From Pseudodesulfovibrio profundus (GTDB lineage: Bacteria > Desulfobacterota > Desulfovibrionia > Desulfovibrionales > Desulfovibrionaceae), in NCBI RefSeq assembly GCF_900217235.1, contig NZ_LT907975.1:1345501-1409500 (forward strand): a stretch of 64,000 bases of DNA, in the 5' to 3' direction. The notes beneath the pieces are model-generated. The model was not told the origin of the DNA. It did no database searches and saw only the letters and a list, made by a program, of their open reading frames with translations. Below are positions 1-64,000 of the stretch, piece after piece (within the stretch, counting starts at the first letter, position 1; every line of letters begins with the position of its first letter). The position numbers and the translations under genes are program-made.

Positions 1-92
1 GGCATCTCAAATCGCGTCAAGCTACGGTAGACTGCGTAGGCAAAACGAGCCAGCGGCGTTTCCCTATTTTTAACGTATTGGCGAAAGTTCAT
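1..92 (-). CDS. N-terminal fragment of a gene cut by the window edge, unknown product
   Basis: An open frame on the minus strand begins with ATG at 92-90 and runs off the left edge, giving about 30 residues that start MNFRQYVKNRETPLARF. AGAGAG stands 9-14 bases upstream and may act as a weak ribosome binding site. The basic, aromatic N-terminus is of a kind seen before acyltransferases in polysaccharide clusters, and that context fits, but too little is present to assign a function. The 290 bases to the next gene show no gene or terminator that I can support. Confidence 0.4.
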   Translation of the reverse strand, partial: MNFRQYVKNRETPLARFAYAVYRSLTRFEM

Positions 93-382
93 ACATTCAA
101 CTCTCTGAAAAAAATAACTTTTATCATTAAAAACACCCATCGACCCTTGAGGGTGATTGTTCCAGTTCAATACTATTAAGACACTTCCGCTCCAACAGCC
201 GCCACTACTGAAACTTCATTTCTGTCTGCCACTCCCCCACGCCGTTTAAACCAATAGAGCGTATTATCCCGGCAGTATCCGTGGTTCATTAGCACGCATC
301 CGGCGCATATGCCAGACTGCTTTGCATGAAACCCACAGGTTTTTCCCATCCTTAACCGTGTCAGCGCCTTTGCTCACGACCA

Positions 383-1411
383 TCAGGCACGGACAGAGCG
401 GGGAATACCGAAGAGCATACCACCGTAGGGAACCCGGGTCACAAGCAGTGAAAGAGCAAGACTGACCACCATCACCCCAAGCACAGTGACAAGAAAAGCT
501 GCCATCGGTTCCGCAATGACCAAAGCGACAACCATGGAAATAAATCGAAGGACGATAGGGGTGTGAAGCAGATATATGCCCATGGTGTTTTGTCCGACAA
601 TGCGCAGCAACCTGGATTCACGACTGAATTCAGAAAAGAGCACAAAGAACAGGATGAGGTAGAAAAAGGCCGTCCACCAATGGTTCCCCGGTAATGTCAC
701 CTTCATGACTGAACTGGCGACAAACAGTATGGCAACCGGCAGAACCCACCGACGAAAATCGGTCTGTGTCCGAAGTCTGGACATGACCATACCAAGGGCA
801 AAGAATTGCAGTCCGAAAATGGCATGCAGTACCGGCTCCTGTCCCTCCATTGCCAGCAGGCTGTGAAATGGCAACAGCGCTTCCACATTCACCGTGTTAT
901 AAAACACAATGAGCGCAATCGTCGCGGCGATGGAAAGAAGAAGCGAAGCGTCATGAAAGAGGAGCCTGACAAGCGGCAATGCTGCCCTGATCAAAAATAG
1001 CGACAGGAGAAAATACATCTGCGGCGCATACACGGACATGTACACACGGGCCGCGACCTGTTGCGGCTCCTGCCCAAGGACGAGATGAGCCGACAGAAAC
1101 CCGGCCACCTCCAGTACATAACGCGCCACCGTATAGAAAATCGAAAAGAGCACCCACGGAATCAGGAGACGCACCGCACTCTTGCGAATGTACGGGCCAT
1201 ACGCCACCGGCTTAACATCAAGTTGCATGGACAGCAGAAACCCATCCACGAAAAAGAAGACAGGCACCGCAATAGGCAGCACCCAGAACAACACCCAGTC
1301 CAGTTGCAGGGGGGACATGGCAGGGACATACCCCACGGCATGAATGCAGACGACCATGACAATAGCCACGGCCCGCATCTGATCAAGATATTCTATTCGT
1401 TCTCCTGCCAT
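383..1411 (-). CDS. Membrane acyltransferase, acyltransferase-3 (OafA-like) family
   Basis: The 342-residue protein is almost entirely hydrophobic, with about ten predicted membrane segments. It opens with the family signature around residues 5-25 (RIEYLDQMRAVAIVMVVCIH), including the Arg and His used by acyltransferase-3 proteins. A second characteristic stretch, GIYLLHTPIVL, lies near residue 280. Such enzymes transfer acetyl or other acyl groups from acyl-CoA to sugars of O-antigen or exopolysaccharide at the inner membrane. It is divergent from the glycosyltransferase at 1637, with about 225 bp of shared upstream DNA between them. Its place at the edge of an exopolysaccharide locus suggests it decorates that polymer; the acceptor sugar cannot be read from the sequence. 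Confidence 0.85.
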   Translation of the reverse strand: MAGERIEYLDQMRAVAIVMVVCIHAVGYVPAMSPLQLDWVLFWVLPIAVPVFFFVDGFLLSMQLDVKPVAYGPYIRKSAVRLLIPWVLFSIFYTVARYVLEVAGFLSAHLVLGQEPQQVAARVYMSVYAPQMYFLLSLFLIRAALPLVRLLFHDASLLLSIAATIALIVFYNTVNVEALLPFHSLLAMEGQEPVLHAIFGLQFFALGMVMSRLRTQTDFRRWVLPVAILFVASSVMKVTLPGNHWWTAFFYLILFFVLFSEFSRESRLLRIVGQNTMGIYLLHTPIVLRFISMVVALVIAEPMAAFLVTVLGVMVVSLALSLLVTRVPYGGMLFGIPRSVRA

Positions 1412-1636
1412 TTCGTTTCACCTTGTACAACGTATTCAATTACATATACAATACCTTTGATTGATTTGAAACAGAAACCGACAGAAGGTGAACGCGTGGA
1501 AGAGAAAGGTGCTTTCCCCTTTGGACATCACGGTGAAAATGTGTTCTAAGTCCATAATTATCATTTTTAGTGTTAATAAATCGTATTCAATGGATAAAAC
1601 CAGTTGAGTGCCGACCTATCCCTAGCAGAGACCGCC

Positions 1637-2833
1637 GTGAACAAACGTATTCTTTTTTATACCCCTATATTTCCCCCTGAATACAGCGGCGCAACGTTTC
1701 AGGCCATTGCACTAGCAAAGCAACTGCAAAGGAACGGGCACGACATCACCTTCCTGTGTCTTCGTGAAAGTGAGACACACCGGCCCCCTGGTGCCTTTGA
1801 CACGCTGGGCCACGAGGGACTCAAGGTCATCGAGGTCCCCATTCAGAACTACCGGGAACCGTATACACTCAAAAAACATGGGGAACTGGTCCTTCGCCTC
1901 TTTCACATCCTATTTTCGCAGCGCAAGACATTCGACATCATCCACAGCCACAATTTCCAGTTTCCCTATGCGGCCCTCGGCGTGGCCGGACGACTCCTGC
2001 GCAAACCATCCTGCTGCAAGGTGACCATGTCCGCGGACCTCGACTACGAGAAGATCGGACGGGCCACCGGCTCCCTCTACAGCGTCATGACCCGCTCGTT
2101 CGACAGGGTGATCGGGATCAGCAGCGAGATAACCAGCACGCTCCGTCAGAAAGGGTTTGCGGACAGCACGATCGAATCCATACCCAATGGCGTGGACACT
2201 GATCGATTTCATCCCGTTGATCGCGACACAAAGCGTGAGATCAAACACTCCCTCGGACAGGACGACCGGCCTGTGGTTCTTTTCCTGGGCGGTATCACCT
2301 ACCGCAAAGGCGTGGACGATCTGATGACCGTCTGGAAAACGGTTGCCGACCACAACCCCGAGGCCACGCTCCTCCTGCTCGGCCCCCGCTCTCTGGATGA
2401 AGGGGCCAGCGGCGATGCGTATTGCTATGATGAGGCGATGGATTTCATACGGGAGAATGATCTGGAAGAGCGCGTCCAGTTTCTTGGGCGCATCAACGAC
2501 GTTCGTCCCTACCTCCAAAGCGCCGACCTACTGGTGTTGCCTTCCAAACTGGAAGGAATGCCCAATGTGGTGTTGGAGGCCATGGCCTGCGGCACTCCGT
2601 GCGTGGCCAACCGGGTCAGCGGCATAAATGACATCATCACCCCCGGCGAAAACGGGGAGATCATCGATTTCGATACCGACCATTTTTCCCGGGCCATCAT
2701 CGATTTGCTCGACTCGTCCGACAAGCGCGACAAGTACGGGGCACATGCAGCGTCCACCATCAAGACACATTTCAGCCTGCGGGCCGTAGCCGAACAATAC
2801 GCTCGACTCTACGACGCCATGCAGCAGCGATAA
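1637..2833 (+). CDS. GT4-family glycosyltransferase
   Basis: This is a GT-B fold enzyme that would add a sugar from a nucleotide-sugar donor to the lipid-linked repeat unit on the cytoplasmic face. The N-terminus reads NKRILFYTPIFPPEYSGA, typical of GT4 enzymes. A central VVLFLGGITYRKGVDDL strand-turn opens the donor-binding domain, and the family signature EGMPNVVLEAMACGTPCVA lies at about residues 310-330. I chose the GTG at 1637 because it gives a normal GT4 N-terminus. The frame is open from a TTG at 1604, which would add 11 residues; neither start has a strong ribosome binding site. It is followed after 19 bp by the flippase and probably forms an operon with the next two genes. Confidence 0.85.
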   Translation: MNKRILFYTPIFPPEYSGATFQAIALAKQLQRNGHDITFLCLRESETHRPPGAFDTLGHEGLKVIEVPIQNYREPYTLKKHGELVLRLFHILFSQRKTFDIIHSHNFQFPYAALGVAGRLLRKPSCCKVTMSADLDYEKIGRATGSLYSVMTRSFDRVIGISSEITSTLRQKGFADSTIESIPNGVDTDRFHPVDRDTKREIKHSLGQDDRPVVLFLGGITYRKGVDDLMTVWKTVADHNPEATLLLLGPRSLDEGASGDAYCYDEAMDFIRENDLEERVQFLGRINDVRPYLQSADLLVLPSKLEGMPNVVLEAMACGTPCVANRVSGINDIITPGENGEIIDFDTDHFSRAIIDLLDSSDKRDKYGAHAASTIKTHFSLRAVAEQYARLYDAMQQR

Positions 2834-2852
2834 CCCTCAGAGCAGAAAGACC

Positions 2853-4328
2853 ATGGCTCAAAGCGGCAGCACCATAAAAAACGCAGGCATCTACGCCCTC
2901 GGACTCGTTCTCAGCAAACTGGTCGGGCTGGTGATGCTGCCCATTTACACACGGTACCTTTCGCCAGCCGATTACGCCCGCATCGAGTTGCTGCTCCTGA
3001 CCACCGAACTGACAGCCCTGGTCATCGGCTTCGGCATCCGCCAATCCATCACCCGCTTCTATTATCGCTATACCGAAACAGACGACAGGCGCACTTTCCT
3101 GAGTACGGCCATCATCCTTTCCATCGGGCTGTACACCACGGCGAGCATTGTCGGCTTCTTCAATGCCGAGCGGTTGTCCGTCCTCATCTTTGAAGGGCTG
3201 CCCAAGGAAACCTACTCATTCAAACTGGTATTCCTGCTATTCTTTCTGGAGCCACTGAAGATCATCCCGCTGGTGCTGATTCGAGCACAGCAGCGGGCCA
3301 AATTGTTCGTCATGGTCAGTCTGGCAGAGCTCCTGCTACAAGTCGGTCTGAACGTCTATTTCATCATTTTCGCCGGGCAGGGATATGTCGGTATCCTCTA
3401 CAGCAGCATCATCAGCATTTCCCTGATTTCGCTCTATCTGACCATCTACTATTTCCGCTTTTCCCGTTTCCGCTTTTCCTCAAGCATGGCAAGGGAAGTG
3501 CTCAAGTACGGCGCGCCCATCGTGCTGCTCAACCTCGGCAACTTCGTGCTGACCTTTTCCGATCGCTATTTCCTGAAAGCCTATGCAGGGCTGACCGAGG
3601 TGGGCATTTATTCACTGGGGTACAAACTGGCCTTCATCTACAGCACCCTCTCCTACCTGCCCCTCTTTTCGTCCTGGAATCCGAAACGATATGAACTGGC
3701 AGAAGACCCGACATTTCCGGAAACCAACAAAACGGTATTTACCAACGCCTCTCTGCTGTTCATCTTTTTTGCGCTGGGGATATCCGTGTTTTCCCGCGAT
3801 TTCTTCCGCATCATCGCAGCACCGGAGTTCCATCCGGCGTACAAGGTCGTGCCAATCATCTTGCTGGCCTACGTCATTCAGGGATGGACCAGCCTCACGG
3901 ATTTCGGCATCCACTATACCGGTAAAACCAAATGCCTCGCGCTGGTGGGTGTGGTCAGCTCCGCCGCCATTGTCGCGCTGAGTTTCGGCCTGATCCCGAC
4001 CCTGCTGGGATACGGCGCAGCGCTGGCCACCGTGGCCGCCTTCCTGGTTCGCTTTTTCATGACCTACCACTACGCACAAAAATATTTACATCTTCCCTAT
4101 GAATGGGGAAAAGTCATGACCATGCTCGGTCTTGCCGTCGTGGTCTACGGGCTCTCGTGGTTGGTCACTCTGGATAACGTCATCCTCTCGGCTGGATACA
4201 ACAGCCTGCTGTGTACCGCCTATCTCGGATTGATCTGGTATTCTCCCATTTACGGCAATGAGGAAAAGTCAGCCCTGATCAGAACCGTTCGGCAGCAAAT
4301 GCAGCGCTTTCGCCGACAAAAAGCCTAA
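2853..4328 (+). CDS. Wzx-type oligosaccharide flippase (MOP superfamily)
   Basis: The 491-residue protein has about twelve to fourteen hydrophobic segments and starts SGSTIKNAGIYALGLVLSKLVGLVMLPIYTRYLSPADYARIELL. This N-terminus, with the Y-T-R-Y-L-x-P-x-D-Y element, is diagnostic of polysaccharide-biosynthesis flippases. It would move undecaprenyl-linked repeat units across the inner membrane before polymerisation. It sits between a glycosyltransferase and an ATP-grasp protein on the same strand, with short gaps (19 and 41 bp), so co-transcription is likely. No Wzy-type polymerase is evident in the window. The basic C-terminus (QQMQRFRRQKA) is cytoplasmic. Confidence 0.9.
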   Translation: MAQSGSTIKNAGIYALGLVLSKLVGLVMLPIYTRYLSPADYARIELLLLTTELTALVIGFGIRQSITRFYYRYTETDDRRTFLSTAIILSIGLYTTASIVGFFNAERLSVLIFEGLPKETYSFKLVFLLFFLEPLKIIPLVLIRAQQRAKLFVMVSLAELLLQVGLNVYFIIFAGQGYVGILYSSIISISLISLYLTIYYFRFSRFRFSSSMAREVLKYGAPIVLLNLGNFVLTFSDRYFLKAYAGLTEVGIYSLGYKLAFIYSTLSYLPLFSSWNPKRYELAEDPTFPETNKTVFTNASLLFIFFALGISVFSRDFFRIIAAPEFHPAYKVVPIILLAYVIQGWTSLTDFGIHYTGKTKCLALVGVVSSAAIVALSFGLIPTLLGYGAALATVAAFLVRFFMTYHYAQKYLHLPYEWGKVMTMLGLAVVVYGLSWLVTLDNVILSAGYNSLLCTAYLGLIWYSPIYGNEEKSALIRTVRQQMQRFRRQKA

Positions 4329-4369
4329 GCCGACTGACCTTCGAGACTTGAAACAATAAAGGAACACCA

Positions 4370-5272
4370 ATGCGCATTCTCAAGGAAAGCAGAATCCCGA
4401 ACATCGTTTTCGTCATAGCGTTCAAGGTGCTGTTCATTCTCGGGAAGTACAACACCAAGCTTCGCGGCATCGCTTTTTTCCTGTTAGCCAATAAGCGCTT
4501 TCCGTCCCAGCGATTCAAGACTTTCAATGATGTGATCTACCGGCGCAAAATCGACCTGTGGGATATGGATTTGTCGCTCTATGCCGACAAGTTGCGTGTG
4601 CGTGATTTCGTGGCCGAGACCGTTGGGGAGGAATATATCGTTCCCATTCAAGGTGTGTATGATCACTGGACCGAGATTGACCCGGAGACTCTCACCTACC
4701 CGTGCGTGCTCAAAAGCAATCACGCCCAGGGGCAGGTCATTTTCCTCGACAGCCGTGATGACTTTACAAAGGACAAGCTCACAGCATCTGAGGAGTGGTT
4801 TGAACGCGATTATTTTCGATTCGGAGGCGAGCCGACCTATCGCGGCATCACGCCCAAACTGTACATCGAAGACAGAATCAACACGCCCGATGTGGATCTC
4901 AAAGACTACAAATTCCAATGTTTCGGTGGTGTCATCAAATCAGTCACCGTGGACATGGAGCGATTCTCCGGCCACAAGCGGTGCCACTATTCCCGTGAAT
5001 GGGAGAAGCAGGACTATACCCTCGGGCTGGAGTTCTACCCCGGTGAAATCGAGCGTCCGGCAAACTATGAAACCATGGTCGAGATCGCCGAAAAGCTGGC
5101 GGCTCCGTTCAAGTACATCCGTATCGACCTCTACAATTTCGACGGGCGCATCTACTTCGGGGAAATGACCTTCTTTCACGGCAATGCCTGCTCGCAAAAC
5201 AGCTCGGAATACTGGGATAAATGGCTGACGGACAACTATCTGGCCGTGGCTGACAACAAGGACCTCATCTAG
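4370..5272 (+). CDS. TupA-like ATP-grasp protein of polysaccharide biosynthesis
   Basis: The 300-residue protein matches the TupA-like ATP-grasp family by its sequence pattern: TFNDVIYRRKIDLWDMDLSLYADKLRVRDFV near residue 45, then a VLKSNHAQGQVIFL strand carrying a probable nucleotide-contacting Lys, and GEMTFFHGNACSQNSSEYWDKWL near the C-terminus. Members lie in teichuronic acid, capsule and exopolysaccharide clusters and are thought to join an amino acid or similar group to a sugar carboxylate using ATP; the substrate is seldom known. A basic hydrophobic stretch at the N-terminus suggests membrane contact. It is the third gene of the 1637-5272 operon. The family call is strong, the precise reaction open. 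Confidence 0.75.
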   Translation: MRILKESRIPNIVFVIAFKVLFILGKYNTKLRGIAFFLLANKRFPSQRFKTFNDVIYRRKIDLWDMDLSLYADKLRVRDFVAETVGEEYIVPIQGVYDHWTEIDPETLTYPCVLKSNHAQGQVIFLDSRDDFTKDKLTASEEWFERDYFRFGGEPTYRGITPKLYIEDRINTPDVDLKDYKFQCFGGVIKSVTVDMERFSGHKRCHYSREWEKQDYTLGLEFYPGEIERPANYETMVEIAEKLAAPFKYIRIDLYNFDGRIYFGEMTFFHGNACSQNSSEYWDKWLTDNYLAVADNKDLI

Positions 5273-5285
5273 ACGCAGAGAGTCG

Positions 5286-5429
5286 TTACGGCACAGAGCC
5301 CGCAGCATGGCCTTTGCTGATGTCCTTTTCATTCACCAAGCGCTTGAGTTTCACTGACAAACTACAGTTCAGCTTAATCATCAAGCGATACTGTTCCACC
5401 TCGATTGCCAGTTCCTGAGCGGGAATCAC
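5286..5429 (-). CDS. Possible 47-residue ORF or gene remnant
   Basis: The 342 bp between the ATP-grasp gene and the desaturase contain one minus-strand frame that looks coding: GTG at 5429-5427 to TAA at 5288-5286, encoding a charged helical peptide (AIEVEQYRLMIKLNCSLSV in its middle). There is no convincing ribosome binding site, so it may be the C-terminal remnant of a lost gene and not a working one. I do not recognise a family. The rest of the interval (5430-5614) holds only the upstream region of the desaturase, including a GAGGAGGAAGAG ribosome binding site next to its GTG start. Confidence 0.25.
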   Translation of the reverse strand: MIPAQELAIEVEQYRLMIKLNCSLSVKLKRLVNEKDISKGHAAGSVP

Positions 5430-5614
5430 CGGGCAAGGGCATCGTTATCCATGTATTGTCTTCCGAAGCATTGGAATACTGAAAGATACATCCTGCCGGG
5501 CCAAACGCTCTGTCCATATTTCCTCCACCCTCTTGATACAGGGGCTCAAATTCTCTATAATTCGACTAGTGTCAGATTTGCGCCCTTGTTTTCAGGAGCG
5601 GCGAGGAGGAAGAG

Positions 5615-6586
5615 GTGAGTCATTCAACCAATATTTCCATTGAGGCCTTACGGACCCCATTAAAACCTTACGCCACACCGGATCGTAATCGTGCTCTCTG
5701 GCAGATCGGGAACACATTTCTCCCCTATCTGGCTCTGTGGGGACTACTCATCTATCTGTTGAAGAACGAAGTCTCTTTTTTCGCAGTTATCCCGATTCTC
5801 ATTTTGGCAGCTCTTTTTCTGGTTCGAATATTCATCATATTCCATGACTGCACGCATGGTTCGTTCTTCGCGTCACGCAGGGCCAATACCATACTGGGCT
5901 ACATCTCGGGGTTTCTGACCTTCACACCATTCAGCTACTGGCAACGCAACCACCTAGTCCATCATGGCACCTATGCGAATCTGGATAAACGGGGAGTAGG
6001 CGACATGTGGACGCTGACCGTCAACGAGTACCGTGCACTCTCTCCAGCCAAACAACTGGCCTATCGCCTTTACCGTAATCCCCTTGTCTTCTTGGGAATT
6101 GGTCCGGGATATTCTTTTTTGATCACACAGCGGTTCCTGTATAGCTGGGAAGGGAAAAACGAGCGGTTCAGCGCCATGGTCACCAATGTGGTCATCGTGC
6201 TGATTGCTGTTCTGGCCACTCTGACAATCGGATTGAAGACATACCTGATGATTCAGGTCCCGATAATGTTAATCGCCGGGGCGTTCGGCGTATGGTTATT
6301 CTATGTGCAGCATCAGTTTGACGGCGTGTACTGGGCACACAAGGAGGAATGGGACCCTGCAAGAGCGGCCATGGACGGCAGTTCCTATTACCAACTCCCC
6401 AAGGTGCTCCAATGGTTCACCGGAAATATCGGCTATCATCACATCCACCACGTCTTGCCGAGAATCCCCAACTACAAACTGCAAACATGCTATGACACGA
6501 TCCCCCAGATGCACAAAGACAACCCTTTAACATTGAAAAAAAGGTTCATCCGGCTAAAGCGTACTTCGCTTCGTGAATTCCCATGA
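5615..6586 (+). pseudogene. Membrane fatty-acid desaturase, 3' end displaced by an ISL3 element
   Basis: The protein has the three histidine boxes of acyl-lipid desaturases: HDCTH near residue 88, HLVHH near 113 and HHIHH near 275, with hydrophobic segments between them. Such di-iron enzymes introduce double bonds into membrane fatty acids using oxygen. The start is GTG at 5615 after a strong GAGGAGG site. Native codons end at 6542 (309 residues). The frame then runs 14 codons into the insertion sequence and stops at 6586. Joining 6542 to 7862 gives a 334-residue protein whose tail reads SLRSMKLKLWDEDQLKLVGF, a C-terminus usual for this family. All histidine boxes remain, so the truncated product might still fold, but loss of the conserved tail makes inactivation likely. 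Confidence 0.85.
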
Positions 6587-7853
6587 TCCTGAGCTTGAAG
6601 AACTCGGTATCCCGATATCCGTAGGCTTGTCGTTTCAGCGTCTTGATCTTGTTGTTGGTTCCCTCGATTGGGCCTGATGAGATGGGATGGTCGTAATAGG
6701 CAAGAATGCCGAAACGATACGAGGCAAGCGTCCTCGCCATGATCTGCAAAGGGCGTATCTCCGAGGCTTCGGCTCTGGCGATCCAGTCGTTGATGACTTT
6801 CTCTGCCGTCGCCTTGTTCGGCTGGGACCAGAGTTGCCGCAAATCCTCTTTCAGATAGTAGGCTGTCGCCAGAGGTTTGTTCAGCCGCAACGCTTCATCC
6901 AAGCGCTCCTTTTCATCACGGCTTTCATCCAGATTTTCGGGGTTTTTCAGAAGAATCCATCGAGTTCCTTTGACCGCTTTCCTTTCAAGTGGCGAGGTGA
7001 GTTCCCGAAAGAGCTGGCGGCGGATCTGCGTGATTTTCTCGTTCATCAGCTTGACCACATGAAACCGGTCAAACACGATAGCCGCATTCGGCAAGTTCTC
7101 CATGACAGCGCTGATGTAGCCTGCGTTCATGTCCGTCGCCACAGCCGCAATCTTGGCTTTTGTCTTCTTGAGACGTTCCCAAAACGGGGTAAGCGTTTCT
7201 CGACTTCGTCCTTCACCAACAAAGACGACTGCGCCACTTTCGAGGTCCATGACCAGCGTGAGGTACTTTTGCCCTTTACGGACGCTGATTTCGTCGATGG
7301 CGATATACTTGATCTTTCCCAGGCTGGGACTTGAGAAACGGCGAAACAGATAGCGCTTGAAGATTGATTTGATGGTGTCCCAACCGACGCCCAGCAGATC
7401 GGCAACATCCTGAATCGTCATCTTTTTTGCCAAGGCGAGAGCATATCGCTCAAAGGCTTTCGTATACCAGCGCCTGGACTCGGCGATCTGAATGTCGATC
7501 AAACGAATGACGCCGCAATTGCGACATCCTACCCGTTGGACGGGAATGACCAGCCAGACGGGCTTGAAACCGATGGGCACAGTCTGAACCCATCTTTCGG
7601 CAAAGCCGTGGCGAATGATGTTTCTGGAATGGCAGCAAGGACAACGAATCAAGTCATCCTTGGGCTGCACTTTCAGGATGATGTTGCCTGCGATGAAATC
7701 CTGCCGAACGTAGTCGTAGCCTCGCAGGCCGAACGCGTGGTAGATGAAACTCGTGGACATGGTGATTACTCCTCCCGCTGGTTGGTGATGCTTCCAACGG
7801 TTGGACGCCATGTCCTTTCATTTTGTCAAAAGTACGCTTTAGCCGGATGAACC
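6543..7853 (-). mobile_element. ISL3-family insertion sequence, 1311 bp, complete
   Basis: The element is bounded by inverted repeats beginning GGTTCATCCGGCTAAAGCGT at both ends. It is flanked by a perfect 8-bp target duplication, GAAAAAAA, at 6535-6542 and 7854-7861; 8 bp is the usual duplication for ISL3. It carries one transposase gene on the minus strand. It split the desaturase gene, and the perfect ends and duplication suggest a recent insertion. Confidence 0.95.
6546..7760 (-). CDS. ISL3-family transposase
   Basis: The 404-residue protein has an N-terminal zinc-ribbon (CPCCHSRN near residue 40, and CRNCG near residue 80), a helix-turn-helix region (MTIQDVADLLGVGWDTIKSI), and a DDE catalytic core with YIAIDEISVRKGQ, VATDMNAGY and a late SSGPIEGTNNKIKTLKRQAYGY motif. 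These define ISL3-family transposases, normally about 400 residues. I chose ATG at 7760 because GGGAGGAG stands 8 bases upstream; the frame is open 17 codons further. The stop lies 4 bp inside the left end of the element. All catalytic regions are intact, so it may be active. Confidence 0.95.
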   Translation of the reverse strand: MSTSFIYHAFGLRGYDYVRQDFIAGNIILKVQPKDDLIRCPCCHSRNIIRHGFAERWVQTVPIGFKPVWLVIPVQRVGCRNCGVIRLIDIQIAESRRWYTKAFERYALALAKKMTIQDVADLLGVGWDTIKSIFKRYLFRRFSSPSLGKIKYIAIDEISVRKGQKYLTLVMDLESGAVVFVGEGRSRETLTPFWERLKKTKAKIAAVATDMNAGYISAVMENLPNAAIVFDRFHVVKLMNEKITQIRRQLFRELTSPLERKAVKGTRWILLKNPENLDESRDEKERLDEALRLNKPLATAYYLKEDLRQLWSQPNKATAEKVINDWIARAEASEIRPLQIMARTLASYRFGILAYYDHPISSGPIEGTNNKIKTLKRQAYGYRDTEFFKLRIMGIHEAKYALAG

Positions 7854-7861
7854 GAAAAAAA

Positions 7862-7938
7862 GCCTTCGATCAATGAAACTGAAATTATGGGATGAGGACC
7901 AGTTGAAGCTTGTTGGTTTTACTTCCTTGCATGCTTGA
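7862..7938 (+). pseudogene. Orphan C-terminus of the interrupted desaturase
   Basis: Directly after the second copy of the 8-bp duplication, 25 codons plus a TGA stop continue the frame of the desaturase at 5615. They encode SLRSMKLKLWDEDQLKLVGF and five more residues. The in-frame join across the duplication shows that the gene was whole before the ISL3 insertion. This fragment has no start of its own. Confidence 0.85.
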
Positions 7939-7974
7939 TTTTCCGCTCCAACAAGTTGTTGTTGATCACAAGAC

Positions 7975-8012
7975 CTGAAAAAATGGCGCCCCCTCTACAG
8001 GGAGCGCCATTT
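7975..8012 (-). terminator. Rho-independent terminator of the xrt-epsI-galE operon
   Basis: On the minus strand, about 20 bases after the galE stop, AAATGGCGCTCCCT pairs with AGGGGGCGCCATTT around a short loop (7981-8012). A run of T residues follows (the A-run at 7978-7983 on the plus strand). This is a typical intrinsic terminator. Confidence 0.85.
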
Positions 8013-8032
8013 GGTTGTTTATGAAAAACCGA

Positions 8033-9052
8033 TTATTCGTACCCGTTAGGGTTCTTGGATTGCCAGTTCCAGGTATCGCGGACCATCTCTTCAAGGCCGA
8101 ACTGTGCCTTCCAGCCCAGTTCCTTTTCGGCCTTGTCAGTGGAGGCGTAGTTGGTGCCAACATCACCGGGACGGCGCGCCACGATTTCATACGGCACTGA
8201 AACGCCGTTGATCTCTTCAAACGCCTTGATCATCTCCAGCACGGAACACCCATTGCCTGTGCCGATATTGTGTACAATATAGCCCGGCTCCTCTTCCAGC
8301 TTTCTCAGCGCTGCGACATGCCCCTTGGCAAGATCCACCACATGAATGAAGTCGCGAACACCGGTTCCGTCCGGGGTATCGTAGTCATTGCCGAACACCC
8401 GGAGTTTTTCGAGCCGCCCAACAGCAACCTGTGCGATGTACGGCATGAGGTTGTTGGGTATCCCTGCCGGATTCTCACCAATCAGCCCGGATGGGTGTGC
8501 ACCGACCGGATTGAAGTACCGCAGGATGGAAACATTCCAGTCGTTTTCAGCATGGTGGAGGTCCTTGAGAATCTCCTCGATATATAACTTGGTACGCCCG
8601 TACGGATTATAGGCCGAGGTTGGGGTATCCTCATCTAGAGGCAGCTTGTCCGAGAAGCCATACACCGTGGCCGAAGAACTGAACACAACGTTCTTTCGAC
8701 CAGTCCGCCCCATCACTTTGCACAGGTTGATCATGCTCAGCAGGTTGTTTTCATAGTACATGAGCGGCATTTCAACGGATTCGCCCACTGCCTTGTGACC
8801 GGCGAAATGAATGGCCGCGTCGATCTCTTCCTTGGCAAACAGTTCTTCCACCTGAGTGAGATCGCAAAAATCGACTTCGTGCGTGGGTATTTTCACGCCG
8901 GTGATCTGCTCCACGCGATCCATGGCTGTTGGCGAACTGTTGTTGAAATTGTCCGCACAGACGACTTCAAAACCTTCGGCGAGCAACTCCACACAGGTGT
9001 GGGTACCTATATATCCGGCGCCACCGGCGACCAGCACTTTTCGTATTTTCAT
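8033..9052 (-). CDS. galE: UDP-glucose 4-epimerase
   Basis: This NAD-dependent enzyme of the extended short-chain dehydrogenase family interconverts UDP-glucose and UDP-galactose and so supplies galactose units for polysaccharide. The N-terminal dinucleotide-binding motif reads VLVAGGAGYIGTHT, and the SSSATVYG serine region and catalytic YxxxK (YNPYGRTK) follow near residue 150. The C-terminal part, RRPGDVGTNYASTDKAEKELGW, is typical of GalE. Length is 339 residues, normal for the family. I chose ATG at 9052, which has GGAGGATATAGCA directly upstream; an upstream in-frame ATG has no such site. It is the last gene of the minus-strand operon that begins with the exosortase. Confidence 0.95.
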   Translation of the reverse strand: MKIRKVLVAGGAGYIGTHTCVELLAEGFEVVCADNFNNSSPTAMDRVEQITGVKIPTHEVDFCDLTQVEELFAKEEIDAAIHFAGHKAVGESVEMPLMYYENNLLSMINLCKVMGRTGRKNVVFSSSATVYGFSDKLPLDEDTPTSAYNPYGRTKLYIEEILKDLHHAENDWNVSILRYFNPVGAHPSGLIGENPAGIPNNLMPYIAQVAVGRLEKLRVFGNDYDTPDGTGVRDFIHVVDLAKGHVAALRKLEEEPGYIVHNIGTGNGCSVLEMIKAFEEINGVSVPYEIVARRPGDVGTNYASTDKAEKELGWKAQFGLEEMVRDTWNWQSKNPNGYE

Positions 9053-9085
9053 TGCTATATCCTCCGTATAATCAGGCACTCGACC

Positions 9086-9715
9086 CTAGTGCGGCAAGTA
9101 CTCGTGAATGACAGGGTAAAAATCGTTAACAAAACGGTCCATGGCATCAGTCCGACCATTATCTCTCGATTCCACGGGCATGGAAATACGGATGAAAGCG
9201 GCGTCCTTGCGCTGGGCTGACAGGGTATTCCAGACCTCGGCCAGCTTAAGGGAATATTCATCGTTCAACACATTCCCGCGTACCTGGAACCAATAATAAA
9301 AAGAAAGCGTGGTCGGCCCCTTGCTCATGACCGTATTGACGATATCAATGGTCCCCTTCTCTCCGGCCTGAACAGTGATAGCCTCGGTCGAGTCGAGATA
9401 CCAACCGGCACCGGGCAGACAGTTACGGGGCGAATGAATGCCGCCGTCGCCCTGACGCCCGCCGTGGTAGCCCATGTAGAGGCTCACAACCTGCCCATTT
9501 GAATCGACATAGTTTCGTGACATGTAGTCAGTGGGACGCAGGACGTCCAGTATCTCTTGCGAAAACGTATCGGACCGACTCATGGTCCAGTCACCAACGA
9601 CAAGAGGAAACTGACGCAACGGCTTTTCGAGAAACACGGGCTGCGGCTTGACGAAGTGAACATATGCCCCTGCCGCAATCAGGAGAACGCAGACAATGAG
9701 GATTCTAGAATTCAT
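9086..9715 (-). CDS. epsI: EpsI family exosortase-associated protein
   Basis: The 209-residue protein has one N-terminal membrane anchor (RILIVCVLLIAAGAYVHF) followed by the EpsI domain: PLRQFPLVVGDWT, then YMSRNYV, SLYMGYHGGRQGDGGIHSPRNCLPGAGW, and a YYWFQVRG strand. EpsI proteins accompany exosortases, either fused to them or, as here, as a separate gene. They are thought to assist in exopolysaccharide export or in exosortase function; the exact role is unknown. The start overlaps the end of the exosortase gene by 11 bp, which indicates translational coupling. Confidence 0.92.
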   Translation of the reverse strand: MNSRILIVCVLLIAAGAYVHFVKPQPVFLEKPLRQFPLVVGDWTMSRSDTFSQEILDVLRPTDYMSRNYVDSNGQVVSLYMGYHGGRQGDGGIHSPRNCLPGAGWYLDSTEAITVQAGEKGTIDIVNTVMSKGPTTLSFYYWFQVRGNVLNDEYSLKLAEVWNTLSAQRKDAAFIRISMPVESRDNGRTDAMDRFVNDFYPVIHEYLPH

Positions 9716-10553
9716 GACGCTTCTCCCCGATCTTCAGGATTGCACCGAGAATGGCCATCAGCACCATGGCCACGAAAAAGACCATGAATCCGGCAAATTC
9801 ATGGAAGAAACCTTCGGCTGCCGCCCGTCCGTAATGCTTGGCAAGTATCCCGGTAAAGAAGACGCGCAGTATGTTGGTGAAGACAGCCACGGGCAAGGCG
9901 GAAAAGATGAGCAGCCACTTCTTCCATGTCTTCTTCTGGCTGATGTAGGCAAAGGCCACGCTGAGCGCGATGAGCGACATGAGCGAGCGCAGGCCGCTGC
10001 ACGCGTCCGCCACTTCGAGCGTAACATTGGGCAGAACAATGATGTTGCCCTCACGCATCACGGGGTACCCGAGCACCAGCAGTCCCTTAACAGAAACCTT
10101 GGTCACCAGCAGCTTGAGCGGCATGGTCATGGAATCGTATATGATCGCCGGGATCGGCACCATGAGCAGCAGATACAGGATCGACAGCCGCATGGCCTTG
10201 AACGCCTCCCAACCAACCGAATAGATGACCGCACCGGCCAAAACAACGACCATGGACGTGCGCTGGGTGAAGTATTCGGAGGCAAGGCCGCCCAGAACAA
10301 GCTGGATCACACCGAGCAGGACAACGAGAAGTCCCCATCCGGCTGGCTTGGCAAGAGTGCGGGCAATCTCTTCGCGGGCGTTCCAGAAAAAGAACCCGGA
10401 GACCAGCGGCACCAGAAATCCGTGGGAATAGTTGTCATCAATGGACCATATCTCGACCATATACTTGATGATGTCGAAATAGACCAACCCCACGACACCA
10501 AAGAAGACGGCTACGTTCCATTTGTTCTTTTCAAACCATTGTAAAACAGTCAC
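9705..10553 (-). CDS. xrt: Exosortase, multi-pass membrane transpeptidase
   Basis: The 282-residue, eight- to nine-segment membrane protein carries the exosortase active-site triad: Cys in DACSGLRSL near residue 188, Arg in NILRVFF near 227 and His in FFHEFAGF near 250. Exosortases recognise the C-terminal PEP-CTERM tail of exported proteins and cleave it in the membrane, probably transferring the protein to a polysaccharide or lipid. The likely substrate is the protein at 58498-59370. Translation starts at GTG 10553 with GGAGGACGA in front. The EpsI part is a separate gene, whereas some exosortases carry it as a fusion. From the context (PrsT, PrsK, PrsR and the PEP-CTERM motif) I infer an XrtA-like subtype. 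Confidence 0.93.
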   Translation of the reverse strand: MTVLQWFEKNKWNVAVFFGVVGLVYFDIIKYMVEIWSIDDNYSHGFLVPLVSGFFFWNAREEIARTLAKPAGWGLLVVLLGVIQLVLGGLASEYFTQRTSMVVVLAGAVIYSVGWEAFKAMRLSILYLLLMVPIPAIIYDSMTMPLKLLVTKVSVKGLLVLGYPVMREGNIIVLPNVTLEVADACSGLRSLMSLIALSVAFAYISQKKTWKKWLLIFSALPVAVFTNILRVFFTGILAKHYGRAAAEGFFHEFAGFMVFFVAMVLMAILGAILKIGEKRHEF

Positions 10554-10849
10554 TCGTCCTCCGGGGGAATGCGATTATTCTCGATGGAATTCTGGCGACG
10601 CGTGCGAAGCATGAACTCGTAATGTAAGAGATCCGTAACTATTACCTATACCGTATATAAAAATTGGTTACAAGATAATATGGGTGTCAACTTGTTGAAT
10701 ATTCAGTTTTCAGCACTGCTTGTCCGACCTCCGAGTGGACCGGGCAGCCACCCTGAAATCCTTGTTTTAAACAGGGCGACTTGTCATCCAGCCCCATTCC
10801 TTATACGTTGCTGAACCTCTAACCATCTATCAAGCGACCACACACTCAC
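10554..10849. promoter_or_regulatory. Divergent promoter region between xrt and bioDA
   Basis: The 296-bp interval contains no gene. It must hold promoters for the exosortase operon (left) and bioDA (right). A weak sigma-70-like pair, TTGTAA and TATAGG 17 bp apart, reads leftwards around 10635-10676. I found no well-spaced -24/-12 site here, unlike the three elsewhere in the locus. Boxes of the BirA type are not clear. Confidence 0.4.
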
Positions 10850-12850
10850 ATGAAAGGATTCTTCATCACAGGCACCGACACAGGTGTCGGCAAGACGGTT
10901 GTCACCTCGGGCCTGTTGTTCAGGCTGTGCGACGGTGGACATAAATCCCTGGCAATCAAGCCGGTTCAGACGGGATGCATTGATCGCAGCGGTACCCTGA
11001 TCGCCGAGGACGAAGCCGAATATGCGCGGCTGAATGCCCCCCATTTTCCTGAAGGATACCCGGACGCCTGTATCAAGAAGTACAAGGACGCCTGCTCGCC
11101 GCATCGGGCGGCGGCGATCTCCGGCGAGCAGATCTGCATCGACGAATTGACCCGTAGGACCCGACAGATGGCTGAGGCCTACGACGCGGTATTGGTGGAA
11201 GGCGCCGGTGGCGTGGCTGTTCCTCTTGATGATCAGCACACCACGCTCGAACTCATGCGCCGGCTCGACCTGCCGGTGATCATCGTGGCCGACAACAAGC
11301 TCGGCATGATCAACCACACGCTGATGACCATTGATGCCATCCGTAACCGCGGCCTTGAGGTAGCCGGTGTCATTGTCAACAACACCACACCGCCCTCAAG
11401 CGAAGACGAAGCCCTCCGCGCCGACAATGTGACGACCATCGCCCGCCACGGCGACGTAGCCATTCTGGCCGACATCCCATACACCGCCGACCCAGAGCAA
11501 AGGGATACGGTTCTCATCAAGGCCCTGCGCGAGGCCGTCCGTCTGCTTTCCACGGAAGAACCGCAGGATACGGCCATGGATTTTGACAAGGCTCACCTGT
11601 GGCATCCTTATACTTCGGCCACCAATCCCCTGCCCACGGTCAGGGCCTCGACAACCCGGGGCACCACCATTGTTCTGGATGACGGCACCGAGTTGATCGA
11701 CGGCATGGCCTCGTGGTGGTGCGCCATTCACGGATACGGCAACCCGGTCCTTGAGCAGGCCCTTCGCACCCAGTGCGGACGCATGAGCCACGTGATGTTC
11801 GGCGGCCTGACCCATGATCCGGCCATTGATCTCGGGCGCAAGCTTGTGGACATGACCCCGGCAGGGCTGGAGCACGTTTTTCTGGCTGACTCCGGATCCG
11901 TAAGCGTGGAGGTCGCCATCAAGCTCGCCATGCAATACATGCAGGCAAGCGGCCAGAAGGAGAGGACAAAGCTCTTCACGGTTCGCGGCGGGTACCACGG
12001 CGACACCTGTGGCGCCATGTCTGTCTGTGACCCGGATGGCGGCATGCATCATTTGTTCGCCAACCTGTTGCCCAAACAGATTTTCGCCCCGCGCCCCACT
12101 TGTCGTTTCGATACACCCTATGATCCGGCCCCATTGAATGAAGCTACCGACCTGCTCAAGAAGCACAGTCATGAAATCGCGGCGATCATTGTCGAGCCCA
12201 TTGTTCAGGGAGCCGGGGGGATGTGGTTTTATCATCCCGAATATCTGGCCGGACTTCGGGCGCTGGCGGATGAACACGGCGTGCTTCTGATCCTGGATGA
12301 AATCGCCACCGGTTTCGGGCGCACAGGCAAGATGTTCGCCTGCGATTGGGCAGACATCACCCCGGATATCATGTGCGTGGGCAAGGCGTTGTCCGGCGGC
12401 ATGATGACCCTGGCCGCCACCCTCGCCACGGCAAAGGTGGCCCGAACCATCTCCGCTGACGGCGGCGTGCTCATGCATGGCCCGACCTTCATGGGCAACC
12501 CACTGGCCTGCGCCGTTGCGAACGCCAGCCTCGATCTACTGTCACGATCCGACTGGCAAGCGCGAACAGCCGATATCGAGCAATGGCTGTCGAACGCTCT
12601 CGCCCCCTGCCGCGAACTCCCTGACGTCAAGGATGTCCGCACGCTCGGTGCCATCGGTGTTGTCGAGATGGAATGCCCTGTGGATGTTCCGGCGCTGCAG
12701 GAATTTTTCATTGCAAACGGCATATGGCTGCGTCCCTTCGGCAAGCTCATCTACGCCATGCCGCCCTACATCATTTCAAAAGAAGAAGTGGACACCATCG
12801 GAGAAGTGGTATTCGAGGCTGTCCGCCAACAAATCCATACCAGAGGATAA
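10850..12850 (+). CDS. bioDA: Fused dethiobiotin synthetase - DAPA aminotransferase
   Basis: One 666-residue chain joins two biotin enzymes. Residues 1 to about 235 are BioD, with the P-loop GTDTGVGKT near residue 8 and VEGAGGVAVPL near 115. It closes the ureido ring of dethiobiotin from DAPA, CO2 and ATP. From about residue 243 (FDKAHLWHPYTSA) the chain is BioA, a class-III PLP aminotransferase that makes DAPA from KAPA. It shows MASWWCAIHGYG, LDEIATGFGRTG and the PLP lysine in CVGKALSGG. The order is reversed relative to the pathway (BioA acts first), and fusion would channel DAPA between sites. No strong ribosome binding site precedes the ATG. A transporter follows after 4 bp. Confidence 0.95.
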   Translation: MKGFFITGTDTGVGKTVVTSGLLFRLCDGGHKSLAIKPVQTGCIDRSGTLIAEDEAEYARLNAPHFPEGYPDACIKKYKDACSPHRAAAISGEQICIDELTRRTRQMAEAYDAVLVEGAGGVAVPLDDQHTTLELMRRLDLPVIIVADNKLGMINHTLMTIDAIRNRGLEVAGVIVNNTTPPSSEDEALRADNVTTIARHGDVAILADIPYTADPEQRDTVLIKALREAVRLLSTEEPQDTAMDFDKAHLWHPYTSATNPLPTVRASTTRGTTIVLDDGTELIDGMASWWCAIHGYGNPVLEQALRTQCGRMSHVMFGGLTHDPAIDLGRKLVDMTPAGLEHVFLADSGSVSVEVAIKLAMQYMQASGQKERTKLFTVRGGYHGDTCGAMSVCDPDGGMHHLFANLLPKQIFAPRPTCRFDTPYDPAPLNEATDLLKKHSHEIAAIIVEPIVQGAGGMWFYHPEYLAGLRALADEHGVLLILDEIATGFGRTGKMFACDWADITPDIMCVGKALSGGMMTLAATLATAKVARTISADGGVLMHGPTFMGNPLACAVANASLDLLSRSDWQARTADIEQWLSNALAPCRELPDVKDVRTLGAIGVVEMECPVDVPALQEFFIANGIWLRPFGKLIYAMPPYIISKEEVDTIGEVVFEAVRQQIHTRG

Positions 12851-12854
12851 CCCA

Positions 12855-14177
12855 ATGACCCTGCTCCTGATCTATTGCGGCCTGTTCCTGCTCATCGGCA
12901 TCTATGAGTACATCAAACGGAAGGATTTTGAAGAATTCGTGGTGGCAGGTCGTCGTTACGGCGCCGGGGTTGTGGGGATTTCCATTGTGGCGTCCTGCGT
13001 GGGTGCATCGGCGACCATCGGCATGACAGGGCTGGCTTTCACGTCAGGCACCCCGGCTTTCTGGTGGCTCGGTTCCGGTGCGGTGGGGCTGCTGGTTCTC
13101 AGTACGGTTCTGGCACGCAAGGTGCGACGCAGCAACGTCTTCACCCTGCCGGACATGGCAGAGAAGTTCATTTCCCCGGCAGCACGCAAGACCATGGCCC
13201 TGATCATCATCCCGGCATGGACAGCCATTCTGGCGGCCCAGTATGTGGCAGCGGCCAAGGTGACCGTATCCCTGTCAGGCATGGAGTACTCCACGGCACT
13301 GGCCGCCTGCGCCCTGTTCATCATCGCCTACACTCTGCTCGGCGGACAGAACTCCATTTTGAAAAGTGACGCGGTCCAGTACGGCATGGTGGCCGCCGGT
13401 CTGCTCATGGCGCTCTATTACACCGGCAGCGCCTCGACCGTTTCCCTGTCGGACATCCCCGTGGAGTTCGTCAACAGCGATTTCACGCTCTCGAAATGGT
13501 CCTATTTCATGATCATCATCGGCGGTAGTTACGTGGTCTGCCCCATGCTGTTCGGGCGACTGTTCTCGGCGCGTGACGAGCAAAAGGCCAAGCAGGGCGC
13601 ACTGCTTTCGGTGGCGCTCATCGCCCTGTCAGCCGTGGTCATCGTCTGCATCGGTCTGTACGCCCGCGGGCTGGCTCCGGCCGGAACCAACGGGGAATCC
13701 ATCCTCACACAGGTGGTACCGTCGGTCATGCCGGAATGGGCCGGTTTGGTGCTGCTTTTCGCGCTGCTCTCGACCATCATTTCGTCGGCGGATTCCTGCC
13801 TCATCACCGCTGCCACGGTTTTTGAACACGATATCATCGGCGGCACCAGCGTGGGCCGTTGTCGCCTGCTGATGATCTGCCTCGGACTGGGAGCGGTGTA
13901 CATCGCCCACTCCGGCGGCTCCATCCTCTCTCTGCTGCTCGCGGCCAACGATATCTATGTATGCGGCGTGGTTGCCCCCATGACGGTTGCCATTCTCGCC
14001 TACGGCAAACGAATCCTCGATGACCGCATCATGCTAGCAGCCATCGTATGCGGCGGCATCTGCGGCATCATCGCCGCATCCACGGGCTTGAAAATCTACA
14101 GCTACGCAGGCATCGGTTTCTCCCTCACCCTCTCACTGGCCGCCCTGTTCAAGCCGCGACTGGCAACGCAGTCATAA
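12855..14177 (+). CDS. Solute:sodium symporter (SSS family), possibly biotin-related
   Basis: The 440-residue protein has about thirteen hydrophobic segments and family features: an FVVAGRRYG loop after the first segment, VASCVGASATIGMTGLAF, and TLLGGQNSILKSDAVQYG, followed by LLSTIISSADSCLITAA, which holds sodium-binding positions of this fold. Members take up organic acids, sugars, vitamins or amino acids with sodium. The gene starts 4 bp after the bioDA stop, so the two are co-transcribed. Uptake of biotin or a precursor is a fair guess but only from position. The frame stays open upstream inside bioDA; I chose ATG 12855 because it gives the normal start of the first membrane segment. Confidence 0.85.
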   Translation: MTLLLIYCGLFLLIGIYEYIKRKDFEEFVVAGRRYGAGVVGISIVASCVGASATIGMTGLAFTSGTPAFWWLGSGAVGLLVLSTVLARKVRRSNVFTLPDMAEKFISPAARKTMALIIIPAWTAILAAQYVAAAKVTVSLSGMEYSTALAACALFIIAYTLLGGQNSILKSDAVQYGMVAAGLLMALYYTGSASTVSLSDIPVEFVNSDFTLSKWSYFMIIIGGSYVVCPMLFGRLFSARDEQKAKQGALLSVALIALSAVVIVCIGLYARGLAPAGTNGESILTQVVPSVMPEWAGLVLLFALLSTIISSADSCLITAATVFEHDIIGGTSVGRCRLLMICLGLGAVYIAHSGGSILSLLLAANDIYVCGVVAPMTVAILAYGKRILDDRIMLAAIVCGGICGIIAASTGLKIYSYAGIGFSLTLSLAALFKPRLATQS

Positions 14178-14311
14178 TTCTACTTAGTAACAACCCACAA
14201 TGCTTTCAGTGGTCCAACAAAGCGGCCCCACTTCTGTTGCGAGGCCGATGGCGAACGAAGCCAGCTTGCTTGTGTGCTTTAAAATAACACAATATTAAAG
14301 GGAGGCGCTTT
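14178..14311. other. Possible left junction of the Tn7-like element and IS-end remnant
   Basis: This short interval after the symporter gene has two notable marks. First, CGGCC at 14223-14227 equals the 5 bp next to the right end of the Tn7-like element. Read leftwards in the glmS frame it would continue as A-L-L-D-H-stop. Second, TCAGTGGTCCAA at 14207-14218 matches the subterminal sequence of the IS3 element ending at 17684. No TGTGGG or 20-bp end repeat is found here, so the junction remains unproven. Confidence 0.3.
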
Positions 14312-14584
14312 TCACAGGAGGCTCCTTTTGGTTGCCTGTTGCTTGGTCCTCAAAGCACTCTTGGCTTCATCTTTTTCGCTTGATGAAGAGCCGGGTAGGT
14401 TTACAGGAGCTTTTTTTTGAGAGCGAGAAACGTGGTAAAAAAGCAAAAGATCTGCCAAAAGTGCCAAAGCCAACAATAGTATGACCGACATTGGGGAAAG
14501 TTCGCCTCCCAGCAGGTAGAACAACCCCAGGCAGGCCACGTTCAACAACGAGGTTGGGATTCGTGAAAAAACGACACGCAACAT
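14312..14584 (-). CDS. Small membrane protein, unknown
   Basis: This 90-residue protein has two hydrophobic stretches (LLNVACLGLFYLLGG and VILLLALALLADLLLFYH) and a polar, basic C-terminal tail. I do not recognise a family. I chose ATG at 14584, with GAGGAG about 12 bases upstream; a GTG at 14596 overlaps that site. It lies downstream of an IS-truncated gene on the same strand and probably belongs to the transposon cargo, though it could be chromosomal. Confidence 0.5.
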   Translation of the reverse strand: MLRVVFSRIPTSLLNVACLGLFYLLGGELSPMSVILLLALALLADLLLFYHVSRSQKKAPVNLPGSSSSEKDEAKSALRTKQQATKRSLL

Positions 14585-14644
14585 GTTGGATACCACTCCT
14601 CTACTGAGAAACCGCTTTCAGGGGTGACATTCAGGCTCTCAATA

Positions 14645-15040
14645 TCAATGCTTAAATGGATTAGACACAGCAGGCAGCCCTATCCCATAAAAGGCCTTCC
14701 TAGATGGACTGGATGGATTTGAAAAATCTGAAATAGGCCAAGGCAAGCTCTTTTCTATACCAAAGCTTTTGTACTGATCATGGGTCATTTCTACCCAAAT
14801 ACTCTCAACAACAATTTTTTCCCCAACAACATCAAAGACATTGGAAGGAGTAACCCTTACAATAGACTGGACATTTTTAATATCCCGAAATGATATCAAT
14901 ACAGGCTCTAAGCGACCTTTAAGCTCATACTGCCCTGGCAAAAAAGCAGGCCACTGCTCCTTAGCACCTCGGGACAATTCAGCCGCGAGCCATGGAAGCT
15001 CTTTTAGGGTTTGAACCCCATAAGTATCATTGGGGAGAAG
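14645..15040 (-). pseudogene. Gene of unknown function truncated at its 5' end by an IS3 element
   Basis: About 130 codons of a minus-strand gene remain, from the IS edge at 15040 to a stop at 14645. The protein includes VQTLKELPWLAAELSRGAKE and PVLISFRDIKNVQSIVRVTP and ends VSNPFKH. I see no motif that fixes a function; a domain of alternating strands is suggested. The open frame continues into the insertion sequence, but those codons are antisense to IS DNA and are not native. The missing 5' part is not found on the far side of the IS pair at 17685, so DNA has been lost or rearranged. Confidence 0.55.
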
Positions 15041-15101
15041 TGGCCTCGGAAAACTGGACCACTCGATAAGGTGGACATAAACTGCCCGAAGGAGGCAATT
15101 C

Positions 15102-15386
15102 ATGTCCAAGACGAGAAAACGTTTCAGCGCGGAATTCAAAGCCCGAGTCGCCCTGGATGCCCTGTCCGGGGAACACACCCTGTCGGAACTCGCCAGCAAG
15201 TACGGCGTACACCCCAATCAGGTTTCCCAGTGGAAGAAGCAGGCCAAGGAAGGGATCGTGGCGTCCTTTTCAGGCAAGGCCGTCGGCCGTCAGGATAACG
15301 GGGCCCAGATCAAGGAGCTTCACGCCAAGATTGGCCAGCTCACGGTGGAGAAGGATTTTTTGCAACAAGCCTTCGCCAAAATTTGA
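15102..15386 (+). CDS. IS3-family transposase OrfA
   Basis: The 94-residue protein has an N-terminal helix-turn-helix (FSAEFKARVALDAL, then LSELASKYGVHPNQVSQWKKQ) and a C-terminal leucine-zipper-like helix (IKELHAKIGQLTVEKDFLQQAF), as expected of IS3 OrfA, which binds the ends and regulates transposition. Its stop overlaps the start of OrfB, the usual arrangement for production of an OrfAB fusion by frameshifting. Confidence 0.9.
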   Translation: MSKTRKRFSAEFKARVALDALSGEHTLSELASKYGVHPNQVSQWKKQAKEGIVASFSGKAVGRQDNGAQIKELHAKIGQLTVEKDFLQQAFAKI

Positions 15387-16264
15387 GCTGTGAGCGAAGG
15401 CGAGAGGTGGTCGACAAGACTCACCCCGAGCTCAGTATCCGGCGGCAATGCCGAATTCTCAAGCTGTACCGATCGACGTACTACTACGAACCGATCGGCG
15501 AATCTCCGGCCAACCTGGCCCTTATGCGCCGAATCGATGAGTTGTTTATGGAGCTGCCGTTTTTCGGTTCCAGACAGATGCGTAATACCCTACGAGACGA
15601 AGGGCAAAGGGTCGGTCGTGAACGGGTACGACGTCTGATGCGTAAAATGGGCCTGATGGCGATTTACCAAAAGCCAAAGACAAGCCATCCGCATCCGCAA
15701 CATAAGACGTATCCGTATTTGCTGCGGCACAAGGCGATTACGAAGCCCAATCAGGTTTGGTGTGCCGACATCACGTATATCCCCATGACACGCGGCTTCT
15801 TATACCTTGTGGCGGTCATGGACTGGCACAGTCGGGCCGTCCTGTCGTGGAGGCTCTCAAACACGATGGATGCTGATTTCTGCGTGTCTGCCTTGGAAGA
15901 AGCCCTGAATCGTTATGGGGTGCCGGAAATCTTCAACACCGACCAGGGATCACAGTTCACCAGCTACGAGTTCACACGGACGCTCAGAGAGGCTGGAATT
16001 CGTATCTCCATGGACGGTCGAGGCCGATGGATGGATAATGTGATGATCGAGCGTCTGTGGCGTTCGTTGAAATATGAATGTGCTTACCTGCGTGAGATGG
16101 GAACCGGAAGCGAACTGCGGCAAGCCTTGGCTTGGTGGTTCGATTTCTACAACAATCGACGTCCGCATTTTGCTTTTGACGGCAAGAAGCCGATGGAGAT
16201 ATATCAGAACCGTTCCAGGCCAGAGGGGGTACCCCCTCTGGCCTGGAACGAAAGAGCGGCGTAG
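15383..16264 (+). CDS. IS3-family transposase OrfB (DDE integrase)
   Basis: The 293-residue protein has the HTH_21-type region (SIRRQCRILKLYRSTYYY) and an rve catalytic core. The first Asp is in VWCADITYIPM, the second in FNTDQGSQFTS and the Glu in VMIERLWRSLKYE, giving a full D-D-E set. The frame begins with TTG 15383 inside the end of orfA and is probably translated by frameshift. The last codons lie in a 40-bp perfect palindrome (16211-16250). The element looks intact. Confidence 0.92.
   Translation: MSCERRREVVDKTHPELSIRRQCRILKLYRSTYYYEPIGESPANLALMRRIDELFMELPFFGSRQMRNTLRDEGQRVGRERVRRLMRKMGLMAIYQKPKTSHPHPQHKTYPYLLRHKAITKPNQVWCADITYIPMTRGFLYLVAVMDWHSRAVLSWRLSNTMDADFCVSALEEALNRYGVPEIFNTDQGSQFTSYEFTRTLREAGIRISMDGRGRWMDNVMIERLWRSLKYECAYLREMGTGSELRQALAWWFDFYNNRRPHFAFDGKKPMEIYQNRSRPEGVPPLAWNERAA
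16211..16250. repeat. 40-bp perfect palindrome with GGGGGTACCCCC core
   Basis: The sequence CGTTCCAGGCCAGAGGGGGT at 16211-16230 is followed by its exact reverse complement at 16231-16250. It lies in the last codons of orfB of the first IS3 element and encodes PEGVPPLAW. No T-run follows, so it is not a classical terminator. A related palindrome with the same core occurs at 20245-20282 in a different IS3 element. Confidence 0.95.
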
Positions 16265-16390
16265 CTCGTAAACGTGTCCACCTTAAAATCGTCGCTCAGT
16301 GGTCCGAAGAACCGAGGCTGCGCTTTCCCCCGAAATTCGGACCACCGGTTAAGGTGGAGTCAGCGTCCTTAAACCGATAAGGAAGGACGC

Positions 16391-16669
16391 ATGACAAAGA
16401 GCAGCAAAAGACGGAAACATTCGGACAAGTTTAAGGCCAAGGTCGCACTTGAGGCGATTCGTGGCGTGAAGACGCTTGCGCAACTGGCTGCGGAGTACAA
16501 AGTGCACCCCAATCAGATTTCCACGTGGAAGCGGCAGCTCCTTGAGAATGTCGATGACATCTTTTCCAGTGGCAAGAAAGCCAAAAGCCAGGAGGAGATA
16601 ACCGCACCGTTATTTGAGGAGATCGGTCGGCTCAAGATGGACATCAAGTGGCTTGAAAAAAAGTTGTAA
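16391..16669 (+). CDS. IS3-family transposase OrfA
   Basis: The 92-residue protein opens with a basic tract (TKSSKRRKHSDKFKAKVALEAI) and a helix-turn-helix (LAQLAAEYKVHPNQISTWKRQ), then a coiled C-terminal helix (FEEIGRLKMDIKWLEKKL). It is the DNA-binding OrfA of the second IS3 element. It is clearly related to, but distinct from, the OrfA at 15102. Confidence 0.9.
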   Translation: MTKSSKRRKHSDKFKAKVALEAIRGVKTLAQLAAEYKVHPNQISTWKRQLLENVDDIFSSGKKAKSQEEITAPLFEEIGRLKMDIKWLEKKL

Positions 16670-16683
16670 GCCTGCCGCTTGAG

Positions 16684-17511
16684 GTGCGCCGCCAGTGGAT
16701 CAAACCAGATCGGGAGTATTCCATCCGGCGGCAATGCAAGTTGGCAGGCATTTCCCGTTCGGGATTTTACTACAAGCCTGTAGCCGAATCCGATGAAAAT
16801 TTGGCCCTGATGCGTCTGATCGACGAGCAGTACCTGCGTCAGCCTGATTACGGCTCGCCGCGCATGACAGATTGGCTGAGGACACAAGGGCATCAGGTCA
16901 ACCACAAGCGGGTTGAGCGACTGATGCAGATGATGGGCTTGCAGGCCATTACTCCAGGGCCGCATACGAGTGTCCCCAACCCGGAGCATCCCGTGTTTCC
17001 TTATCTGCTGAAAGGAGTTGCCATTGAACGAAAAAATCAAGTCTGGAGCGCTGATATCACCTACATCCCCATGCAGCGCGGCTTTCTGTACCTGGTGGCA
17101 GTGATAGACTGGTGGAGCCGCTTCGTGCTGGCTTGGGAGCTATCGAACTCGATGGATAGTTCTTTCTGCGTGGATGCGCTCAACAAGGCTTTGCGCATCT
17201 CTACGCCGGAGGTGTTCAACACGGACCAGGGAGCGCAGTTCACGAGTCGTGAATTTACCGGAGTTCTGCAGAGCAAGGGAATTGCAATCAGCATGGACGG
17301 CAAAGGTCGCGCAATCGACAACGTCTTCATTGAGCGGCTGTGGTGGACGGTGAAATATGAGGATATTTACCCCAGGGCGTACTGTGATGGGATCGAGCTA
17401 TACCATGGGCTTACGCGCTATTTTCGGTACTACAACGAGGAGCGCGGTCATTCGTCGTTGGACAAAAGAACTCCCGCTGACGTATACAGGGGCAACTTGA
17501 ATGTTCATTGA
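16684..17511 (+). CDS. IS3-family transposase OrfB (DDE integrase)
   Basis: The 275-residue protein carries SIRRQCKLAGISRSGFYYK near its start and the catalytic D-D-E set in VWSADITYIPM, FNTDQGAQFTS and VFIERLWWTVKYE. It ends with the common RTPADVY motif. The frame is open a little upstream of 16684 and is probably reached from orfA by frameshift. The core is intact, so the element may be active. Confidence 0.92.
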   Translation: MRRQWIKPDREYSIRRQCKLAGISRSGFYYKPVAESDENLALMRLIDEQYLRQPDYGSPRMTDWLRTQGHQVNHKRVERLMQMMGLQAITPGPHTSVPNPEHPVFPYLLKGVAIERKNQVWSADITYIPMQRGFLYLVAVIDWWSRFVLAWELSNSMDSSFCVDALNKALRISTPEVFNTDQGAQFTSREFTGVLQSKGIAISMDGKGRAIDNVFIERLWWTVKYEDIYPRAYCDGIELYHGLTRYFRYYNEERGHSSLDKRTPADVYRGNLNVH

Positions 17512-17520
17512 CTTGGCTCG

Positions 17521-17593
17521 TAGCCGTTGCTCCGCTCCGCCCTCGGCCCTTCGGGCCGCCCCTACGGGGACGGGCTACGCTCCACAACGGCTA
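17521..17593. repeat. Long nested hairpin in the 3' non-coding end of IS3 element 2
   Basis: TAGCCGTTG at 17521-17529 is the reverse complement of CAACGGCTA at 17585-17593. Between them lie further GC-rich pairs, including GGCCCTTCGGGCC at 17545-17557 and CCCCTACGGGG at 17560-17570. The structure sits between the orfB stop and the right inverted repeat. It could block readthrough transcription or serve as a recombination substrate; no T-run is present. Confidence 0.7.
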
Positions 17594-17684
17594 TGGCGAC
17601 CCGCCTCCTCGGAGGCACAAACTCGGACGCCGGGCTCCACCTTAAAAAGACCGATCAGTGGTCCAAAGGATGGGGGGAGGCGCA

Positions 17685-18562
17685 CATATTATCAGGCTGA
17701 TTTATATAATGATGAATCTGCAAATCCAGATGAATACCAACTTCAAACCGGTGATATCTTTGTTAAAGAAAATAAAAATGTTTATGTAATATGTAACGCT
17801 GAATGCGACCTTGCGTTCAATTCCCAAACAGGAAGAAAAAGAAAAGATGACTTGCCTATTCTTTTTGTTCCTGGAGATCTGAAATTGTATCAGGGAGTAC
17901 CGCAAAGCCCTCTTGGTTTTATAAATATTGACAATGAAGATTATAGTGTTTTTCTGAATGAAAATCTCACCTTTTCAATGCCTTATAGTGAAGTCTCCGA
18001 CTGGGCGAATAAGTGCAACTGTCAAAGGAAGTTTAGGCTAAAGACGAAGCATGCGTTGAATCTTCAAAAATCAGTATCGGAACAAATATTTAGGATAGGC
18101 TCCCACAAGACACCTCCAATATACAGAACCGTGTCTCTTGAATTGTACCATCGCGAAAAGATAGGCTCACATCTTTTTGTAAAATCGAGATTACCAAAAC
18201 CTATTTCAGGAAGCTCTGTAACGTCAGGGAAAAAGATGGATAGGTACGACTTAAATATTGCATTTCCTAATATCTTGGATATTAGTGCGGCTATGGCAAA
18301 CCACGCTAATGAACTAGTTCAAACCGCTATAGAAATTTACAAGACTGAAGATAAGCCAAAATGGTATAAACAGCGAATGGATTTATACGAATCTGTCAGT
18401 GATAATTTTAAAAATTTACATAAGTATTTTTTTAACACATCATTCAAAGCTTCTGGCGATAAAATCGATGAGCTCGTAACAACCGTTTGCTACAACGAAT
18501 TTGAACCTAAAAGCATAAACGGCAATCACATGTTTGTATTGCTAATCAAAAACAATGATTAA
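17685..18562 (+). pseudogene. IS-truncated partner of the PP-loop gene, unknown family
   Basis: About 290 native codons remain after the IS edge at 17684; the open frame upstream of this point is IS DNA. The surviving part begins YYQADLYNDESANPDEYQ, followed by GDIFVKENKNVYVICNAECDLAFN and KDDLPILFVPGDL. The C-DL motif beside hydrophobic strands may form a small barrel. The C-terminal half is helical. The last 8 bp overlap the start of the PP-loop gene, so the two formed an operon and probably act together. The DNA is AT-rich compared with the surrounding backbone, a sign of acquisition. I do not recognise the family. Loss of the 5' end probably inactivates it. Confidence 0.6.
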
Positions 18563-19364
18563 CGTCCGTCACATTCTAAGCCTATCCGGTGGCAAAGATA
18601 GTGCTGCATTAGCTGTATACTTGCGAGATAAGATTCCTGAAATGGAATACATCTTTCATGACACTGATAAAGAACTGCCCGAAACGTATGAGTATCTATA
18701 TAAGCTAGAGGCCATTCTGGGAAAAAAGATAACCTACACCACCTCTGAACGTAGCTTCGACAAATGGCTTAAAGTCTTTGGCGGGATGATCCCATCCAAC
18801 CATCGTCGGTGGTGTACCAAGATGCTCAAAATTCGGCCATTTGAAGACTATGTTGGCGATGACATCGTCATTAATTATGTTGGATTACGTGCGGATGAAC
18901 GCCGCGATGGATATATTAGCCCCAAACCCAATATTACAGCCGTTCATCCCTTTAAAGAGGATGGTCTTGTTAAGGCTGACATTATCAATATCCTAGAAGA
19001 ATCCGGTTTGGGTTTACCTGGTTATACCGAGTGGGGACGTTCTAGATCTGGCTGTTTTTTTTGTTTCTACCAGCAAAAAATCGAATGGGTACGACTTAAA
19101 GAAAAGCACCCAGACCTATTTGAACAGGCAAAGGCCTACGAATATGCGAACAACAAAAATGGGAACCCGTTTTATTGGAATAAAAATGAATCATTGGCGC
19201 AACTAGAGAAGCCAGCTCGCATGAAGCAAATTGTAAAGAACTGGGAAAAAAAGCAACTATTAAAGAAAAAAAACGCCGCGAATCAACCTCTTGCTCAAGT
19301 CCTCGGGGGACTAGGCCAACACGAAGAGCCTGAGCGTGAAGGTTGCCTTATTTGCGGCGTATAA
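18555..19364 (+). CDS. PP-loop ATP pyrophosphatase, PAPS-reductase/DndC-like
   Basis: The 269-residue protein has the PP-loop SLSGGKDSAAL at residues 9-19, then HDTDKELPETYEYL and RRWCTKMLKIRPF near residue 85. It also has two later cysteine pairs (SGCFFCF near residue 160 and CLICG at the C-terminus) that may bind metal or an iron-sulfur cluster. These features place it with CysH/DndC-type proteins, which adenylate a substrate or handle sulfur. It is shorter than DndC and no dndBDE genes are nearby, so sulfate assimilation or classical phosphorothioation is unlikely. As transposon cargo in an AT-rich block it is better viewed as a candidate phage-defence component (inference). It overlaps the truncated upstream gene by 8 bp. 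Confidence 0.75.
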   Translation: MINVRHILSLSGGKDSAALAVYLRDKIPEMEYIFHDTDKELPETYEYLYKLEAILGKKITYTTSERSFDKWLKVFGGMIPSNHRRWCTKMLKIRPFEDYVGDDIVINYVGLRADERRDGYISPKPNITAVHPFKEDGLVKADIINILEESGLGLPGYTEWGRSRSGCFFCFYQQKIEWVRLKEKHPDLFEQAKAYEYANNKNGNPFYWNKNESLAQLEKPARMKQIVKNWEKKQLLKKKNAANQPLAQVLGGLGQHEEPEREGCLICGV

Positions 19365-19375
19365 AATTCGTTAGA

Positions 19376-20183
19376 CTACTTAAAGAGCAACTTCTTTGCA
19401 CCATAGCCAACGGCAAGTAGCAAGATTATATCGCCAACACTTATTCCGCCGCTCGCATTCTTATTAACAGGGGCAGTTTTCACGCTAGATTTATTAAAGG
19501 AAAAAAACTTCTTTTCGAGCGAGGTGTTGGTGTCTAACTGGCCAGCTACAAAGTACTCTTGATCGGCAAAAAACACATATGAGACACCGCTGTTATTCTG
19601 TGCACTTTGGTATTTTATTCCAAAAACCCGCCGGCCGTCTTTTTCAAATAAGTACTTAAAATATTCAGTCATTATCTGTGTTGGGACATACTCAACATGT
19701 TCCCGGCCATCCTTTTCGATAGGCCGACGAAACTCGGACAAAAAACCTTTCATAAAAATAGCGGCTACACGATTATCCCTACTCTCATGGTCAAAAATGC
19801 TCGGGACCTCAAATCCATCTGTGAGATCTAGAATTGTCGCGTCTTTCAAAAGTCCAAATTCGCCAACAGAGGCGATCCCCTTAGACTTATTCCCAGAAGC
19901 AGCCTCAACAATTGCAGTTTGCACATCGCCCGCTGCGTAAAACATCACAACACCTGCCGGACTCATCCGATTAGCAAACTTAGCAAATTCAACGGGAGGA
20001 GGGCCGAGCTCCTTAACAGACGCAAAGGTATCTTTGTCATGCACTCTTGCCCGAAACACTATTTCGCCAGCTTTCATTGTTTTGAGCAGTCCTAAATCGA
20101 AGCAATACTCGGCTACAGACTCCAGAATGTCGCATGAGGAGGTAGCGTCTTGCGTTCCGTAACCATATGGATCCCTTTGGGGT
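19376..20183 (-). pseudogene. C-terminal part (RES domain) of a HEPN/RES gene split by IS3
   Basis: This fragment encodes the last 267 residues of a gene whose 5' part lies at 21423-21929. It holds a RES domain: IVFRARVHD, then PPPVEFAKFANRMSPAGVVMFYAA and QTAIVEA, the conserved Arg, Tyr and Glu region of this fold. RES proteins are related to ADP-ribosyl transferases, and known ones degrade NAD+ as toxins. A hydrophobic C-terminal segment (VGDIILLLAVGYGAKKLLF) could anchor it in a membrane. The native frame starts at 20179. Upstream codons in the same open frame belong to the insertion sequence. Confidence 0.8.
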
Positions 20184-20209
20184 TGTAAAGTCCCCCATCT
20201 TAGGACCAC

Positions 20210-21052
20210 CTAGGAGTAGAAACTTCCAGCCGTTTTTTCGAGGTTGCCCAGAGGGCAGGGGGTACCCCCTGCCCTCTGGGCAGCAAATTCAATTGGCGTC
20301 ATGTTGCCGAGAGATTCATGAGGCCGTTCCTCATTGTACTCCCGGATAAATTCTTCAGTACAACGGCGGACTTCACTCAAGCTGTTGAAGATATACAAGT
20401 CCAAAACCTCCTCTCTATATGTCCTGTTGAATCGCTCTACGTAGGAGTTTTGCGTTGGCTTGCCCGGTTGGATCAAGTCCAGTTCAACGCCATGCTCTTC
20501 AGCCCATACAGCCATGGCCGAACTGACAAACTCCGGCCCGTTATCCATCCTGATCCTTTCAGGATAGCAATTACGCTCCTCTGCGACACGATCTAGAACT
20601 CTGGTCACTCGTCCCGCCGGAAGATTGGTGTCGATTTCAACAGCCAGCACTTCACGGTTGTAATCATCAACAGCGTTGAAAGTCCTGAACGCTCGTCCGC
20701 TGTATAGCGTGTCGCGCATGAAGTCGATCGACCAGCAATGGTTTGCCGACAACGGTTGTGCCACCGCAATTCTTGGTCCTTTCGGACGGCGCTTCTTTGA
20801 CTTGCGCTTCAGGTTCATCTTCAGCAAGCAATACACTCGCCATACCCGTTTATGATTCCAGAGCTTGCCCTGTTTTCGAAGGACAGCGAAGAGCTTGCTG
20901 AAACCCCATGTCGGCTTTTTCTCGGCCAGTTCGATCAACGCTGCAACCACTTCGCTGTCATCACGAGGGTGCGGCTTGTAGGCGTAGTAACTTCGGCTAA
21001 CCTTCAAAGCCGCGCATGCCTTGCGAATGCTCATCTCGTGTTCGTTGACCAT
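20210..21052 (-). CDS. IS3-family transposase OrfB (DDE integrase)
   Basis: The 280-residue protein has the MSIRKACAALKVSRSYYAY helix-turn-helix at its start and a DDE core: CWSIDFMRDTLYSG, IRMDNGPEFVS and SYVERFNRTYREEVLD. It ends with the NEERPHESLGNMTPIEF motif usual for IS407-group elements. The final codons (GGTPCPLG) are encoded by a 38-bp palindrome. Production probably needs a frameshift from orfA, which ends at 21085. Confidence 0.93.
   Translation of the reverse strand: MVNEHEMSIRKACAALKVSRSYYAYKPHPRDDSEVVAALIELAEKKPTWGFSKLFAVLRKQGKLWNHKRVWRVYCLLKMNLKRKSKKRRPKGPRIAVAQPLSANHCWSIDFMRDTLYSGRAFRTFNAVDDYNREVLAVEIDTNLPAGRVTRVLDRVAEERNCYPERIRMDNGPEFVSSAMAVWAEEHGVELDLIQPGKPTQNSYVERFNRTYREEVLDLYIFNSLSEVRRCTEEFIREYNEERPHESLGNMTPIEFAAQRAGGTPCPLGNLEKTAGSFYS
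20245..20282. repeat. 38-bp perfect palindrome with GGGGGTACCCCC core
   Basis: TGCCCAGAGGGCAGGGGGT at 20245-20263 is followed by its exact reverse complement to 20282. It lies near the 3' end of orfB in IS3 element 3. Its core and its outer CAGAGG/CCTCTG arms resemble the palindrome at 16211-16250 in IS3 element 1, although the two transposases are different. Confidence 0.95.
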
Positions 21053-21084
21053 GTGCGAAACGAGCTGCTTGCGTTCAACTGGCC

Positions 21085-21351
21085 TCAGAGCTTTTTTTCG
21101 ATGATATCCTTAAGAGCGGTGTTTTCAAGGCTGAGGTCGGCAAACATCTGCTTGAGCTTGCGGTTCTCAGCCTCAAGGTCTTTCATCCGCTGGATATCGG
21201 ATGCTTCCATGCCGCCGTATTTCGACTTCCATTTGTAATAGGTGGCATTGCTGATGCCGTGCTCACGGCATACGTCCTTGACGGTCCTACCGCCTTCTAC
21301 GGACTTCAGGATCTTGACGATCTGATACTCACTGAATCTTGATTTGCGCAT
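21085..21351 (-). CDS. IS3-family transposase OrfA
   Basis: The 88-residue protein starts MRKSRFSEYQIVKILKSVE and has the helix-turn-helix VKDVCREHGISNATYYKWKSKY, followed by a long heptad helix (DLEAENRKLKQMFADLSLEN) that would mediate dimerisation. This is a standard IS407-type OrfA. I chose ATG 21351 because it matches the usual N-terminus; the frame is open 15 codons further upstream, almost to the IS end. Confidence 0.92.
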   Translation of the reverse strand: MRKSRFSEYQIVKILKSVEGGRTVKDVCREHGISNATYYKWKSKYGGMEASDIQRMKDLEAENRKLKQMFADLSLENTALKDIIEKKL

Positions 21352-21422
21352 AAGAAACTCCTGGCTCAGTTTGGGCCAGAAGTCTCTACTTTGCAATGGA
21401 CCTATTATACGGGGACTTTACA

Positions 21423-21929
21423 GGGTAATTTAAAAAAAACATAACGAGATTTATGCTTTACCTCTCGACAAAAGCAATCCCAATAGTATTGTATTTCAAC
21501 CTCTGGGTTTGGATTTGCAAAGTCCTTCAACCAACAATCCTGATTAATCACGCCAACAATATCCGAAAAGACCTCGCTCTCAGCCTCAAATTCCTCTTCA
21601 AACAGTACCTCCTCTGTTGTGTGAGGATCAATGATCCATCCACCTTCTTTCGACTCATAGGGCGTCCCTGAGCCTTCAGGGCTATTCCATTCCGCTCTAA
21701 TGCTTTCGACAACGAGACCTACAACATCTTCGAGAGAAGCCGCTATAGGAGAAGAACCCTCTTTTCCGCAATAGTCACAGACATTACTAACAGCGTTGTC
21801 TGAAACAAACCTTTTTACAGCCTCTTCGTGTATGCAGTCCTTGCAAACATTTTTCTCCGGGACATCGCCATATCCTCTACTTTCAACCTCTTCCATCCAT
21901 CTCTTCATTCCACCCATGACCGACTCCAC
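21423..21929 (-). pseudogene. N-terminal part (HEPN-type domain) of a HEPN/RES gene split by IS3
   Basis: These 169 codons begin MESVMGGMKRWMEEVESRGYG and contain two zinc-binding-type cysteine pairs (CKDCIHEEA and CDYCGKEG). A helical region with PYESKEGGWIIDPHTTEEVLFEE follows, which matches the HEPN/RES N-terminal domain type found in front of RES domains. After the CCC codon at 21425-21423 the frame enters the insertion sequence. Joining to 20179 gives SRYVFFKLP-QRDPYGYGTQD and a single 436-residue protein. The whole gene is a candidate defence or toxin gene of the transposon cargo; in its present state it should be inactive. Confidence 0.75.
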
Positions 21930-21978
21930 AAAAATTAGCTAAAAAGTACGCGCGAGTTAATGCACAATTTTATGGTCT

Positions 21979-23598
21979 TCATAACTTCAATCGCTGCATC
22001 CATCCATAAACCCTCGCAGACCAGCCTGCGATAGATTCAGGATCAAGGACACCTCTCCCCCCCTTGGGAGTCTGAGGATGGTTGACGCCACAATGGCGTT
22101 CCTTCCCGCACAGATCGTTGAGTAGCTTCTTTGGCCAGTTGAGGGAATCTTGGATGAGTTCTCGTTTCAAAACCTCAAAGTTGGCTTTCCATCCCATCAA
22201 GTCCTTTACAACGAGGACTCGGGTGGAAATAGCCTTATCGGCGTCTGAAGTGTCTACTTCAAGCAGATGCACAATCCTGCCTCCAGTTCTCAGGCCAATC
22301 ATTGCAATGCTTCTCGCTTCGCCAGTTGTTGAGAGTAGGTGTTTCTTACACCTCCCCACTTTGGGAAGCGGGACAATCATTTTTTCGACAAAGACGCACC
22401 CATACGTTCCGATAAGGACTCGGGCCATGTCTAGGAAGCACTCAAATTTATTTTCGAAAAACCGGCTGTAATCCGTTTCGTCGTTCAAGGTGTTCCAGTC
22501 TGCCGCAGGCAGGCCGTGATCAGCAACGCCTTCTTCCGTGCTGACCGAAACTACTTTGTTTCCACTTTCGTCGCCCTGAGTTGAGGTAGCTCCCTTTCTG
22601 TCCTTGGAGGCTACCCGATTTACATGAAATGGCTTCTTGAACACGACGGCAACACTGTCGCCCTCCATCTGTATTGCGGTGGTGTCAGCGTTAGCGGCAA
22701 TGTCGTCATGGATGATCAGCGGAGAATGCTCTGCATTACCGGCAGGATGAACTACTTGCCCGCTTCCAGGAATGGAGTGCTCAAATTTCGGATGCTCGAT
22801 ATATATTTCTTCCGGCATCGCATTTGGGACGCCTCTGATCGCATCAATCTCCCAGGCAAAAAAACAGTTCACTTCTTTAACAAATTGCCCACGGGCTTGT
22901 AGAAAGACATTTTCCAGGGGCGGCGGTTCGAACTGAAAGGTCCATTTTCGATATTTTGGCGCATTCTTCCCGTTAAATCGTTGAAACTTGCATATGCTTT
23001 CATAGGATTTACGAGCATCAGCATCCAACAGGACCCAGGAAAGGTAGTTTTGGGATTTCGGTTCATTCAAGTGGGACACGGCATAGCCGGCAGAAGGCAT
23101 AACTCGAATGGTCGCGCAATTCTGTACATGGTCCACGAAAACGTCGAACTCGCTTCTCAAACACTCCGATTCAATTGCCGTCCGGGAGAGATACTTGCCA
23201 TGAAAAAACAGGGTCCGAGCCAACTCGAATTGCGGGAGGAATATTGTCCTGCCGTCATAGTTTTCGAAAACAAAACAGAACTGGCCTGCTTCCAGCCTCC
23301 TTTGGAACCCTGCGATCGGACATTCTCCGATTCTTTTGACGAGCCACTTTCGCGTATCTGTGATCTTGATCCGTTGGTTGTACCCCGGCTTCGAGAATTC
23401 TGTGGTTGGGTTAATTATGCGCCTTCTTGCGAGAATGGGGGCATTAGAGAAACTCAGGTAGCTTTTACGTTGAGAAGGAGCGAGTTGAAGATTGACGTTC
23501 CATTTGCTGCCGGAATGCCATCTGAACAACGATCCAATCCCCAAAATTTTCACATCGTCATCAAATTTTTTGAATTGATATTCATTCATTTCGACCAT
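21979..23598 (-). CDS. tnsE: TnsE, Tn7 target selector for replicating or conjugal DNA
   Basis: The 539-residue protein occupies the tnsE position after tnsD and is within one residue of the length of Tn7 TnsE (538). In Tn7, TnsE directs insertion to lagging-strand DNA and mobile plasmids through DNA structure and the sliding clamp. I see no common domain motif, which is normal for TnsE, so the call rests on position, size and the completeness of the tns set. The C-terminal region with DYSRFFENKFECFLDMARVL and a late basic segment would be the DNA-binding part. The start (23598, or the Met three codons later) overlaps the tnsD stop, so translation is coupled. Confidence 0.78.
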   Translation of the reverse strand: MVEMNEYQFKKFDDDVKILGIGSLFRWHSGSKWNVNLQLAPSQRKSYLSFSNAPILARRRIINPTTEFSKPGYNQRIKITDTRKWLVKRIGECPIAGFQRRLEAGQFCFVFENYDGRTIFLPQFELARTLFFHGKYLSRTAIESECLRSEFDVFVDHVQNCATIRVMPSAGYAVSHLNEPKSQNYLSWVLLDADARKSYESICKFQRFNGKNAPKYRKWTFQFEPPPLENVFLQARGQFVKEVNCFFAWEIDAIRGVPNAMPEEIYIEHPKFEHSIPGSGQVVHPAGNAEHSPLIIHDDIAANADTTAIQMEGDSVAVVFKKPFHVNRVASKDRKGATSTQGDESGNKVVSVSTEEGVADHGLPAADWNTLNDETDYSRFFENKFECFLDMARVLIGTYGCVFVEKMIVPLPKVGRCKKHLLSTTGEARSIAMIGLRTGGRIVHLLEVDTSDADKAISTRVLVVKDLMGWKANFEVLKRELIQDSLNWPKKLLNDLCGKERHCGVNHPQTPKGGRGVLDPESIAGWSARVYGWMQRLKL

Positions 23599-25097
23599 CC
23601 GAGGTAGTACAAGAATTGTCTGGTTAGGTCATACATTCTCTGTTCGCTCAGACCGGACAACCGTAGCAATTCCCAATAGGATATTTCTCCTGAAGGTGAG
23701 TCATGGTCTATTATGGTTCGGATAACCCTCCTTACCTGGTAGCTACCTACATCTTCGCTGAATAGTTCCAAGAATGCAGCCGAAAGGGGCAGCTTACCTA
23801 ACTTGCGCGAAAGATGCCGACACTCGGATTGGGTCAGGTACCAATTTATGCTCCTGCGTGGGCCGTCCAATTTATGAGAATGCTCTCGTTTTACCGCCTT
23901 GAGGCTCTCAAGAACCAACCTGTCTCGTTCATGCCAATCAACTCGTTGGCTTTTCGAACGAGTTGTCCTTCTATATTTGTTGTTGACGTCATTTAGCCAG
24001 TTACGGTCATTTCTGTAAAGCCAAGTGTAAATTGCGTCACCTCCTGATTTTCGTGATTTCCTGGCCCCTTGCCCTTTAACCATCTCAAGCCATGCCTTGC
24101 GTTTGGCATACAAAACAGATTGCGAAATGTTCCCCGATGGGGAATAGGCCACCGGATGTTTTGGGGCGATTTGCTTTCGGGCTTGAGAAATCACATCTTC
24201 AAAATTCCACTCCGCCCCCAGCAGTGTTTCCAAGACTACTATGTGCTGCAAGAAGCTGTGTGACTTCCTGTGCTTTCGCATGAAAAGGCGTAACCAGTTG
24301 GATTTGTTGTCGGTGACGGGAATACCCAATTGGGCAAGACTTTGGGGTGTCCAGGAAGAGAGGACTTTATGCTTGAGGAGATCGTAGCTGACTTTGCTTT
24401 TTCTGGTGATTTCGGCTGCATGAGCGGTTAGTGCGTAAAAGAGGCTCCATTGCTCAAGGCTGGGCGATCGCGCAGGCGGCAGATCGAGAAGTTCTTTCAC
24501 TCGCCTCTCTATACGTTTCCCATTGGGAGAACTGTTTGAGTTGGATGGCAAGCACAACATGGTCGGAGTTAGGGCTACATAGGCATGCCTGTGGTAATTG
24601 TGCAATTTGTACTGCGTGCTGTACAGTTCGCCGTGCATAAGACAATGGCTGCAGCCCGGAACCTGCCACTGACGTAACCAGTATAGCTCACCATGTTCTG
24701 AGAGTTGTTCTTCTAAGCATTGAGGGCACACCCGGAGATACTCCGGCTGACGAATTCGAGATGTCGTAACCCCCAAGGCCACATGGACCGCCCCTTTGGC
24801 TCGGTGTGTCATCCAGTCTAGGGCTACAAGTCTCCTCGTTTCCGGTATGAAGGGAGCGTAAAGCGGAAAGAGGGTATGCTTGTATATCAGGTCTTCAGCG
24901 GCAAGACCTAATGAATCCGGGTACTGTTTAGAAATGGCCTCTACATGGGACGGCAGATCAATCGTGGCTACGACCCTTCTGTCGCTAAAGACTGCATCCA
25001 GGAGTTGCTTGGGACTTGTGATGCCAAAACGAACGCCCGCCCGTGCTACAGTGCTATAAAGCAATTCGTCCGGATACGGCACGGGAAAATTAAGCAT
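23586..25097 (-). CDS. tnsD: TnsD/TniQ-family target-site selector
   Basis: The 503-residue protein (Tn7 TnsD has 508) opens with FPVPYPDELLYSTVARAGVRFG, the start typical of the TniQ family. It has the zinc finger CPQC...CSHC near residues 120-155, with the RQWQVPGCSHCLMHGELY segment. In Tn7, TnsD binds the 3' end of glmS and recruits TnsC so that insertion occurs a fixed distance downstream. The position of this element, 25 nt past the conserved glmS codons, shows that this protein or its ancestor worked in that way. It lies 4 bp after the tnsC stop and overlaps tnsE. Confidence 0.92.
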   Translation of the reverse strand: MLNFPVPYPDELLYSTVARAGVRFGITSPKQLLDAVFSDRRVVATIDLPSHVEAISKQYPDSLGLAAEDLIYKHTLFPLYAPFIPETRRLVALDWMTHRAKGAVHVALGVTTSRIRQPEYLRVCPQCLEEQLSEHGELYWLRQWQVPGCSHCLMHGELYSTQYKLHNYHRHAYVALTPTMLCLPSNSNSSPNGKRIERRVKELLDLPPARSPSLEQWSLFYALTAHAAEITRKSKVSYDLLKHKVLSSWTPQSLAQLGIPVTDNKSNWLRLFMRKHRKSHSFLQHIVVLETLLGAEWNFEDVISQARKQIAPKHPVAYSPSGNISQSVLYAKRKAWLEMVKGQGARKSRKSGGDAIYTWLYRNDRNWLNDVNNKYRRTTRSKSQRVDWHERDRLVLESLKAVKREHSHKLDGPRRSINWYLTQSECRHLSRKLGKLPLSAAFLELFSEDVGSYQVRRVIRTIIDHDSPSGEISYWELLRLSGLSEQRMYDLTRQFLYYLGWSK

Positions 25098-25101
25098 ACC
25101 A

Positions 25102-26766
25102 CTACCCTGCTTTGTTCAGCCAGTCCTCCAAATTGAATATTACTGAGTTCTTGCTCAAATGCGCATGGAGAGATTTCTTGTCAGCTTGGGAGTACATGAA
25201 CCGCAAATCGTCTGATTCCAACGTATGCCAGTCTTTTTGAGGGACAGACTTGGTTTTCGGTCTTTTCTTCGAATGAGGCTTTTCATCTGATTCATACCAC
25301 TTCAACGCTATTGATACCAAATCCTTTGTGGCGAGCTCCGGATGTTCTTCGACAACGCGTCTCACAAGCGGAACGATTGCTTCGCTCTCAAAGTCCATGC
25401 TTATCAGCAAGCTGTGAAGCCTTAGGGCTTGGGAGTTCCCTTGGTATGGATCAGAGGTGGCGGCTGATGACCATGGTGGCTTTATAGCGGCCGTAAGCTT
25501 GAGCAGCTTGGTGTCGATGTCGGGGATCATCAAATCCGAAAATTCCGCAATCCGTTCAGGATCACCGGACCGAAGGGCTGCCAGCATCGGGTGTACCGGC
25601 TTCAATTCGTCTTCATACACTTTGTTCAGAATGTTGATCGTAATCCGCTCTACACCCGTCACAATTGCCCTAAGTTGGGCCAGGACAAACAGTTTGACGA
25701 CAATATCCAGAACCCCCTGGGACAAGTCGAACCAACAGTCGCGAATATCATCCATCAGGACCTCATCCCGTTTCTGGAGCCATTGGTAGGTCCATAGTTT
25801 GTCCGTGAAGGCTTTCCATTCAGTTATCCTACTCGTACCCGTTGCTGAATCTATAATCTGAGTTGGAGGCTTCATCGGTTCCCATAGAAGAGAACCGAAG
25901 CCGGCACCACGTCGGCCGGAACGCAGATCCTCTTCAAAAATCGGCCTCGCCTTGGGCGTTCCCACGAATACTACGGGTAAGCCAATGGTGTTCACCAGCG
26001 TAACAAAGAAATTGAGCATTTTGTCGACACCGCCCGACCGCTTGCGGCTAAGGTGCTGAATTTCGTCTATGACGAGCACGCCGATGGCATGAGCGTTTGC
26101 CACCTGGCTCATTTGGGCCAAAAGCGTTTCGATCCCATGCCGTTTCTTGACGTACTTGGTCTCGTAATCCGTATGCAGAACACGGTCCAAGGCCCTGAAA
26201 AAATGGATGCACAAACTCTTCAGGGAACCGTCGTGGGGGCAATCCACCTTGAGATGAACGACTTGGGTAAAATTATGGTCTTCATGGAAAATAACTTGTG
26301 GATACGTTGAAAGGATTCTGTCCAATGACGTGCTCTTTCCGCTTCCGGAACAGCCAATCAGCAACGAGCTCGAAGCGGTTGATTTGACCTGATGAAAACG
26401 AAAGACGTCCAGGTCGCCGGTCATGATGCGCTCATAGCCATTTTGCATATGGGTATTGAGTGAGCCGTCTTCAAGGTTTCTTCCGACGTATCCCTTCCTG
26501 ATCATTATCGAGAGCTTTTCTTCCAGCAGTACGTGAGAAGCGAGCGGTTGGAAAAAATCATCGAGCAACGAGGCAATCATGTGCGCCCGGTCACGCCCCT
26601 CGGCAAAAATGTCTTTAAGATCGTAGTGGACGGAACCGGTCAGGCCTGCCTTGACCTGCTTCACGGAAAGAGTCGACGGCAAGGCCTCGATAAAAGGATT
26701 GCCTCGATACTGGACGATAGCCGATTCCCGGTACACCGCTTTTACCATGTTGGGAGGGAGTGCCAT
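25102..26766 (-). CDS. tnsC: TnsC, AAA+ ATPase regulator of transposition
   Basis: The 554-residue protein (Tn7 TnsC has 555) carries Walker A in LIGCSGSGKSTSLDRIL near residue 140 and Walker B in GVLVIDEIQHLSRKRSGGVD near residue 235. A sensor region, TIGLPVVFVGTPKA, follows. TnsC forms ATP-dependent filaments on target DNA and links TnsD or TnsE to the TnsAB transposase; it also confers target immunity. The start ATG 26766 directly abuts the tnsB stop, with GAGGAG in front. The C-terminal part should contact TnsA and TnsB, as in Tn7. Confidence 0.94.
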   Translation of the reverse strand: MALPPNMVKAVYRESAIVQYRGNPFIEALPSTLSVKQVKAGLTGSVHYDLKDIFAEGRDRAHMIASLLDDFFQPLASHVLLEEKLSIMIRKGYVGRNLEDGSLNTHMQNGYERIMTGDLDVFRFHQVKSTASSSLLIGCSGSGKSTSLDRILSTYPQVIFHEDHNFTQVVHLKVDCPHDGSLKSLCIHFFRALDRVLHTDYETKYVKKRHGIETLLAQMSQVANAHAIGVLVIDEIQHLSRKRSGGVDKMLNFFVTLVNTIGLPVVFVGTPKARPIFEEDLRSGRRGAGFGSLLWEPMKPPTQIIDSATGTSRITEWKAFTDKLWTYQWLQKRDEVLMDDIRDCWFDLSQGVLDIVVKLFVLAQLRAIVTGVERITINILNKVYEDELKPVHPMLAALRSGDPERIAEFSDLMIPDIDTKLLKLTAAIKPPWSSAATSDPYQGNSQALRLHSLLISMDFESEAIVPLVRRVVEEHPELATKDLVSIALKWYESDEKPHSKKRPKTKSVPQKDWHTLESDDLRFMYSQADKKSLHAHLSKNSVIFNLEDWLNKAG

Positions 26767-28854
26767 TTAGTTCTCCTCGTCGCCGAAAAGTTCTTCAATG
26801 AAGTCGGGGTACTCGCCGCTTTCAACCTCATTACCATTCAAAGGCGTCACCTTGGCTCCTGTGGATGTGTCAGGTTGCGCGGGCTTACTGATCAAAGGGC
26901 TCCGCTCCCGTCGCTTCTCCTGCTCCTTATTGCCGCGAATGCTGCCGATTCTCTTGGCTTTGCTCATGCCCTCGGTATCAGGAGCCCGCTCCTCGGCTTC
27001 TTTGATTTTACCTGCGATAAAGCGTTCGTGCTTCCGCTTTTGCGTTTCCATTTCCAATCGACTTTGGGCAGTGACCTTTTTCTGCTTATCCTTGATCTGC
27101 CAGACATCCCAGAAGGAGGCTCCGGCAAACTCCCGTGAGCGTTGCGCCAGATTGCATTGCCAGTATTCGCCGCTGTTTTGCGACGGGAACAAGTAGATGG
27201 TGTCGGCTGAAGACGGATCGTATGCCGCTTGCAGCCCGACCGGCCTGCGCACCCCTTTACCCCTATGGAGCCAGCCTCGTTCAACGATTTCCCTGGAAGT
27301 GTAGTGAACTCCAAACACGGATACTCCCAGCTCGGATACAGTGGCTTTTGTTCGCGGCATGAGACTGATACGAATAGCCTCCTCGGAAGCAGTCCTCAGC
27401 CGTCCTGTACGATTTTGGATACCCCAATTCCATAACGAAAGCGGGGTCATTACCAAATCTGCCGGCATGTCCGAATCGCGATCATATTTTTCCAACACGT
27501 CGTACTGGTTATGCACCAACACGGAGGAAAGAATGATTTCCTTGAAAGCCCGCACAGTAAGCTTGGCGTCCAGTCGGTAGTCTCGTCCTCCGTGCTTCTT
27601 CACGAGAGTCTTCTCGACAACGCCTGGCGCGAATGGCTTGAACTCGGACTGGATTGTCCGGAAATTCCGTTCGACAATACCTTTGGCGTCACCTCTATAT
27701 GGAGGAGTGTTTTCGATCCTGACCGAAAAGCATGCTTCCAACGATTCAATCTGATGGCCCAACAGTTCTCCTCTGTCGGCCAGTATGGCGTCCGGCAAAC
27801 CGACAGCGGGCCAATCTTCTTCCGTGATCTCAAAGCCGTATTCTTTGCAGAACTGAACCTTGTCGGTCATGGACATAACGAGTGCTTGGAGTGCTGCGGG
27901 GTAGGAAGCATTTTCGAACCCGACATAGAGGCCGGTGACCATGCGGCTGAATACGTCGATGACGAAGTAGACGACCGGCCGTCCGACGATATTGCGCCTG
28001 TCGCTGTCCGAGACCAGATAGATGTCGGCTATGGTCGCATCAATCTCATATCTTGAGCCAGGTCCGAGGGCGTCCACGTTGGCCGTAGAAGAAATTGGCC
28101 TGACATCCTTGTCGTACTCGATGCGGCTTGTCCGCTTTTTCAGCTTTTCGACCGTTCCGTATTCACGCTTGTAAAAATGCAGCATCTGCCAGTTGGTCGG
28201 AATTTCCGATTCGGGTGTGCCGGGAAAATGGTTTTCATAAAGATCAATAAATCTGCGGTGTGCGTAGGGGAAGCTGCTCCCTTTGTCCTTCAGCAGATAT
28301 TTGTTGATCGCAATCCGGAACAACCGCTCCGTCTGTTCGTCAACCACGGCGCCGACTCCGGGCATGTGTTTACGAGGTCTTCCGAGCTTTTTGGTTGTCG
28401 CCTTGCGTTTTTTCCCCTTTCCCCCGGAATTCCTGTAGTCCGGCAACAGGGCATTAGGGATTTGACCGCGTTGCCAGTAACGCCGGATCATCTTGTAAAG
28501 ATGAGGCAAAGAGGTGTGCTTTTTCTCGACGGTCTCCGCAATCAGGGCACCGCGTACCTTGGGATCGTAATATGAAGGATCGTTAACGATGGCCTGAATC
28601 AAATCGTAATTCTTGTCCCGTTTTATCTGGGCTTTGCTACCTTGCTCCGGTGTACTGAAAGCAAGTTCCACGAACGGGTCGTCGGTCCTCGAAAGGGTGC
28701 CGTCGTCAAAGCCTTTCTGCAAATCTCTGACAAGCACGATCGAAGGGAATGCTTTGGGATCATCCACGCCGATCCACACTAATTCCTCCCCGTGCAGGGA
28801 CAAAACCCTGAACAACGCTCCATCACATTTCAGGACTTCATTTATTCTGAACAT
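26767..28854 (-). CDS. tnsB: TnsB, DDE transposase
   Basis: This is the rve-superfamily transposase that binds the end repeats and cuts the 3' strands. Counting from MFRINEV, the catalytic acids are D272 (YEIDATIADIYLV), D360 (ILADRGELLGH) and E395 (AKGIVERNFRTIQ), each one less than D273, D361 and E396 of Tn7 TnsB. Length is 695 residues against 702 in Tn7. I chose ATG 28854, which has GAGGAGGATCTTC upstream; the frame is open 34 codons earlier, but that part would lie inside tnsA. The tnsA stop overlaps by 17 bp, so the two subunits are translationally coupled. Confidence 0.96.
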   Translation of the reverse strand: MFRINEVLKCDGALFRVLSLHGEELVWIGVDDPKAFPSIVLVRDLQKGFDDGTLSRTDDPFVELAFSTPEQGSKAQIKRDKNYDLIQAIVNDPSYYDPKVRGALIAETVEKKHTSLPHLYKMIRRYWQRGQIPNALLPDYRNSGGKGKKRKATTKKLGRPRKHMPGVGAVVDEQTERLFRIAINKYLLKDKGSSFPYAHRRFIDLYENHFPGTPESEIPTNWQMLHFYKREYGTVEKLKKRTSRIEYDKDVRPISSTANVDALGPGSRYEIDATIADIYLVSDSDRRNIVGRPVVYFVIDVFSRMVTGLYVGFENASYPAALQALVMSMTDKVQFCKEYGFEITEEDWPAVGLPDAILADRGELLGHQIESLEACFSVRIENTPPYRGDAKGIVERNFRTIQSEFKPFAPGVVEKTLVKKHGGRDYRLDAKLTVRAFKEIILSSVLVHNQYDVLEKYDRDSDMPADLVMTPLSLWNWGIQNRTGRLRTASEEAIRISLMPRTKATVSELGVSVFGVHYTSREIVERGWLHRGKGVRRPVGLQAAYDPSSADTIYLFPSQNSGEYWQCNLAQRSREFAGASFWDVWQIKDKQKKVTAQSRLEMETQKRKHERFIAGKIKEAEERAPDTEGMSKAKRIGSIRGNKEQEKRRERSPLISKPAQPDTSTGAKVTPLNGNEVESGEYPDFIEELFGDEEN

Positions 28855-29665
28855 GAAGATCCTCCTCGGTGCCCCACGAATCCGCAAGAGCCAAATCGGC
28901 AGGCGTGAGCTTGGTGGAAATCTTGAATATATCAAATGTGAATATGCGCTGGGCAAGAAGCTGCCTGATTTCCCTCAGGGATTCGCCCGGCGGTTGCTCA
29001 TAGGCAACATCAATCTTTTTGGCGATGTTGGTGAGCGTTGTTTTGGGGTTGGCAGCGAAATGATAGCTGTACGTATCGACAAGCTGCGGCAAGTCTTCGG
29101 CGGCGATTTCGTCCCGTTGTGCCGGGTAAAGCCATTTGATGTTCTGGAAGACGATGGCAGGGATTTCTTTCTCCGTGATCAAAAACCACGGCACATCCTT
29201 GTGCTCCCAATACCGACGTTCAAGCTCAAGCTTTTCCATGACGCGCGACTTTATGAGGTCCTCGGAACGTTTGGCTTGCAAGGCAAATTTCGGAAGGTCT
29301 TTGTGCGTGGAGTTCGCCAGAAAGTCCGACGACATGACCTGCTCGACGCCAGCCACAGCAGGATGCTGGATGCCGCACTCTGCTGCTATCTCAAGGGTCA
29401 GTTCTCTCTGAAGAGAAAACTGCTCTCTGATCTCAACAATATCCGGCTGCCATTCGAGAATGAGGAAGACCGCCAGTTCAAGATCGGAAAAGAGGTGGTG
29501 GGTTCTTTGCGACTTGTGTCCGAACACGCGGTGGGACCGTCCCCGTGAAGGGAGATCGCGCACGGTCAGCCATGGTTTATAGTCACGGCCTCTGCCGTCA
29601 CCGCGCCCTTCCTTGATCCATTTCCGGATCTTGGGCTCGGTCAGAGAATACTTGTTGTTGGCCAT
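28838..29665 (-). CDS. tnsA: TnsA, restriction-endonuclease-like 5'-strand nuclease
   Basis: The 275-residue protein is a type-II endonuclease fold enzyme that cuts the 5' strands so that transposition is cut-and-paste. Its catalytic residues fall at E63 (FSDLELAV), D114 (VMSSDFL) and K132 (FALQAKRS), the same numbers as in Tn7 TnsA. The C-terminal domain should contact TnsB and TnsC. It is the first gene of the tns operon. Its ATG is 56 bp from the first end repeat, so its promoter probably lies within or next to the right end, where TnsB binding could repress it, as in Tn7. Confidence 0.95.
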   Translation of the reverse strand: MANNKYSLTEPKIRKWIKEGRGDGRGRDYKPWLTVRDLPSRGRSHRVFGHKSQRTHHLFSDLELAVFLILEWQPDIVEIREQFSLQRELTLEIAAECGIQHPAVAGVEQVMSSDFLANSTHKDLPKFALQAKRSEDLIKSRVMEKLELERRYWEHKDVPWFLITEKEIPAIVFQNIKWLYPAQRDEIAAEDLPQLVDTYSYHFAANPKTTLTNIAKKIDVAYEQPPGESLREIRQLLAQRIFTFDIFKISTKLTPADLALADSWGTEEDLHVQNK

Positions 29666-29720
29666 AAGAAAACCGCTCCTAGCTTGCTCATTATGAACAA
29701 CATACCAGAAGCGGTTTCAC

Positions 29721-29805
29721 TTAACAACTTTATTACTTACTTAACAACTTTATTACTCACTAAACAACTTTATTACTCACTAAACAACTTTATTACTCAC
29801 CCACA
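29721..29805. repeat. Right end of the Tn7-like transposon: four 20-bp repeats and TGTGGG terminus
   Basis: Four abutting 20-bp units, close to TTAACAACTTTATTACTCAC, occupy 29721-29740, 29741-29760, 29761-29780 and 29781-29800. The last two are identical and the others differ at one or two positions. The outer five bases CCACA (29801-29805) complete the terminal TGTGGG read inward. Tn7 has four overlapping TnsB sites in its right end and the same TGTGGG tip. The bases CGGCC at 29806-29810 are the expected 5-bp target duplication. Confidence 0.92.
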
Positions 29806-32638
29806 CGGCCTTTTCCTGCTGAGGCCTTGAGATGCCCACTGTTACCGTTTTGGCCTGATGGCGGATGGTATCGATGGGACGGGTCATTTCTTCGATGGCC
29901 TTGTTCAGGATGGTCAGGATATCGGCAAGGCGTGCTTCGGATGCCTGGATGGAAGAAGCCTGACTGACCAGCCACAGCATGTAGTTGGCCAGAGCTGCGG
30001 CAACACGGGCAGGCAAGGCGGAATCCGTTGCACCGGAGGCGATTCGCTCGTTGCAGGAGTTGAGCTGAACGAGCAGTTCCTCGCGATCAAACTTGCTTTC
30101 ATCCTCGATCATCTCGGACAGGAAGGTCCGCGCGTTGCGGAACGGCTCGGCGTGGGCGTCGATGGCCTTGGCAGCGCTGATGCCCCACCAGTGACCGGCC
30201 ACGGTTTCCGTCACGAAATCAAGTCCACCGCCAACGCGGGGTACCTTGATCACTGCTTCCGCCACGCTGTCGAAACGATCCTCATCACTGGCGCAGAAAA
30301 CAATGGGCGAACCATTGTGGGCCTTGAAGATGGTTGTTTCCTTGACGGTATCGCTGACGACCATTTCCGGCAGGTCCGAAGCCATGACCAACGTCAGCGG
30401 CTCGGTGGAGAGGTCGATGTGTTTCTTGTCTTCGGTCACATCGCAGGGAATGGATTTGTAGCACAGCTCCGAGAGCTTGATGCGCACTTCCTGGGCCGCG
30501 ATGCAGTTGGCGCCGTTGCCGACCAGTGCCCAGTAACGATGCACTGGTGCGTACTTGCGGGCCACTTCGGCGATGGCTTCCTTGCCGTCCAGCACCTCGT
30601 CGATCTTGTTGGGCAGATTCTCCAACGCTTCAATCTCCGGCAGGGAGGACTTGGCGTCAAGTTCGCCAAGGACATTGGCCAGCCACAGGGAGAGCAGCTT
30701 GCCTGCCGCCACCTGCGAATAGAAAGCCTTGGTCGAGGCAACAGCCATTTCCACATCACGACCATTACTGGTGTAGATGTAGGAATCGGACTTCTGGACC
30801 AGCGGGGAGTTGCGGCGGTTGACGATGCAGTTGATCCACGCGCCACGGTCACGGCACAGATCGACCACGCGGTTGGTATCAGTGGTGGTGCCGGACTGGG
30901 AGACCGGAATCAGGATGACATCATCCATGGGCTCGTCACCCATGAACCCGATCAGCTCGGAACCGGTGTAATTCTCGATGGATATATCGGTTTTGCCCAG
31001 AGTGTGACGCAGCAGCGAAGCCACGGCCATGGCAGCCACGGCAGCCGTCCCCTGTCCCACAGCCACGATGCGCCGGATGGGACGATCCGTGTCCTGAATC
31101 CGTTTGACCAGATCAGGACCGTTGCCAAACCCTTCGGGCAGGAAGGTGACGCCGTCGTTCTCCTTCACATACTTGCCGTGCAGGGTGTTGCGCACGGAGC
31201 TGGAAGCTTCGTGGACTTCCTTTTCGATGTAGTGATTGTATTTTCCGCGAAAAATGTCGCGGGAGAAGATTTCGATTTTCTCTTCCTTGAGCTTTTCGGT
31301 CTCGCCATTGTCCAGATACTTGGCCTCGGGAACGGAACCGGCCGGGTCGGTATCCCGAAGAATGACGGACACGCCGCCCTGACGGTGGACCGCCATGGGG
31401 TAGGAAGAACGAGCCCGCGCTGCCATGCCATAAGCCTCGGAAGCGACCAGCCAGCCATCAAGAGTGTGACCGACATAGAAGCTCTGTCCGCTGCCCTTCT
31501 GGGCCAGGAACTGGCTGTCGAAGTCGCTCAGGTTCTGCATGACCACGGCCAGGGAACCTTCGCACCGCTTGAGCACGTTGCGGAAACGGTCCTCGGCATC
31601 GCCTTCGGCGGGATTGTCCAGATGGAACAGAACCGGAAGGATTTTGGCGTCAGTGGAAATTACGGGTGGGATGTAAGCGCCCTTGGACAGGACGGTCTCT
31701 TCGACAAGTGTCCGATAGTTGTCCACATCCCCGTTAAGCACGAACATGGTGCGTTCCAGTCCGGTGGACACATCACCTTCCACCAGCCCGTCAACGGGAT
31801 GGCAGTTGGGGACGGAAATAATGCCGTTGGATGCCCAGCGGGTGTGCGCGATGATATTCAGCGTCGCCAGGCCGGAAGCCATGTCCCACAGCAGAGAGTC
31901 AGACTGGATGGCCTCTCGCAGTACCGCGCCGTTATCACCTAGCTGCCCGACCAACTGCGCGACCTTGTACAGGAAGCGACAGACAGTGCGACCATCGTCC
32001 AGCTTACGCAGCAAGACCTGACGCGTATCGGCATTGGCGATGGATGAACGCGCTTCCAACTCGGCCTTCTGGCCTGCGTCCAGAGCCGCCTCGGGATCGA
32101 TGCCTTCAGGCAGTATGAATGCCACGGCAACGCCGGCGGAGTCACGACCACGGACTTCCAGCTTATCGATGGATTCCAGAACCTGCTCGATACCCCAGGA
32201 CAGGAAATGCTTGTCGCGGGCCTCGACATCCTCAGCAATGGCCGAAGGCATGATGGCCAGCGTCCGTTTCACATTCTCCAGAACTTCCTGCTCGATCTGC
32301 CAGAGATAGTCGTCCAACTGTTCACGCAGGGCTTCCAGTTCATCGGTTCTCGGTCCCTGTTCCAGCTTGACGGCAGCCGCATTCCGTAGATTGCGGATGA
32401 TATCCCGGATGGACTCCAGCGTACCACGGGTCTCCTTGTCGGCGACCAGTTGGTAATGCAGGCCAAAGGCCATCAAATCATAAAAACGAGCCGCCAGGTC
32501 CTCCAGAGGAGCCTTGGCCGCCATCAAATCATCGCCACCCGCAGCTTTCTTGAATCCGTCTTCAAGCGAAGCCAGCCAAGAGGTATCGGAGGGTTCGGTC
32601 CACAGCCTGTTGCTCAAAAAACTCGCAATGCCGCACAT
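29780..32638 (-). CDS. glmS: Large GlmS-type glucosamine-6-phosphate synthase, 3' end altered by Tn7-like insertion
   Basis: The enzyme makes glucosamine-6-phosphate from fructose-6-phosphate and glutamine, the entry step for amino sugars. The start is ATG 32638, which places the nucleophile at Cys2 (MCGIASF). Other amidotransferase parts are RGRDSAGVAVAF, IIAHTRWASNG near residue 270 and LNGDVDNY. Two SIS domains follow, with PVSQSGTTTDTN and MAVASTKAFYSQV. At 952 residues it is much longer than E. coli GlmS (609), largely through an insert of about 190 residues before the HTRWA motif. The C-terminus HQAKTVTVG aligns with the E. coli end. The last eight codons (VWVSNKVV) and stop lie in or at the transposon end, so the native C-terminus has been replaced. 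It is 13 bp downstream of manC. Confidence 0.9.
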   Translation of the reverse strand: MCGIASFLSNRLWTEPSDTSWLASLEDGFKKAAGGDDLMAAKAPLEDLAARFYDLMAFGLHYQLVADKETRGTLESIRDIIRNLRNAAAVKLEQGPRTDELEALREQLDDYLWQIEQEVLENVKRTLAIMPSAIAEDVEARDKHFLSWGIEQVLESIDKLEVRGRDSAGVAVAFILPEGIDPEAALDAGQKAELEARSSIANADTRQVLLRKLDDGRTVCRFLYKVAQLVGQLGDNGAVLREAIQSDSLLWDMASGLATLNIIAHTRWASNGIISVPNCHPVDGLVEGDVSTGLERTMFVLNGDVDNYRTLVEETVLSKGAYIPPVISTDAKILPVLFHLDNPAEGDAEDRFRNVLKRCEGSLAVVMQNLSDFDSQFLAQKGSGQSFYVGHTLDGWLVASEAYGMAARARSSYPMAVHRQGGVSVILRDTDPAGSVPEAKYLDNGETEKLKEEKIEIFSRDIFRGKYNHYIEKEVHEASSSVRNTLHGKYVKENDGVTFLPEGFGNGPDLVKRIQDTDRPIRRIVAVGQGTAAVAAMAVASLLRHTLGKTDISIENYTGSELIGFMGDEPMDDVILIPVSQSGTTTDTNRVVDLCRDRGAWINCIVNRRNSPLVQKSDSYIYTSNGRDVEMAVASTKAFYSQVAAGKLLSLWLANVLGELDAKSSLPEIEALENLPNKIDEVLDGKEAIAEVARKYAPVHRYWALVGNGANCIAAQEVRIKLSELCYKSIPCDVTEDKKHIDLSTEPLTLVMASDLPEMVVSDTVKETTIFKAHNGSPIVFCASDEDRFDSVAEAVIKVPRVGGGLDFVTETVAGHWWGISAAKAIDAHAEPFRNARTFLSEMIEDESKFDREELLVQLNSCNERIASGATDSALPARVAAALANYMLWLVSQASSIQASEARLADILTILNKAIEEMTRPIDTIRHQAKTVTVGISRPQQEKAVWVSNKVV

Positions 32639-32651
32639 AATAAACTCACCC

Positions 32652-34046
32652 TTATCGTTTGTACTTGTCCTTGAAACGAACAATGTCGTCTTCGCCGAGA
32701 TAGCTGCCGGTCTGCACCTCAATCAACTCAAGAGGTATTTTACCGGGATTCTCCAGTCGATGCACATTGCCTAACGGAATGTAGGTTGATTGGTCCTCGG
32801 ACAGGATTTCCTCATGATCGCCATTGACGACCTTGGCCGTGCCCTTGACCACCACCCAATGTTCCGCCCGGTGGAAATGTTTTTGCAGTGAAAGAACTTC
32901 GCCCGGTTTCACGACGATTCGCTTGACCTGAAACCGGTCCTCCATGGTGATGCATTCAAAGCTGCCCCATGGACGATACACCGTCAGGTGCGCTTCTGTC
33001 TCCGTGCGGTTCGCGGCCTTGAGGCGATTGACCACATCCTTCATGCCGTCGAGCTTGTCATTGGCAGCCACAAGCACCGCATCCGGGGTTTCGACCACGG
33101 TAATATCTTCCAACCCGAGGGTCACCACCAGACGACCCGAAGAACGAACATAGCAGTTCTTCGTATCTTCCAGAAGGACGTCGCCCAATGCGCTGTTGCC
33201 ATTGGCATCCTTGGGATTGATGTCGTGCAGACTGGACCAGGTACCGAGGTCCTGCCAGCTTTTGCCGAAGGGAACCACTTCGATATCCTGAATCTTTTCC
33301 ATGACCGCATAGTCGATGGAATCGGACGGGCATTGCTCAAAGGCTTCCCTGTCCAGACAGGTGAAATCAAGGTCCTCGAAACTGCCTTCCACTGCCTTGC
33401 GGCACTGACGCAGCATTTCGGGAGCAAATTCTTCCAAAGCGTCAAGGTAGCGGGCAGCGCGGAACATGAAAATACCACTATTCCACAGGTAGTCGCCTGA
33501 CTGCACATACTCTTCTGCCGTAGCCAGATCAGGCTTTTCAACGAATTGGCGGACCCGGCATACCGAGCCGTCTACGCTCTCGCCCTGCTGAATATACCCG
33601 TATCCCGTATTCGGTGCGTCGGGTACAATGCCGAAACAGACGAAATGGTCTTGTTTCGCCCGCTCGTACCCTGCCTCGACCGCTGTTCGGAAGGCTTTCA
33701 GATCGTCGATGGCATGATCGGCCGGAGCCACCAGCATGATGGAATCAGGATCGGCCATGAGCGCGGCAAGGGCAACGGCCGGAGCAGTATTGCGCCCGAC
33801 CGGTTCCAGCACCAGTTTGCCGTCTATACCGCGCTGGCGCATCTCTTCTGCCACCAGAAAACGGTGCTCGCTGTTGCAGACCACGATGGGTGCCGTGGTC
33901 TCACCAAGACTGGTACACCGCTCCAAGGCATCGCCAAAGAGCACGCGCCCCTCGGATACCTCAATAAACTGTTTCGGATACAAGGTTCTGGAAAGAGGCC
34001 ACAGGCGAGTGCCTTTGCCTCCGCACAGAATCACCGGTTGTATCAT
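32652..34046 (-). CDS. manC: Mannose-1-phosphate guanylyltransferase / mannose-6-phosphate isomerase
   Basis: The bifunctional 464-residue enzyme supplies GDP-mannose for polysaccharide. The N-terminal nucleotidyltransferase domain has the signature LCGGKGTRLWPLSRTLYPKQF at residues 7-27 and EKPD near 160. The C-terminal cupin-type isomerase domain shows RPWGSFECI, KRIVVKPGEVLSLQKHFHRAEHW (metal ligands) and DQSTYIPLGNVHRLENPG. Length and domain order are normal for type-II enzymes (ManC/AlgA/XanB). It forms a two-gene unit with glmS. The 293 bp upstream (34047-34339) contain no gene, and I see no clear promoter there. Confidence 0.95.
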   Translation of the reverse strand: MIQPVILCGGKGTRLWPLSRTLYPKQFIEVSEGRVLFGDALERCTSLGETTAPIVVCNSEHRFLVAEEMRQRGIDGKLVLEPVGRNTAPAVALAALMADPDSIMLVAPADHAIDDLKAFRTAVEAGYERAKQDHFVCFGIVPDAPNTGYGYIQQGESVDGSVCRVRQFVEKPDLATAEEYVQSGDYLWNSGIFMFRAARYLDALEEFAPEMLRQCRKAVEGSFEDLDFTCLDREAFEQCPSDSIDYAVMEKIQDIEVVPFGKSWQDLGTWSSLHDINPKDANGNSALGDVLLEDTKNCYVRSSGRLVVTLGLEDITVVETPDAVLVAANDKLDGMKDVVNRLKAANRTETEAHLTVYRPWGSFECITMEDRFQVKRIVVKPGEVLSLQKHFHRAEHWVVVKGTAKVVNGDHEEILSEDQSTYIPLGNVHRLENPGKIPLELIEVQTGSYLGEDDIVRFKDKYKR

Positions 34047-34339
34047 CAGGACCTCACTTATACATCAAAGCCCGAAGGCCGTATCTTGTCTTATTAACCG
34101 CCAGTACGGCACTGTCTCGTGCCGCAACAAACACTCGTGCCGGCTCCACTTTGAGGAAGCAGCAACAGTGCGCTGCATCACCAACAAAAGACTCTCCCGA
34201 AGGAACACTTCAACAAAGCCGGCTTGCGGCATATACCTTACCGTGAAGCGCTCATGCAACCGGAAGAAGCAAATCACTCCGTTTCCAGTCGGAACACCCT
34301 GTTCAACCTACCGACAAATCACTGTAAAACATGGAAAAA

Positions 34340-35695
34340 CTACGAGCGCATCCCATGTTTCTTCATCAGGTCGTAGAACGTGGGGCGACTGACACCAATG
34401 GACGCCGCAGCCTTGACCACATTGCCCGACGACTTGTCCAACGCCCGCTTGACCATGTCGCGCTCAAGCATCATCCGCGCATCCTTGAGCGACATGTCGC
34501 CCATATTCAACTGATGCTGCAATGCTTCGTCGCCCTTCATCCCGAGGTCTTCCGGCATGATCTGTGGCCCGGTAGCCATGATCACTGCACGCTTGACGCG
34601 ATTTTCAAGTTCACGAATATTGCCCGGCCATTCATACCCCTTGATGCAGGCCATGGCCTCGTCGCTGAAGGTCTTGTTGTTGGGTTGCCCCACAGCCACG
34701 CTTTTCAGGAAATAATTCGCCAGCAGTTCAATATCCTTACCGCGCTCACGCAGGGGGGGCAGCACGATATTCATGACGCCAATGCGGTAATACAGGTCTT
34801 CGCGAAAGCTGCCCTCTTCCATGGCCTTGTGGATATCGATGTTCGTTGCTGTAAGGATTCGGACATCGACCTTGATCTCCTCGCGCCCACCGACGCGAGT
34901 GACCACCATCTCCTGCAGGAAGCGAAGGAGCTTGACCTGGAGCGCCATGGGCATTTCACCTATTTCATCAAGGAACAGCGTGCCTTTGTCAGCGTATTCG
35001 ACCTTGCCCTTGAGCCGCTTGTTAGCTCCGGTGAACGCGCCTTTCTCATACCCGAACAGTTCCGACTCCAGCAGGTTTTCCGGTATGGCCCCACAGTTGA
35101 TGGGGATCATATCCTTGCCGGCGCGCATGCTCTTGCCGTGGATGGCTCGGGCGACCAGTTCCTTTCCGGTTCCCGATTCACCACTAATGAGAACCGGTAC
35201 GTCCGATGCGGCGACCCGTTCAATTTGTGAAAAGACTTCCTGCATCTCAGGGCATTCGCCAACAATGCCGTAATCATTGACCGACTGACGGCGCAGGTCC
35301 TGATTTTCCGACTCAATGGTCTGAAGATACATGGCCCGATCGACTATGACTTTCAATTCATTCAGGTCGATGGGTTTTTTGTAATAGTCATAGGCACCTA
35401 TCTGAATGGCACGCAGAGCTGCGTCCCGTTCCTCGTTGCCCGTAATAACGATAATTTTGGAAAGCGGGTTCATTCGGAGCATTTCCGTCAGACAACGAAG
35501 TCCTTCCTCCACGCCATTCTCATTTGGCGGGAGTCCGAGGTCGAGGGTCACCACAGGCGGCGAGTGCTTGCGGAACAACTTAAGCGCTTCCTCGCCGTCG
35601 CTGGCGAAAAACAGTTCGTAATTGGAACGCGACAATCCCCATTTCAATTGTCTGCGTATTTCATCGTTGTCGTCGACTATGAGTAACTTCTGCAT
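34340..35695 (-). CDS. prsR: PrsR, sigma-54-dependent response regulator
   Basis: The 451-residue protein has a receiver domain with the phosphoacceptor Asp in VTLDLGLPPNENG near residue 52. An AAA+ sigma-54 activation domain follows, with Walker A GESGTGKELVARAIH, the sigma-54 contact loop GAFTGA, and a GTLFLDEIGEM Walker B. The Fis-type helix-turn-helix is at the C-terminus (GNVVKAAASIGVSRPTFYDLMKKHG). PrsR-type regulators occur with PrsK in exosortase loci and, with RpoN, activate PEP-CTERM genes. Three sigma-54-like promoters in this window are its probable targets. It lies 32 bp downstream of prsK in the same operon. Confidence 0.93.
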   Translation of the reverse strand: MQKLLIVDDNDEIRRQLKWGLSRSNYELFFASDGEEALKLFRKHSPPVVTLDLGLPPNENGVEEGLRCLTEMLRMNPLSKIIVITGNEERDAALRAIQIGAYDYYKKPIDLNELKVIVDRAMYLQTIESENQDLRRQSVNDYGIVGECPEMQEVFSQIERVAASDVPVLISGESGTGKELVARAIHGKSMRAGKDMIPINCGAIPENLLESELFGYEKGAFTGANKRLKGKVEYADKGTLFLDEIGEMPMALQVKLLRFLQEMVVTRVGGREEIKVDVRILTATNIDIHKAMEEGSFREDLYYRIGVMNIVLPPLRERGKDIELLANYFLKSVAVGQPNNKTFSDEAMACIKGYEWPGNIRELENRVKRAVIMATGPQIMPEDLGMKGDEALQHQLNMGDMSLKDARMMLERDMVKRALDKSSGNVVKAAASIGVSRPTFYDLMKKHGMRS

Positions 35696-35727
35696 ATGTA
35701 TTCACCCGGGTTTCCGGTTATACGAGA

Positions 35728-37773
35728 TTATTCCGGCCTCGGCAGAACAACGCTGAATTCTGCGCCGCCGCCGTCCGGACTCGTTGCATAAATTTTGCCC
35801 CCGTGGGCATCCACGATCTGTTTGCACTGGTACAGCCCGATTCCCATTCCTTTCTTCTTGGTCGTCTTGAACGGCATGAAGAGTCCCTTCTTGAGGATGT
35901 CACCATCAATGCCCTTGCCAAAGTCAATGACCCGCAGGACCGGCAACTCATCGTCCACGATATGCACTTCAAAGCGCCTGTTTTCACCTGCTTCCATGGC
36001 ATTGACATAGAGGTTCAGAGCCACTTTTTTGATTTCCTCGGGGTCGGCCAGAACAGTGACGTTGCTGCCGAAAAATTCAATTCTGGCATCCGGAATCAAT
36101 CGGGCGGTATCCTTGGCCAGTTCGAGAAGATCAACGGGCTTCAACTTCAGGGAGCCCTTCTTGGGAATATTGGTCAACTGCGCGATCAGGACATTCATGC
36201 GCCCGACGATGTTCGACAGCGAGTCGAGCATGTCTTTCTGGAACTCGGGGTCATCGATGTACTCACGGGCGTTTTCAGCGAGAAGGGATAACGGATAGAC
36301 CTGATTTTTCAGATCATGGAGCACAAACGCAGCCACCTGTCCGAACCCTTCCATGTCGCGGGCCTCGGCCAGTTCATCGCCCAAACGCAGATTCATGAAG
36401 ATGGCTCCCACCTGACGGGCCAGCGCGCCCATCAGTTCCATGTCTTCCTCATCATACTGTTCGACCTTGTTGATGGGACTGGTCAGGAAGATGATACCGA
36501 GCAGGGTCTTGTCCGAAAAAATGGGAATCACGAATCGCACATGTCCGTTGGTCAGAAATTCCTTGGTCGCCTCGGCCATTTCGATATCCGGCCCGGACAG
36601 ATCAAGAATGGACCGGCTCTGTCTGAGGTGATCCACCAAGGGTGCTTTTTCCGGCAGTACGAGTTCGACTTCGTCCATTTCGTGGAAGTGCACAGGCGAG
36701 AAATCCGTGGAGTGACGCCCCTGCAGGAAAAGACTTCCACCGACAACACCGAAAGTTTCGCAATAGTTTATCAGGATATTATCGTAGAGTTCTTCGCTGC
36801 TCCGGGCGCGGGTCATGCGCTCGGTGAAATTCTTCCACTCGATGCGGTAATCATACTTTTCGCCATAAAAGTTGCGCTGGACCATGAGCCGCAGTTTGCG
36901 CCTGACGGTTTCCGACAAGGCCACGACCACCAACCCCAGCGCAGCAAGGAAGCCGATGACGAGGTAGGCGTAGGTGTGGAAGTCGCTGCCGAACAGCTTG
37001 ATGCCTTCCCCGACCAGTCCCACACCCAGCAAGAAAATACCGGCAAAGAGTACAAGGAACGACCTGTAAGCCAATTGCCGGGAGATGGTGATGCGCTCAT
37101 CACGCCCCCTGCTCCATTCCGAATACATCACCAGCAGCACGCCCACGATCACGCCGAACGCGCGAAGCGAGAGAAACTCCATGTCGATGGCCCGGAAGAT
37201 CATGGACTGACTGAAATAGACTACCTGTGTCGAGAAAACCGCACCGGCGCCGACAATGGCGAACTTGATCTTCCACTTGGCTCCATGCGGTGCATTGGCG
37301 ATGGTCGCTTCCAGAAAGTAGAGACCAACTACCAGAAACAGCATGACCTGCATGTAGAAGAAGAAGGATATCTCTTCCAGATACAGGATTCTGTCGATGG
37401 TGAAATCAGGCGAGTAGAAGAAATCTCGGACCGGGAAAAAGAAGACCATGGCTACCGGGACAAAGGAGAACAGCAGGAACAGCACTTGCTGTCCGCTCAT
37501 ACGGTGCCAGGCAAAATCGCGAAAATAGCTGAGACTGAACAGGAGGAAGGTTGGACAAAGCAACGCCTCAAAGTAGAGGGAGGCATTCTTGTACATCAGG
37601 AATCGAGCAGGATAGGAAGCGGCCAGCATGTCGCACGCCATCATCCCGCCAAGCACCCAAAAGGCGACAAGGAAGGAAAGGCTGCTCCATTTTCGGGTGG
37701 ACCTGTAGACCACGTACAAGGGGTAACAGACCACCAGAAGCAAGGCGAATATTTGCAAAACCAAACTCATCAT
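35728..37773 (-). CDS. prsK: PrsK, membrane sensor histidine kinase
   Basis: The 681-residue protein begins with about nine hydrophobic segments (roughly residues 5-295). A GAF-like domain follows (VVGGSLFLQGRHSTD to LLGIIFLTSPINKVEQYDEEDMELMGALARQVG). The phosphoacceptor helix is AAFVLHDLKNQVYPLSLLAENA, with His before Asp-Leu-Lys-Asn. The ATPase domain has ALNLYVNAMEAG, VIDFGKGID and KKGMGIGLYQCKQIVDAHGG. This layout is that of PrsK kinases of exosortase systems. The signal sensed is unknown; the many membrane segments suggest an envelope signal. It is transcribed with prsR, behind the terminator of the polysaccharide operon. Confidence 0.93.
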   Translation of the reverse strand: MMSLVLQIFALLLVVCYPLYVVYRSTRKWSSLSFLVAFWVLGGMMACDMLAASYPARFLMYKNASLYFEALLCPTFLLFSLSYFRDFAWHRMSGQQVLFLLFSFVPVAMVFFFPVRDFFYSPDFTIDRILYLEEISFFFYMQVMLFLVVGLYFLEATIANAPHGAKWKIKFAIVGAGAVFSTQVVYFSQSMIFRAIDMEFLSLRAFGVIVGVLLVMYSEWSRGRDERITISRQLAYRSFLVLFAGIFLLGVGLVGEGIKLFGSDFHTYAYLVIGFLAALGLVVVALSETVRRKLRLMVQRNFYGEKYDYRIEWKNFTERMTRARSSEELYDNILINYCETFGVVGGSLFLQGRHSTDFSPVHFHEMDEVELVLPEKAPLVDHLRQSRSILDLSGPDIEMAEATKEFLTNGHVRFVIPIFSDKTLLGIIFLTSPINKVEQYDEEDMELMGALARQVGAIFMNLRLGDELAEARDMEGFGQVAAFVLHDLKNQVYPLSLLAENAREYIDDPEFQKDMLDSLSNIVGRMNVLIAQLTNIPKKGSLKLKPVDLLELAKDTARLIPDARIEFFGSNVTVLADPEEIKKVALNLYVNAMEAGENRRFEVHIVDDELPVLRVIDFGKGIDGDILKKGLFMPFKTTKKKGMGIGLYQCKQIVDAHGGKIYATSPDGGGAEFSVVLPRPE

Positions 37774-37873
37774 TATTCAGATTCCTTCAATACTTCTCCA
37801 TACGACATTTTTCTCAGTATGCAAAATATTTAGTGTATCAACCTAGTTCCATTCCAGTCGTTCAGCAGACAAT

Positions 37874-37916
37874 AAAAAAAGCTTCATGCTTTCACCGCCG
37901 ATTCTCAACGAATCGG
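37874..37916 (-). terminator. Terminator of the prsT-to-beta-barrel operon
   Basis: On the minus strand, after the beta-barrel gene, a perfect 7-bp stem CCGATTCGTTGAGAATCGG (37898-37916) is followed by a second short stem, AAAGCATGAAGCTTT, that runs into a T-run (the A-run at 37874-37880 on the plus strand). It separates the polysaccharide operon from prsKR. The rest of 37774-38038 holds no gene. Confidence 0.7.
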
Positions 37917-38038
37917 AAGTCACACCGCCGGGACACCCCACCCCGACGGAAGAAAACACGAAGCTACTGCACTGAGCTTCCTGGTACACACGCATCGCGT
38001 GCTATGGTCGAATCATACGACTCCTTGCTGCTCGCCCC

Positions 38039-39292
38039 CTAGTAGGTCCAGGAAAGAGTCAGTCCCACGGTATTTGATGTGTAATCGCGGGAATTTCCGT
38101 TCTCTTCATTGTTTTTCAAGCGGTAAGACAGCGTCGTGTTCAGAGACTCGGCAATCGCATATTGCAATCCGGTTCTCAGGAAATAATAGGTGTCATAATC
38201 ATCATTGACGTCAAACTCTGCATACGCATTGCCGACAATGGTCAGCCTGCCCGTGAGGTCGTGACTGATATCGAAAGAAGGACGCCAGTAGCGTCTGTGC
38301 TCATCATCGTCAGCCCTGCGGTAATCATTGAAGCGCAGGCCGATATTCCAGTATCCGCGCTCATACTGCTGTCGCAATTCGGCACTGTGGGAGTAAGTCT
38401 CCTGCGTATCCGCGGACTGCGGGTCCTCGGTGAAATCCATTTCCGAGTAGAGCTTACCGACCATGGTGCCTGACAAGGCGTGAGTAACACCGATCTTGTA
38501 GGGATTCCCCTGATCATTGGAAGCCGCGGATTCGTACTCCGTATAGGTGGGGTACCAGATGGCCTCCACAAAGGAGTCCTCAGCGTAAGTATACTTGGTT
38601 CCAAGTGTTACATCGTAGCGATCGAATCCGCCCTCTTCCACGAAACGGGCATCCTGTTTCATGTATCCGGCGCCTGTGAGCAGTTCCCACCTGTCAGTCA
38701 ACTCATGGGTTATATCAACGAATGCACGTGCGTTGCGCTTGTCGATATTGCCTTCTTCGGAGTACCAGATGTCGTTGAATTCGGCACCGGTGGTGAAGAA
38801 GGTCCGCTCGTTGAAATCGAAAACAAAGTAGGGTTTGACAGTGAAGATGTTCTGATCGGTGGTGCCGTTGGTGGTCTCTCCATCCTCCAACTCGCCGCGG
38901 GTCGAATCTTCATACTGTTTCTTGAAGGTGTCGGACACTTCTACGAAGAACAAGTCCTTGATCGCTTCCACTTTCAAAAAGCCGTCGAGGTAATGGTTCT
39001 GCTCATCGTCACGGACGTCGTCCATGTATTCCTTCAACTCGAAGTCGTAGGAAAGATCCAGAAAGATACGGGAATGATCATATGTAGCCGACAATCCTGG
39101 CTTGACAATAGCCACGGTGTCACCCTTGCCGCCGTTCACTTCTTCCACGTTGTCGTTGTATTCCGTAGTTGCGGAAATACGCGGTTTGAACTGGAAGTCA
39201 GCGGCCTGGGCCGGCAGGCACAGAGCCAGGACCAGCATAGCGGCTGTACATTGAACCAATATAGCTTTTTTGGAGAGAGTCAGCACGTGCAC
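38039..39292 (-). CDS. Outer-membrane beta-barrel protein of the exosortase EPS locus
   Basis: The 417-residue protein has a signal peptide (KKAILVQCTAAMLVLALCLPAQA) and a body of alternating aromatic strands that ends in a strand closing with aromatic Tyr (TVGLTLSWTY), as outer-membrane barrels do. Its first mature strands (FQFKPRISATTEYNDNVEE) resemble barrel proteins that follow the ATPase gene in exosortase-type loci. It probably forms part of the outer-membrane export path for the polymer or a surface anchor; this role is not proven for the family. It is the last gene of the operon, 84 bp after the ATPase. Confidence 0.8.
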   Translation of the reverse strand: MHVLTLSKKAILVQCTAAMLVLALCLPAQAADFQFKPRISATTEYNDNVEEVNGGKGDTVAIVKPGLSATYDHSRIFLDLSYDFELKEYMDDVRDDEQNHYLDGFLKVEAIKDLFFVEVSDTFKKQYEDSTRGELEDGETTNGTTDQNIFTVKPYFVFDFNERTFFTTGAEFNDIWYSEEGNIDKRNARAFVDITHELTDRWELLTGAGYMKQDARFVEEGGFDRYDVTLGTKYTYAEDSFVEAIWYPTYTEYESAASNDQGNPYKIGVTHALSGTMVGKLYSEMDFTEDPQSADTQETYSHSAELRQQYERGYWNIGLRFNDYRRADDDEHRRYWRPSFDISHDLTGRLTIVGNAYAEFDVNDDYDTYYFLRTGLQYAIAESLNTTLSYRLKNNEENGNSRDYTSNTVGLTLSWTY

Positions 39293-39376
39293 CTCTAGAC
39301 GTTTAGCATATGAAAGTAAATTTCTTACTCCTTACTTGTATTATGCGCTAGTTGCAAGCGCAACTCCGCTCAACCT

Positions 39377-40714
39377 CTAGTCACTGCCGAAGAGCAACCG
39401 ATAGGCCCAACCGCGCCTGACCGGTGGTCGGTCCTGCGGTTGATACCCGGTTCGGGGTCGGGGCGGAATATCGCCATCCCCTTCTTCGGCTGAGTCAGCA
39501 GGTGTAACCGGTTCAGGAGCAGCGGGCTTTTGCGGCGCAGGTGCAGTCTGTTGTTGAGGAGTCGGCTGGGGGGCCGTTTCTCTTCCAACACCGCGAAAAT
39601 TAGACGCATTCATATTGAAAAGCGCCTCCAGTTGCTGCTCGATCCGGGATACCTGGCGTTCGAGTCGTTCAAGACGTTCCACGTTCTCAAGGTTGGTCTT
39701 TTCACTGTCCCTGACCAGATTCTTTTCCAGAAATTCGATGCGCGATTCGACACCCCGTATCTGCCGGAGGACCTTTTCCGCCCTTGGCGGGAGCCGCTTG
39801 GCTCCAATGGGGTTCTTGCCGGAAGCATGTGTGCCGGGCTTCTTCGAGGGCTGTGCGCCCTGGTGTCGTTCATCCGAAGTCGACGGAGCGCTCGACTGCC
39901 AGTATTGGCGCTCGAAATCCAGCTCCGTAACGATATCCGACACATCCGCCTCATTGACGGTGTTCTTCTGATTGGCAAAGGAATCGATCAGCAGATAGTC
40001 GCACAAAATATTAATCAGCCTGGGGATTCCACGACTTTGCTCGTGTACGAGATACAGCGCCTGATCAGTGAACTGGACAGCGTCCCTGTTTCCGGCGCGC
40101 TCCATGCGATAGTAGACGTATTCCTTGACCTCTTCGGCATTGAGAGGCTGGATGTGGCACCCGATCTGAATACGCTGGCGCAGTTGCAGCAGTTCAGGCG
40201 TATCCAGTGTCTGCCGGAGTTCAGGTTGCCCGACGAGAATGATCTGGAGCAGCTTGCCGCCATCTGTTTCCAGATTGGACAGCATGCGCATCTCTTCGAG
40301 CAACTCGGTATTGAGATTCTGTGCTTCATCGATGATCAGGACAGCCCGTCGACCAGCCGCATATTCATCGATCAGAAATTCGTTCAAGTCCCTGATCATG
40401 GTCGCCTTGCTCCGCCCTTCGGTTTCGAGGGAGAAGTCGTCGTTGATCATGGTCAGCAACTGCTGCGAATCGGCCTTTGTGTTAAACACCTTGGAAAGGG
40501 TGACGTTTTCAAGATGGCGATTGATAAGCTCCCGAATCAAGGTGGTCTTCCCTGCACCGACCTCGCCGGTCAGCAGGATGAACCCGGCCCGCTCCTGAAT
40601 GCCGTAGCGCAGATAGGACAAGGCCTTTCCATGGGTCTTGCTCATGAAGAGCAAGTCCGGATTGGGCAACAGGTCAAACGGCTTTGCGTTGAAACCAAAA
40701 AATTCTTCGTACAT
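39377..40714 (-). CDS. XrtA-associated AAA ATPase (GspA/ExeA-like)
   Basis: The 445-residue protein starts MYEEFFGFNAKPFDLLPNPDLLF, typical of ExeA-like ATPases found in exosortase/EPS loci. It then has Walker A LLTGEVGAGKTTLIREL near residue 45 and Walker B RRAVLIIDEAQNLN near 125. After about residue 285 there is a basic linker, a coiled-coil region with several Glu/Arg heptads, and a low-complexity Pro/Ala/Gln tail. Such ATPases are thought to act with the chain-length protein and the tyrosine kinase in assembly or secretion at the inner membrane. It is 20 bp downstream of the kinase gene. Confidence 0.88.
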   Translation of the reverse strand: MYEEFFGFNAKPFDLLPNPDLLFMSKTHGKALSYLRYGIQERAGFILLTGEVGAGKTTLIRELINRHLENVTLSKVFNTKADSQQLLTMINDDFSLETEGRSKATMIRDLNEFLIDEYAAGRRAVLIIDEAQNLNTELLEEMRMLSNLETDGGKLLQIILVGQPELRQTLDTPELLQLRQRIQIGCHIQPLNAEEVKEYVYYRMERAGNRDAVQFTDQALYLVHEQSRGIPRLINILCDYLLIDSFANQKNTVNEADVSDIVTELDFERQYWQSSAPSTSDERHQGAQPSKKPGTHASGKNPIGAKRLPPRAEKVLRQIRGVESRIEFLEKNLVRDSEKTNLENVERLERLERQVSRIEQQLEALFNMNASNFRGVGRETAPQPTPQQQTAPAPQKPAAPEPVTPADSAEEGDGDIPPRPRTGYQPQDRPPVRRGWAYRLLFGSD

Positions 40715-40734
40715 GAATACTCCGCCTCGTTAAC

Positions 40735-41577
40735 TCAGTACGAATGGTAATAGCTGTAGCTATACGAGCTACTATACCCGCTGCGCATGGCTCCGGTGGA
40801 TGCCTGCGAAAAGACTGCACCGATGATATTGGACCCGCTCAGGGCTTCCATGGTGTCGCGAACCTCGTACTGGGAAAGCCGCCCCTCCTTGACCACAAGG
40901 ATGGTGGAATCCACCAAGCGCGACAGGATGCGCGTTTCGGCAAAGGGCAATACGGGCGGGGAATCGATGATGACATAGCGATCCGAGTAGCGATTCTTCA
41001 TTTCCCGAAGGATCATTTCCATACGCTTGGATGACAGCAGTTCGCCGGGATTGGCCGTGGGCGTGCCTGCCGGAAGAAAGGTCAGCTTGCCAATACCCGT
41101 TGGAACCAGCGCCTTACTGATGTCCGTGCCGTCGTTCAGGCAATCAGACAGACCGTAGGTGTTTTCCAGGTTGAGAAGATGATTGACACTGGGCCGCCTG
41201 ATATCCGCATCCACCAGCAAGACGGTATGATCAAATTCATGAGCAAGGCTGATGGCAAGATTCGTGGCCGTGACCGACTTTCCCTCGGCAACAGTACCGC
41301 TTGTGACAAGCACCGTGTTGTGGAAGCCGTTCTTCTTGCTAAGACGAACAAGGTTCTGCTTCAGCTTGCGAAATTCCTCGGCCGCCGGTGAAACATTGTC
41401 ATTCATGGAAACCAGCAGATGCTGCCCCTTGACCCGTTCTATGGCCTCGGCTGTCACCGAGCTTTCCACCAGCTTTCGATTGATGGCTTCTTCCGAAGGG
41501 GGGTCAAACGTTTCTGTCCTGCGTGTCGAATTTCGCATTTGGGATGCCTTCTTCAAGGCTTCTTCTATTCTGCTCAT
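40735..41577 (-). CDS. Polysaccharide-type tyrosine autokinase (BY-kinase)
   Basis: The 280-residue kinase carries the Walker-type motifs of BY-kinases: VLVTSGTVAEGKSVTATNLA (A), VLLVDADIRRPS (A') and YVIIDSPPVLP (B). Its C-terminus is a Tyr-rich cluster (SGYSSSYSYSYYHSY) that is the site of autophosphorylation. Cycles of phosphorylation control chain length and export together with the Wzz-like protein encoded directly upstream (16 bp gap). The N-terminal helix SRIEEALKKASQM is usual for the cytoplasmic type that works as a separate subunit. Confidence 0.93.
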   Translation of the reverse strand: MSRIEEALKKASQMRNSTRRTETFDPPSEEAINRKLVESSVTAEAIERVKGQHLLVSMNDNVSPAAEEFRKLKQNLVRLSKKNGFHNTVLVTSGTVAEGKSVTATNLAISLAHEFDHTVLLVDADIRRPSVNHLLNLENTYGLSDCLNDGTDISKALVPTGIGKLTFLPAGTPTANPGELLSSKRMEMILREMKNRYSDRYVIIDSPPVLPFAETRILSRLVDSTILVVKEGRLSQYEVRDTMEALSGSNIIGAVFSQASTGAMRSGYSSSYSYSYYHSY

Positions 41578-41593
41578 GCTGTACCCCTGATGG

Positions 41594-43105
41594 TTAGCTG
41601 ATAACGCTGTATCTGATGATTTGGATGAGCTGGTCCACTATGCCAAGGTGCAACACTTCAATAACCAGAAAACTCAACACGACAAACAGGCCGAAAGCCC
41701 CGATAGCGTAGACGCGCATATTGATGCGCCGCTGCTCACGTTCAGCCTCGACGTCCTTGATCTTAGGAATGACAGCCAACACCGGAAGCCCGAACTTGCG
41801 CAGATCGTCCACCGTATTGATTGTCGGATTAATAAGGTCGAGCAGTATGATAAGGCCAATGGCGAGACCTATACCGAGAACCATGCTGCCGCCGATTATG
41901 AGCGGTCGGTTGGGACTGGACGGTGAAGAGGCCACCACAGCCGGGTCCAGTACCCGAAACGACATGGACTTATCCTGCAACTCCATCTCCTTGGAGACCT
42001 CGGACTGACCGTAACGGGAAACAAGCTTTTCATAGATGATGACTTCATTCATCTTCTTGCGTTCCAGCTCGGCCAATTGGGTTCGCAACGTGGGAATCTG
42101 CTTGAGAATCTCGTTTTCACGATCGATCTCTTCTTCCAATCGATTCTTGATGCTTTCCAACGATTCCAGCTCAACCTTGACGCCCTGATATTCTTCGGAG
42201 CGATAAACCGAACTCAAATCACCGGACCCACCACTTTTGAGCTGGGCCTTGGTCTGAGCAATGGAATTCTTGAGCTGCACGACCTGCGGATGGCTTTCCG
42301 TGTACTTGGTGCGCAAGAGCTTGAGCGACTTTTCCTGCTCTTCCAGCTGATTTCGCAGCGGCGTATTCTGCAGGAGAATGCTGCGCGATGTCTTGAGCGC
42401 GTTGATCTTAATATTGACCTGTGCAAGCTCATCTTCGGCCCGTTCGATCTTTCGACGCACAGCCCCTTCATCGGCGCTCAACATCTTGCCGGATTCGGTC
42501 TTGAACGCATCGATCTCAGCTTCTGCCGCATCGATACGATCCTTGAACACCTCGATCTGTTCAGCCAGGAACTTGGTTGCCTCAAAGGATTCCTGACGCT
42601 TGGTCGAGGTGTTTTCCTCAATATAAAGACGGGTGAGCGTATTAACCACATCACGGGCCACAAAAGGATTCTTATCGGTGTAGGAAATGGTGATGACACC
42701 GCGCTTTTCATCCAGTCGGATATTGACGTTGTTCTGGTACGACTTGATCAGATTATCCATCTGAGCCTGCGTTTCCATACCGAGGTCAAGATCCAATTCC
42801 CTGATCATCTTCGTGAGCATGGAACGGCTGAGCATGGTCACCTTGATGGCCTTGATCTTCATGTCCATGGACGGCGTGATAGCAATCCCCTTGACCAAAT
42901 CGCTGATGACGTTTTGCTCTATGAAGACAACGCTTTCTGAATTGTACTTCTTGGGGATGACATACGCCACGATGATCGCGAGGAACATCACGGTCAATGC
43001 TATTGCTATGAACAGGCGCTTCCTTTCGAGGACGAGTTGCAGGTAGCGCTTGATATCAAGCCCATCCTCCTGCTCGTGGTAGTCGGCAGAGTGATTCTTC
43101 ATCAT
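41594..43105 (-). CDS. Wzz-type chain-length determinant / polysaccharide co-polymerase
   Basis: The 503-residue protein has two membrane segments, near residues 33-52 (LFIAIALTVMFLAIIVAYVI) and near the C-terminus (VYAIGAFGLFVVLSFLVIEVL). Between them lies a long periplasmic coiled coil (about 180-370) with many heptads. The Wzz-like NSESVVFIEQN element follows the first segment. A Pro-rich membrane motif, SSPSSPNRPLIIGGSMVLGIGLAIG, precedes an additional hydrophobic segment. It sets polymer length and links the tyrosine kinase to the outer-membrane channel. It is in the operon between the Wza-like gene (11 bp) and the kinase (16 bp). Confidence 0.92.
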   Translation of the reverse strand: MMKNHSADYHEQEDGLDIKRYLQLVLERKRLFIAIALTVMFLAIIVAYVIPKKYNSESVVFIEQNVISDLVKGIAITPSMDMKIKAIKVTMLSRSMLTKMIRELDLDLGMETQAQMDNLIKSYQNNVNIRLDEKRGVITISYTDKNPFVARDVVNTLTRLYIEENTSTKRQESFEATKFLAEQIEVFKDRIDAAEAEIDAFKTESGKMLSADEGAVRRKIERAEDELAQVNIKINALKTSRSILLQNTPLRNQLEEQEKSLKLLRTKYTESHPQVVQLKNSIAQTKAQLKSGGSGDLSSVYRSEEYQGVKVELESLESIKNRLEEEIDRENEILKQIPTLRTQLAELERKKMNEVIIYEKLVSRYGQSEVSKEMELQDKSMSFRVLDPAVVASSPSSPNRPLIIGGSMVLGIGLAIGLIILLDLINPTINTVDDLRKFGLPVLAVIPKIKDVEAEREQRRINMRVYAIGAFGLFVVLSFLVIEVLHLGIVDQLIQIIRYSVIS

Positions 43106-43116
43106 GTATGAATGTC

Positions 43117-43920
43117 CTAGAAAAAGCTTTCCTTGGCAACGATATAATCTCCTGCATGGAGCTGGACGTTCTGCTTGAAGTCGCCCTTTTCCAGCAGTGC
43201 CTTGGTCTTGACCTTGATTACCTGTTGCTTGCCGTCTTCGGTGCGGACAATGGAAATTTCATCTTCATCCGCGTACTTGCTGAAATCGCCAGCCTGAAGC
43301 AGAGCATCCAACACAGTCAGCCCTTCAACGAAGGGGATCGCCTGCGGTTGATTGACTGCGCCGATGACAAAGACATTTCGGTCATACTTGACCGGCAGGA
43401 AAACCGTGTCTCCCGGCTTGAGCTGAATATCCTTCTGGAAATCGCCACGCTTGAACAGGCCGGAGAAGTCGGACATGACCTTCTTGCCATCGCGATACAC
43501 ATAGGACTTTTCCAGGTCGGCTCCAGCCAGCGAACCGACTGAGGCAAGAACATGGAGCAAGGTGGTCCGCTGGGACATTTCATAAACTGTCGGCTCGACG
43601 CCACCACCCACAACATACACACGACTGTTCATGCTCTGTTGCAGCGAAATATTCACGATGGGGTCCTTGATCAGCCGCTTGAGGCGCTTCTCCACCTCTC
43701 CACGCAACTGACTGATGGTGAATCCGGCAGCCTGGACATCATTGATTCCAGGCATGGAGATCATACCGTCGGGACGGACAAGGACCTGCCTGTTAAGGTC
43801 ATTCTCGCCCCAAATGTGGACGAAAAGCGTGTCGCCTTCGCCGATAATGTACTCTTCGGCACAAGCTGGAGCAGCAATAAACAATACGGCAACCAACAGG
43901 AATAATGAGAAATGTCGCAC
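43117..43920 (-). CDS. Wza-type polysaccharide export protein
   Basis: The 267-residue periplasmic protein has a signal peptide (FSLFLLVAVLFIAAPACA). It also has a poly-export domain starting YIIGEGDTLFVHIWGENDLNRQVLVRPDGMISMPGI and two SLBB repeats (VYVVGGGVEPTVYEM and VFVIGAVNQPQAIPF). Such proteins form the export channel or its periplasmic part. The cleavage region contains a Cys (APACAEEY), which might make it a lipoprotein, but the context is not a perfect lipobox. It is the gene between the initiating sugar transferase and the chain-length protein. Confidence 0.93.
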   Translation of the reverse strand: MRHFSLFLLVAVLFIAAPACAEEYIIGEGDTLFVHIWGENDLNRQVLVRPDGMISMPGINDVQAAGFTISQLRGEVEKRLKRLIKDPIVNISLQQSMNSRVYVVGGGVEPTVYEMSQRTTLLHVLASVGSLAGADLEKSYVYRDGKKVMSDFSGLFKRGDFQKDIQLKPGDTVFLPVKYDRNVFVIGAVNQPQAIPFVEGLTVLDALLQAGDFSKYADEDEISIVRTEDGKQQVIKVKTKALLEKGDFKQNVQLHAGDYIVAKESFF

Positions 43921-43957
43921 GAGTCCCCCTTTGATGTGATTTGGGCTTCAGATACCG

Positions 43958-45316
43958 CTAGCGGCCCATCTTCTTGAGCATGACCGACACAGTCTTGAAC
44001 ATGATCAACAGATCGAAGCTCAGGGAATAGTTCTTAATGTAATACAAGTCATAGCGTAACTTTTCAATCGCGTCTTGAACTGATGCACCATAAGGGTAAC
44101 GAACCTGTGCCCAACCGGTGATGCCGGGCTTCACGAAATGACGCTCAGAGTAGTACGGAATGATCTTCTTGAGCTCTTGTACGAACTCAGGACGTTCGGG
44201 GCGCGGCCCTACCAGGCTCATGGAACCGAACAGCACGTTGACCAACTGCGGCAGCTCGTCGATGCGCGACTTGCGCAGAAAGCGACCCAGCTTGGTTATA
44301 CGGTTGTCGTTTTCCTTGGCCCACACCGCGCCTGACTTCTTTTCGGCATCCTGACGCATGGAGCGGAACTTCACGATCTCAAAAGGCTGGTCGCCCTTGC
44401 CCACTCGCACCTGACGGAAAAAGATCGGTCCCGGTGAATCCAGCTTGATGGCCAGTGCCACCAGCGGGAAAAACGGGGTGACGATGATCAATCCGATGAG
44501 CGAGAGGACGATATCCATCAGTCGCTTGATGAAGCGGCGGATACCGATGATCTTGAAACCGCTGGCAAAGATCAGCGCGCTGGGACGGATATTTTCCAGC
44601 ATGAGGCGCTTGTTGACGCGCTCATAAAATTCGGGAGCATCCATAACCTCGATACCGCTGAGCTTGCAGCTCAACACTTCCTGCAAGGGGAAAGCACCGC
44701 GGCGTTCCGACATGGAAACAACGATGTTGTTGGCCTTCAGCTCTCTGGCCCGATTCAGGATATTGAACGAAGGTGACTCCACCTGTGCCACGGGATCGTC
44801 ATAATCGCCGGGTTCGCACTGGATGAAATCGCTGAATTCGTACCGTCCGCCGGAGGTTTCAGCCAATTCGCGCATGTCACGGGCCAAATCGCCGTTACCC
44901 ACGATCAGGACTCGCTGCATCACGCCCGGGATTCGACGCCAATGGGTGGAGCCAATAATCCAGACGGAGTGCAGGACCCCAAAGAGACAAAGGATCATCA
45001 AAACGATTTCTTCCAGCTGCATGAACAATCCGGCCTTCCAGTAGATGACGAATGCCACATTGGTGGCAAGAACCATGCTCATGAACAGACTGATCAAGCC
45101 TTCCCTGCGCGGGTCGCGACTCAAGTACATAACCATGTGCACGATGAATGAGGACAAAAGGATGATACCCGCCAGCACTGCCAGATCGTAACAACGGCCC
45201 TGGCACACTGCGAGCAGTTCACTGAAATCATTGAACACGAACAAGGAACTGAAAGCGAGCGCTATAAAAAGGAATATGAAGTCCTTAAACATTCTTACTG
45301 ATGCGAGCGTAACCAT
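43958..45316 (-). CDS. Undecaprenyl-phosphate sugar-1-phosphate transferase (initiating enzyme)
   Basis: The 452-residue protein starts the lipid-linked repeat unit by moving a sugar-1-phosphate to undecaprenyl phosphate. The N-terminal half has four membrane segments and a nucleotide-fold region ([14 protein letters not shown]). The C-terminal catalytic domain has [20 protein letters not shown], then [51 protein letters not shown] and [15 protein letters not shown], all characteristic of the bacterial sugar transferase family found in XrtA-type loci. The ATG at 45316 has GGGAGGG 5 bases upstream. It is 19 bp downstream of prsT. The sugar is probably glucose or galactose (inference). Confidence 0.92.
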
Positions 45317-45335
45317 ATCATCCCTCCCGTATGCT

Positions 45336-47987
45336 TTATCCGTTTCCTAACGAATCAAGCAGCTTGCGGGCATTTTCAACATTATCACAGTCCGAACAGT
45401 CGACGACCTTGGCCAGTTCTTCCCTGGCCCTGTCCTTCTTCCCGGCCTTGGCGTAGGCATACCCGAGATGGTAGGAGATCGCCTTGTTGTCAGCAGCATT
45501 CACTGCCGCCTTCTCCAGAATCATAACCGCTTCATCCGCACGGTCGTTTACGGCCAGTGCGTAACCGAACGTATCCAGAACCGCGGTTTCCCACGGAGCC
45601 TGCAGATACGCATTGTATGCAAGTCGCAACGCCTCTTCCTTCATCTTGGCATCTTCCAGGTACAGCATTGCGAGGTTGTTCAGGGCAGGGACATATACTT
45701 CAGAGATATCCAGCGCCTTCTGGTAGCTTTCGATGGCCTTGGAGTTGCGTCCCATACGCGAGTAGACATCACCCTTCAGGGAATGGGCCTTGTAGAACTT
45801 GTCGTTGCGCTTGATGGCTGCATCAAGGTAGGTCAACGCCTTGTTGTCTTCCCCACCAGCCATGTGACGCTTGCTGATTTCCAGCAGCAGATCAGGCAGG
45901 GGACCACAATTCTCAAGTCCACGTTCCAGGGCGGTCAGTGCAGCCGAATTATCTGATTGACGCAGGTGGATATCGGCCAGAACCAGATACCCCTGAGATT
46001 CCTTGGGAGAGAACTCAATCATCTTTTCGGCTTCGGCCATGGCTGTTTCAAATTCGCCCTTGAGGACGTACACGCGGGTCCGCATTGCCAGGCCAACACC
46101 AGGACGCTCCTTACCGATCTCTTCACTCATGGCGATGACTTCATCGTACCGCTCGTGGCGGAGCAGGGTCCGAGCCTTAACATTGCTCAGGAACGGATCA
46201 TTGGGATGCTTGGCGAGACCCTGATCAAGAATGGCGAGTCCGGCTTCATCCTGCTTGCGCTTCAAGAGACTGCCTGCATAGGACAGGTAAGCTCTGGGAT
46301 GGCCCGACTCCAGGGCCTTCTTGTACAGCTCGACAGCCTCATCGTGCTTGTCCAGCATATCCAGAACCCCGGCCTTGCCGATCAGTCCCTGCATGCTGCC
46401 CGGTCTGTTCTGAAGCAGTTCATCATACTCGGCGATGGCAGCGTCAGGCTGACGGGTTGCCAAATTCATGGAAGCGAGCATCAGGTACGGCCTTGATACG
46501 CTAGGATCGGCCTCCTTGGCCTTTGCCAGATACTCACGGGCTTCATCGGCGTTATTGTCCTGAAGAGCCAGCCGAGCAAGAAATACGTATAACGGGACAT
46601 CACCCTTGGCACCGGTCAGTCCATCTTCCAGCACGCGCTTGGCCTGCTTCTTGTTGCTCTGACTCAGGTAGAAAGATGCGAGGACGATCTTGGGACGAAG
46701 AGCCTGGGGAGCGCTGTCCATGGCTTGACGAAGCGCGCTTTCGGTCTTGTTCATGTCGCCACGTTCATATTCGAGAGAGCCGATCTTGAGATAGGCACCA
46801 GTGAAATCCGGGCGCTCTTCGGACGCCTTCTTGGCGTATTGCAGAGCCTTTTCCGGCTCGCCCTTGAGGGTGTAGGCATCACTGAGGATGACGCGAGCCG
46901 TCACACTTTGCGGATCAACTTCGAGCACCTTCTGGGCTTCGGCAATGGATTCATCCACGCGGTTCTGCTGAAGCAGAATCAGACTGATCATCTCGCGGGC
47001 GTTGATGAACTTGTCGGAACGGTCGGCAGCGATGCGGAGGTTGGAAATCGCAGTCTCCAGATCACCCTTGTTGTAGTAGCTCAGTCCAAGGTTGAAATAC
47101 CCTTCGAGATCGGGATGGATGGAAACAGCTTCCAGAAAAGAGTCAATGGCTCCCTTGAAGTCGCGCTGACCATAACGAACCAGTCCCTGAATCTTGTTGC
47201 CAAAAGCGGTATCGGGAGCGGTCTGCTTCAGCTCGTCTGCAATGGCCTGAGCTTCGTCGAGGCGGGCCTGAGCGATATACGACTTGGCGAGCGCATACTT
47301 GACGAACGCGTCATCAGGATGATTTGCCAATATCTGATTGAGGGTGGCCTGATACTTTTCGAGATCGCCGGCAGCCATTTCTGCGCGTGAACGATAGAGC
47401 AACGCATCACGGTGGTTTGGGTCATCCTGGAGGATGGCTGCGACCAGGTTGTCAGCTTCTTCCTTGCCGTCTTCGAGGGCGATGAACTGCGCCAATGTAA
47501 AGCGGGCATCATTGTCGGAAGGAGCCACTTCCACGGCCTTTTGCAGACTCTGCAACGTGTTGGGCTTGTCACCCAATGCCCAGTAATTCTTACCCAGCAG
47601 TTGATAGGCTTCCGACGACTCAGGGTACTCCTTTATATAATCCTTAAGATACCCGATGGCGGCATCGTAGTCCTTTTCATAGGAATTGATCTTCGCCATA
47701 TCGATCAGAACGCTCTTGTCGTAGGGGTTCTGGCGAATGTACTTTTCAAAATTGCTTTCGGCCTGAGAAATCTTGCCGGTCTCCAGATATGCCTTGGCCA
47801 AACCCAAACGGGCTTCCATGGACTCCGGCGAATCTTCGAGCACGGTCTTGTAGATGACGATGGCTCCCTGGTAGTTGCCTTCCTTAAGGTATTGATCGCC
47901 TTCGGCCATCAATTCGGAAACATCTTGACCACAGGCAACCATGGTGAGGGAGAGGATCAGTATAAGAATGGTGGCAAGACGATTCAC
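45336..47987 (-). CDS. prsT: PrsT, TPR-repeat lipoprotein of the exosortase/PEP-CTERM system
   Basis: The 883-residue protein is built of about twenty tetratricopeptide repeats (for example GNYQGAIVIYKTVLEDSP and GRNSKAIESYQKALDISE) after a lipoprotein signal (RLATILILILSLTMVAC). It matches the PrsT family in size and layout. These proteins are periplasmic scaffolds thought to coordinate polymer assembly and export. I chose GTG 47987 because it gives a clean lipoprotein signal and has GGAG 8 bases upstream; the frame is open 41 codons further without such signals. It is the first gene of the seven-gene operon and follows a sigma-54-like promoter at 48066-48081. Confidence 0.92.
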   Translation of the reverse strand: MNRLATILILILSLTMVACGQDVSELMAEGDQYLKEGNYQGAIVIYKTVLEDSPESMEARLGLAKAYLETGKISQAESNFEKYIRQNPYDKSVLIDMAKINSYEKDYDAAIGYLKDYIKEYPESSEAYQLLGKNYWALGDKPNTLQSLQKAVEVAPSDNDARFTLAQFIALEDGKEEADNLVAAILQDDPNHRDALLYRSRAEMAAGDLEKYQATLNQILANHPDDAFVKYALAKSYIAQARLDEAQAIADELKQTAPDTAFGNKIQGLVRYGQRDFKGAIDSFLEAVSIHPDLEGYFNLGLSYYNKGDLETAISNLRIAADRSDKFINAREMISLILLQQNRVDESIAEAQKVLEVDPQSVTARVILSDAYTLKGEPEKALQYAKKASEERPDFTGAYLKIGSLEYERGDMNKTESALRQAMDSAPQALRPKIVLASFYLSQSNKKQAKRVLEDGLTGAKGDVPLYVFLARLALQDNNADEAREYLAKAKEADPSVSRPYLMLASMNLATRQPDAAIAEYDELLQNRPGSMQGLIGKAGVLDMLDKHDEAVELYKKALESGHPRAYLSYAGSLLKRKQDEAGLAILDQGLAKHPNDPFLSNVKARTLLRHERYDEVIAMSEEIGKERPGVGLAMRTRVYVLKGEFETAMAEAEKMIEFSPKESQGYLVLADIHLRQSDNSAALTALERGLENCGPLPDLLLEISKRHMAGGEDNKALTYLDAAIKRNDKFYKAHSLKGDVYSRMGRNSKAIESYQKALDISEVYVPALNNLAMLYLEDAKMKEEALRLAYNAYLQAPWETAVLDTFGYALAVNDRADEAVMILEKAAVNAADNKAISYHLGYAYAKAGKKDRAREELAKVVDCSDCDNVENARKLLDSLGNG

Positions 47988-48065
47988 TGCAGACTCCAGG
48001 GATTTATGGTTTGAGTTAGGAAAAAAACAATCAATACAACACTCCATCCAAGTTGGTCCCCTAAA

Positions 48066-48081
48066 TGCTATAACCATGCCA
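48066..48081 (-). promoter_or_regulatory. Sigma-54-like promoter of the prsT operon
   Basis: Read on the minus strand, TGGCATGGTTATAGCA has GG and GC at exact -24/-12 spacing and matches the consensus TGGCACRNNNNTTGCW except at two positions. It ends 79 bp before the chosen prsT start. PrsR in the same locus is a sigma-54 activator, which supports the call. Confidence 0.6.
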
Positions 48082-48772
48082 GCCACCAATACACAAAATA
48101 ACCACAACAAATCGGCAAGTTACATACAATTCCCCTATTTTATAATTCAGAAATACAACCATGCTTGTCCATGTTTTCCAGACTCTCTGTCTCGGATCCT
48201 TTACACTGTAAGCGTCACCGACAGCTGGCCAACACCGAAAATCGGGACATCTAACAGTCTGCATACATTAGATAAATGACATTACCTGGAGTGGCTGGCG
48301 GCTCTTGCAGACGGACTTTGGGAGTGCTGATTTTGCACTAAACATCCAATATAATGTGATAAAAAAATAATTTTCAACAGCTAGTCACCCACATTGGGAG
48401 GACTACCCAATCGTTTTTCGGCCATATACCGGGATATCGCCAGTTGTCAGGTTTTCAGACAGTCGCAAAATGCAGTGTCTTATTTTTCCAGACACCTAAT
48501 CCGAAACGCCATCCAGAACTTTTTTTGCCTCATCCCGACTCTTTTGTGCCAACTTCTTTTTAGCATTTGTCACAAACAAATAATGCCAGACGCACGATCA
48601 ACTCTTCACAGAATTTATCGCCCGCAGTCGGGTTACAGAGCCATTTTTCAATTATTGAAAGGAGCTGGATTCGCATTGCTCCGAGAGTGCCACTTCATAC
48701 GATCACCGCTCTCTTTGAAAGAGGTGAGCGCATGTCTGTTTTTTCAGGACTAGCATCATAACTTGCTAATAC
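48082..48772. other. Gene-free region between prsT promoter and IS5 element
   Basis: These 691 bp are AT-rich and show no reading frame with coding character on either strand; the longer open frames lack start sites and family motifs. The part nearest prsT should hold the upstream binding sites for the PrsR activator. The remainder may be the old spacer to the exporter operon at 50200 that the IS5 element now divides. Confidence 0.5.
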
Positions 48773-50041
48773 AGAGACCTCTGCACGGCAAATCCCACAC
48801 TTTTACTCTTTAACTATTTGATTTATTATGCTATTATTTCTCCATCCAAAGGAGGAAGGCATGGCTATTCGGCAGAAAGGACCTCGGTTGGGTGATTACT
48901 TCCTGGGGCACCGCAGAACCAAGACCACATTTCTGGATGAGATCAACGAACTCATCGACTGGCAGCCCATCAACGCCTTTCTGTGCAAGAAGATCAGGCG
49001 CAAGGCCAACGCCGTGGGCAATCCCGCCTATCCGCCTCTGGCGATGTTCAAGATTCTGCTCTTGCAGCGTTGGTACAACCTGAGTGATCCGGGCGTGGAG
49101 CAGGCGCTGCTCGACCGGCTCTCCTTTGTCAGATTTACCGGTTTTTCCATCGAGGACGACGTGCCGGACGAGACCACCATATGCCGTTTCCGTAACGGTT
49201 TGATCCGCCTGAAGGTGCTGGACTCCTTGCTCGACATGCTTAACCGCCAGCTTGAAGGACAAGGGCTTCTTGTCCGTGAGGGAGCCGTGGTGGACGCCTC
49301 GGTAGTCGAGTCGCAGCGGCGGCCGCGCAAGGTTATCGACGTGATGCCTGAGGACCGTTCCGAGGACGCCGAAGAACAGGATGGGCCGGTGGACTGCCGG
49401 GTCAGCTATTCGGATGACGAGGAGGCGGCCTGGCTCCGCAAGAGAAATCGGGCCTATTACGGCTACAAGCTCCATGCCGCGACGGACAGTCGAGACGGGT
49501 TTCTGCTCTGTGGTCACATCACTCCCGCGAACCATTCGGACACGGGCGAATTCGAGCGGCTCGTGAATGGCGTCGGCCTTGATCCCGGCGCACGGGTTTA
49601 TGCGGACAAGGGCTATTGCAGCGGGAAGAACCGGGACATTCTGTTTGATCGCGATTTGGAGGACGGAACCATGGACAAGACGCCTCGTGGCGGCAGGCTG
49701 ACAGACTTCGAAAAGACCCGCAACCGTGACATCAGCAGCATTCGGCAAATAGTCGAGCGGGCCTTCGGCACACTCAAACGTGGCTACGCATTCTTTCGGT
49801 CCCGATACGTGGGTCGTGAGAAGGTGGAGGGAGAGTTCCACATCCTCGCCATGGCGTTCAATTTGAAAAAAGCTGTTCGACTGGCGCGAGCCTGAAGGGA
49901 GAGGTGCGTCCAAAATCCGGCATTTCGGCCAGAAATGGCAGGAAAAGGCCGGGAATGAGCCCAAGCTGGGGTGCGGTCAGAACATCAAATTGGGTGCGGA
50001 GCGCAAGGCACGGACGCGAAAAGGGGATGCGCAGAGGTCTC
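48773..50041 (+). mobile_element. IS5-family insertion sequence, about 1.27 kb
   Basis: Inverted ends begin GAGACCTCTGC on both sides (from 48774 on the plus strand and from 50041 on the minus strand). AATAC lies just outside at 48768-48772 and again at 50042-50046, compatible with a 4- to 5-bp duplication. One transposase gene is present. The element lies between genes and breaks no reading frame that I can see. Confidence 0.88.
48861..49895 (+). CDS. IS5-family transposase
   Basis: The 344-residue protein has an N-terminal helical domain (LGDYFLGHRRTKTTFLDEI) and AMFKILLLQRWYNLSDPGVEQALLDRLSFVRF, the conserved IS5 region. The DDE core has VVDASVVES and VYADKGYCSGKNRDIL, then IVERAFGTLKRGYAFFRSRYVG near the end. 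ATG 48861 follows AAAGGAGGAAGGC and is the clear start; upstream codons are not translated. The core is complete. Confidence 0.95.
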   Translation: MAIRQKGPRLGDYFLGHRRTKTTFLDEINELIDWQPINAFLCKKIRRKANAVGNPAYPPLAMFKILLLQRWYNLSDPGVEQALLDRLSFVRFTGFSIEDDVPDETTICRFRNGLIRLKVLDSLLDMLNRQLEGQGLLVREGAVVDASVVESQRRPRKVIDVMPEDRSEDAEEQDGPVDCRVSYSDDEEAAWLRKRNRAYYGYKLHAATDSRDGFLLCGHITPANHSDTGEFERLVNGVGLDPGARVYADKGYCSGKNRDILFDRDLEDGTMDKTPRGGRLTDFEKTRNRDISSIRQIVERAFGTLKRGYAFFRSRYVGREKVEGEFHILAMAFNLKKAVRLARA

Positions 50042-50199
50042 AATACAATGGACAAAAATCACTGGCAGGTGTACATATAGAAAAGGTTTAATCTATCAAG
50101 TGCCGTAATTACAAAGACATGGGACAACCATATTCATTAGGTGGAAAAAACCCGAAAACATGGTACGGTTCATGTACTATGTAATAAACTGGAGTCTCG

Positions 50200-51330
50200 A
50201 TGATATTCACCATTGCCCGTCAGAATCTGTTTCACGACAAAGTGCGGCTGTGCGTCACGCTGACCGGCGTGGTGTTTGCTGTTGTTCTGATCACGATTCA
50301 GGTGGGCATTTTTCTCGGATTCACCAAGACCATCGCCGCTGTCATCGACAACTCTGGTGCCGATGTATGGGTGACCTCCCGAGGAGTGAAGAATTTCGAT
50401 ATCACCCTGCCTCTTGACGAGCAGAAGTACTATCAGGTCCTTTCCAGCCCCGGCATAGAGGAAGCTTCCAAGTTCATCATCCGCTTTGCCGACTGGAAGC
50501 GCCCGGACGGGTTGCAGGAATCAATCGAGATCATCGGATTCGAGACCGGCAAAGGAATGGGCGGTCCCTGGAACTATGTGACCGGCTCCGATTCGATGCT
50601 TGAGCTCAAGGACGCCATCATCATTGACCAGCTGTATATGGAAAAGCTGGGCATCGCCATGCTGGGTGAAACCGTGGAGATCAACAAGCGCAAGGCCCGC
50701 GTGGTGGGATTCACCCGCGGAACCCGCTCGTTCACCACGTCCCCGTTTGTTTTCGCCTCCCTGAAAACGGCTCGCAACTACACCAACTTCGATAGCGACG
50801 AATTCACCTACGTTCTCGTCAAGGGAAAAGAAGGTGTCAGTCCGGCAATGCTCAAGAAGAGCATTCTTGCCAACGTCAACAACGTGGACGTCTACACCAC
50901 ACCGGAATTCAGCAAGCTGACACAGGACTATTGGATGTACAACACCGGCGCGGGCGCAGGATTGCTGATTGCCGCCTTTCTCGGGCTGATCGTCGGAACC
51001 GTTGTTGTGGCCCAGACACTGTACGCCACCACTCTGGATCACATAGCCGAGTTCGCCACACTCAAAGCCATGGGCGCACCCAATTCCTATATTTATAAAA
51101 TCCTCATTGCACAGGCCACGCTGAGCGCTGTTTTTGGCTACATGCTCGGCATTTGCGTGGCCAGTATCGCATCCAACTTCAGCAATTTCTCCGCCACAGT
51201 GATCCTTCTTCCGCCCGAGCTGATGATCAGCATGTTCTGGCTTACGCTGACCATGTGCGTGGCTTCGGCATTCATTTCCATCCGAAAAGTAACCCGCCTG
51301 GACCCGGCGCTGGTTTTCAAGGGGAGATAA
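50200..51330 (+). CDS. DevC-type ABC exporter permease (MacB/FtsX fold)
   Basis: The 376-residue protein has an N-terminal membrane segment (VRLCVTLTGVVFAVVLITIQVGIFLGF), a periplasmic domain of about 200 residues (IDNSGADVWVTSRGVKNFD onward) and three C-terminal segments. This is the FtsX-type permease layout of DevC proteins. With the ATPase and the HlyD-like subunit encoded next, it forms an exporter for glycolipids, lipopeptides or other amphiphiles. The three genes are tightly spaced (3 and 2 bp gaps). The substrate is unknown; the FeeM-like synthase 4 kb away makes a lipo-amino acid an attractive guess. Confidence 0.88.
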   Translation: MIFTIARQNLFHDKVRLCVTLTGVVFAVVLITIQVGIFLGFTKTIAAVIDNSGADVWVTSRGVKNFDITLPLDEQKYYQVLSSPGIEEASKFIIRFADWKRPDGLQESIEIIGFETGKGMGGPWNYVTGSDSMLELKDAIIIDQLYMEKLGIAMLGETVEINKRKARVVGFTRGTRSFTTSPFVFASLKTARNYTNFDSDEFTYVLVKGKEGVSPAMLKKSILANVNNVDVYTTPEFSKLTQDYWMYNTGAGAGLLIAAFLGLIVGTVVVAQTLYATTLDHIAEFATLKAMGAPNSYIYKILIAQATLSAVFGYMLGICVASIASNFSNFSATVILLPPELMISMFWLTLTMCVASAFISIRKVTRLDPALVFKGR

Positions 51331-51333
51331 ACC

Positions 51334-52047
51334 ATGCCCGGCACCGAATTCCTCACCCTCTCCAATATCACCAAGCACTTTGGCCCCAAGGATAATCGGA
51401 CCTATGCCCTGCGTGACGTCTCCCTTTCCGTCAATACCGGCGAGGTGCTCCTGCTCATGGGCCCATCGGGTAGCGGCAAGACCACGCTGCTCTCGATCAT
51501 GGGCTGCATACTCCAGCCAAGCGAAGGGACGATATCCATTAACGGCACCGACATCTCGGGCATGCGGAGCAAGGCCCTCGGCAAGGTCCGGCTGGACAAC
51601 CTCGGGTTTGTTTTCCAGGAGTACAATCTTTTCCCCACGCTCAATGCCATCAACAACATACAGGTGGCCCTCAACCTGCGCGGCATGAACAAGAAGCAAT
51701 CACACGACCTCGCCATGCAGAGCCTGGAAGCCGTGGGACTCGCGGACAAGGCCAAGGCCATGCCCGACACATTGAGCGGCGGCCAGAAACAGCGTCTGGC
51801 CATTGCCCGCGCACTGGCCGGACAACCCAAAGTCATCCTGGCCGATGAACCTACAGCCGCACTCGATTCGGCCAACGGGCGCATGGTCGTTGACCTCATG
51901 GCATCGCTGGCCAAAACAGGCGACAGGGCCGTGGTCATCGTGACCCATGACCCGCGCACCCTGGAATTCGCCGACCGCATCGTGACCATAGAGGACGGCC
52001 GACTGCTGGATGAACAGCAATCAGCCGACCCGAGCAATACGAGGTAA
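51334..52047 (+). CDS. DevA-type ABC transporter ATPase
   Basis: The 237-residue ATPase has Walker A LMGPSGSGKTTLLSIMG, the Q-loop in LGFVFQEYNLFPTLNA, the signature LSGGQKQRLAIARALAG, Walker B VILADEPTAALDS and the switch His in VVIVTHDPR. It belongs to the LolD/MacB/DevA group that drives FtsX-type permeases. It is encoded 3 bp after the permease and 2 bp before the membrane-fusion subunit. Confidence 0.95.
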   Translation: MPGTEFLTLSNITKHFGPKDNRTYALRDVSLSVNTGEVLLLMGPSGSGKTTLLSIMGCILQPSEGTISINGTDISGMRSKALGKVRLDNLGFVFQEYNLFPTLNAINNIQVALNLRGMNKKQSHDLAMQSLEAVGLADKAKAMPDTLSGGQKQRLAIARALAGQPKVILADEPTAALDSANGRMVVDLMASLAKTGDRAVVIVTHDPRTLEFADRIVTIEDGRLLDEQQSADPSNTR

Positions 52048-52049
52048 GT

Positions 52050-53144
52050 ATGAAAACGTTATTCGCCATCGTCATCCTTCTCATTGGGACAGCTTTTTTC
52101 ATCCAATCCCAATATCCGCAATGGCTTGCAGACTACCTCCCTTCAACAGAAGAGCGGTCGCCGTCTTTCGAGAATGTCCCGATTCTTGAGGAGCAATCCC
52201 CATGGATCGCGGCCCATGGCCGGGTCGAACCTGTCTCCGAAGAACGGCGTTTGGCATTTGAAATCAGCGGCCTTATTTCCGCCGTCAATGTTCGTGAAGG
52301 CGATCTGGTCAAGAAAGGTGACGTTCTCGCCACCCTGCGTGACGAAGAGCGCGTCGCCAACGTCGACACCGCCAAGGCCGAAGCAGAGGCACGCCGAGCC
52401 GTGTACGACAAGCTCATTGCCGGAGCACGTAAAGAGGAAAAGACCGAGGCCTGGAACAAGGTGCAACGCCTCAAGTCGATCATGGATAATGCCCAGCGCG
52501 AGATGAAGCGCCGCCAGCAACTGCTCCGCGACAACCTTATTGCCAAGGAAGAAGTCGACCGTGCGGAAGTGGACTACCGTGTAGCCCAGCGGGAGTATCA
52601 GGAAGCGGTACAGCGTCACCTGATCACCAAGAACCAGTCCCGCAAGGAAGACATAGCCCAGGCGTGGTCGGAATACAGCGCGGCCTTGAAGAAGATTGAT
52701 GAAGCGGAATCGCAGTTGGAAAAGACCCGCCTCAGAAGTCCGGTCGATGGCACCGTCCTCAAGAAGCATCGTCACGCTGGCGAAAATGTCTCCATATTCT
52801 TTGAAAGTCCGGTCCTGACAGTGGCTGACATCAGCGAATATCAGATCAGGGCCGAGGTGGACGAGAAGTTCGCCGCCCGCGTCAAGATTGGGCAAAAGGC
52901 CTATTTTACGTCCGACACCTATGGCAACCAACGGTTCAACGGCAAGGTAATCCGTGTTGGAACCATGACAGGCAAGAAGCGTATCGACACCGGCTCTCCA
53001 CAGGACAAGGTCGACACCAAGGTCCTTGAAGTCATTATCCGGCTGGACGACTTCACAGGGCTGATCACCGGCCTGACCGGCGATGTGTTCATTCATATCA
53101 ATGGCAAGAACGCCATACAGGGAACCGTCGGGAGCAGTTCATGA
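52050..53144 (+). CDS. DevB/HlyD-type periplasmic adaptor
   Basis: The 364-residue membrane-fusion protein has an N-terminal anchor (LFAIVILLIGTAFFIQSQ) and the first half of a lipoyl/beta-barrel domain (AHGRVEPVSEERRLAFEISGLISAVNVREGDLVKKGDVLATL). A long coiled-coil hairpin follows (about 105-225), then the second lipoyl half (LRSPVDGTVLKKHRHAGENV) and a beta-barrel. It would connect the DevC-A pair to an outer-membrane factor. Its stop overlaps the start of the CPBP protease gene by 4 bp, so four genes are co-translated. Confidence 0.92.
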   Translation: MKTLFAIVILLIGTAFFIQSQYPQWLADYLPSTEERSPSFENVPILEEQSPWIAAHGRVEPVSEERRLAFEISGLISAVNVREGDLVKKGDVLATLRDEERVANVDTAKAEAEARRAVYDKLIAGARKEEKTEAWNKVQRLKSIMDNAQREMKRRQQLLRDNLIAKEEVDRAEVDYRVAQREYQEAVQRHLITKNQSRKEDIAQAWSEYSAALKKIDEAESQLEKTRLRSPVDGTVLKKHRHAGENVSIFFESPVLTVADISEYQIRAEVDEKFAARVKIGQKAYFTSDTYGNQRFNGKVIRVGTMTGKKRIDTGSPQDKVDTKVLEVIIRLDDFTGLITGLTGDVFIHINGKNAIQGTVGSSS

Positions 53145-53827
53145 AGATTCAGGAAAACGCGCTCGCAGCTCGCGTCGCGCCTTTCGCCGTGTACATGGCA
53201 TTCATAGCCGTGGTGGAAGGTGCGAAACTCCTCGGCATGCCTGCCCCGTCGCAGGAAACCATGAACTGGCTGTATCCGCTCAAGGCCGCTCTGGTTGTTG
53301 CCACTCTGTTCTTTTTCCGAAAAAGCTATGACGACTTTGACTGGGCAGGGCTGCGCAACGCACGCCATACGCTCATCAGCATCGTCACCGGCGTCGTTGT
53401 TTTCGTTCTGTGGATCAATCTGGATATGGACTTTGCCATTCAGGGCGAATTGACGGCCTTTGACCCCGCCACATTCGGGGAAGGAGGCACCAGATGGATG
53501 ATGATAGCCAGCCGGGTGGCCGGAGCTGCCCTTGTGGTTCCCGTCATGGAGGAGCTGTTCTGGAAGTCGTTTCTGGCGCGGTATCTCATCAGCAAGGATT
53601 TCACCAAGGTCGTTCCCGGCACGTTCACCCTGTTCAGCTTTGCCGGAACAGCCGTCCTTTTCGGGTTGGAACATCAGCTTTGGCTGGCAGGCATGGTCGC
53701 CGGTGTCGCATACAATTTCATATACATGCACACACGTTGTCTGGCGCAATGCATTCTGAGCCACGCGCTGACAAACGCCATCCTCGCCGGATACGTTCTG
53801 ATCAGTGGGAACTGGTACTTCTGGTAG
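53141..53827 (+). CDS. CPBP (CAAX-type) intramembrane protease of the PEP-CTERM system
   Basis: The 228-residue protein has about seven membrane segments and the three motifs of the CPBP/CAAX family: Glu-Glu with Arg in VMEELFWKSFLARYL near residue 140, His in VLFGLEHQLWLAG near 180, and His/Asn in LSHALTNAILAG near 205. The sequence fits the CAAX protease-related family recurrent in exosortase loci. Its substrate there is unknown; trimming of sorted tails or of an exported peptide are possible. It is coupled to the DevB gene and converges on the ThiF-nitroreductase gene with 9 bp between stops. Confidence 0.87.
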   Translation: MKIQENALAARVAPFAVYMAFIAVVEGAKLLGMPAPSQETMNWLYPLKAALVVATLFFFRKSYDDFDWAGLRNARHTLISIVTGVVVFVLWINLDMDFAIQGELTAFDPATFGEGGTRWMMIASRVAGAALVVPVMEELFWKSFLARYLISKDFTKVVPGTFTLFSFAGTAVLFGLEHQLWLAGMVAGVAYNFIYMHTRCLAQCILSHALTNAILAGYVLISGNWYFW

Positions 53828-53836
53828 ACTCTCAGC

Positions 53837-55846
53837 CTAGAGAAAGGATTCCAGCGGTCGCCGATAGGTGCCGTACTTGATGCCCCTGCCGAAACCAACC
53901 CGGAAGAACAGCACCGGATTGGTGCCGTAGAATCCCGGGAAGAGATCGTCACATACGGGCCAGACCTTTTCCAGGAGGTGCTGATGCTTATCGCTGAACG
54001 ACTCCGGCCCTTCCAGCAACCAGCGCAATCGGAACAACGCAGGAGCCGCGGCAGGCTGAAAACGGATACCGTTGTGTGTGAACGTCAACCAAATTCGCTC
54101 CAACGCCCGGCCAGCTTCCAGCAGCGACGCCGTATCCGTTGAATCAACGGACAGGAACCCGACACCACCGGACTTGCGTATACCCATGGCTGAATGCATG
54201 GCGACCATGCGGCCAACGCCAACGGTATTCAATGCAGACATGACCTTCCAGGGTCTGGTCGCTTTCATGAACTGCTCGCCAGCCATGCCCGCTTCCAGAT
54301 TCTTGAGCGGCAGGCCATCGCGGGTCGTTTCGGCTTCGGTCCGGGAAAACCGGATCATCTTCATGAGATGCTCATGCAACCCTCTATGTTCGGTACGAAT
54401 CCGATCTGCCCAGAATACGGCCTGTGAAAAATCCTTGAGTTGCTGCTTGTCATTAATCCATTGCAGGCTAACACCGGGGCAATCCTCAATGGTCTCCTGC
54501 ATACGCTGCCACACCCCCGCCTCTACAGCCCGGGTCGAATACGGTTTGCGATTGGTGACACGCCGCCAGATGACATCGTGCAATACGCTTTCGCCAGCAT
54601 GATCATCAGGCGAAAAAGCCAATCGCGCTACGTGTTCAGGGTGGGATGTAGGCATCCAGTTGACCCTAGCACCCAAGCCGCAGGCTCCGGCAGCAATGGT
54701 CATGTTCTCAACTGCCGCACCGCACGCAACGATGGTAGCGGCCTGCTGCACGTTGAACAAACTGTCGTCGGCAGCGCTCTCCATGAAGATATCCACACCG
54801 GTATCATCCTGCTTGAATCGCCATGGCTGGACATTGTCACCGGATGGAGCCTGCATTCCGGCCCGTATGATGTAGTCTGTCTTGGTCTTGAAAGGCGCTT
54901 CAGCCGACGGCTCCTCGGGCTTGACCGGACCGACAATCGTATTGCGATCCAACAGATAATTCTTGATCAGCCAGATTTTTGCACGCTGGAGAGGATGGCG
55001 GTTGCCGCCCCAAAGACGCCCTTTGACCAACTTGCGAAGATACGGGTCGAATTGCAGATAGTACGGGGTCTTTTTCACGGCTTTTCGGCCAGTGATGATA
55101 CGAACTGCCTCAGTAGCTGTCAGCGACGAGCACAACCAGCAGGCCGCACCCAGTGAAGGGCCACGCTTTTCAAGCAGGTCGACAAAATCCATGTCGATGT
55201 ATCGGACATGGGTCGGACGAGGCGCAAGCCCTGCGGCAAACTTGATGACCTTATCCATGTATGGATCGTCATCGGATATGTCGAAATACTGATCAAAGGT
55301 CATCCCGCCCGGTGCAAAGACCAGAAGCGCGGAACTGAAACCCATGGGACCGGCTGTAACCACCGGGATGCCCAATTCCACGGCGCGGGTAAAAACCATG
55401 CGCCGGATATCAAGCACGAAAAAGTCGAGCCCATCAACGACCAGATCCACACCGTCGAGGAAGTCGTCCACGTTGTCCGGAGTAATACCTTCAGGATACG
55501 TGGTGATATCGAGATACGGATTGACCTGCCGGACATTGTCGACCATGGCGGCCAGTTTCTCCCGACCAAAGTCGGCAACCTGTGCCCCGTACTGCCGATT
55601 GATATTGACCGGATCGAACCGATCAAAATCAGCCACTTTGAAACGACCAATGCCTGTTCGGGCAAGGGCAATCAAATGCCCGCCCCCCACGCCACCAAGA
55701 CCGGCTACGGCTACGGTGGCATCCTTGAGGCGTGCCATTTCATTGGCGTTCAGCAGGCCCAGGTTTCGGCAGAATGCCGTTTCGTGATAGGCTCCAGCGG
55801 AGTTGAGAGAATATGCTTCGAGAATCTGTTTCGTGCTGTCTGACAT
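53837..55846 (-). CDS. ThiF/E1-like adenylyltransferase fused to a nitroreductase-like domain
   Basis: The 669-residue protein has two parts. Residues about 20-290 are a ThiF/MoeB-type domain with the nucleotide-binding VAVAGLGGVGGGHLIALARTGIG, DFDRFDPVNINRQYGA and VDGLDFF. Such domains adenylate a carboxyl end. From about residue 335 (IIRAGMQAPSGDNVQPWRF) the chain is a nitroreductase-like flavin fold with RRVTNRKPYSTR and a late GVGFLSVDSTDTASLLEAGRALERIWL. A similar fusion is known in mycobacteria (Rv1355c) with unknown function. It lies 31 bp downstream of a FeeM-like synthase, so it may activate and reduce or otherwise modify an N-acyl amino acid. I chose ATG 55846 (MSDSTKQIL); an ATG nine codons earlier is possible. 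Confidence 0.82.
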   Translation of the reverse strand: MSDSTKQILEAYSLNSAGAYHETAFCRNLGLLNANEMARLKDATVAVAGLGGVGGGHLIALARTGIGRFKVADFDRFDPVNINRQYGAQVADFGREKLAAMVDNVRQVNPYLDITTYPEGITPDNVDDFLDGVDLVVDGLDFFVLDIRRMVFTRAVELGIPVVTAGPMGFSSALLVFAPGGMTFDQYFDISDDDPYMDKVIKFAAGLAPRPTHVRYIDMDFVDLLEKRGPSLGAACWLCSSLTATEAVRIITGRKAVKKTPYYLQFDPYLRKLVKGRLWGGNRHPLQRAKIWLIKNYLLDRNTIVGPVKPEEPSAEAPFKTKTDYIIRAGMQAPSGDNVQPWRFKQDDTGVDIFMESAADDSLFNVQQAATIVACGAAVENMTIAAGACGLGARVNWMPTSHPEHVARLAFSPDDHAGESVLHDVIWRRVTNRKPYSTRAVEAGVWQRMQETIEDCPGVSLQWINDKQQLKDFSQAVFWADRIRTEHRGLHEHLMKMIRFSRTEAETTRDGLPLKNLEAGMAGEQFMKATRPWKVMSALNTVGVGRMVAMHSAMGIRKSGGVGFLSVDSTDTASLLEAGRALERIWLTFTHNGIRFQPAAAPALFRLRWLLEGPESFSDKHQHLLEKVWPVCDDLFPGFYGTNPVLFFRVGFGRGIKYGTYRRPLESFL

Positions 55847-55877
55847 CACTGTTCGCTCCGGAAACGGGTTCACGGCG

Positions 55878-56774
55878 CTAGTGAGTAAAACCGCTCTCTA
55901 TGCCGTTGATTTCGTAATAAATCATTCTGAACAGTTGCTCCTGATCTTCCGTCATGGTCTCAAGCAGTTCAGGACGCTTGGTAATGAATCCCTTCACTGT
56001 GGACATATCGAGAGGCAAGGTACGCTTGATGGGATATTCAATATTCGGATCGAGGATGACGTTATTGACCTTTGTAAAAAACGACAGCAGATCCGTATCA
56101 AAATCCGCTTCGCCATAGGCATCGGTCATCTTCCGCTCATAGGTATCCATATCGACGCGCAAGGCCACTGCAGGGGCATCCACTCCGTCATACCACTTTT
56201 CCTCTCCGAAGTCCTCGAACAGGAAAATTTCCTTGTAAAAACGGACGTGCTTGGGATTGACCATGATACAGACATCATCCACATCCGTCATGCGCGCATA
56301 CCAGAAGAGCGCCTTGGCAAGGTAGGAGATGAGGTTGATCCACCGGCGTTGCTTGGGGGTCGCCAACGCACCCACTTCAGCTATGTTTCGTCCCTGATTT
56401 CGCAGGGTGTCCAGTTCTTCCTTGTACACCGCATCCATGGGCAGGCCGAAGACCGGCGTATCCGGAATATAGGTCATGGTAGAGAGGACCGACAGGTAGG
56501 ACTTGAATACGAACACACAGGTGGTGGGGAGGAGGCTGTGAATACCATATGCCATCTTCGATGGGTGTGGTTCCTTGATATAGTTCGCGGCACGATACGC
56601 ATCGTAGACAATACCGAAAGCCTGCTCCAGTTCTTCCTGGGTTTCAGCTATCTTCATTGCCGGACGATCAATACCCTCAAGCTTGTTCTTGATAAGCGAT
56701 GATCGCCGTATGCGTACAGTGCGTCTTCTTTCTAGGCCGCTTTCCATTTTCTTCACTTTTCCTTTTTTGACCAT
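55878..56774 (-). CDS. PEP-CTERM/exosortase-associated acyltransferase, FeeM-like N-acyl amino acid synthase
   Basis: The 298-residue protein has a GNAT-like FeeM fold: FGIVYDAYRAANYIKEPHPSKMAYGIHSLLPTTCVFVFK near residue 55, PVFGLPMDAVYKEELDTLRNQGRNIAEVGALA near 105, and a late CIMVNPKHVRFYKEIFLFEDFG stretch. FeeM-type enzymes join a long-chain acyl group from acyl carrier protein to an amino acid, and this subgroup is linked to exosortase loci. The product could be a signal, a surface lipid or a modification of the sorted protein. It is the first gene of a two-gene operon with the ThiF-nitroreductase fusion. AGGA stands about 7 bases before the ATG. Confidence 0.85.
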   Translation of the reverse strand: MVKKGKVKKMESGLERRRTVRIRRSSLIKNKLEGIDRPAMKIAETQEELEQAFGIVYDAYRAANYIKEPHPSKMAYGIHSLLPTTCVFVFKSYLSVLSTMTYIPDTPVFGLPMDAVYKEELDTLRNQGRNIAEVGALATPKQRRWINLISYLAKALFWYARMTDVDDVCIMVNPKHVRFYKEIFLFEDFGEEKWYDGVDAPAVALRVDMDTYERKMTDAYGEADFDTDLLSFFTKVNNVILDPNIEYPIKRTLPLDMSTVKGFITKRPELLETMTEDQEQLFRMIYYEINGIESGFTH

Positions 56775-56971
56775 TATGAATCCTGGCCCCCGGTTACTCG
56801 ACCATCATCCCTGCAAGACTGACGCGCTGTCCGTATGCGAATCCCCCTTCTTCCTCCTGGAGCCGGACTCATTCAAAGCCGACTCCTCCTCATACAACTA
56901 TTAGGACAAGTATACTCCACCAGCCACAACGGGTAAAGCTACACTAAATATTATAAAGCCACTCCTGCCGA

Positions 56972-58207
56972 TTAAACCCAGGCTGAGTCATTACCGGACA
57001 TGTACTGGAGCAGTTGCTCGTCATCGGCAAACACGTGTGAATCGGGAAGGCTGTCGAGAGCGGCATCAAAATCGGCGCGTTCCATGCCCATGAGGCGAAC
57101 GATAACGTTGTCGTCCGTGCCGTTGCCAAGCACTGCCTCGACATAGGTGTCAGGAGCGCCATCCACACCGAACTGACGCAACGCTTCAAATTCCACACCG
57201 TCTTCAAGCTTGAAGCCGTCATTGGCAAATTCGAAATCCTTGACCTCAACTATGGCCTGACCTTGTGAGAAGGTCTCTTCGTTAAGGACGATCACATTGG
57301 ATCCACCGCCAGCGGAAATGGAATCATACCCACCGCCACCGTATATGGTATTGTTACCCTGTTGACCGCCAAGCTGATCATTTCCATGACCGCCGTAGAG
57401 GATGTCGTCACCAAAGCTGCCAGCGATGACATCATCGCCATCATTACCGTAAATGATATCATTGCCGCCCATGCCGTTGAGCATGTCGTTCCCGGCACCA
57501 CCATTGAACTCATCATCGCCAAAGGGATTGCCGCGAATGGTCCAGGGTTCGGGATCATTTTCATCAACATCAGCGGGCCGGAGCAGGAAGTGATCACTAT
57601 CAAGAGCGCCTGCACGACCAAAAGCGGGAGCCGGGGCAATTTCCGGATAATCATAGGAAGGAACTTCGACGTCTGGACCGGAACCGTCTGTAGACCCACC
57701 TGTCGGGGCGCTATCGGTTTCGTTAACGGCTTGGTTAACTAGAAACAGCTCTGTGTCACGAGCTGCGAAAAATTGTATTGCCTCGCCACTTCCATCCAAA
57801 CCACCATCGCCAGCATCGAATCCGAAATTATCGCCACCAACCAGACCACCAGCATCATCAAAATAGCCATTCAGTCCACTGCCACTAACCACGCCGTCAG
57901 CTGCGGTTTCTTCCGGTTGCCCCTGAGACATCAGGAAGACATCACCAGCGACCAAAATGCCATCATTAAGCAGTACATCAGGAGGCGTTCCAGCTTCCAC
58001 CAGCGATACATACCCCTTGAGGACAGCGGTTCCGCCATCGTCACCAAGAATCACAAGGTCATTTCCACGCTGTTCGATCAGAACGGAATCCGAATCGAAT
58101 CCGAAGACCAGATTGGAATCAGCACCAACGGTATATACCGCGGTTTCTCCTGATTCGATGACGACACGTATGGACTTGTCCTGGCTGTTTTGTGTGGAAT
58201 CTGACAT
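56972..58207 (-). CDS. RTX-repeat calcium-binding secreted protein
   Basis: The 411-residue acidic protein has hemolysin-type calcium-binding nonapeptides at about residues 235-300 (GGAGNDMLNG, GGNDIIYGND, GDDVIAGSF, GDDILYGGH). Just before them are acidic, Gly-rich and Pro-rich linkers. The C-terminal 100 residues lack Cys and end in a hydrophobic tail, as in type-I secretion signals, and there is no N-terminal signal peptide. The first 120 residues (VVIESGETAVYTVGADSNLVFGF) form a separate strand-rich domain that I do not recognise. It is probably exported by a type-I system not in this window, and may bind surface polysaccharide. A sigma-54-like promoter lies upstream. Confidence 0.85.
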   Translation of the reverse strand: MSDSTQNSQDKSIRVVIESGETAVYTVGADSNLVFGFDSDSVLIEQRGNDLVILGDDGGTAVLKGYVSLVEAGTPPDVLLNDGILVAGDVFLMSQGQPEETAADGVVSGSGLNGYFDDAGGLVGGDNFGFDAGDGGLDGSGEAIQFFAARDTELFLVNQAVNETDSAPTGGSTDGSGPDVEVPSYDYPEIAPAPAFGRAGALDSDHFLLRPADVDENDPEPWTIRGNPFGDDEFNGGAGNDMLNGMGGNDIIYGNDGDDVIAGSFGDDILYGGHGNDQLGGQQGNNTIYGGGGYDSISAGGGSNVIVLNEETFSQGQAIVEVKDFEFANDGFKLEDGVEFEALRQFGVDGAPDTYVEAVLGNGTDDNVIVRLMGMERADFDAALDSLPDSHVFADDEQLLQYMSGNDSAWV

Positions 58208-58292
58208 GGCGTTCTCCCTTCATTTTTTACCCGTGTGCCTGTGACAGGGGCGGGCGGATCATCCTTTTACTGATTTAGGATAATTAGTAGTG

Positions 58293-58308
58293 AGCAATTA
58301 TTGCGCCA
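58293..58308 (-). promoter_or_regulatory. Sigma-54-like promoter of the RTX gene
   Basis: Read on the minus strand, TGGCGCAATAATTGCT has the exact -24/-12 spacing and matches TGGCACRNNNNTTGCW at all but one position. It ends 86 bp before the RTX start codon. Confidence 0.7.
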
Positions 58309-58431
58309 AACACATATCAAGCTGACTTTACGTGACAAAATCAAAATGACCGCTTTTTCAAGCGGCCATTTGTCTGGAAAACTTTACACCTGATTTCAGA
58401 AGTCCGACAAATCCAGACCCGCCGGATATCA

Positions 58432-58462
58432 AAAAGAGAGGGAGGCCGGAGCCTCCCTCTCG
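58432..58462 (-). terminator. Rho-independent terminator of the PEP-CTERM gene
   Basis: GAGAGGGAGGC (58437-58447) pairs perfectly with GCCTCCCTCTC (58452-58462) around a 4-base loop. On the minus strand the stem is followed by a T-run (A-run 58432-58436). It lies about 35 bp after the stop of the PEP-CTERM gene. Confidence 0.93.
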
Positions 58463-58497
58463 TATGTATCGATATGGCAGTTGTGCCCAATCAGTTA

Positions 58498-59370
58498 CTA
58501 GCTGCGGCGTCTGCGAACGATTCCGAACATGCCCAGGAGGCCGACACCCAGGAGAATCAGGGTGGAAGGTTCAGGGACAGTTGTTACGACAGAGACCTTG
58601 GGCTGAACAGTGGTATCAAGACCTTCAGTGGTGACCCAACCGTAGTAGGTCAGTTCGGGATCCAGCTGTGCGTAGCCGAGGTTGTCGACCAGGTGCTCGA
58701 TGTACTTGGCATCGATAGCTTCAAAGGAATCCTCGAAGTCAAAGATGTACTGTTCGCTGTCATAGTTGAAGGTACCGTTGGTCAGAGAAGGATCGTCCAG
58801 GATAAAGACGTCGTCTGCTCTCCATTCGTCAATCAGAGCCCATTCGTTGTCAGTTTCAAAGAAAGTGAACTCAAGGGCAGCTACGTATGCAGGGCTGGCG
58901 TCGAAATCCGGCGGATCGATCGGGGACAGGTTGAACGTAGTCAACACAGTACCAGATTCCAGGAAGGGCCCCTTAATGGGATTGTTGAAGTGCGTGAAGT
59001 CCGCAACGGCAACAGATGCACCATTGGTTTCGATCATCTGATAGTCACCATCACCGTAAGCGATGGGATCAAGGGTAATACCACTTGCGCCGAAGATGGA
59101 CTGCGGTACTACACCGTCAGTGGTTCCCCAGTAAATGGTCTGCGGAACGTCTGTGATCATGCCGCCAGGCAGGGGAATGTCCCATGCGAGATCGGTGAGA
59201 TCGCCCGGATCCACGTGTACGTTGGAGCCGAACGGATCAGCGGTGTCGGACCAGCTGATGAATCCAGCATTGTATTCCCAGTTCCAATTTGAGACGACTG
59301 TTGCGGATGCCGGAGCAATAAGCGCCAGCGAGAGCAACATCGCGCTAAAGATAACAGCTAACTTCTTCAT
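58498..59370 (-). CDS. PEP-CTERM sorting-domain protein, probable exosortase substrate
   Basis: The 290-residue protein has a signal peptide (KKLAVIFSAMLLSLALIAPASA) and a classical C-terminal sorting tail: VPEPSTLILLGVGLLGMFG followed by IVRRRRS, that is the Pro-Glu-Pro motif, a membrane helix and an Arg cluster. The mature part is rich in Trp, Asp and Gly with strand-like segments and has no Cys; I do not recognise a fold. The exosortase at 9705 should cleave the tail and release or anchor the protein in the exopolysaccharide layer. GGAG precedes the ATG, a sigma-54-like promoter lies upstream and a terminator downstream, so it is a single-gene unit. Confidence 0.95.
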   Translation of the reverse strand: MKKLAVIFSAMLLSLALIAPASATVVSNWNWEYNAGFISWSDTADPFGSNVHVDPGDLTDLAWDIPLPGGMITDVPQTIYWGTTDGVVPQSIFGASGITLDPIAYGDGDYQMIETNGASVAVADFTHFNNPIKGPFLESGTVLTTFNLSPIDPPDFDASPAYVAALEFTFFETDNEWALIDEWRADDVFILDDPSLTNGTFNYDSEQYIFDFEDSFEAIDAKYIEHLVDNLGYAQLDPELTYYGWVTTEGLDTTVQPKVSVVTTVPEPSTLILLGVGLLGMFGIVRRRRS

Positions 59371-59431
59371 GGTAACACTCCTAAAGCAAATATTTTTACC
59401 ACCAAATCAACATCGCAATCATGCTGTATAT

Positions 59432-59447
59432 TGCAACAGGCGGGCCA
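59432..59447 (-). promoter_or_regulatory. Sigma-54-like promoter of the PEP-CTERM gene
   Basis: Read on the minus strand, TGGCCCGCCTGTTGCA matches the consensus TGGCACRNNNNTTGCW at all but one position, with exact -24/-12 spacing. It ends 62 bp before the start codon. It is the best of the three sites of this kind in the window. Confidence 0.78.
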
Positions 59448-59731
59448 AAACATTAACACTCTGGAATAACTTACCAAAAGAATAAAACGAACCATTAGAA
59501 TCAGGATAATTGTAAACCTGTAAAGACACTTTGTCGGAGAGCCTTACACTTATCAAGACTCATGGACATCCTTATAGAATGGGTGCCCAAAACCGGGCGA
59601 AAGGAGGAACAGGGAGAGGATAAAAGGAGGAGCCAGGACACGGTGTGCCTAACTGATATGATATACGCCGCCAAGACCTCACACAATGAGAATCCAGACG
59701 CTCAACGTACTGATTTCAAAAGGCGAACCGA

Positions 59732-60253
59732 TCAGGAAAGATAGGCTTGGGGATGTTCAAAAATATCATTCATAAGCGAAAGAGGTGCGCTGTTGTCGCC
59801 CTCGTACACTCCAACCATGGTGACACCCTGGTCCATATTGTAGCGCAGACGCTTACAGTAAAGGGAAACGGTCTGCGAAAGGCGCGGGACAGTGAACACG
59901 ATTTCAAAGTGGGAGGAGTCTTCCATCTTCTGGGCCAGCTCCTGTGTCACGCTCTTGAATGAGATGCGTATACCACCCTTGGAGATATCTTCGACGACAA
60001 CCGGATAGCTCCGCATTTCCATGTCGGAAAACTTAACACAAGAGACAGCAGGAATTGACAGTTCGACTCTGGGATGAATCCGCCGATCGCCCTTCTTCAG
60101 TTGTTCCTTTTCATCCGCATGCAGCCGGACGTGACGACTCACAACAGCCTGAATGTAGCGGGTGTAATCAACATCCTCTACTTCCGCCATTCCTTGAAGA
60201 GCAAGGAAGTCATCATTTTCCATGTCGAAACATACGCGTATCTTATCAGTCAT
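59732..60253 (-). CDS. PilZ-domain c-di-GMP receptor with a possible ribbon-helix-helix N-terminus
   Basis: The 173-residue protein carries a PilZ domain with the two c-di-GMP motifs: RIHPR near residue 58 (RxxxR) and EDISKGGIRI near 90 (DxSxxG). The first 45 residues (KIRVCFDMENDDFLALQGMAEVEDVDYTRYIQAVVSRHV) have the strand-helix-helix pattern of ribbon-helix-helix DNA-binding proteins, which would be an unusual pairing. I chose ATG 60253; the frame is open twelve codons earlier. It lies between the PEP-CTERM gene and two GGDEF-family genes, so it may connect c-di-GMP levels with this locus. Confidence 0.85.
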   Translation of the reverse strand: MTDKIRVCFDMENDDFLALQGMAEVEDVDYTRYIQAVVSRHVRLHADEKEQLKKGDRRIHPRVELSIPAVSCVKFSDMEMRSYPVVVEDISKGGIRISFKSVTQELAQKMEDSSHFEIVFTVPRLSQTVSLYCKRLRYNMDQGVTMVGVYEGDNSAPLSLMNDIFEHPQAYLS

Positions 60254-60614
60254 ATTCTTAACCATCCTGCGGAATGAAGAATGCATCATATTAAATTAAA
60301 CGACACCCAGGCGATGTTTCAAAGGTGATAGCCGTTCGTAACTGTACTGCCATAAACATGCCAACTGGATGATTTGATACTAAAGCTGAACAACTACTCT
60401 ATTTACACACTGATTTTATAGGATTTTTTATTTCGACGCATCACAAACCACCCGATACAAGCCGACATTTCCCCCTGCCGCCTCTTTCGGGGCCAACGGA
60501 CATTCCATCCAAACTGTCCATATTATCAAGAATTATCCGGTTTAGCCGAACACGTGGTCTCGCTCCTGGCGACAGCCCATCGTTTGGCATGGATTATGTA
60601 TTATCAATTACTAT
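60254..60614. other. Gene-free divergent region between PilZ and GGDEF genes
   Basis: The 361 bp contain no supported gene and should hold promoters for the two divergent c-di-GMP genes. I found no sigma-54-like site with correct spacing in either direction and no strong inverted repeat. Confidence 0.45.
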
Positions 60615-62477
60615 GTGAATCCGCTTTTGATGGTGAAAAGGGACAACACGACCGTGGACCATTTCGATACTATCGGGATTTTGTACAAGGGATCAGGCAG
60701 CGAGGACTCAGTGCACACATACAGCTATGCCGAATCGAGTAATGATGGTTCATCATTGTCTTTTCGTTCAAGCATGTGCCATAACGGTGCTATTCATGGA
60801 ACTGTAAAACCCAAAGGACCAATGCCAGCACGTTTCAAATCATTGCCACTTCACCCCATGCCAAAAAGACGTGGGGCAGGCTTTCCCGACCTCCTCAGTT
60901 CGGCACGGGAAAAGCGAACTTTCAGTGTCCCTGTTCCGGTAGCTGACGGCACATATCGAGCATTCAACCTTAACACTCTTCGATCATCCAACGGCGACAT
61001 GGACACCAATATCCAGGAACACCTGAATAATGACATCATCCATGTGCAGGATGATGATATCGTTGAGAACGACCTGATGGATATCGTTGCCCAAAACGAC
61101 AAGGTCATCATCGTCCACAACGCCGACGGCCCTATCGGGTGGACCACTGTCCATGAAAGCCTGCTCAACTCCACAGCCGCTCCGTTGACCAGAGCAAAGG
61201 ACTACCTGATCGACAACAGACACGTTGTCCTCAGTCTTACCCGTTCCGTCTACGGTGCCCACAAAGAGCTTTTCTCTCAGCAGAGAAGCGTGGTTCTGGT
61301 CATCGACGACCAGGGAGAATTGTTGGGAACCATTACAGATAGAGACATCAGCCGCCTTATTGAAAAGGGATGTGATATCTGGAACACCGAACTGGCCAAC
61401 GAAGTCAAGCCGTCGCATGTGCTGACTGAAAACAAGCCAATTTCACTCAACGATCTCGATATGGTCGCCTCTTATGCCGAACGCCCGGTACCGATAATAA
61501 GTTCGGCAGGCAGCCTCATGGGTATTGCCGACATCAAGAAAATGCGACGTTACCTGAACAGTGCTGCTGAAATAACTCAGGAGAACTCCACGGAAGCAGC
61601 ACCTATGAATCCCATTTCCCTGAGCGAATCCATGATACTCGACGCCGTGTTGAGCGACACGCTGCGTACCGGCATCGTGGGTACGGATGAATTTCTCAAC
61701 ATAATCTATTTTAATGAAGCTATTTTGGACTTCATTCAAAAACCGGAGCTGTTACGGCTTGGCAGCAAGATTTGGGCGGTAACCGATTCTTGTGCCATAT
61801 CGCAGCAGTCACTCAACGCGATGCTCGACACGGTGAAAGAGGACGGAGAACAGATCTTTGCCAATTGGATCACGATCAATGAGGGCAAACGATATATTCA
61901 ATGCAGGCTCAGCACAGTCAAGCAGCGTGCCCATACTGCCGGATTCGTCCTCTCGGTTCAGGACATCACGGCCCAGCGTAATGCCGAGGAAGCTATTCGC
62001 AAACTGGCATATCAGGACCGGCTGACCCAGTTGCCCAATCGACTGCTGTTTGAAGAACGTCTTTCCCTTGAGGCTAAACGCTCTGAACGCAACGGTTCCC
62101 AGTTCGCCATAATGATGCTCGACCTGGATGGGTTCAAGGCTGTCAACGACGACTACGGACATTCTGCCGGGGATCAATTATTGCAAATCATGGGTGAACG
62201 CCTGCTCAACTCGATCCGCGGGTCCGACACGGTGGCCCGCTTCGGCGGCGATGAATTTGTCTTCATTCTTCCGGATGTTTCCAACCCGCAAGATGTGGAG
62301 ACCATCGCGGAGAAGATACAGGATATTATCCATAAACCGTGCGAGATCAATGGCACGGTCTTCCATGTAGGCGCGTCCATCGGCTACTCGATTTATCCCG
62401 ATGACGCCGAAGACCCAAAAGCATTACTCGACCTGGCTGATACAAGAATGTATAAGAATAAGAGAGAAAACTGTTAA
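60615..62477 (+). CDS. CBS-PAS-GGDEF diguanylate cyclase
   Basis: The protein (up to 620 residues) appears to have a pair of CBS-like repeats at about 145-305 (VAQNDKVIIVHNADGPIGWTTVHE and SVVLVIDDQGELLGTITDRDISRLI), a PAS domain at about 340-455 (GTDEFLNIIYFNEAILDFI), and a GGDEF domain. The active-site motif is RFGGDEF, with the inhibitory RxxD five residues before it (RGSDTVARFGGDEF), so it should make c-di-GMP with product inhibition. No membrane segment is seen. The N-terminus is uncertain: GTG 60615 is the furthest start, but the first 70 residues look non-conserved and a later Met such as 60822 may be used. Confidence 0.88.
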   Translation: MNPLLMVKRDNTTVDHFDTIGILYKGSGSEDSVHTYSYAESSNDGSSLSFRSSMCHNGAIHGTVKPKGPMPARFKSLPLHPMPKRRGAGFPDLLSSAREKRTFSVPVPVADGTYRAFNLNTLRSSNGDMDTNIQEHLNNDIIHVQDDDIVENDLMDIVAQNDKVIIVHNADGPIGWTTVHESLLNSTAAPLTRAKDYLIDNRHVVLSLTRSVYGAHKELFSQQRSVVLVIDDQGELLGTITDRDISRLIEKGCDIWNTELANEVKPSHVLTENKPISLNDLDMVASYAERPVPIISSAGSLMGIADIKKMRRYLNSAAEITQENSTEAAPMNPISLSESMILDAVLSDTLRTGIVGTDEFLNIIYFNEAILDFIQKPELLRLGSKIWAVTDSCAISQQSLNAMLDTVKEDGEQIFANWITINEGKRYIQCRLSTVKQRAHTAGFVLSVQDITAQRNAEEAIRKLAYQDRLTQLPNRLLFEERLSLEAKRSERNGSQFAIMMLDLDGFKAVNDDYGHSAGDQLLQIMGERLLNSIRGSDTVARFGGDEFVFILPDVSNPQDVETIAEKIQDIIHKPCEINGTVFHVGASIGYSIYPDDAEDPKALLDLADTRMYKNKRENC

Positions 62478-62551
62478 CTCTCGCTTATGCAATATCTAAC
62501 GCCGCGTATTCATTGGAGCGGCATAACGTTTTCAATCCCCGGGGGTGCGCC

Positions 62552-63244
62552 ATGCGAAACCGGACAGCAATCAAGGATTGGATCTACGGCATAGTGGCCG
62601 TCATATTCGTAGCCGGATGGGGAGGGATGCACATCCTGCAGGATGGGCTTTCCTGGACCACCACGACTCCCCTTCTCTTCTACTCCATTCTCTTTCTGGC
62701 AGCAGTGCTTCTTGTCACCCGGTGGCTGAAGCGACAAAATGAAGCACTCGCCCTCTCCGACCCGGAACTGAATCTCTACAGCGAACGATTTTTCTACAAC
62801 GCCCTTAATCTGGAATGCAACAAGAGCGAACGACACGAGATGCCGGTTGCTCTCATGGTCTTCTCCTTTGATACGCTCAAGGAGACAGCCGACCAACTCG
62901 GTAAAAGTGTCGAGGAGATTCAACTCCTGTTCATCGAAACTGTTGGAAGAACCATCCGGAACAGTGATGTTTTCTCCACCATGAAGGATGGACGTTTCTC
63001 CATACTGCTCCCCAGCACCGATGCCGACGGAGCAAAGGTAGCCGCCAATCGCGTCAAGCGGGCCATCAGTGAGGAGTTGAAGAAGCAACGCCTCGGACAA
63101 CGTACGACAGTCCCCTTTGGCATCTGTGGCACCTCGTCCAAGATAAAGACCTCCAAGCAACTGCTGGAAGGTTCGATCAAGGCCTATGTGGAAGCCCAAC
63201 GCTCCCCGCGTAACAAGATCATAACCTGTGCTGACTGCTGTTAA
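62552..63244 (+). CDS. Membrane protein with degenerate GGDEF domain
   Basis: The 230-residue protein has two membrane segments (IYGIVAVIFVAGWGGMHI and PLLFYSILFLAAVLLVTRW) and a cytoplasmic domain that follows GGDEF spacing (LYSERFFYNALNLECNKSE, then VALMVFSF and VGRTIRNSDVFSTMKDGRFSILLP). The signature is replaced by MKDGRF, so cyclase activity is unlikely; it may act as a regulatory partner or nucleotide sensor. I chose ATG 62552 after a GGGGG stretch; the frame is open 13 codons earlier. It follows the active GGDEF gene on the same strand, with a strong terminator after it. Confidence 0.8.
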   Translation: MRNRTAIKDWIYGIVAVIFVAGWGGMHILQDGLSWTTTTPLLFYSILFLAAVLLVTRWLKRQNEALALSDPELNLYSERFFYNALNLECNKSERHEMPVALMVFSFDTLKETADQLGKSVEEIQLLFIETVGRTIRNSDVFSTMKDGRFSILLPSTDADGAKVAANRVKRAISEELKKQRLGQRTTVPFGICGTSSKIKTSKQLLEGSIKAYVEAQRSPRNKIITCADCC

Positions 63245-63260
63245 GCAATCCGACAAACAG

Positions 63261-63296
63261 AAAAGGGGCGCATCATTTGGTGCGCCCCTTTTTTTT
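63261..63296 (+). terminator. Rho-independent terminator after the GGDEF pair
   Basis: AAAGGGGCGCA pairs with TGCGCCCCTTT around TCATTTGG, followed by eight or more T residues. This ends the 60615-63244 transcription unit. Confidence 0.95.
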
Positions 63297-63342
63297 ACGA
63301 TTGTCCCGTCCTGAAATAGGTTGACACCCAGAGGACCTATTT

Positions 63343-63741
63343 ATGGAAGACAAATCCAAACAGCGAGTTAGACGCACCCAACGCGATTACACGATGGCCT
63401 TTAAATTGTCGGTTGTGGCACAGGTGGAAAAGGGCGAGATGACGTACAAGCAGGCTCAGGCTCTTTATGGTATTCAAGGGCGAAGCACTGTGCTGAAGTG
63501 GCTCAGGAAGCACGGCACCCTTGATTGGAGCAAGTCCATGGTACATTCCCGAAAAGACCCAAAAGCCAGAGAAACACCGGTCCAGAAGATCAAACGGCTG
63601 GAGAAAGAGCTTGAGGAAGAAAAGATCAAGACCGCGCTTCTCAATAAAATGATTGAGATTTCCGACCGCGAGTTTGGGACTTCTATAAGAAAAAAGCTTA
63701 CCCCCGAGCTGCACGAAGTCTTCAGAGAGAAAGACAAATAA
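63343..63741 (+). CDS. IS3-family transposase OrfA
   Basis: The 132-residue protein has a helix-turn-helix (YTMAFKLSVVAQVEKGEMTYKQAQALYGIQGRSTVLKWLRKHG) and a long coiled-coil (VQKIKRLEKELEEEKIKTALLNKM), as in larger IS3 OrfA proteins. Its end overlaps the orfB frame, so a frameshift is expected. The ATG is preceded by GAGGACC, a modest ribosome binding site. Confidence 0.9.
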   Translation: MEDKSKQRVRRTQRDYTMAFKLSVVAQVEKGEMTYKQAQALYGIQGRSTVLKWLRKHGTLDWSKSMVHSRKDPKARETPVQKIKRLEKELEEEKIKTALLNKMIEISDREFGTSIRKKLTPELHEVFREKDK

Positions 63742-64000
63742 GCTTGTCTGCTTGTTGCAGGCAGCTCGGGGTCAGTCGGCAGTCCGTGTATCAGGCTGAA
63801 AAGCGCCATGATGCACGGGAAGCCATGTATCAGGAGGCAAAGGCCATGGTCCTGAACGTGCGGACCAGGATGCCCCGCCTTGGGACTCGAAAGCTGTACC
63901 ACCTGTTGAAGGACGCATTTTCCGCAAAGGGAATCAGGCTCGGACGTGATGGGTTGTTTTCCCTGCTGCGGCGAGAGCATATGCTCATCAAGCGACGGAA
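63741..64000 (+). CDS. IS3-family transposase OrfB, N-terminal part
   Basis: A frame different from orfA encodes SLSACCRQLGVSRQSVYQAE and MPRLGTRKLYHLLKDAF, then GRDGLFSLLRREHMLIKRR at the window edge. This is the HTH_21-type N-terminus of IS3 OrfB. There is no good start codon, so it is expected to be made as an OrfAB fusion. The catalytic core lies beyond the window. Confidence 0.85.

What the first reader, a model, noticed from the sequence alone, without database searches (positions are those of the whole stretch)
21979..29805. Complete Tn7-type tnsABCDE module outside the classical hosts, with Tn7-equivalent active sites
All five genes are present in Tn7 order with near-identical lengths. 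TnsA catalytic residues fall at E63, D114 and K132, the numbers of Tn7 itself, and TnsB residues at 272, 360 and 395, one less than Tn7. TnsD and TnsE are both intact, so both targeting routes may be open. A second complete Tn7-like system in a sulfate-reducer-type genome would be useful for comparison.
Basis: partly seen in the sequence, partly recalled or inferred. Interest (0 to 1): 0.75.

Follow-up and report, generated by a model that had tools for sequence, protein, structure and literature searches.

The report
Tn7 transposon parked behind glmS
This is a genuine Tn7-family jumping element sitting in its usual landing place behind an essential gene in a sulfate-reducing bacterium; the element itself is ordinary, but its edge carries a hairpin, shared by many relatives, that may shield its genes from the neighbour's transcription and stand in for the neighbour's stop signal.

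Summary
The genus is Pseudodesulfovibrio. It is a new member of a known kind: 10 of 36 genomes of this genus match its TnsE. In 7 of 8 tns-less relics behind glmS hairpin and T-run survive. I infer that it guards tnsA from glmS read-through and replaces the glmS terminator. Untested in cells; its link to glmS adjacency is not significant after phylogenetic correction, and a right-end palindrome tied to a tnsABC promoter is already reported for a CRISPR-associated relative.

The parts
29800..29805 (-). right terminus TGTGGG of the element, 31 nt behind the VTV codons of glmS
29725..29797 (-). four tandem TnsB-like sites 20 bp apart (core AGTAATAAAGTTG)
29699..29727 (-). sigma70-like promoter TTGTTA-N17-TATGTT; -35 in the last TnsB-like site, -10 near the hairpin loop; predicted start about 29692
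   Evidence: match to a recalled consensus; not measured
29669..29718 (-). terminator-like hairpin followed by a T-rich run (TTTTCTT, partly inside the stem) up to the tnsA ATG; AGGAG in the 3' arm
   Evidence: z -7.4 for the window; covariation; AGGAG
28838..29665 (-). tnsA, endonuclease subunit; E63 D114 K132
26767..28854 (-). tnsB, DDE transposase subunit; D272 D360 E395; mosaic break near 28100-28150
25102..26766 (-). tnsC, AAA+ regulator with the Tn7_TnsC_Int C-terminus
23586..25097 (-). tnsD, glmS-site selector (TniQ + TnsD)
   Evidence: insertion distance
21979..23598 (-). tnsE, target selector for replicating or plasmid DNA
29780..32722 (-). glmS (large form; probable true start at MCGIASFL, near 32641); usual stop lost, last 8 codons lie in the transposon right end
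17501..21929 (.). probable cargo remains: an SspD-like gene, an unknown gene, a HEPN/RES gene apparently split by an IS3 element
10554..21978 (.). stretch between exosortase and tnsE where a left end was sought and not found; also holds bioDA, a symporter gene and IS3 copies

Best explanation
A Tn7-type transposon inserted by the TnsD route into attTn7 behind glmS of a Pseudodesulfovibrio. TnsA and TnsB would cut and join the ends, TnsC would pass on the target signal, TnsD would read the end of glmS, TnsE would aim at replicating or plasmid DNA (inferred from homology). The copy has no recognisable left end, so it is probably no longer mobile by itself (about 0.65). Its right end also carries a two-state switch (inferred, about 0.45): RNA running in from glmS folds a hairpin that ends transcription and hides the start region of tnsA, while RNA begun at the element's own promoter inside the hairpin lacks the 5' arm and can be translated. 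The same hairpin would stand in for the glmS terminator that the insertion pushed away. The confidence given is for the identity and site of the element with the switch as its most likely right-end function.
For: Shown: five genes, domains, residues; right end with four sites and insertion 31 nt after the glmS VTV codons, 30 or 31 nt in 41 of the 45 adjacent elements whose terminus was recognised, 21 more not recognised; four sister elements with left ends and matching 5-bp duplications. Switch: hairpin z <= -3 in 51 of 76 non-redundant right ends; promoter TTGNNN-N16-18-TANNNT in 61 of 76 against 10.6 expected; predicted start beyond the 5' arm in 55 of 61 (80-row set before five starts were reset); covariation on all 80 rows of that set, 96 two-sided cells against 42.4 shuffled, 0 of 500, slid structures at most 50; hairpin plus T-run kept in 7 of 8 tns-less relics behind glmS.
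Against: No expression, termination or transposition data. The strict promoter pattern is met by only 2 of 8 non-redundant right ends of this genus, the window being one. Strong hairpins go with glmS adjacency (40 of 48 against 9 of 26) but not significantly on phylogenetically independent pairs. An SD-like 4-mer lies in the right place in only 19 of 51 strong hairpins, though all 19 are in the paired arm. Only 42 of 76 have a T-run of 4 or more. On the 80 rows two of the covariation measures, pairs with two-sided change and pair types, do not exceed the shuffles (220 and 115 of 500). In a CRISPR-associated Tn7-like element a right-end palindrome was mutated and one arm's sequence, not the palindrome, mattered for orientation (passage of PMC10201428).
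Confidence: 0.85

Rival explanations
1. The hairpin is only a terminator for glmS (or a barrier to read-through) and has nothing to do with tnsA translation or promoter choice.
For: It is kept in 7 of 8 relics without Tns matches; the same script also finds a hairpin with a T-run behind 4 of 8 glmS copies that show no trace of an element (-20 kcal/mol or lower), so a terminator seems wanted there anyway; an SD-like 4-mer is present in only 19 of 51 strong hairpins.
Against: In intact elements the hairpin abuts the tnsA start codon, the promoter pattern is threaded through it at a near-fixed spacing (17 nt in 53 of 66 matches) and the predicted start lies past the 5' arm in 55 of 61.
Confidence: 0.3
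2. The inverted repeat acts as DNA at the right end (promoter or protein site, or a part in end choice and orientation) rather than as RNA.
For: It directly follows the TnsB sites at a constant place. In VchCAST a palindrome 97-107 bp from the right end was suspected to promote tnsABC transcription, and one arm's sequence shifted integration orientation (passage of PMC10201428).
Against: The arms vary and keep pairing by two-sided changes and G-U pairs, and a T-run follows on the glmS-transcribed strand in 42 of 76. Whether the VchCAST palindrome corresponds to this hairpin was not tested here.
Confidence: 0.15
3. The element is still mobile; a left end exists but is too diverged for the searches.
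For: All five tns frames are open and the four sister copies with recognised left ends have perfect duplications.
Against: No site-like sequence was found between tnsE and the exosortase gene that follows glmS directly in two relatives; the one CCCACA found lies inside the symporter gene; several IS3 copies lie in the stretch.
Confidence: 0.25
4. The mosaic arose in the ancestor of the G014/G045 elements, not in the window's element, by recombination between tandem elements at attTn7.
For: G015 shares TnsA and TnsB N-terminus with G014/G045 (84 and 79%) but not the rest; G000 shares the rest (TnsB core and TnsC 87-94%). One event suffices. Tandem ends are seen in G016 and G045.
Against: Direction is not fixed by the data; G013 has a tnsA 88% like the window's over 138 residues but truncated.
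Confidence: 0.55

Closest known systems
Tn7 (TnsABCDE, attTn7; copy on E. coli plasmid R721)
   Same: Gene order, lengths, active-site residues, TGTGGG end with TnsB-like sites; a hairpin with TTGTAA-N17-TATGCT before tnsA. Insertion behind glmS with the right end proximal as described for Tn7 (PMC2918618 passages).
   Different: 29-51% identity per protein; four tandem sites 20 bp apart of another sequence; no left end found; mosaic tnsB; glmS stop lost.
Tn7-type elements of the same genus (G014, G045, G004, G015, G016, G041, G043)
   Same: Site, gene order and right-end plan; TnsE 44-89% identical.
   Different: G014 and G045 share TnsB core to TnsE (83-94%) but only 62-64% in TnsA and the TnsB N-terminus.
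VchCAST (Tn6677) right-end palindrome
   Same: A palindrome near the right end, suspected to promote tnsABC transcription (passage of PMC10201428).
   Different: CRISPR-associated element; no terminator or read-through role in the passages seen; homology not tested.
IS10/IS50 protection from outside transcription (recalled)
   Same: Logic: read-through RNA folds to hide the transposase start, own transcript starts inside.
   Different: Here in a Tn7-type element, joined to a terminator and to TnsB sites; not demonstrated.

Membership tests
Tn7 (TnsABCDE type) | five genes tnsA-B-C-D-E in order, one strand | tested here: met
Tn7 (TnsABCDE type) | TnsA restriction-enzyme-like active site E63, D114, K132 | tested here: met
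Tn7 (TnsABCDE type) | TnsB DDE triad | tested here: met
Tn7 (TnsABCDE type) | TnsE with the known C-terminal fold | tested here: met
   (predicted model)
Tn7 (TnsABCDE type) | insertion at the fixed distance behind glmS, right end proximal | tested here: met
Tn7 (TnsABCDE type) | right end TGTGGG with several TnsB sites | tested here: met
   (TnsB binding itself not tested)
Tn7 (TnsABCDE type) | left end with TnsB sites | tested here: not met
   not found in the window; present in four sister elements. Filed as the remains of a Tn7-type element that has lost an end, not as a complete Tn7
Tn7 (TnsABCDE type) | 5-bp target duplication | tested here: inconclusive
   cannot be read without the left end; exact in G014, G045, G016, G041
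Tn7 (TnsABCDE type) | five proteins of one lineage | tested here: inconclusive
   TnsA and TnsB N-terminus discordant with the rest, within the elements of one genus
Tn7 (TnsABCDE type) | transposition by TnsABC+D and TnsABC+E | not testable with these tools
   needs a bench assay
IS10/IS50-type read-through protection | start of own transcript inside the hairpin, start region hidden in read-through RNA | tested here: inconclusive
   sequence layout fits; no RNA data

The most novel reading that the evidence does not exclude
Tn7-type transposons carry at the right end a conserved promoter-in-terminator hairpin fused to the tnsA start codon: it silences tnsA in RNA coming from glmS, lets the element's own promoter work, supplies glmS with a new terminator, and is kept by the host as that terminator after the transposon decays.
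Probability: 0.45. Interest if true: 0.6.

Novelty: new member of a known kind. Interest (0 to 1): 0.4.

Why it matters
The element itself adds one more host to a well-known family. What could matter is the right-end hairpin: it would explain how Tn7 can live behind an essential, transcribed gene without being switched on by it and without leaving that gene unterminated, and it gives a mark for finding past Tn7 occupancy. The mosaic in tnsB shows that the end-recognition part can be exchanged apart from the catalytic and targeting parts.

Tried and rejected
An early result that TnsB was only about 34-37% identical to most other elements of the genus was my own frame error (TnsB taken from 28853 instead of 28854); with the right frame the identities are 65-83%, and the idea of a swapped whole TnsB was dropped. 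Five tnsA starts had been set inside the hairpin (Abaum, L117, L118, L121, L137) because the -10 motif contains ATG; they were reset. That hairpins are stronger beside glmS looked significant (Fisher 6e-5), but independent pairs on the TnsA tree went the same way in 2.0, the other way in 0.3 and did not differ in 5.7 of 8, so it is not claimed. The promoter pattern does not depend on glmS (38 of 48 against 21 of 26). Rfam gave no match in the window at gathering thresholds and ARAGORN no tRNA. A second, broken tns copy in the same genome (G000b) was examined and is not needed for the explanation; by eye it seemed to follow a tRNA end, but ARAGORN finds no tRNA in the two stretches, so that is dropped. 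bioDA and its symporter gene first looked like cargo; next to bioDA of relatives, 8 of 9 loci show a symporter match and one (L032) none, so they may be host genes. Literature: nine searches of an open-access library, of which 46, 58, 67, 90 and 104 asked about Tn7 with terminator, hairpin, palindrome or promoter. I saw listings, and passages of PMC2918618, PMC4265352, PMC8649781, PMC8450116, PMC12150760, PMC10293859 and PMC10201428. The last reports a right-end palindrome in VchCAST linked to a tnsABC promoter, found only on re-checking; because of it I lowered the novel case from 0.5 to 0.45 (its interest 0.65 to 0.6), the overall confidence from 0.9 to 0.85 and interest from 0.42 to 0.4, and raised the DNA rival from 0.1 to 0.15. 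No description of a terminator or read-through role was seen, but most subscription papers are not held. The 1986 glmS-terminator paper was seen only as a reference title. PMC4265352 and PMC8450116 did not show the IS10/IS50 passage I looked for, so that comparison is recalled. The sigma70 and Shine-Dalgarno patterns used in scripts are recalled.
Full report
Observation. Pfam recognises all five proteins; TnsB only by its C-terminal Mu domain, but it matches Tn7 TnsB (7pik) over nearly its whole length (E 1.4e-216). TnsA E63/D114/K132 and TnsB D272/D360/E395 align with the Tn7 residues and are the same in the 17 elements aligned, except that TnsA E63 lies outside one fetched locus. TnsE, the most diverged (29% to Tn7), is recognised by Pfam (4e-37), by PDB sequence and by fold (model pLDDT 84.9; 5d17 TM 0.87-0.88 by target).

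Place. The finding's right border is the transposon end: TGTGGG at 29800-29805 on the minus strand, then four tandem TnsB-like repeats 20 bp apart. It abuts and overlaps the end of the glmS frame (29780-32722, minus), the large form of the gene in this genus. The terminus lies 31 nt after the VTV codons of glmS; of 66 elements with the glmS motif close by, 41 show 30 or 31 nt, 4 show 25, 28 or 29, and in 21 my pattern did not recognise the terminus. Of the 32 other glmS loci examined, 31 end two residues after GISRP and one copy in G043 has a longer tail; in the window the protein runs on as QQEKAVWVSNKVV, the last 8 residues being coded by the transposon end.

Host and spread. Ten of 36 genomes of the genus, the window's included, match TnsE, one of them (G023) only by a 27-residue remnant and one (G019) by a part at a contig edge. 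A search with a TnsA alignment confirmed 363 of 383 candidate stretches and kept the best 80; 58 of these 80 match each of TnsA-E, 52 near full length; 71 of 80 are named Gammaproteobacteria; in 57 of 80 the glmS motif lies within 260 bp of tnsA. The system is therefore a new member of a known kind.

Left end. Sister elements have left ends ending in ...AACTTTATT...CCCACA and exact 5-bp duplications: G014 (AAAAT, 18.2 kb), G045 (CTTTT, 28.6 kb), G016 (GTTGC, 23.5 kb), G041 (ACGGC, 21.1 kb); for G004, G015 and G043 none was recognised in the stretch fetched. In the window no such end lies between tnsE and the exosortase gene at 9705-10553, a relative of which directly follows glmS in G022 and G012. 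Besides tns, the 19.2 kb between exosortase and glmS hold IS3 copies, HEPN and RES pieces with an IS3 between, an SspD-like gene, a symporter gene and the only full-length bioDA match of the genome. Probably the left end was lost; this copy would then not move alone.

Mosaic. TnsB 245-end, TnsC, TnsD and TnsE are 83-94% identical to G014 and G045, but TnsA and TnsB 1-235 only 62-64%; by DNA the change lies near 28100-28150, shortly before the first catalytic Asp (residue 272). Trees: TnsA and TnsB 1-235 reject a G000+G014+G045 clade (p-AU 7.9e-5 and 3e-4), TnsB 245-end unites it at 100/100 (the group was named after the identities were seen). Among all pairs of 82 elements with full A, B and C, only three pairs show an excess of TnsB core over N-terminus of 18 points or more at core identity of 75% or more, two of them these; the opposite sign is seen in G014/G045 against G015 (where L064 is a second record of G015). 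G013 has a tnsA 88% like the window's over 138 residues, truncated. One event is enough if the ancestor of G014/G045 is the recombinant; direction is open. Tandem ends behind one glmS (G016, G045) offer the substrate (inference).

Right-end hairpin. Directly before the tnsA ATG lies a hairpin running into a T-run: in the window 29669-29718, z -7.4 against 200 shuffles. Of 100 rows 4 were dropped because the motif used to set the tnsA start was missing (L090, L141, G051, G019); the other 96 gave 76 non-redundant rows: z <= -3 in 51, z <= -2 in 59, a T-run of 4 or more in 42. A sigma70-like pattern is in 61 of 76 against 10.6 expected; the spacer is 17 nt in 53 of 66 matches. In the earlier 80-row set the predicted start lies beyond the 5' arm in 55 of 61. 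Pair covariation: on 42 rows, nearly all chosen because they showed the hairpin, 62 two-sided cells against 22.2 shuffled; on all 80 rows of the earlier set, four with start reset, 96 against 42.4 and a score of 0.382 against 0.205, 0 of 500 shuffles each, slid versions at most 50 and 0.275; two cruder measures do not exceed the shuffles. Related sequences can exceed shuffles without structure, as the tool warns; the slid control is the better one. Within this genus the 8 non-redundant rows all have the hairpin (z -6.6 to -10.2) and AGGAG in its 3' arm region, but only 2 of 8, the window and G016, meet the strict promoter pattern.

Relics. Of 33 glmS loci examined in 32 genomes (second copies in G002, G010, G012, G049 and the hits in G007 and G009 were not fetched), 9 have a near full-length tnsA match (one, G044, with an early stop), 4 have tnsA pieces, 2 end at a contig edge, 8 have no Tns match in the 1.5 kb fetched but keep the hairpin family, seven of them with TnsB-like sites, 2 have only an end-like start, and 8 show no clear trace (sorting by eye from these outputs). 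In 7 of the 8 relics (G001, G011, G018, G021, G024, G042, G048; not G050) hairpin plus T-run remain with folding energies of -23 to -45 kcal/mol; G024 and G042 are near copies. By eye several stems are changed on both sides while the -10 is gone. A hairpin with T-run is also found behind 4 of the 8 copies without trace at -20 kcal/mol or lower, and a weak one behind a fifth, so a terminator there is nothing special; what marks the relics as Tn7 remains is the hairpin's sequence and the TnsB-like sites. This is what selection on the terminator alone would give.

Mechanism. Shown by sequence: the element, its site, the mosaic, the hairpin and its conservation. Inferred: insertion puts kilobases between glmS and its old terminator (that Tn7 enters the glmS terminator is the title of a 1986 paper seen as a reference); the right-end hairpin takes over; read-through RNA is ended and its tnsA start hidden; own transcripts begin in the loop and escape. 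Not shown: any start, end or translation in a cell. The scheme works like the protection of IS10 and IS50 against outside transcription (recalled), without being a member of those families.

What is in print. A passage of PMC10201428 tells of a palindrome 97-107 bp from the right end of the CRISPR-associated element VchCAST, suspected to promote tnsABC transcription; there one arm's sequence, not the palindrome, shifted integration orientation. That is a partial precedent for a promoter-bearing palindrome at this place and speaks for a DNA-level role in that element. I saw no account of a terminator or read-through role in nine library searches, which do not cover most subscription journals.

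Verdict. The hairpin is the part worth testing.

Noticed in passing
G000:C1 about 3721263-3725109 (L002, L003, L004, L006): A second, related tns copy in the same genome: tnsA 61%, tnsB 65%, tnsC broken off next to an IS3 element whose transposase is 96% like that at 16684-17511; it is not behind glmS.
   Followed up: partly
19376-21929: HEPN/RES N-terminal domain (21405-21929) and RES domain (19376-20209) on one strand, with an IS3 element between: probably one toxin-type gene interrupted.
   Followed up: partly
18555-19364: SspD-like protein (PADLOC 3e-115) beside an unknown gene; no other Ssp gene among the nine proteins scanned.
   Followed up: no
10850-14177: The genome's only full-length bioDA match plus a sodium:solute symporter gene stand between the exosortase gene and the transposon; in 8 of 9 relatives' bioDA loci a symporter match lies next to bioDA.
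   Followed up: partly
L047/L048 (G016) and L041/L042 (G045): A second Tn7-type end directly follows the left-end duplication: tandem elements or remains behind one glmS.
   Followed up: partly
G002, G010, G012, G043, G049: Two matches to the glmS C-terminus of the large form in one genome.
   Followed up: no
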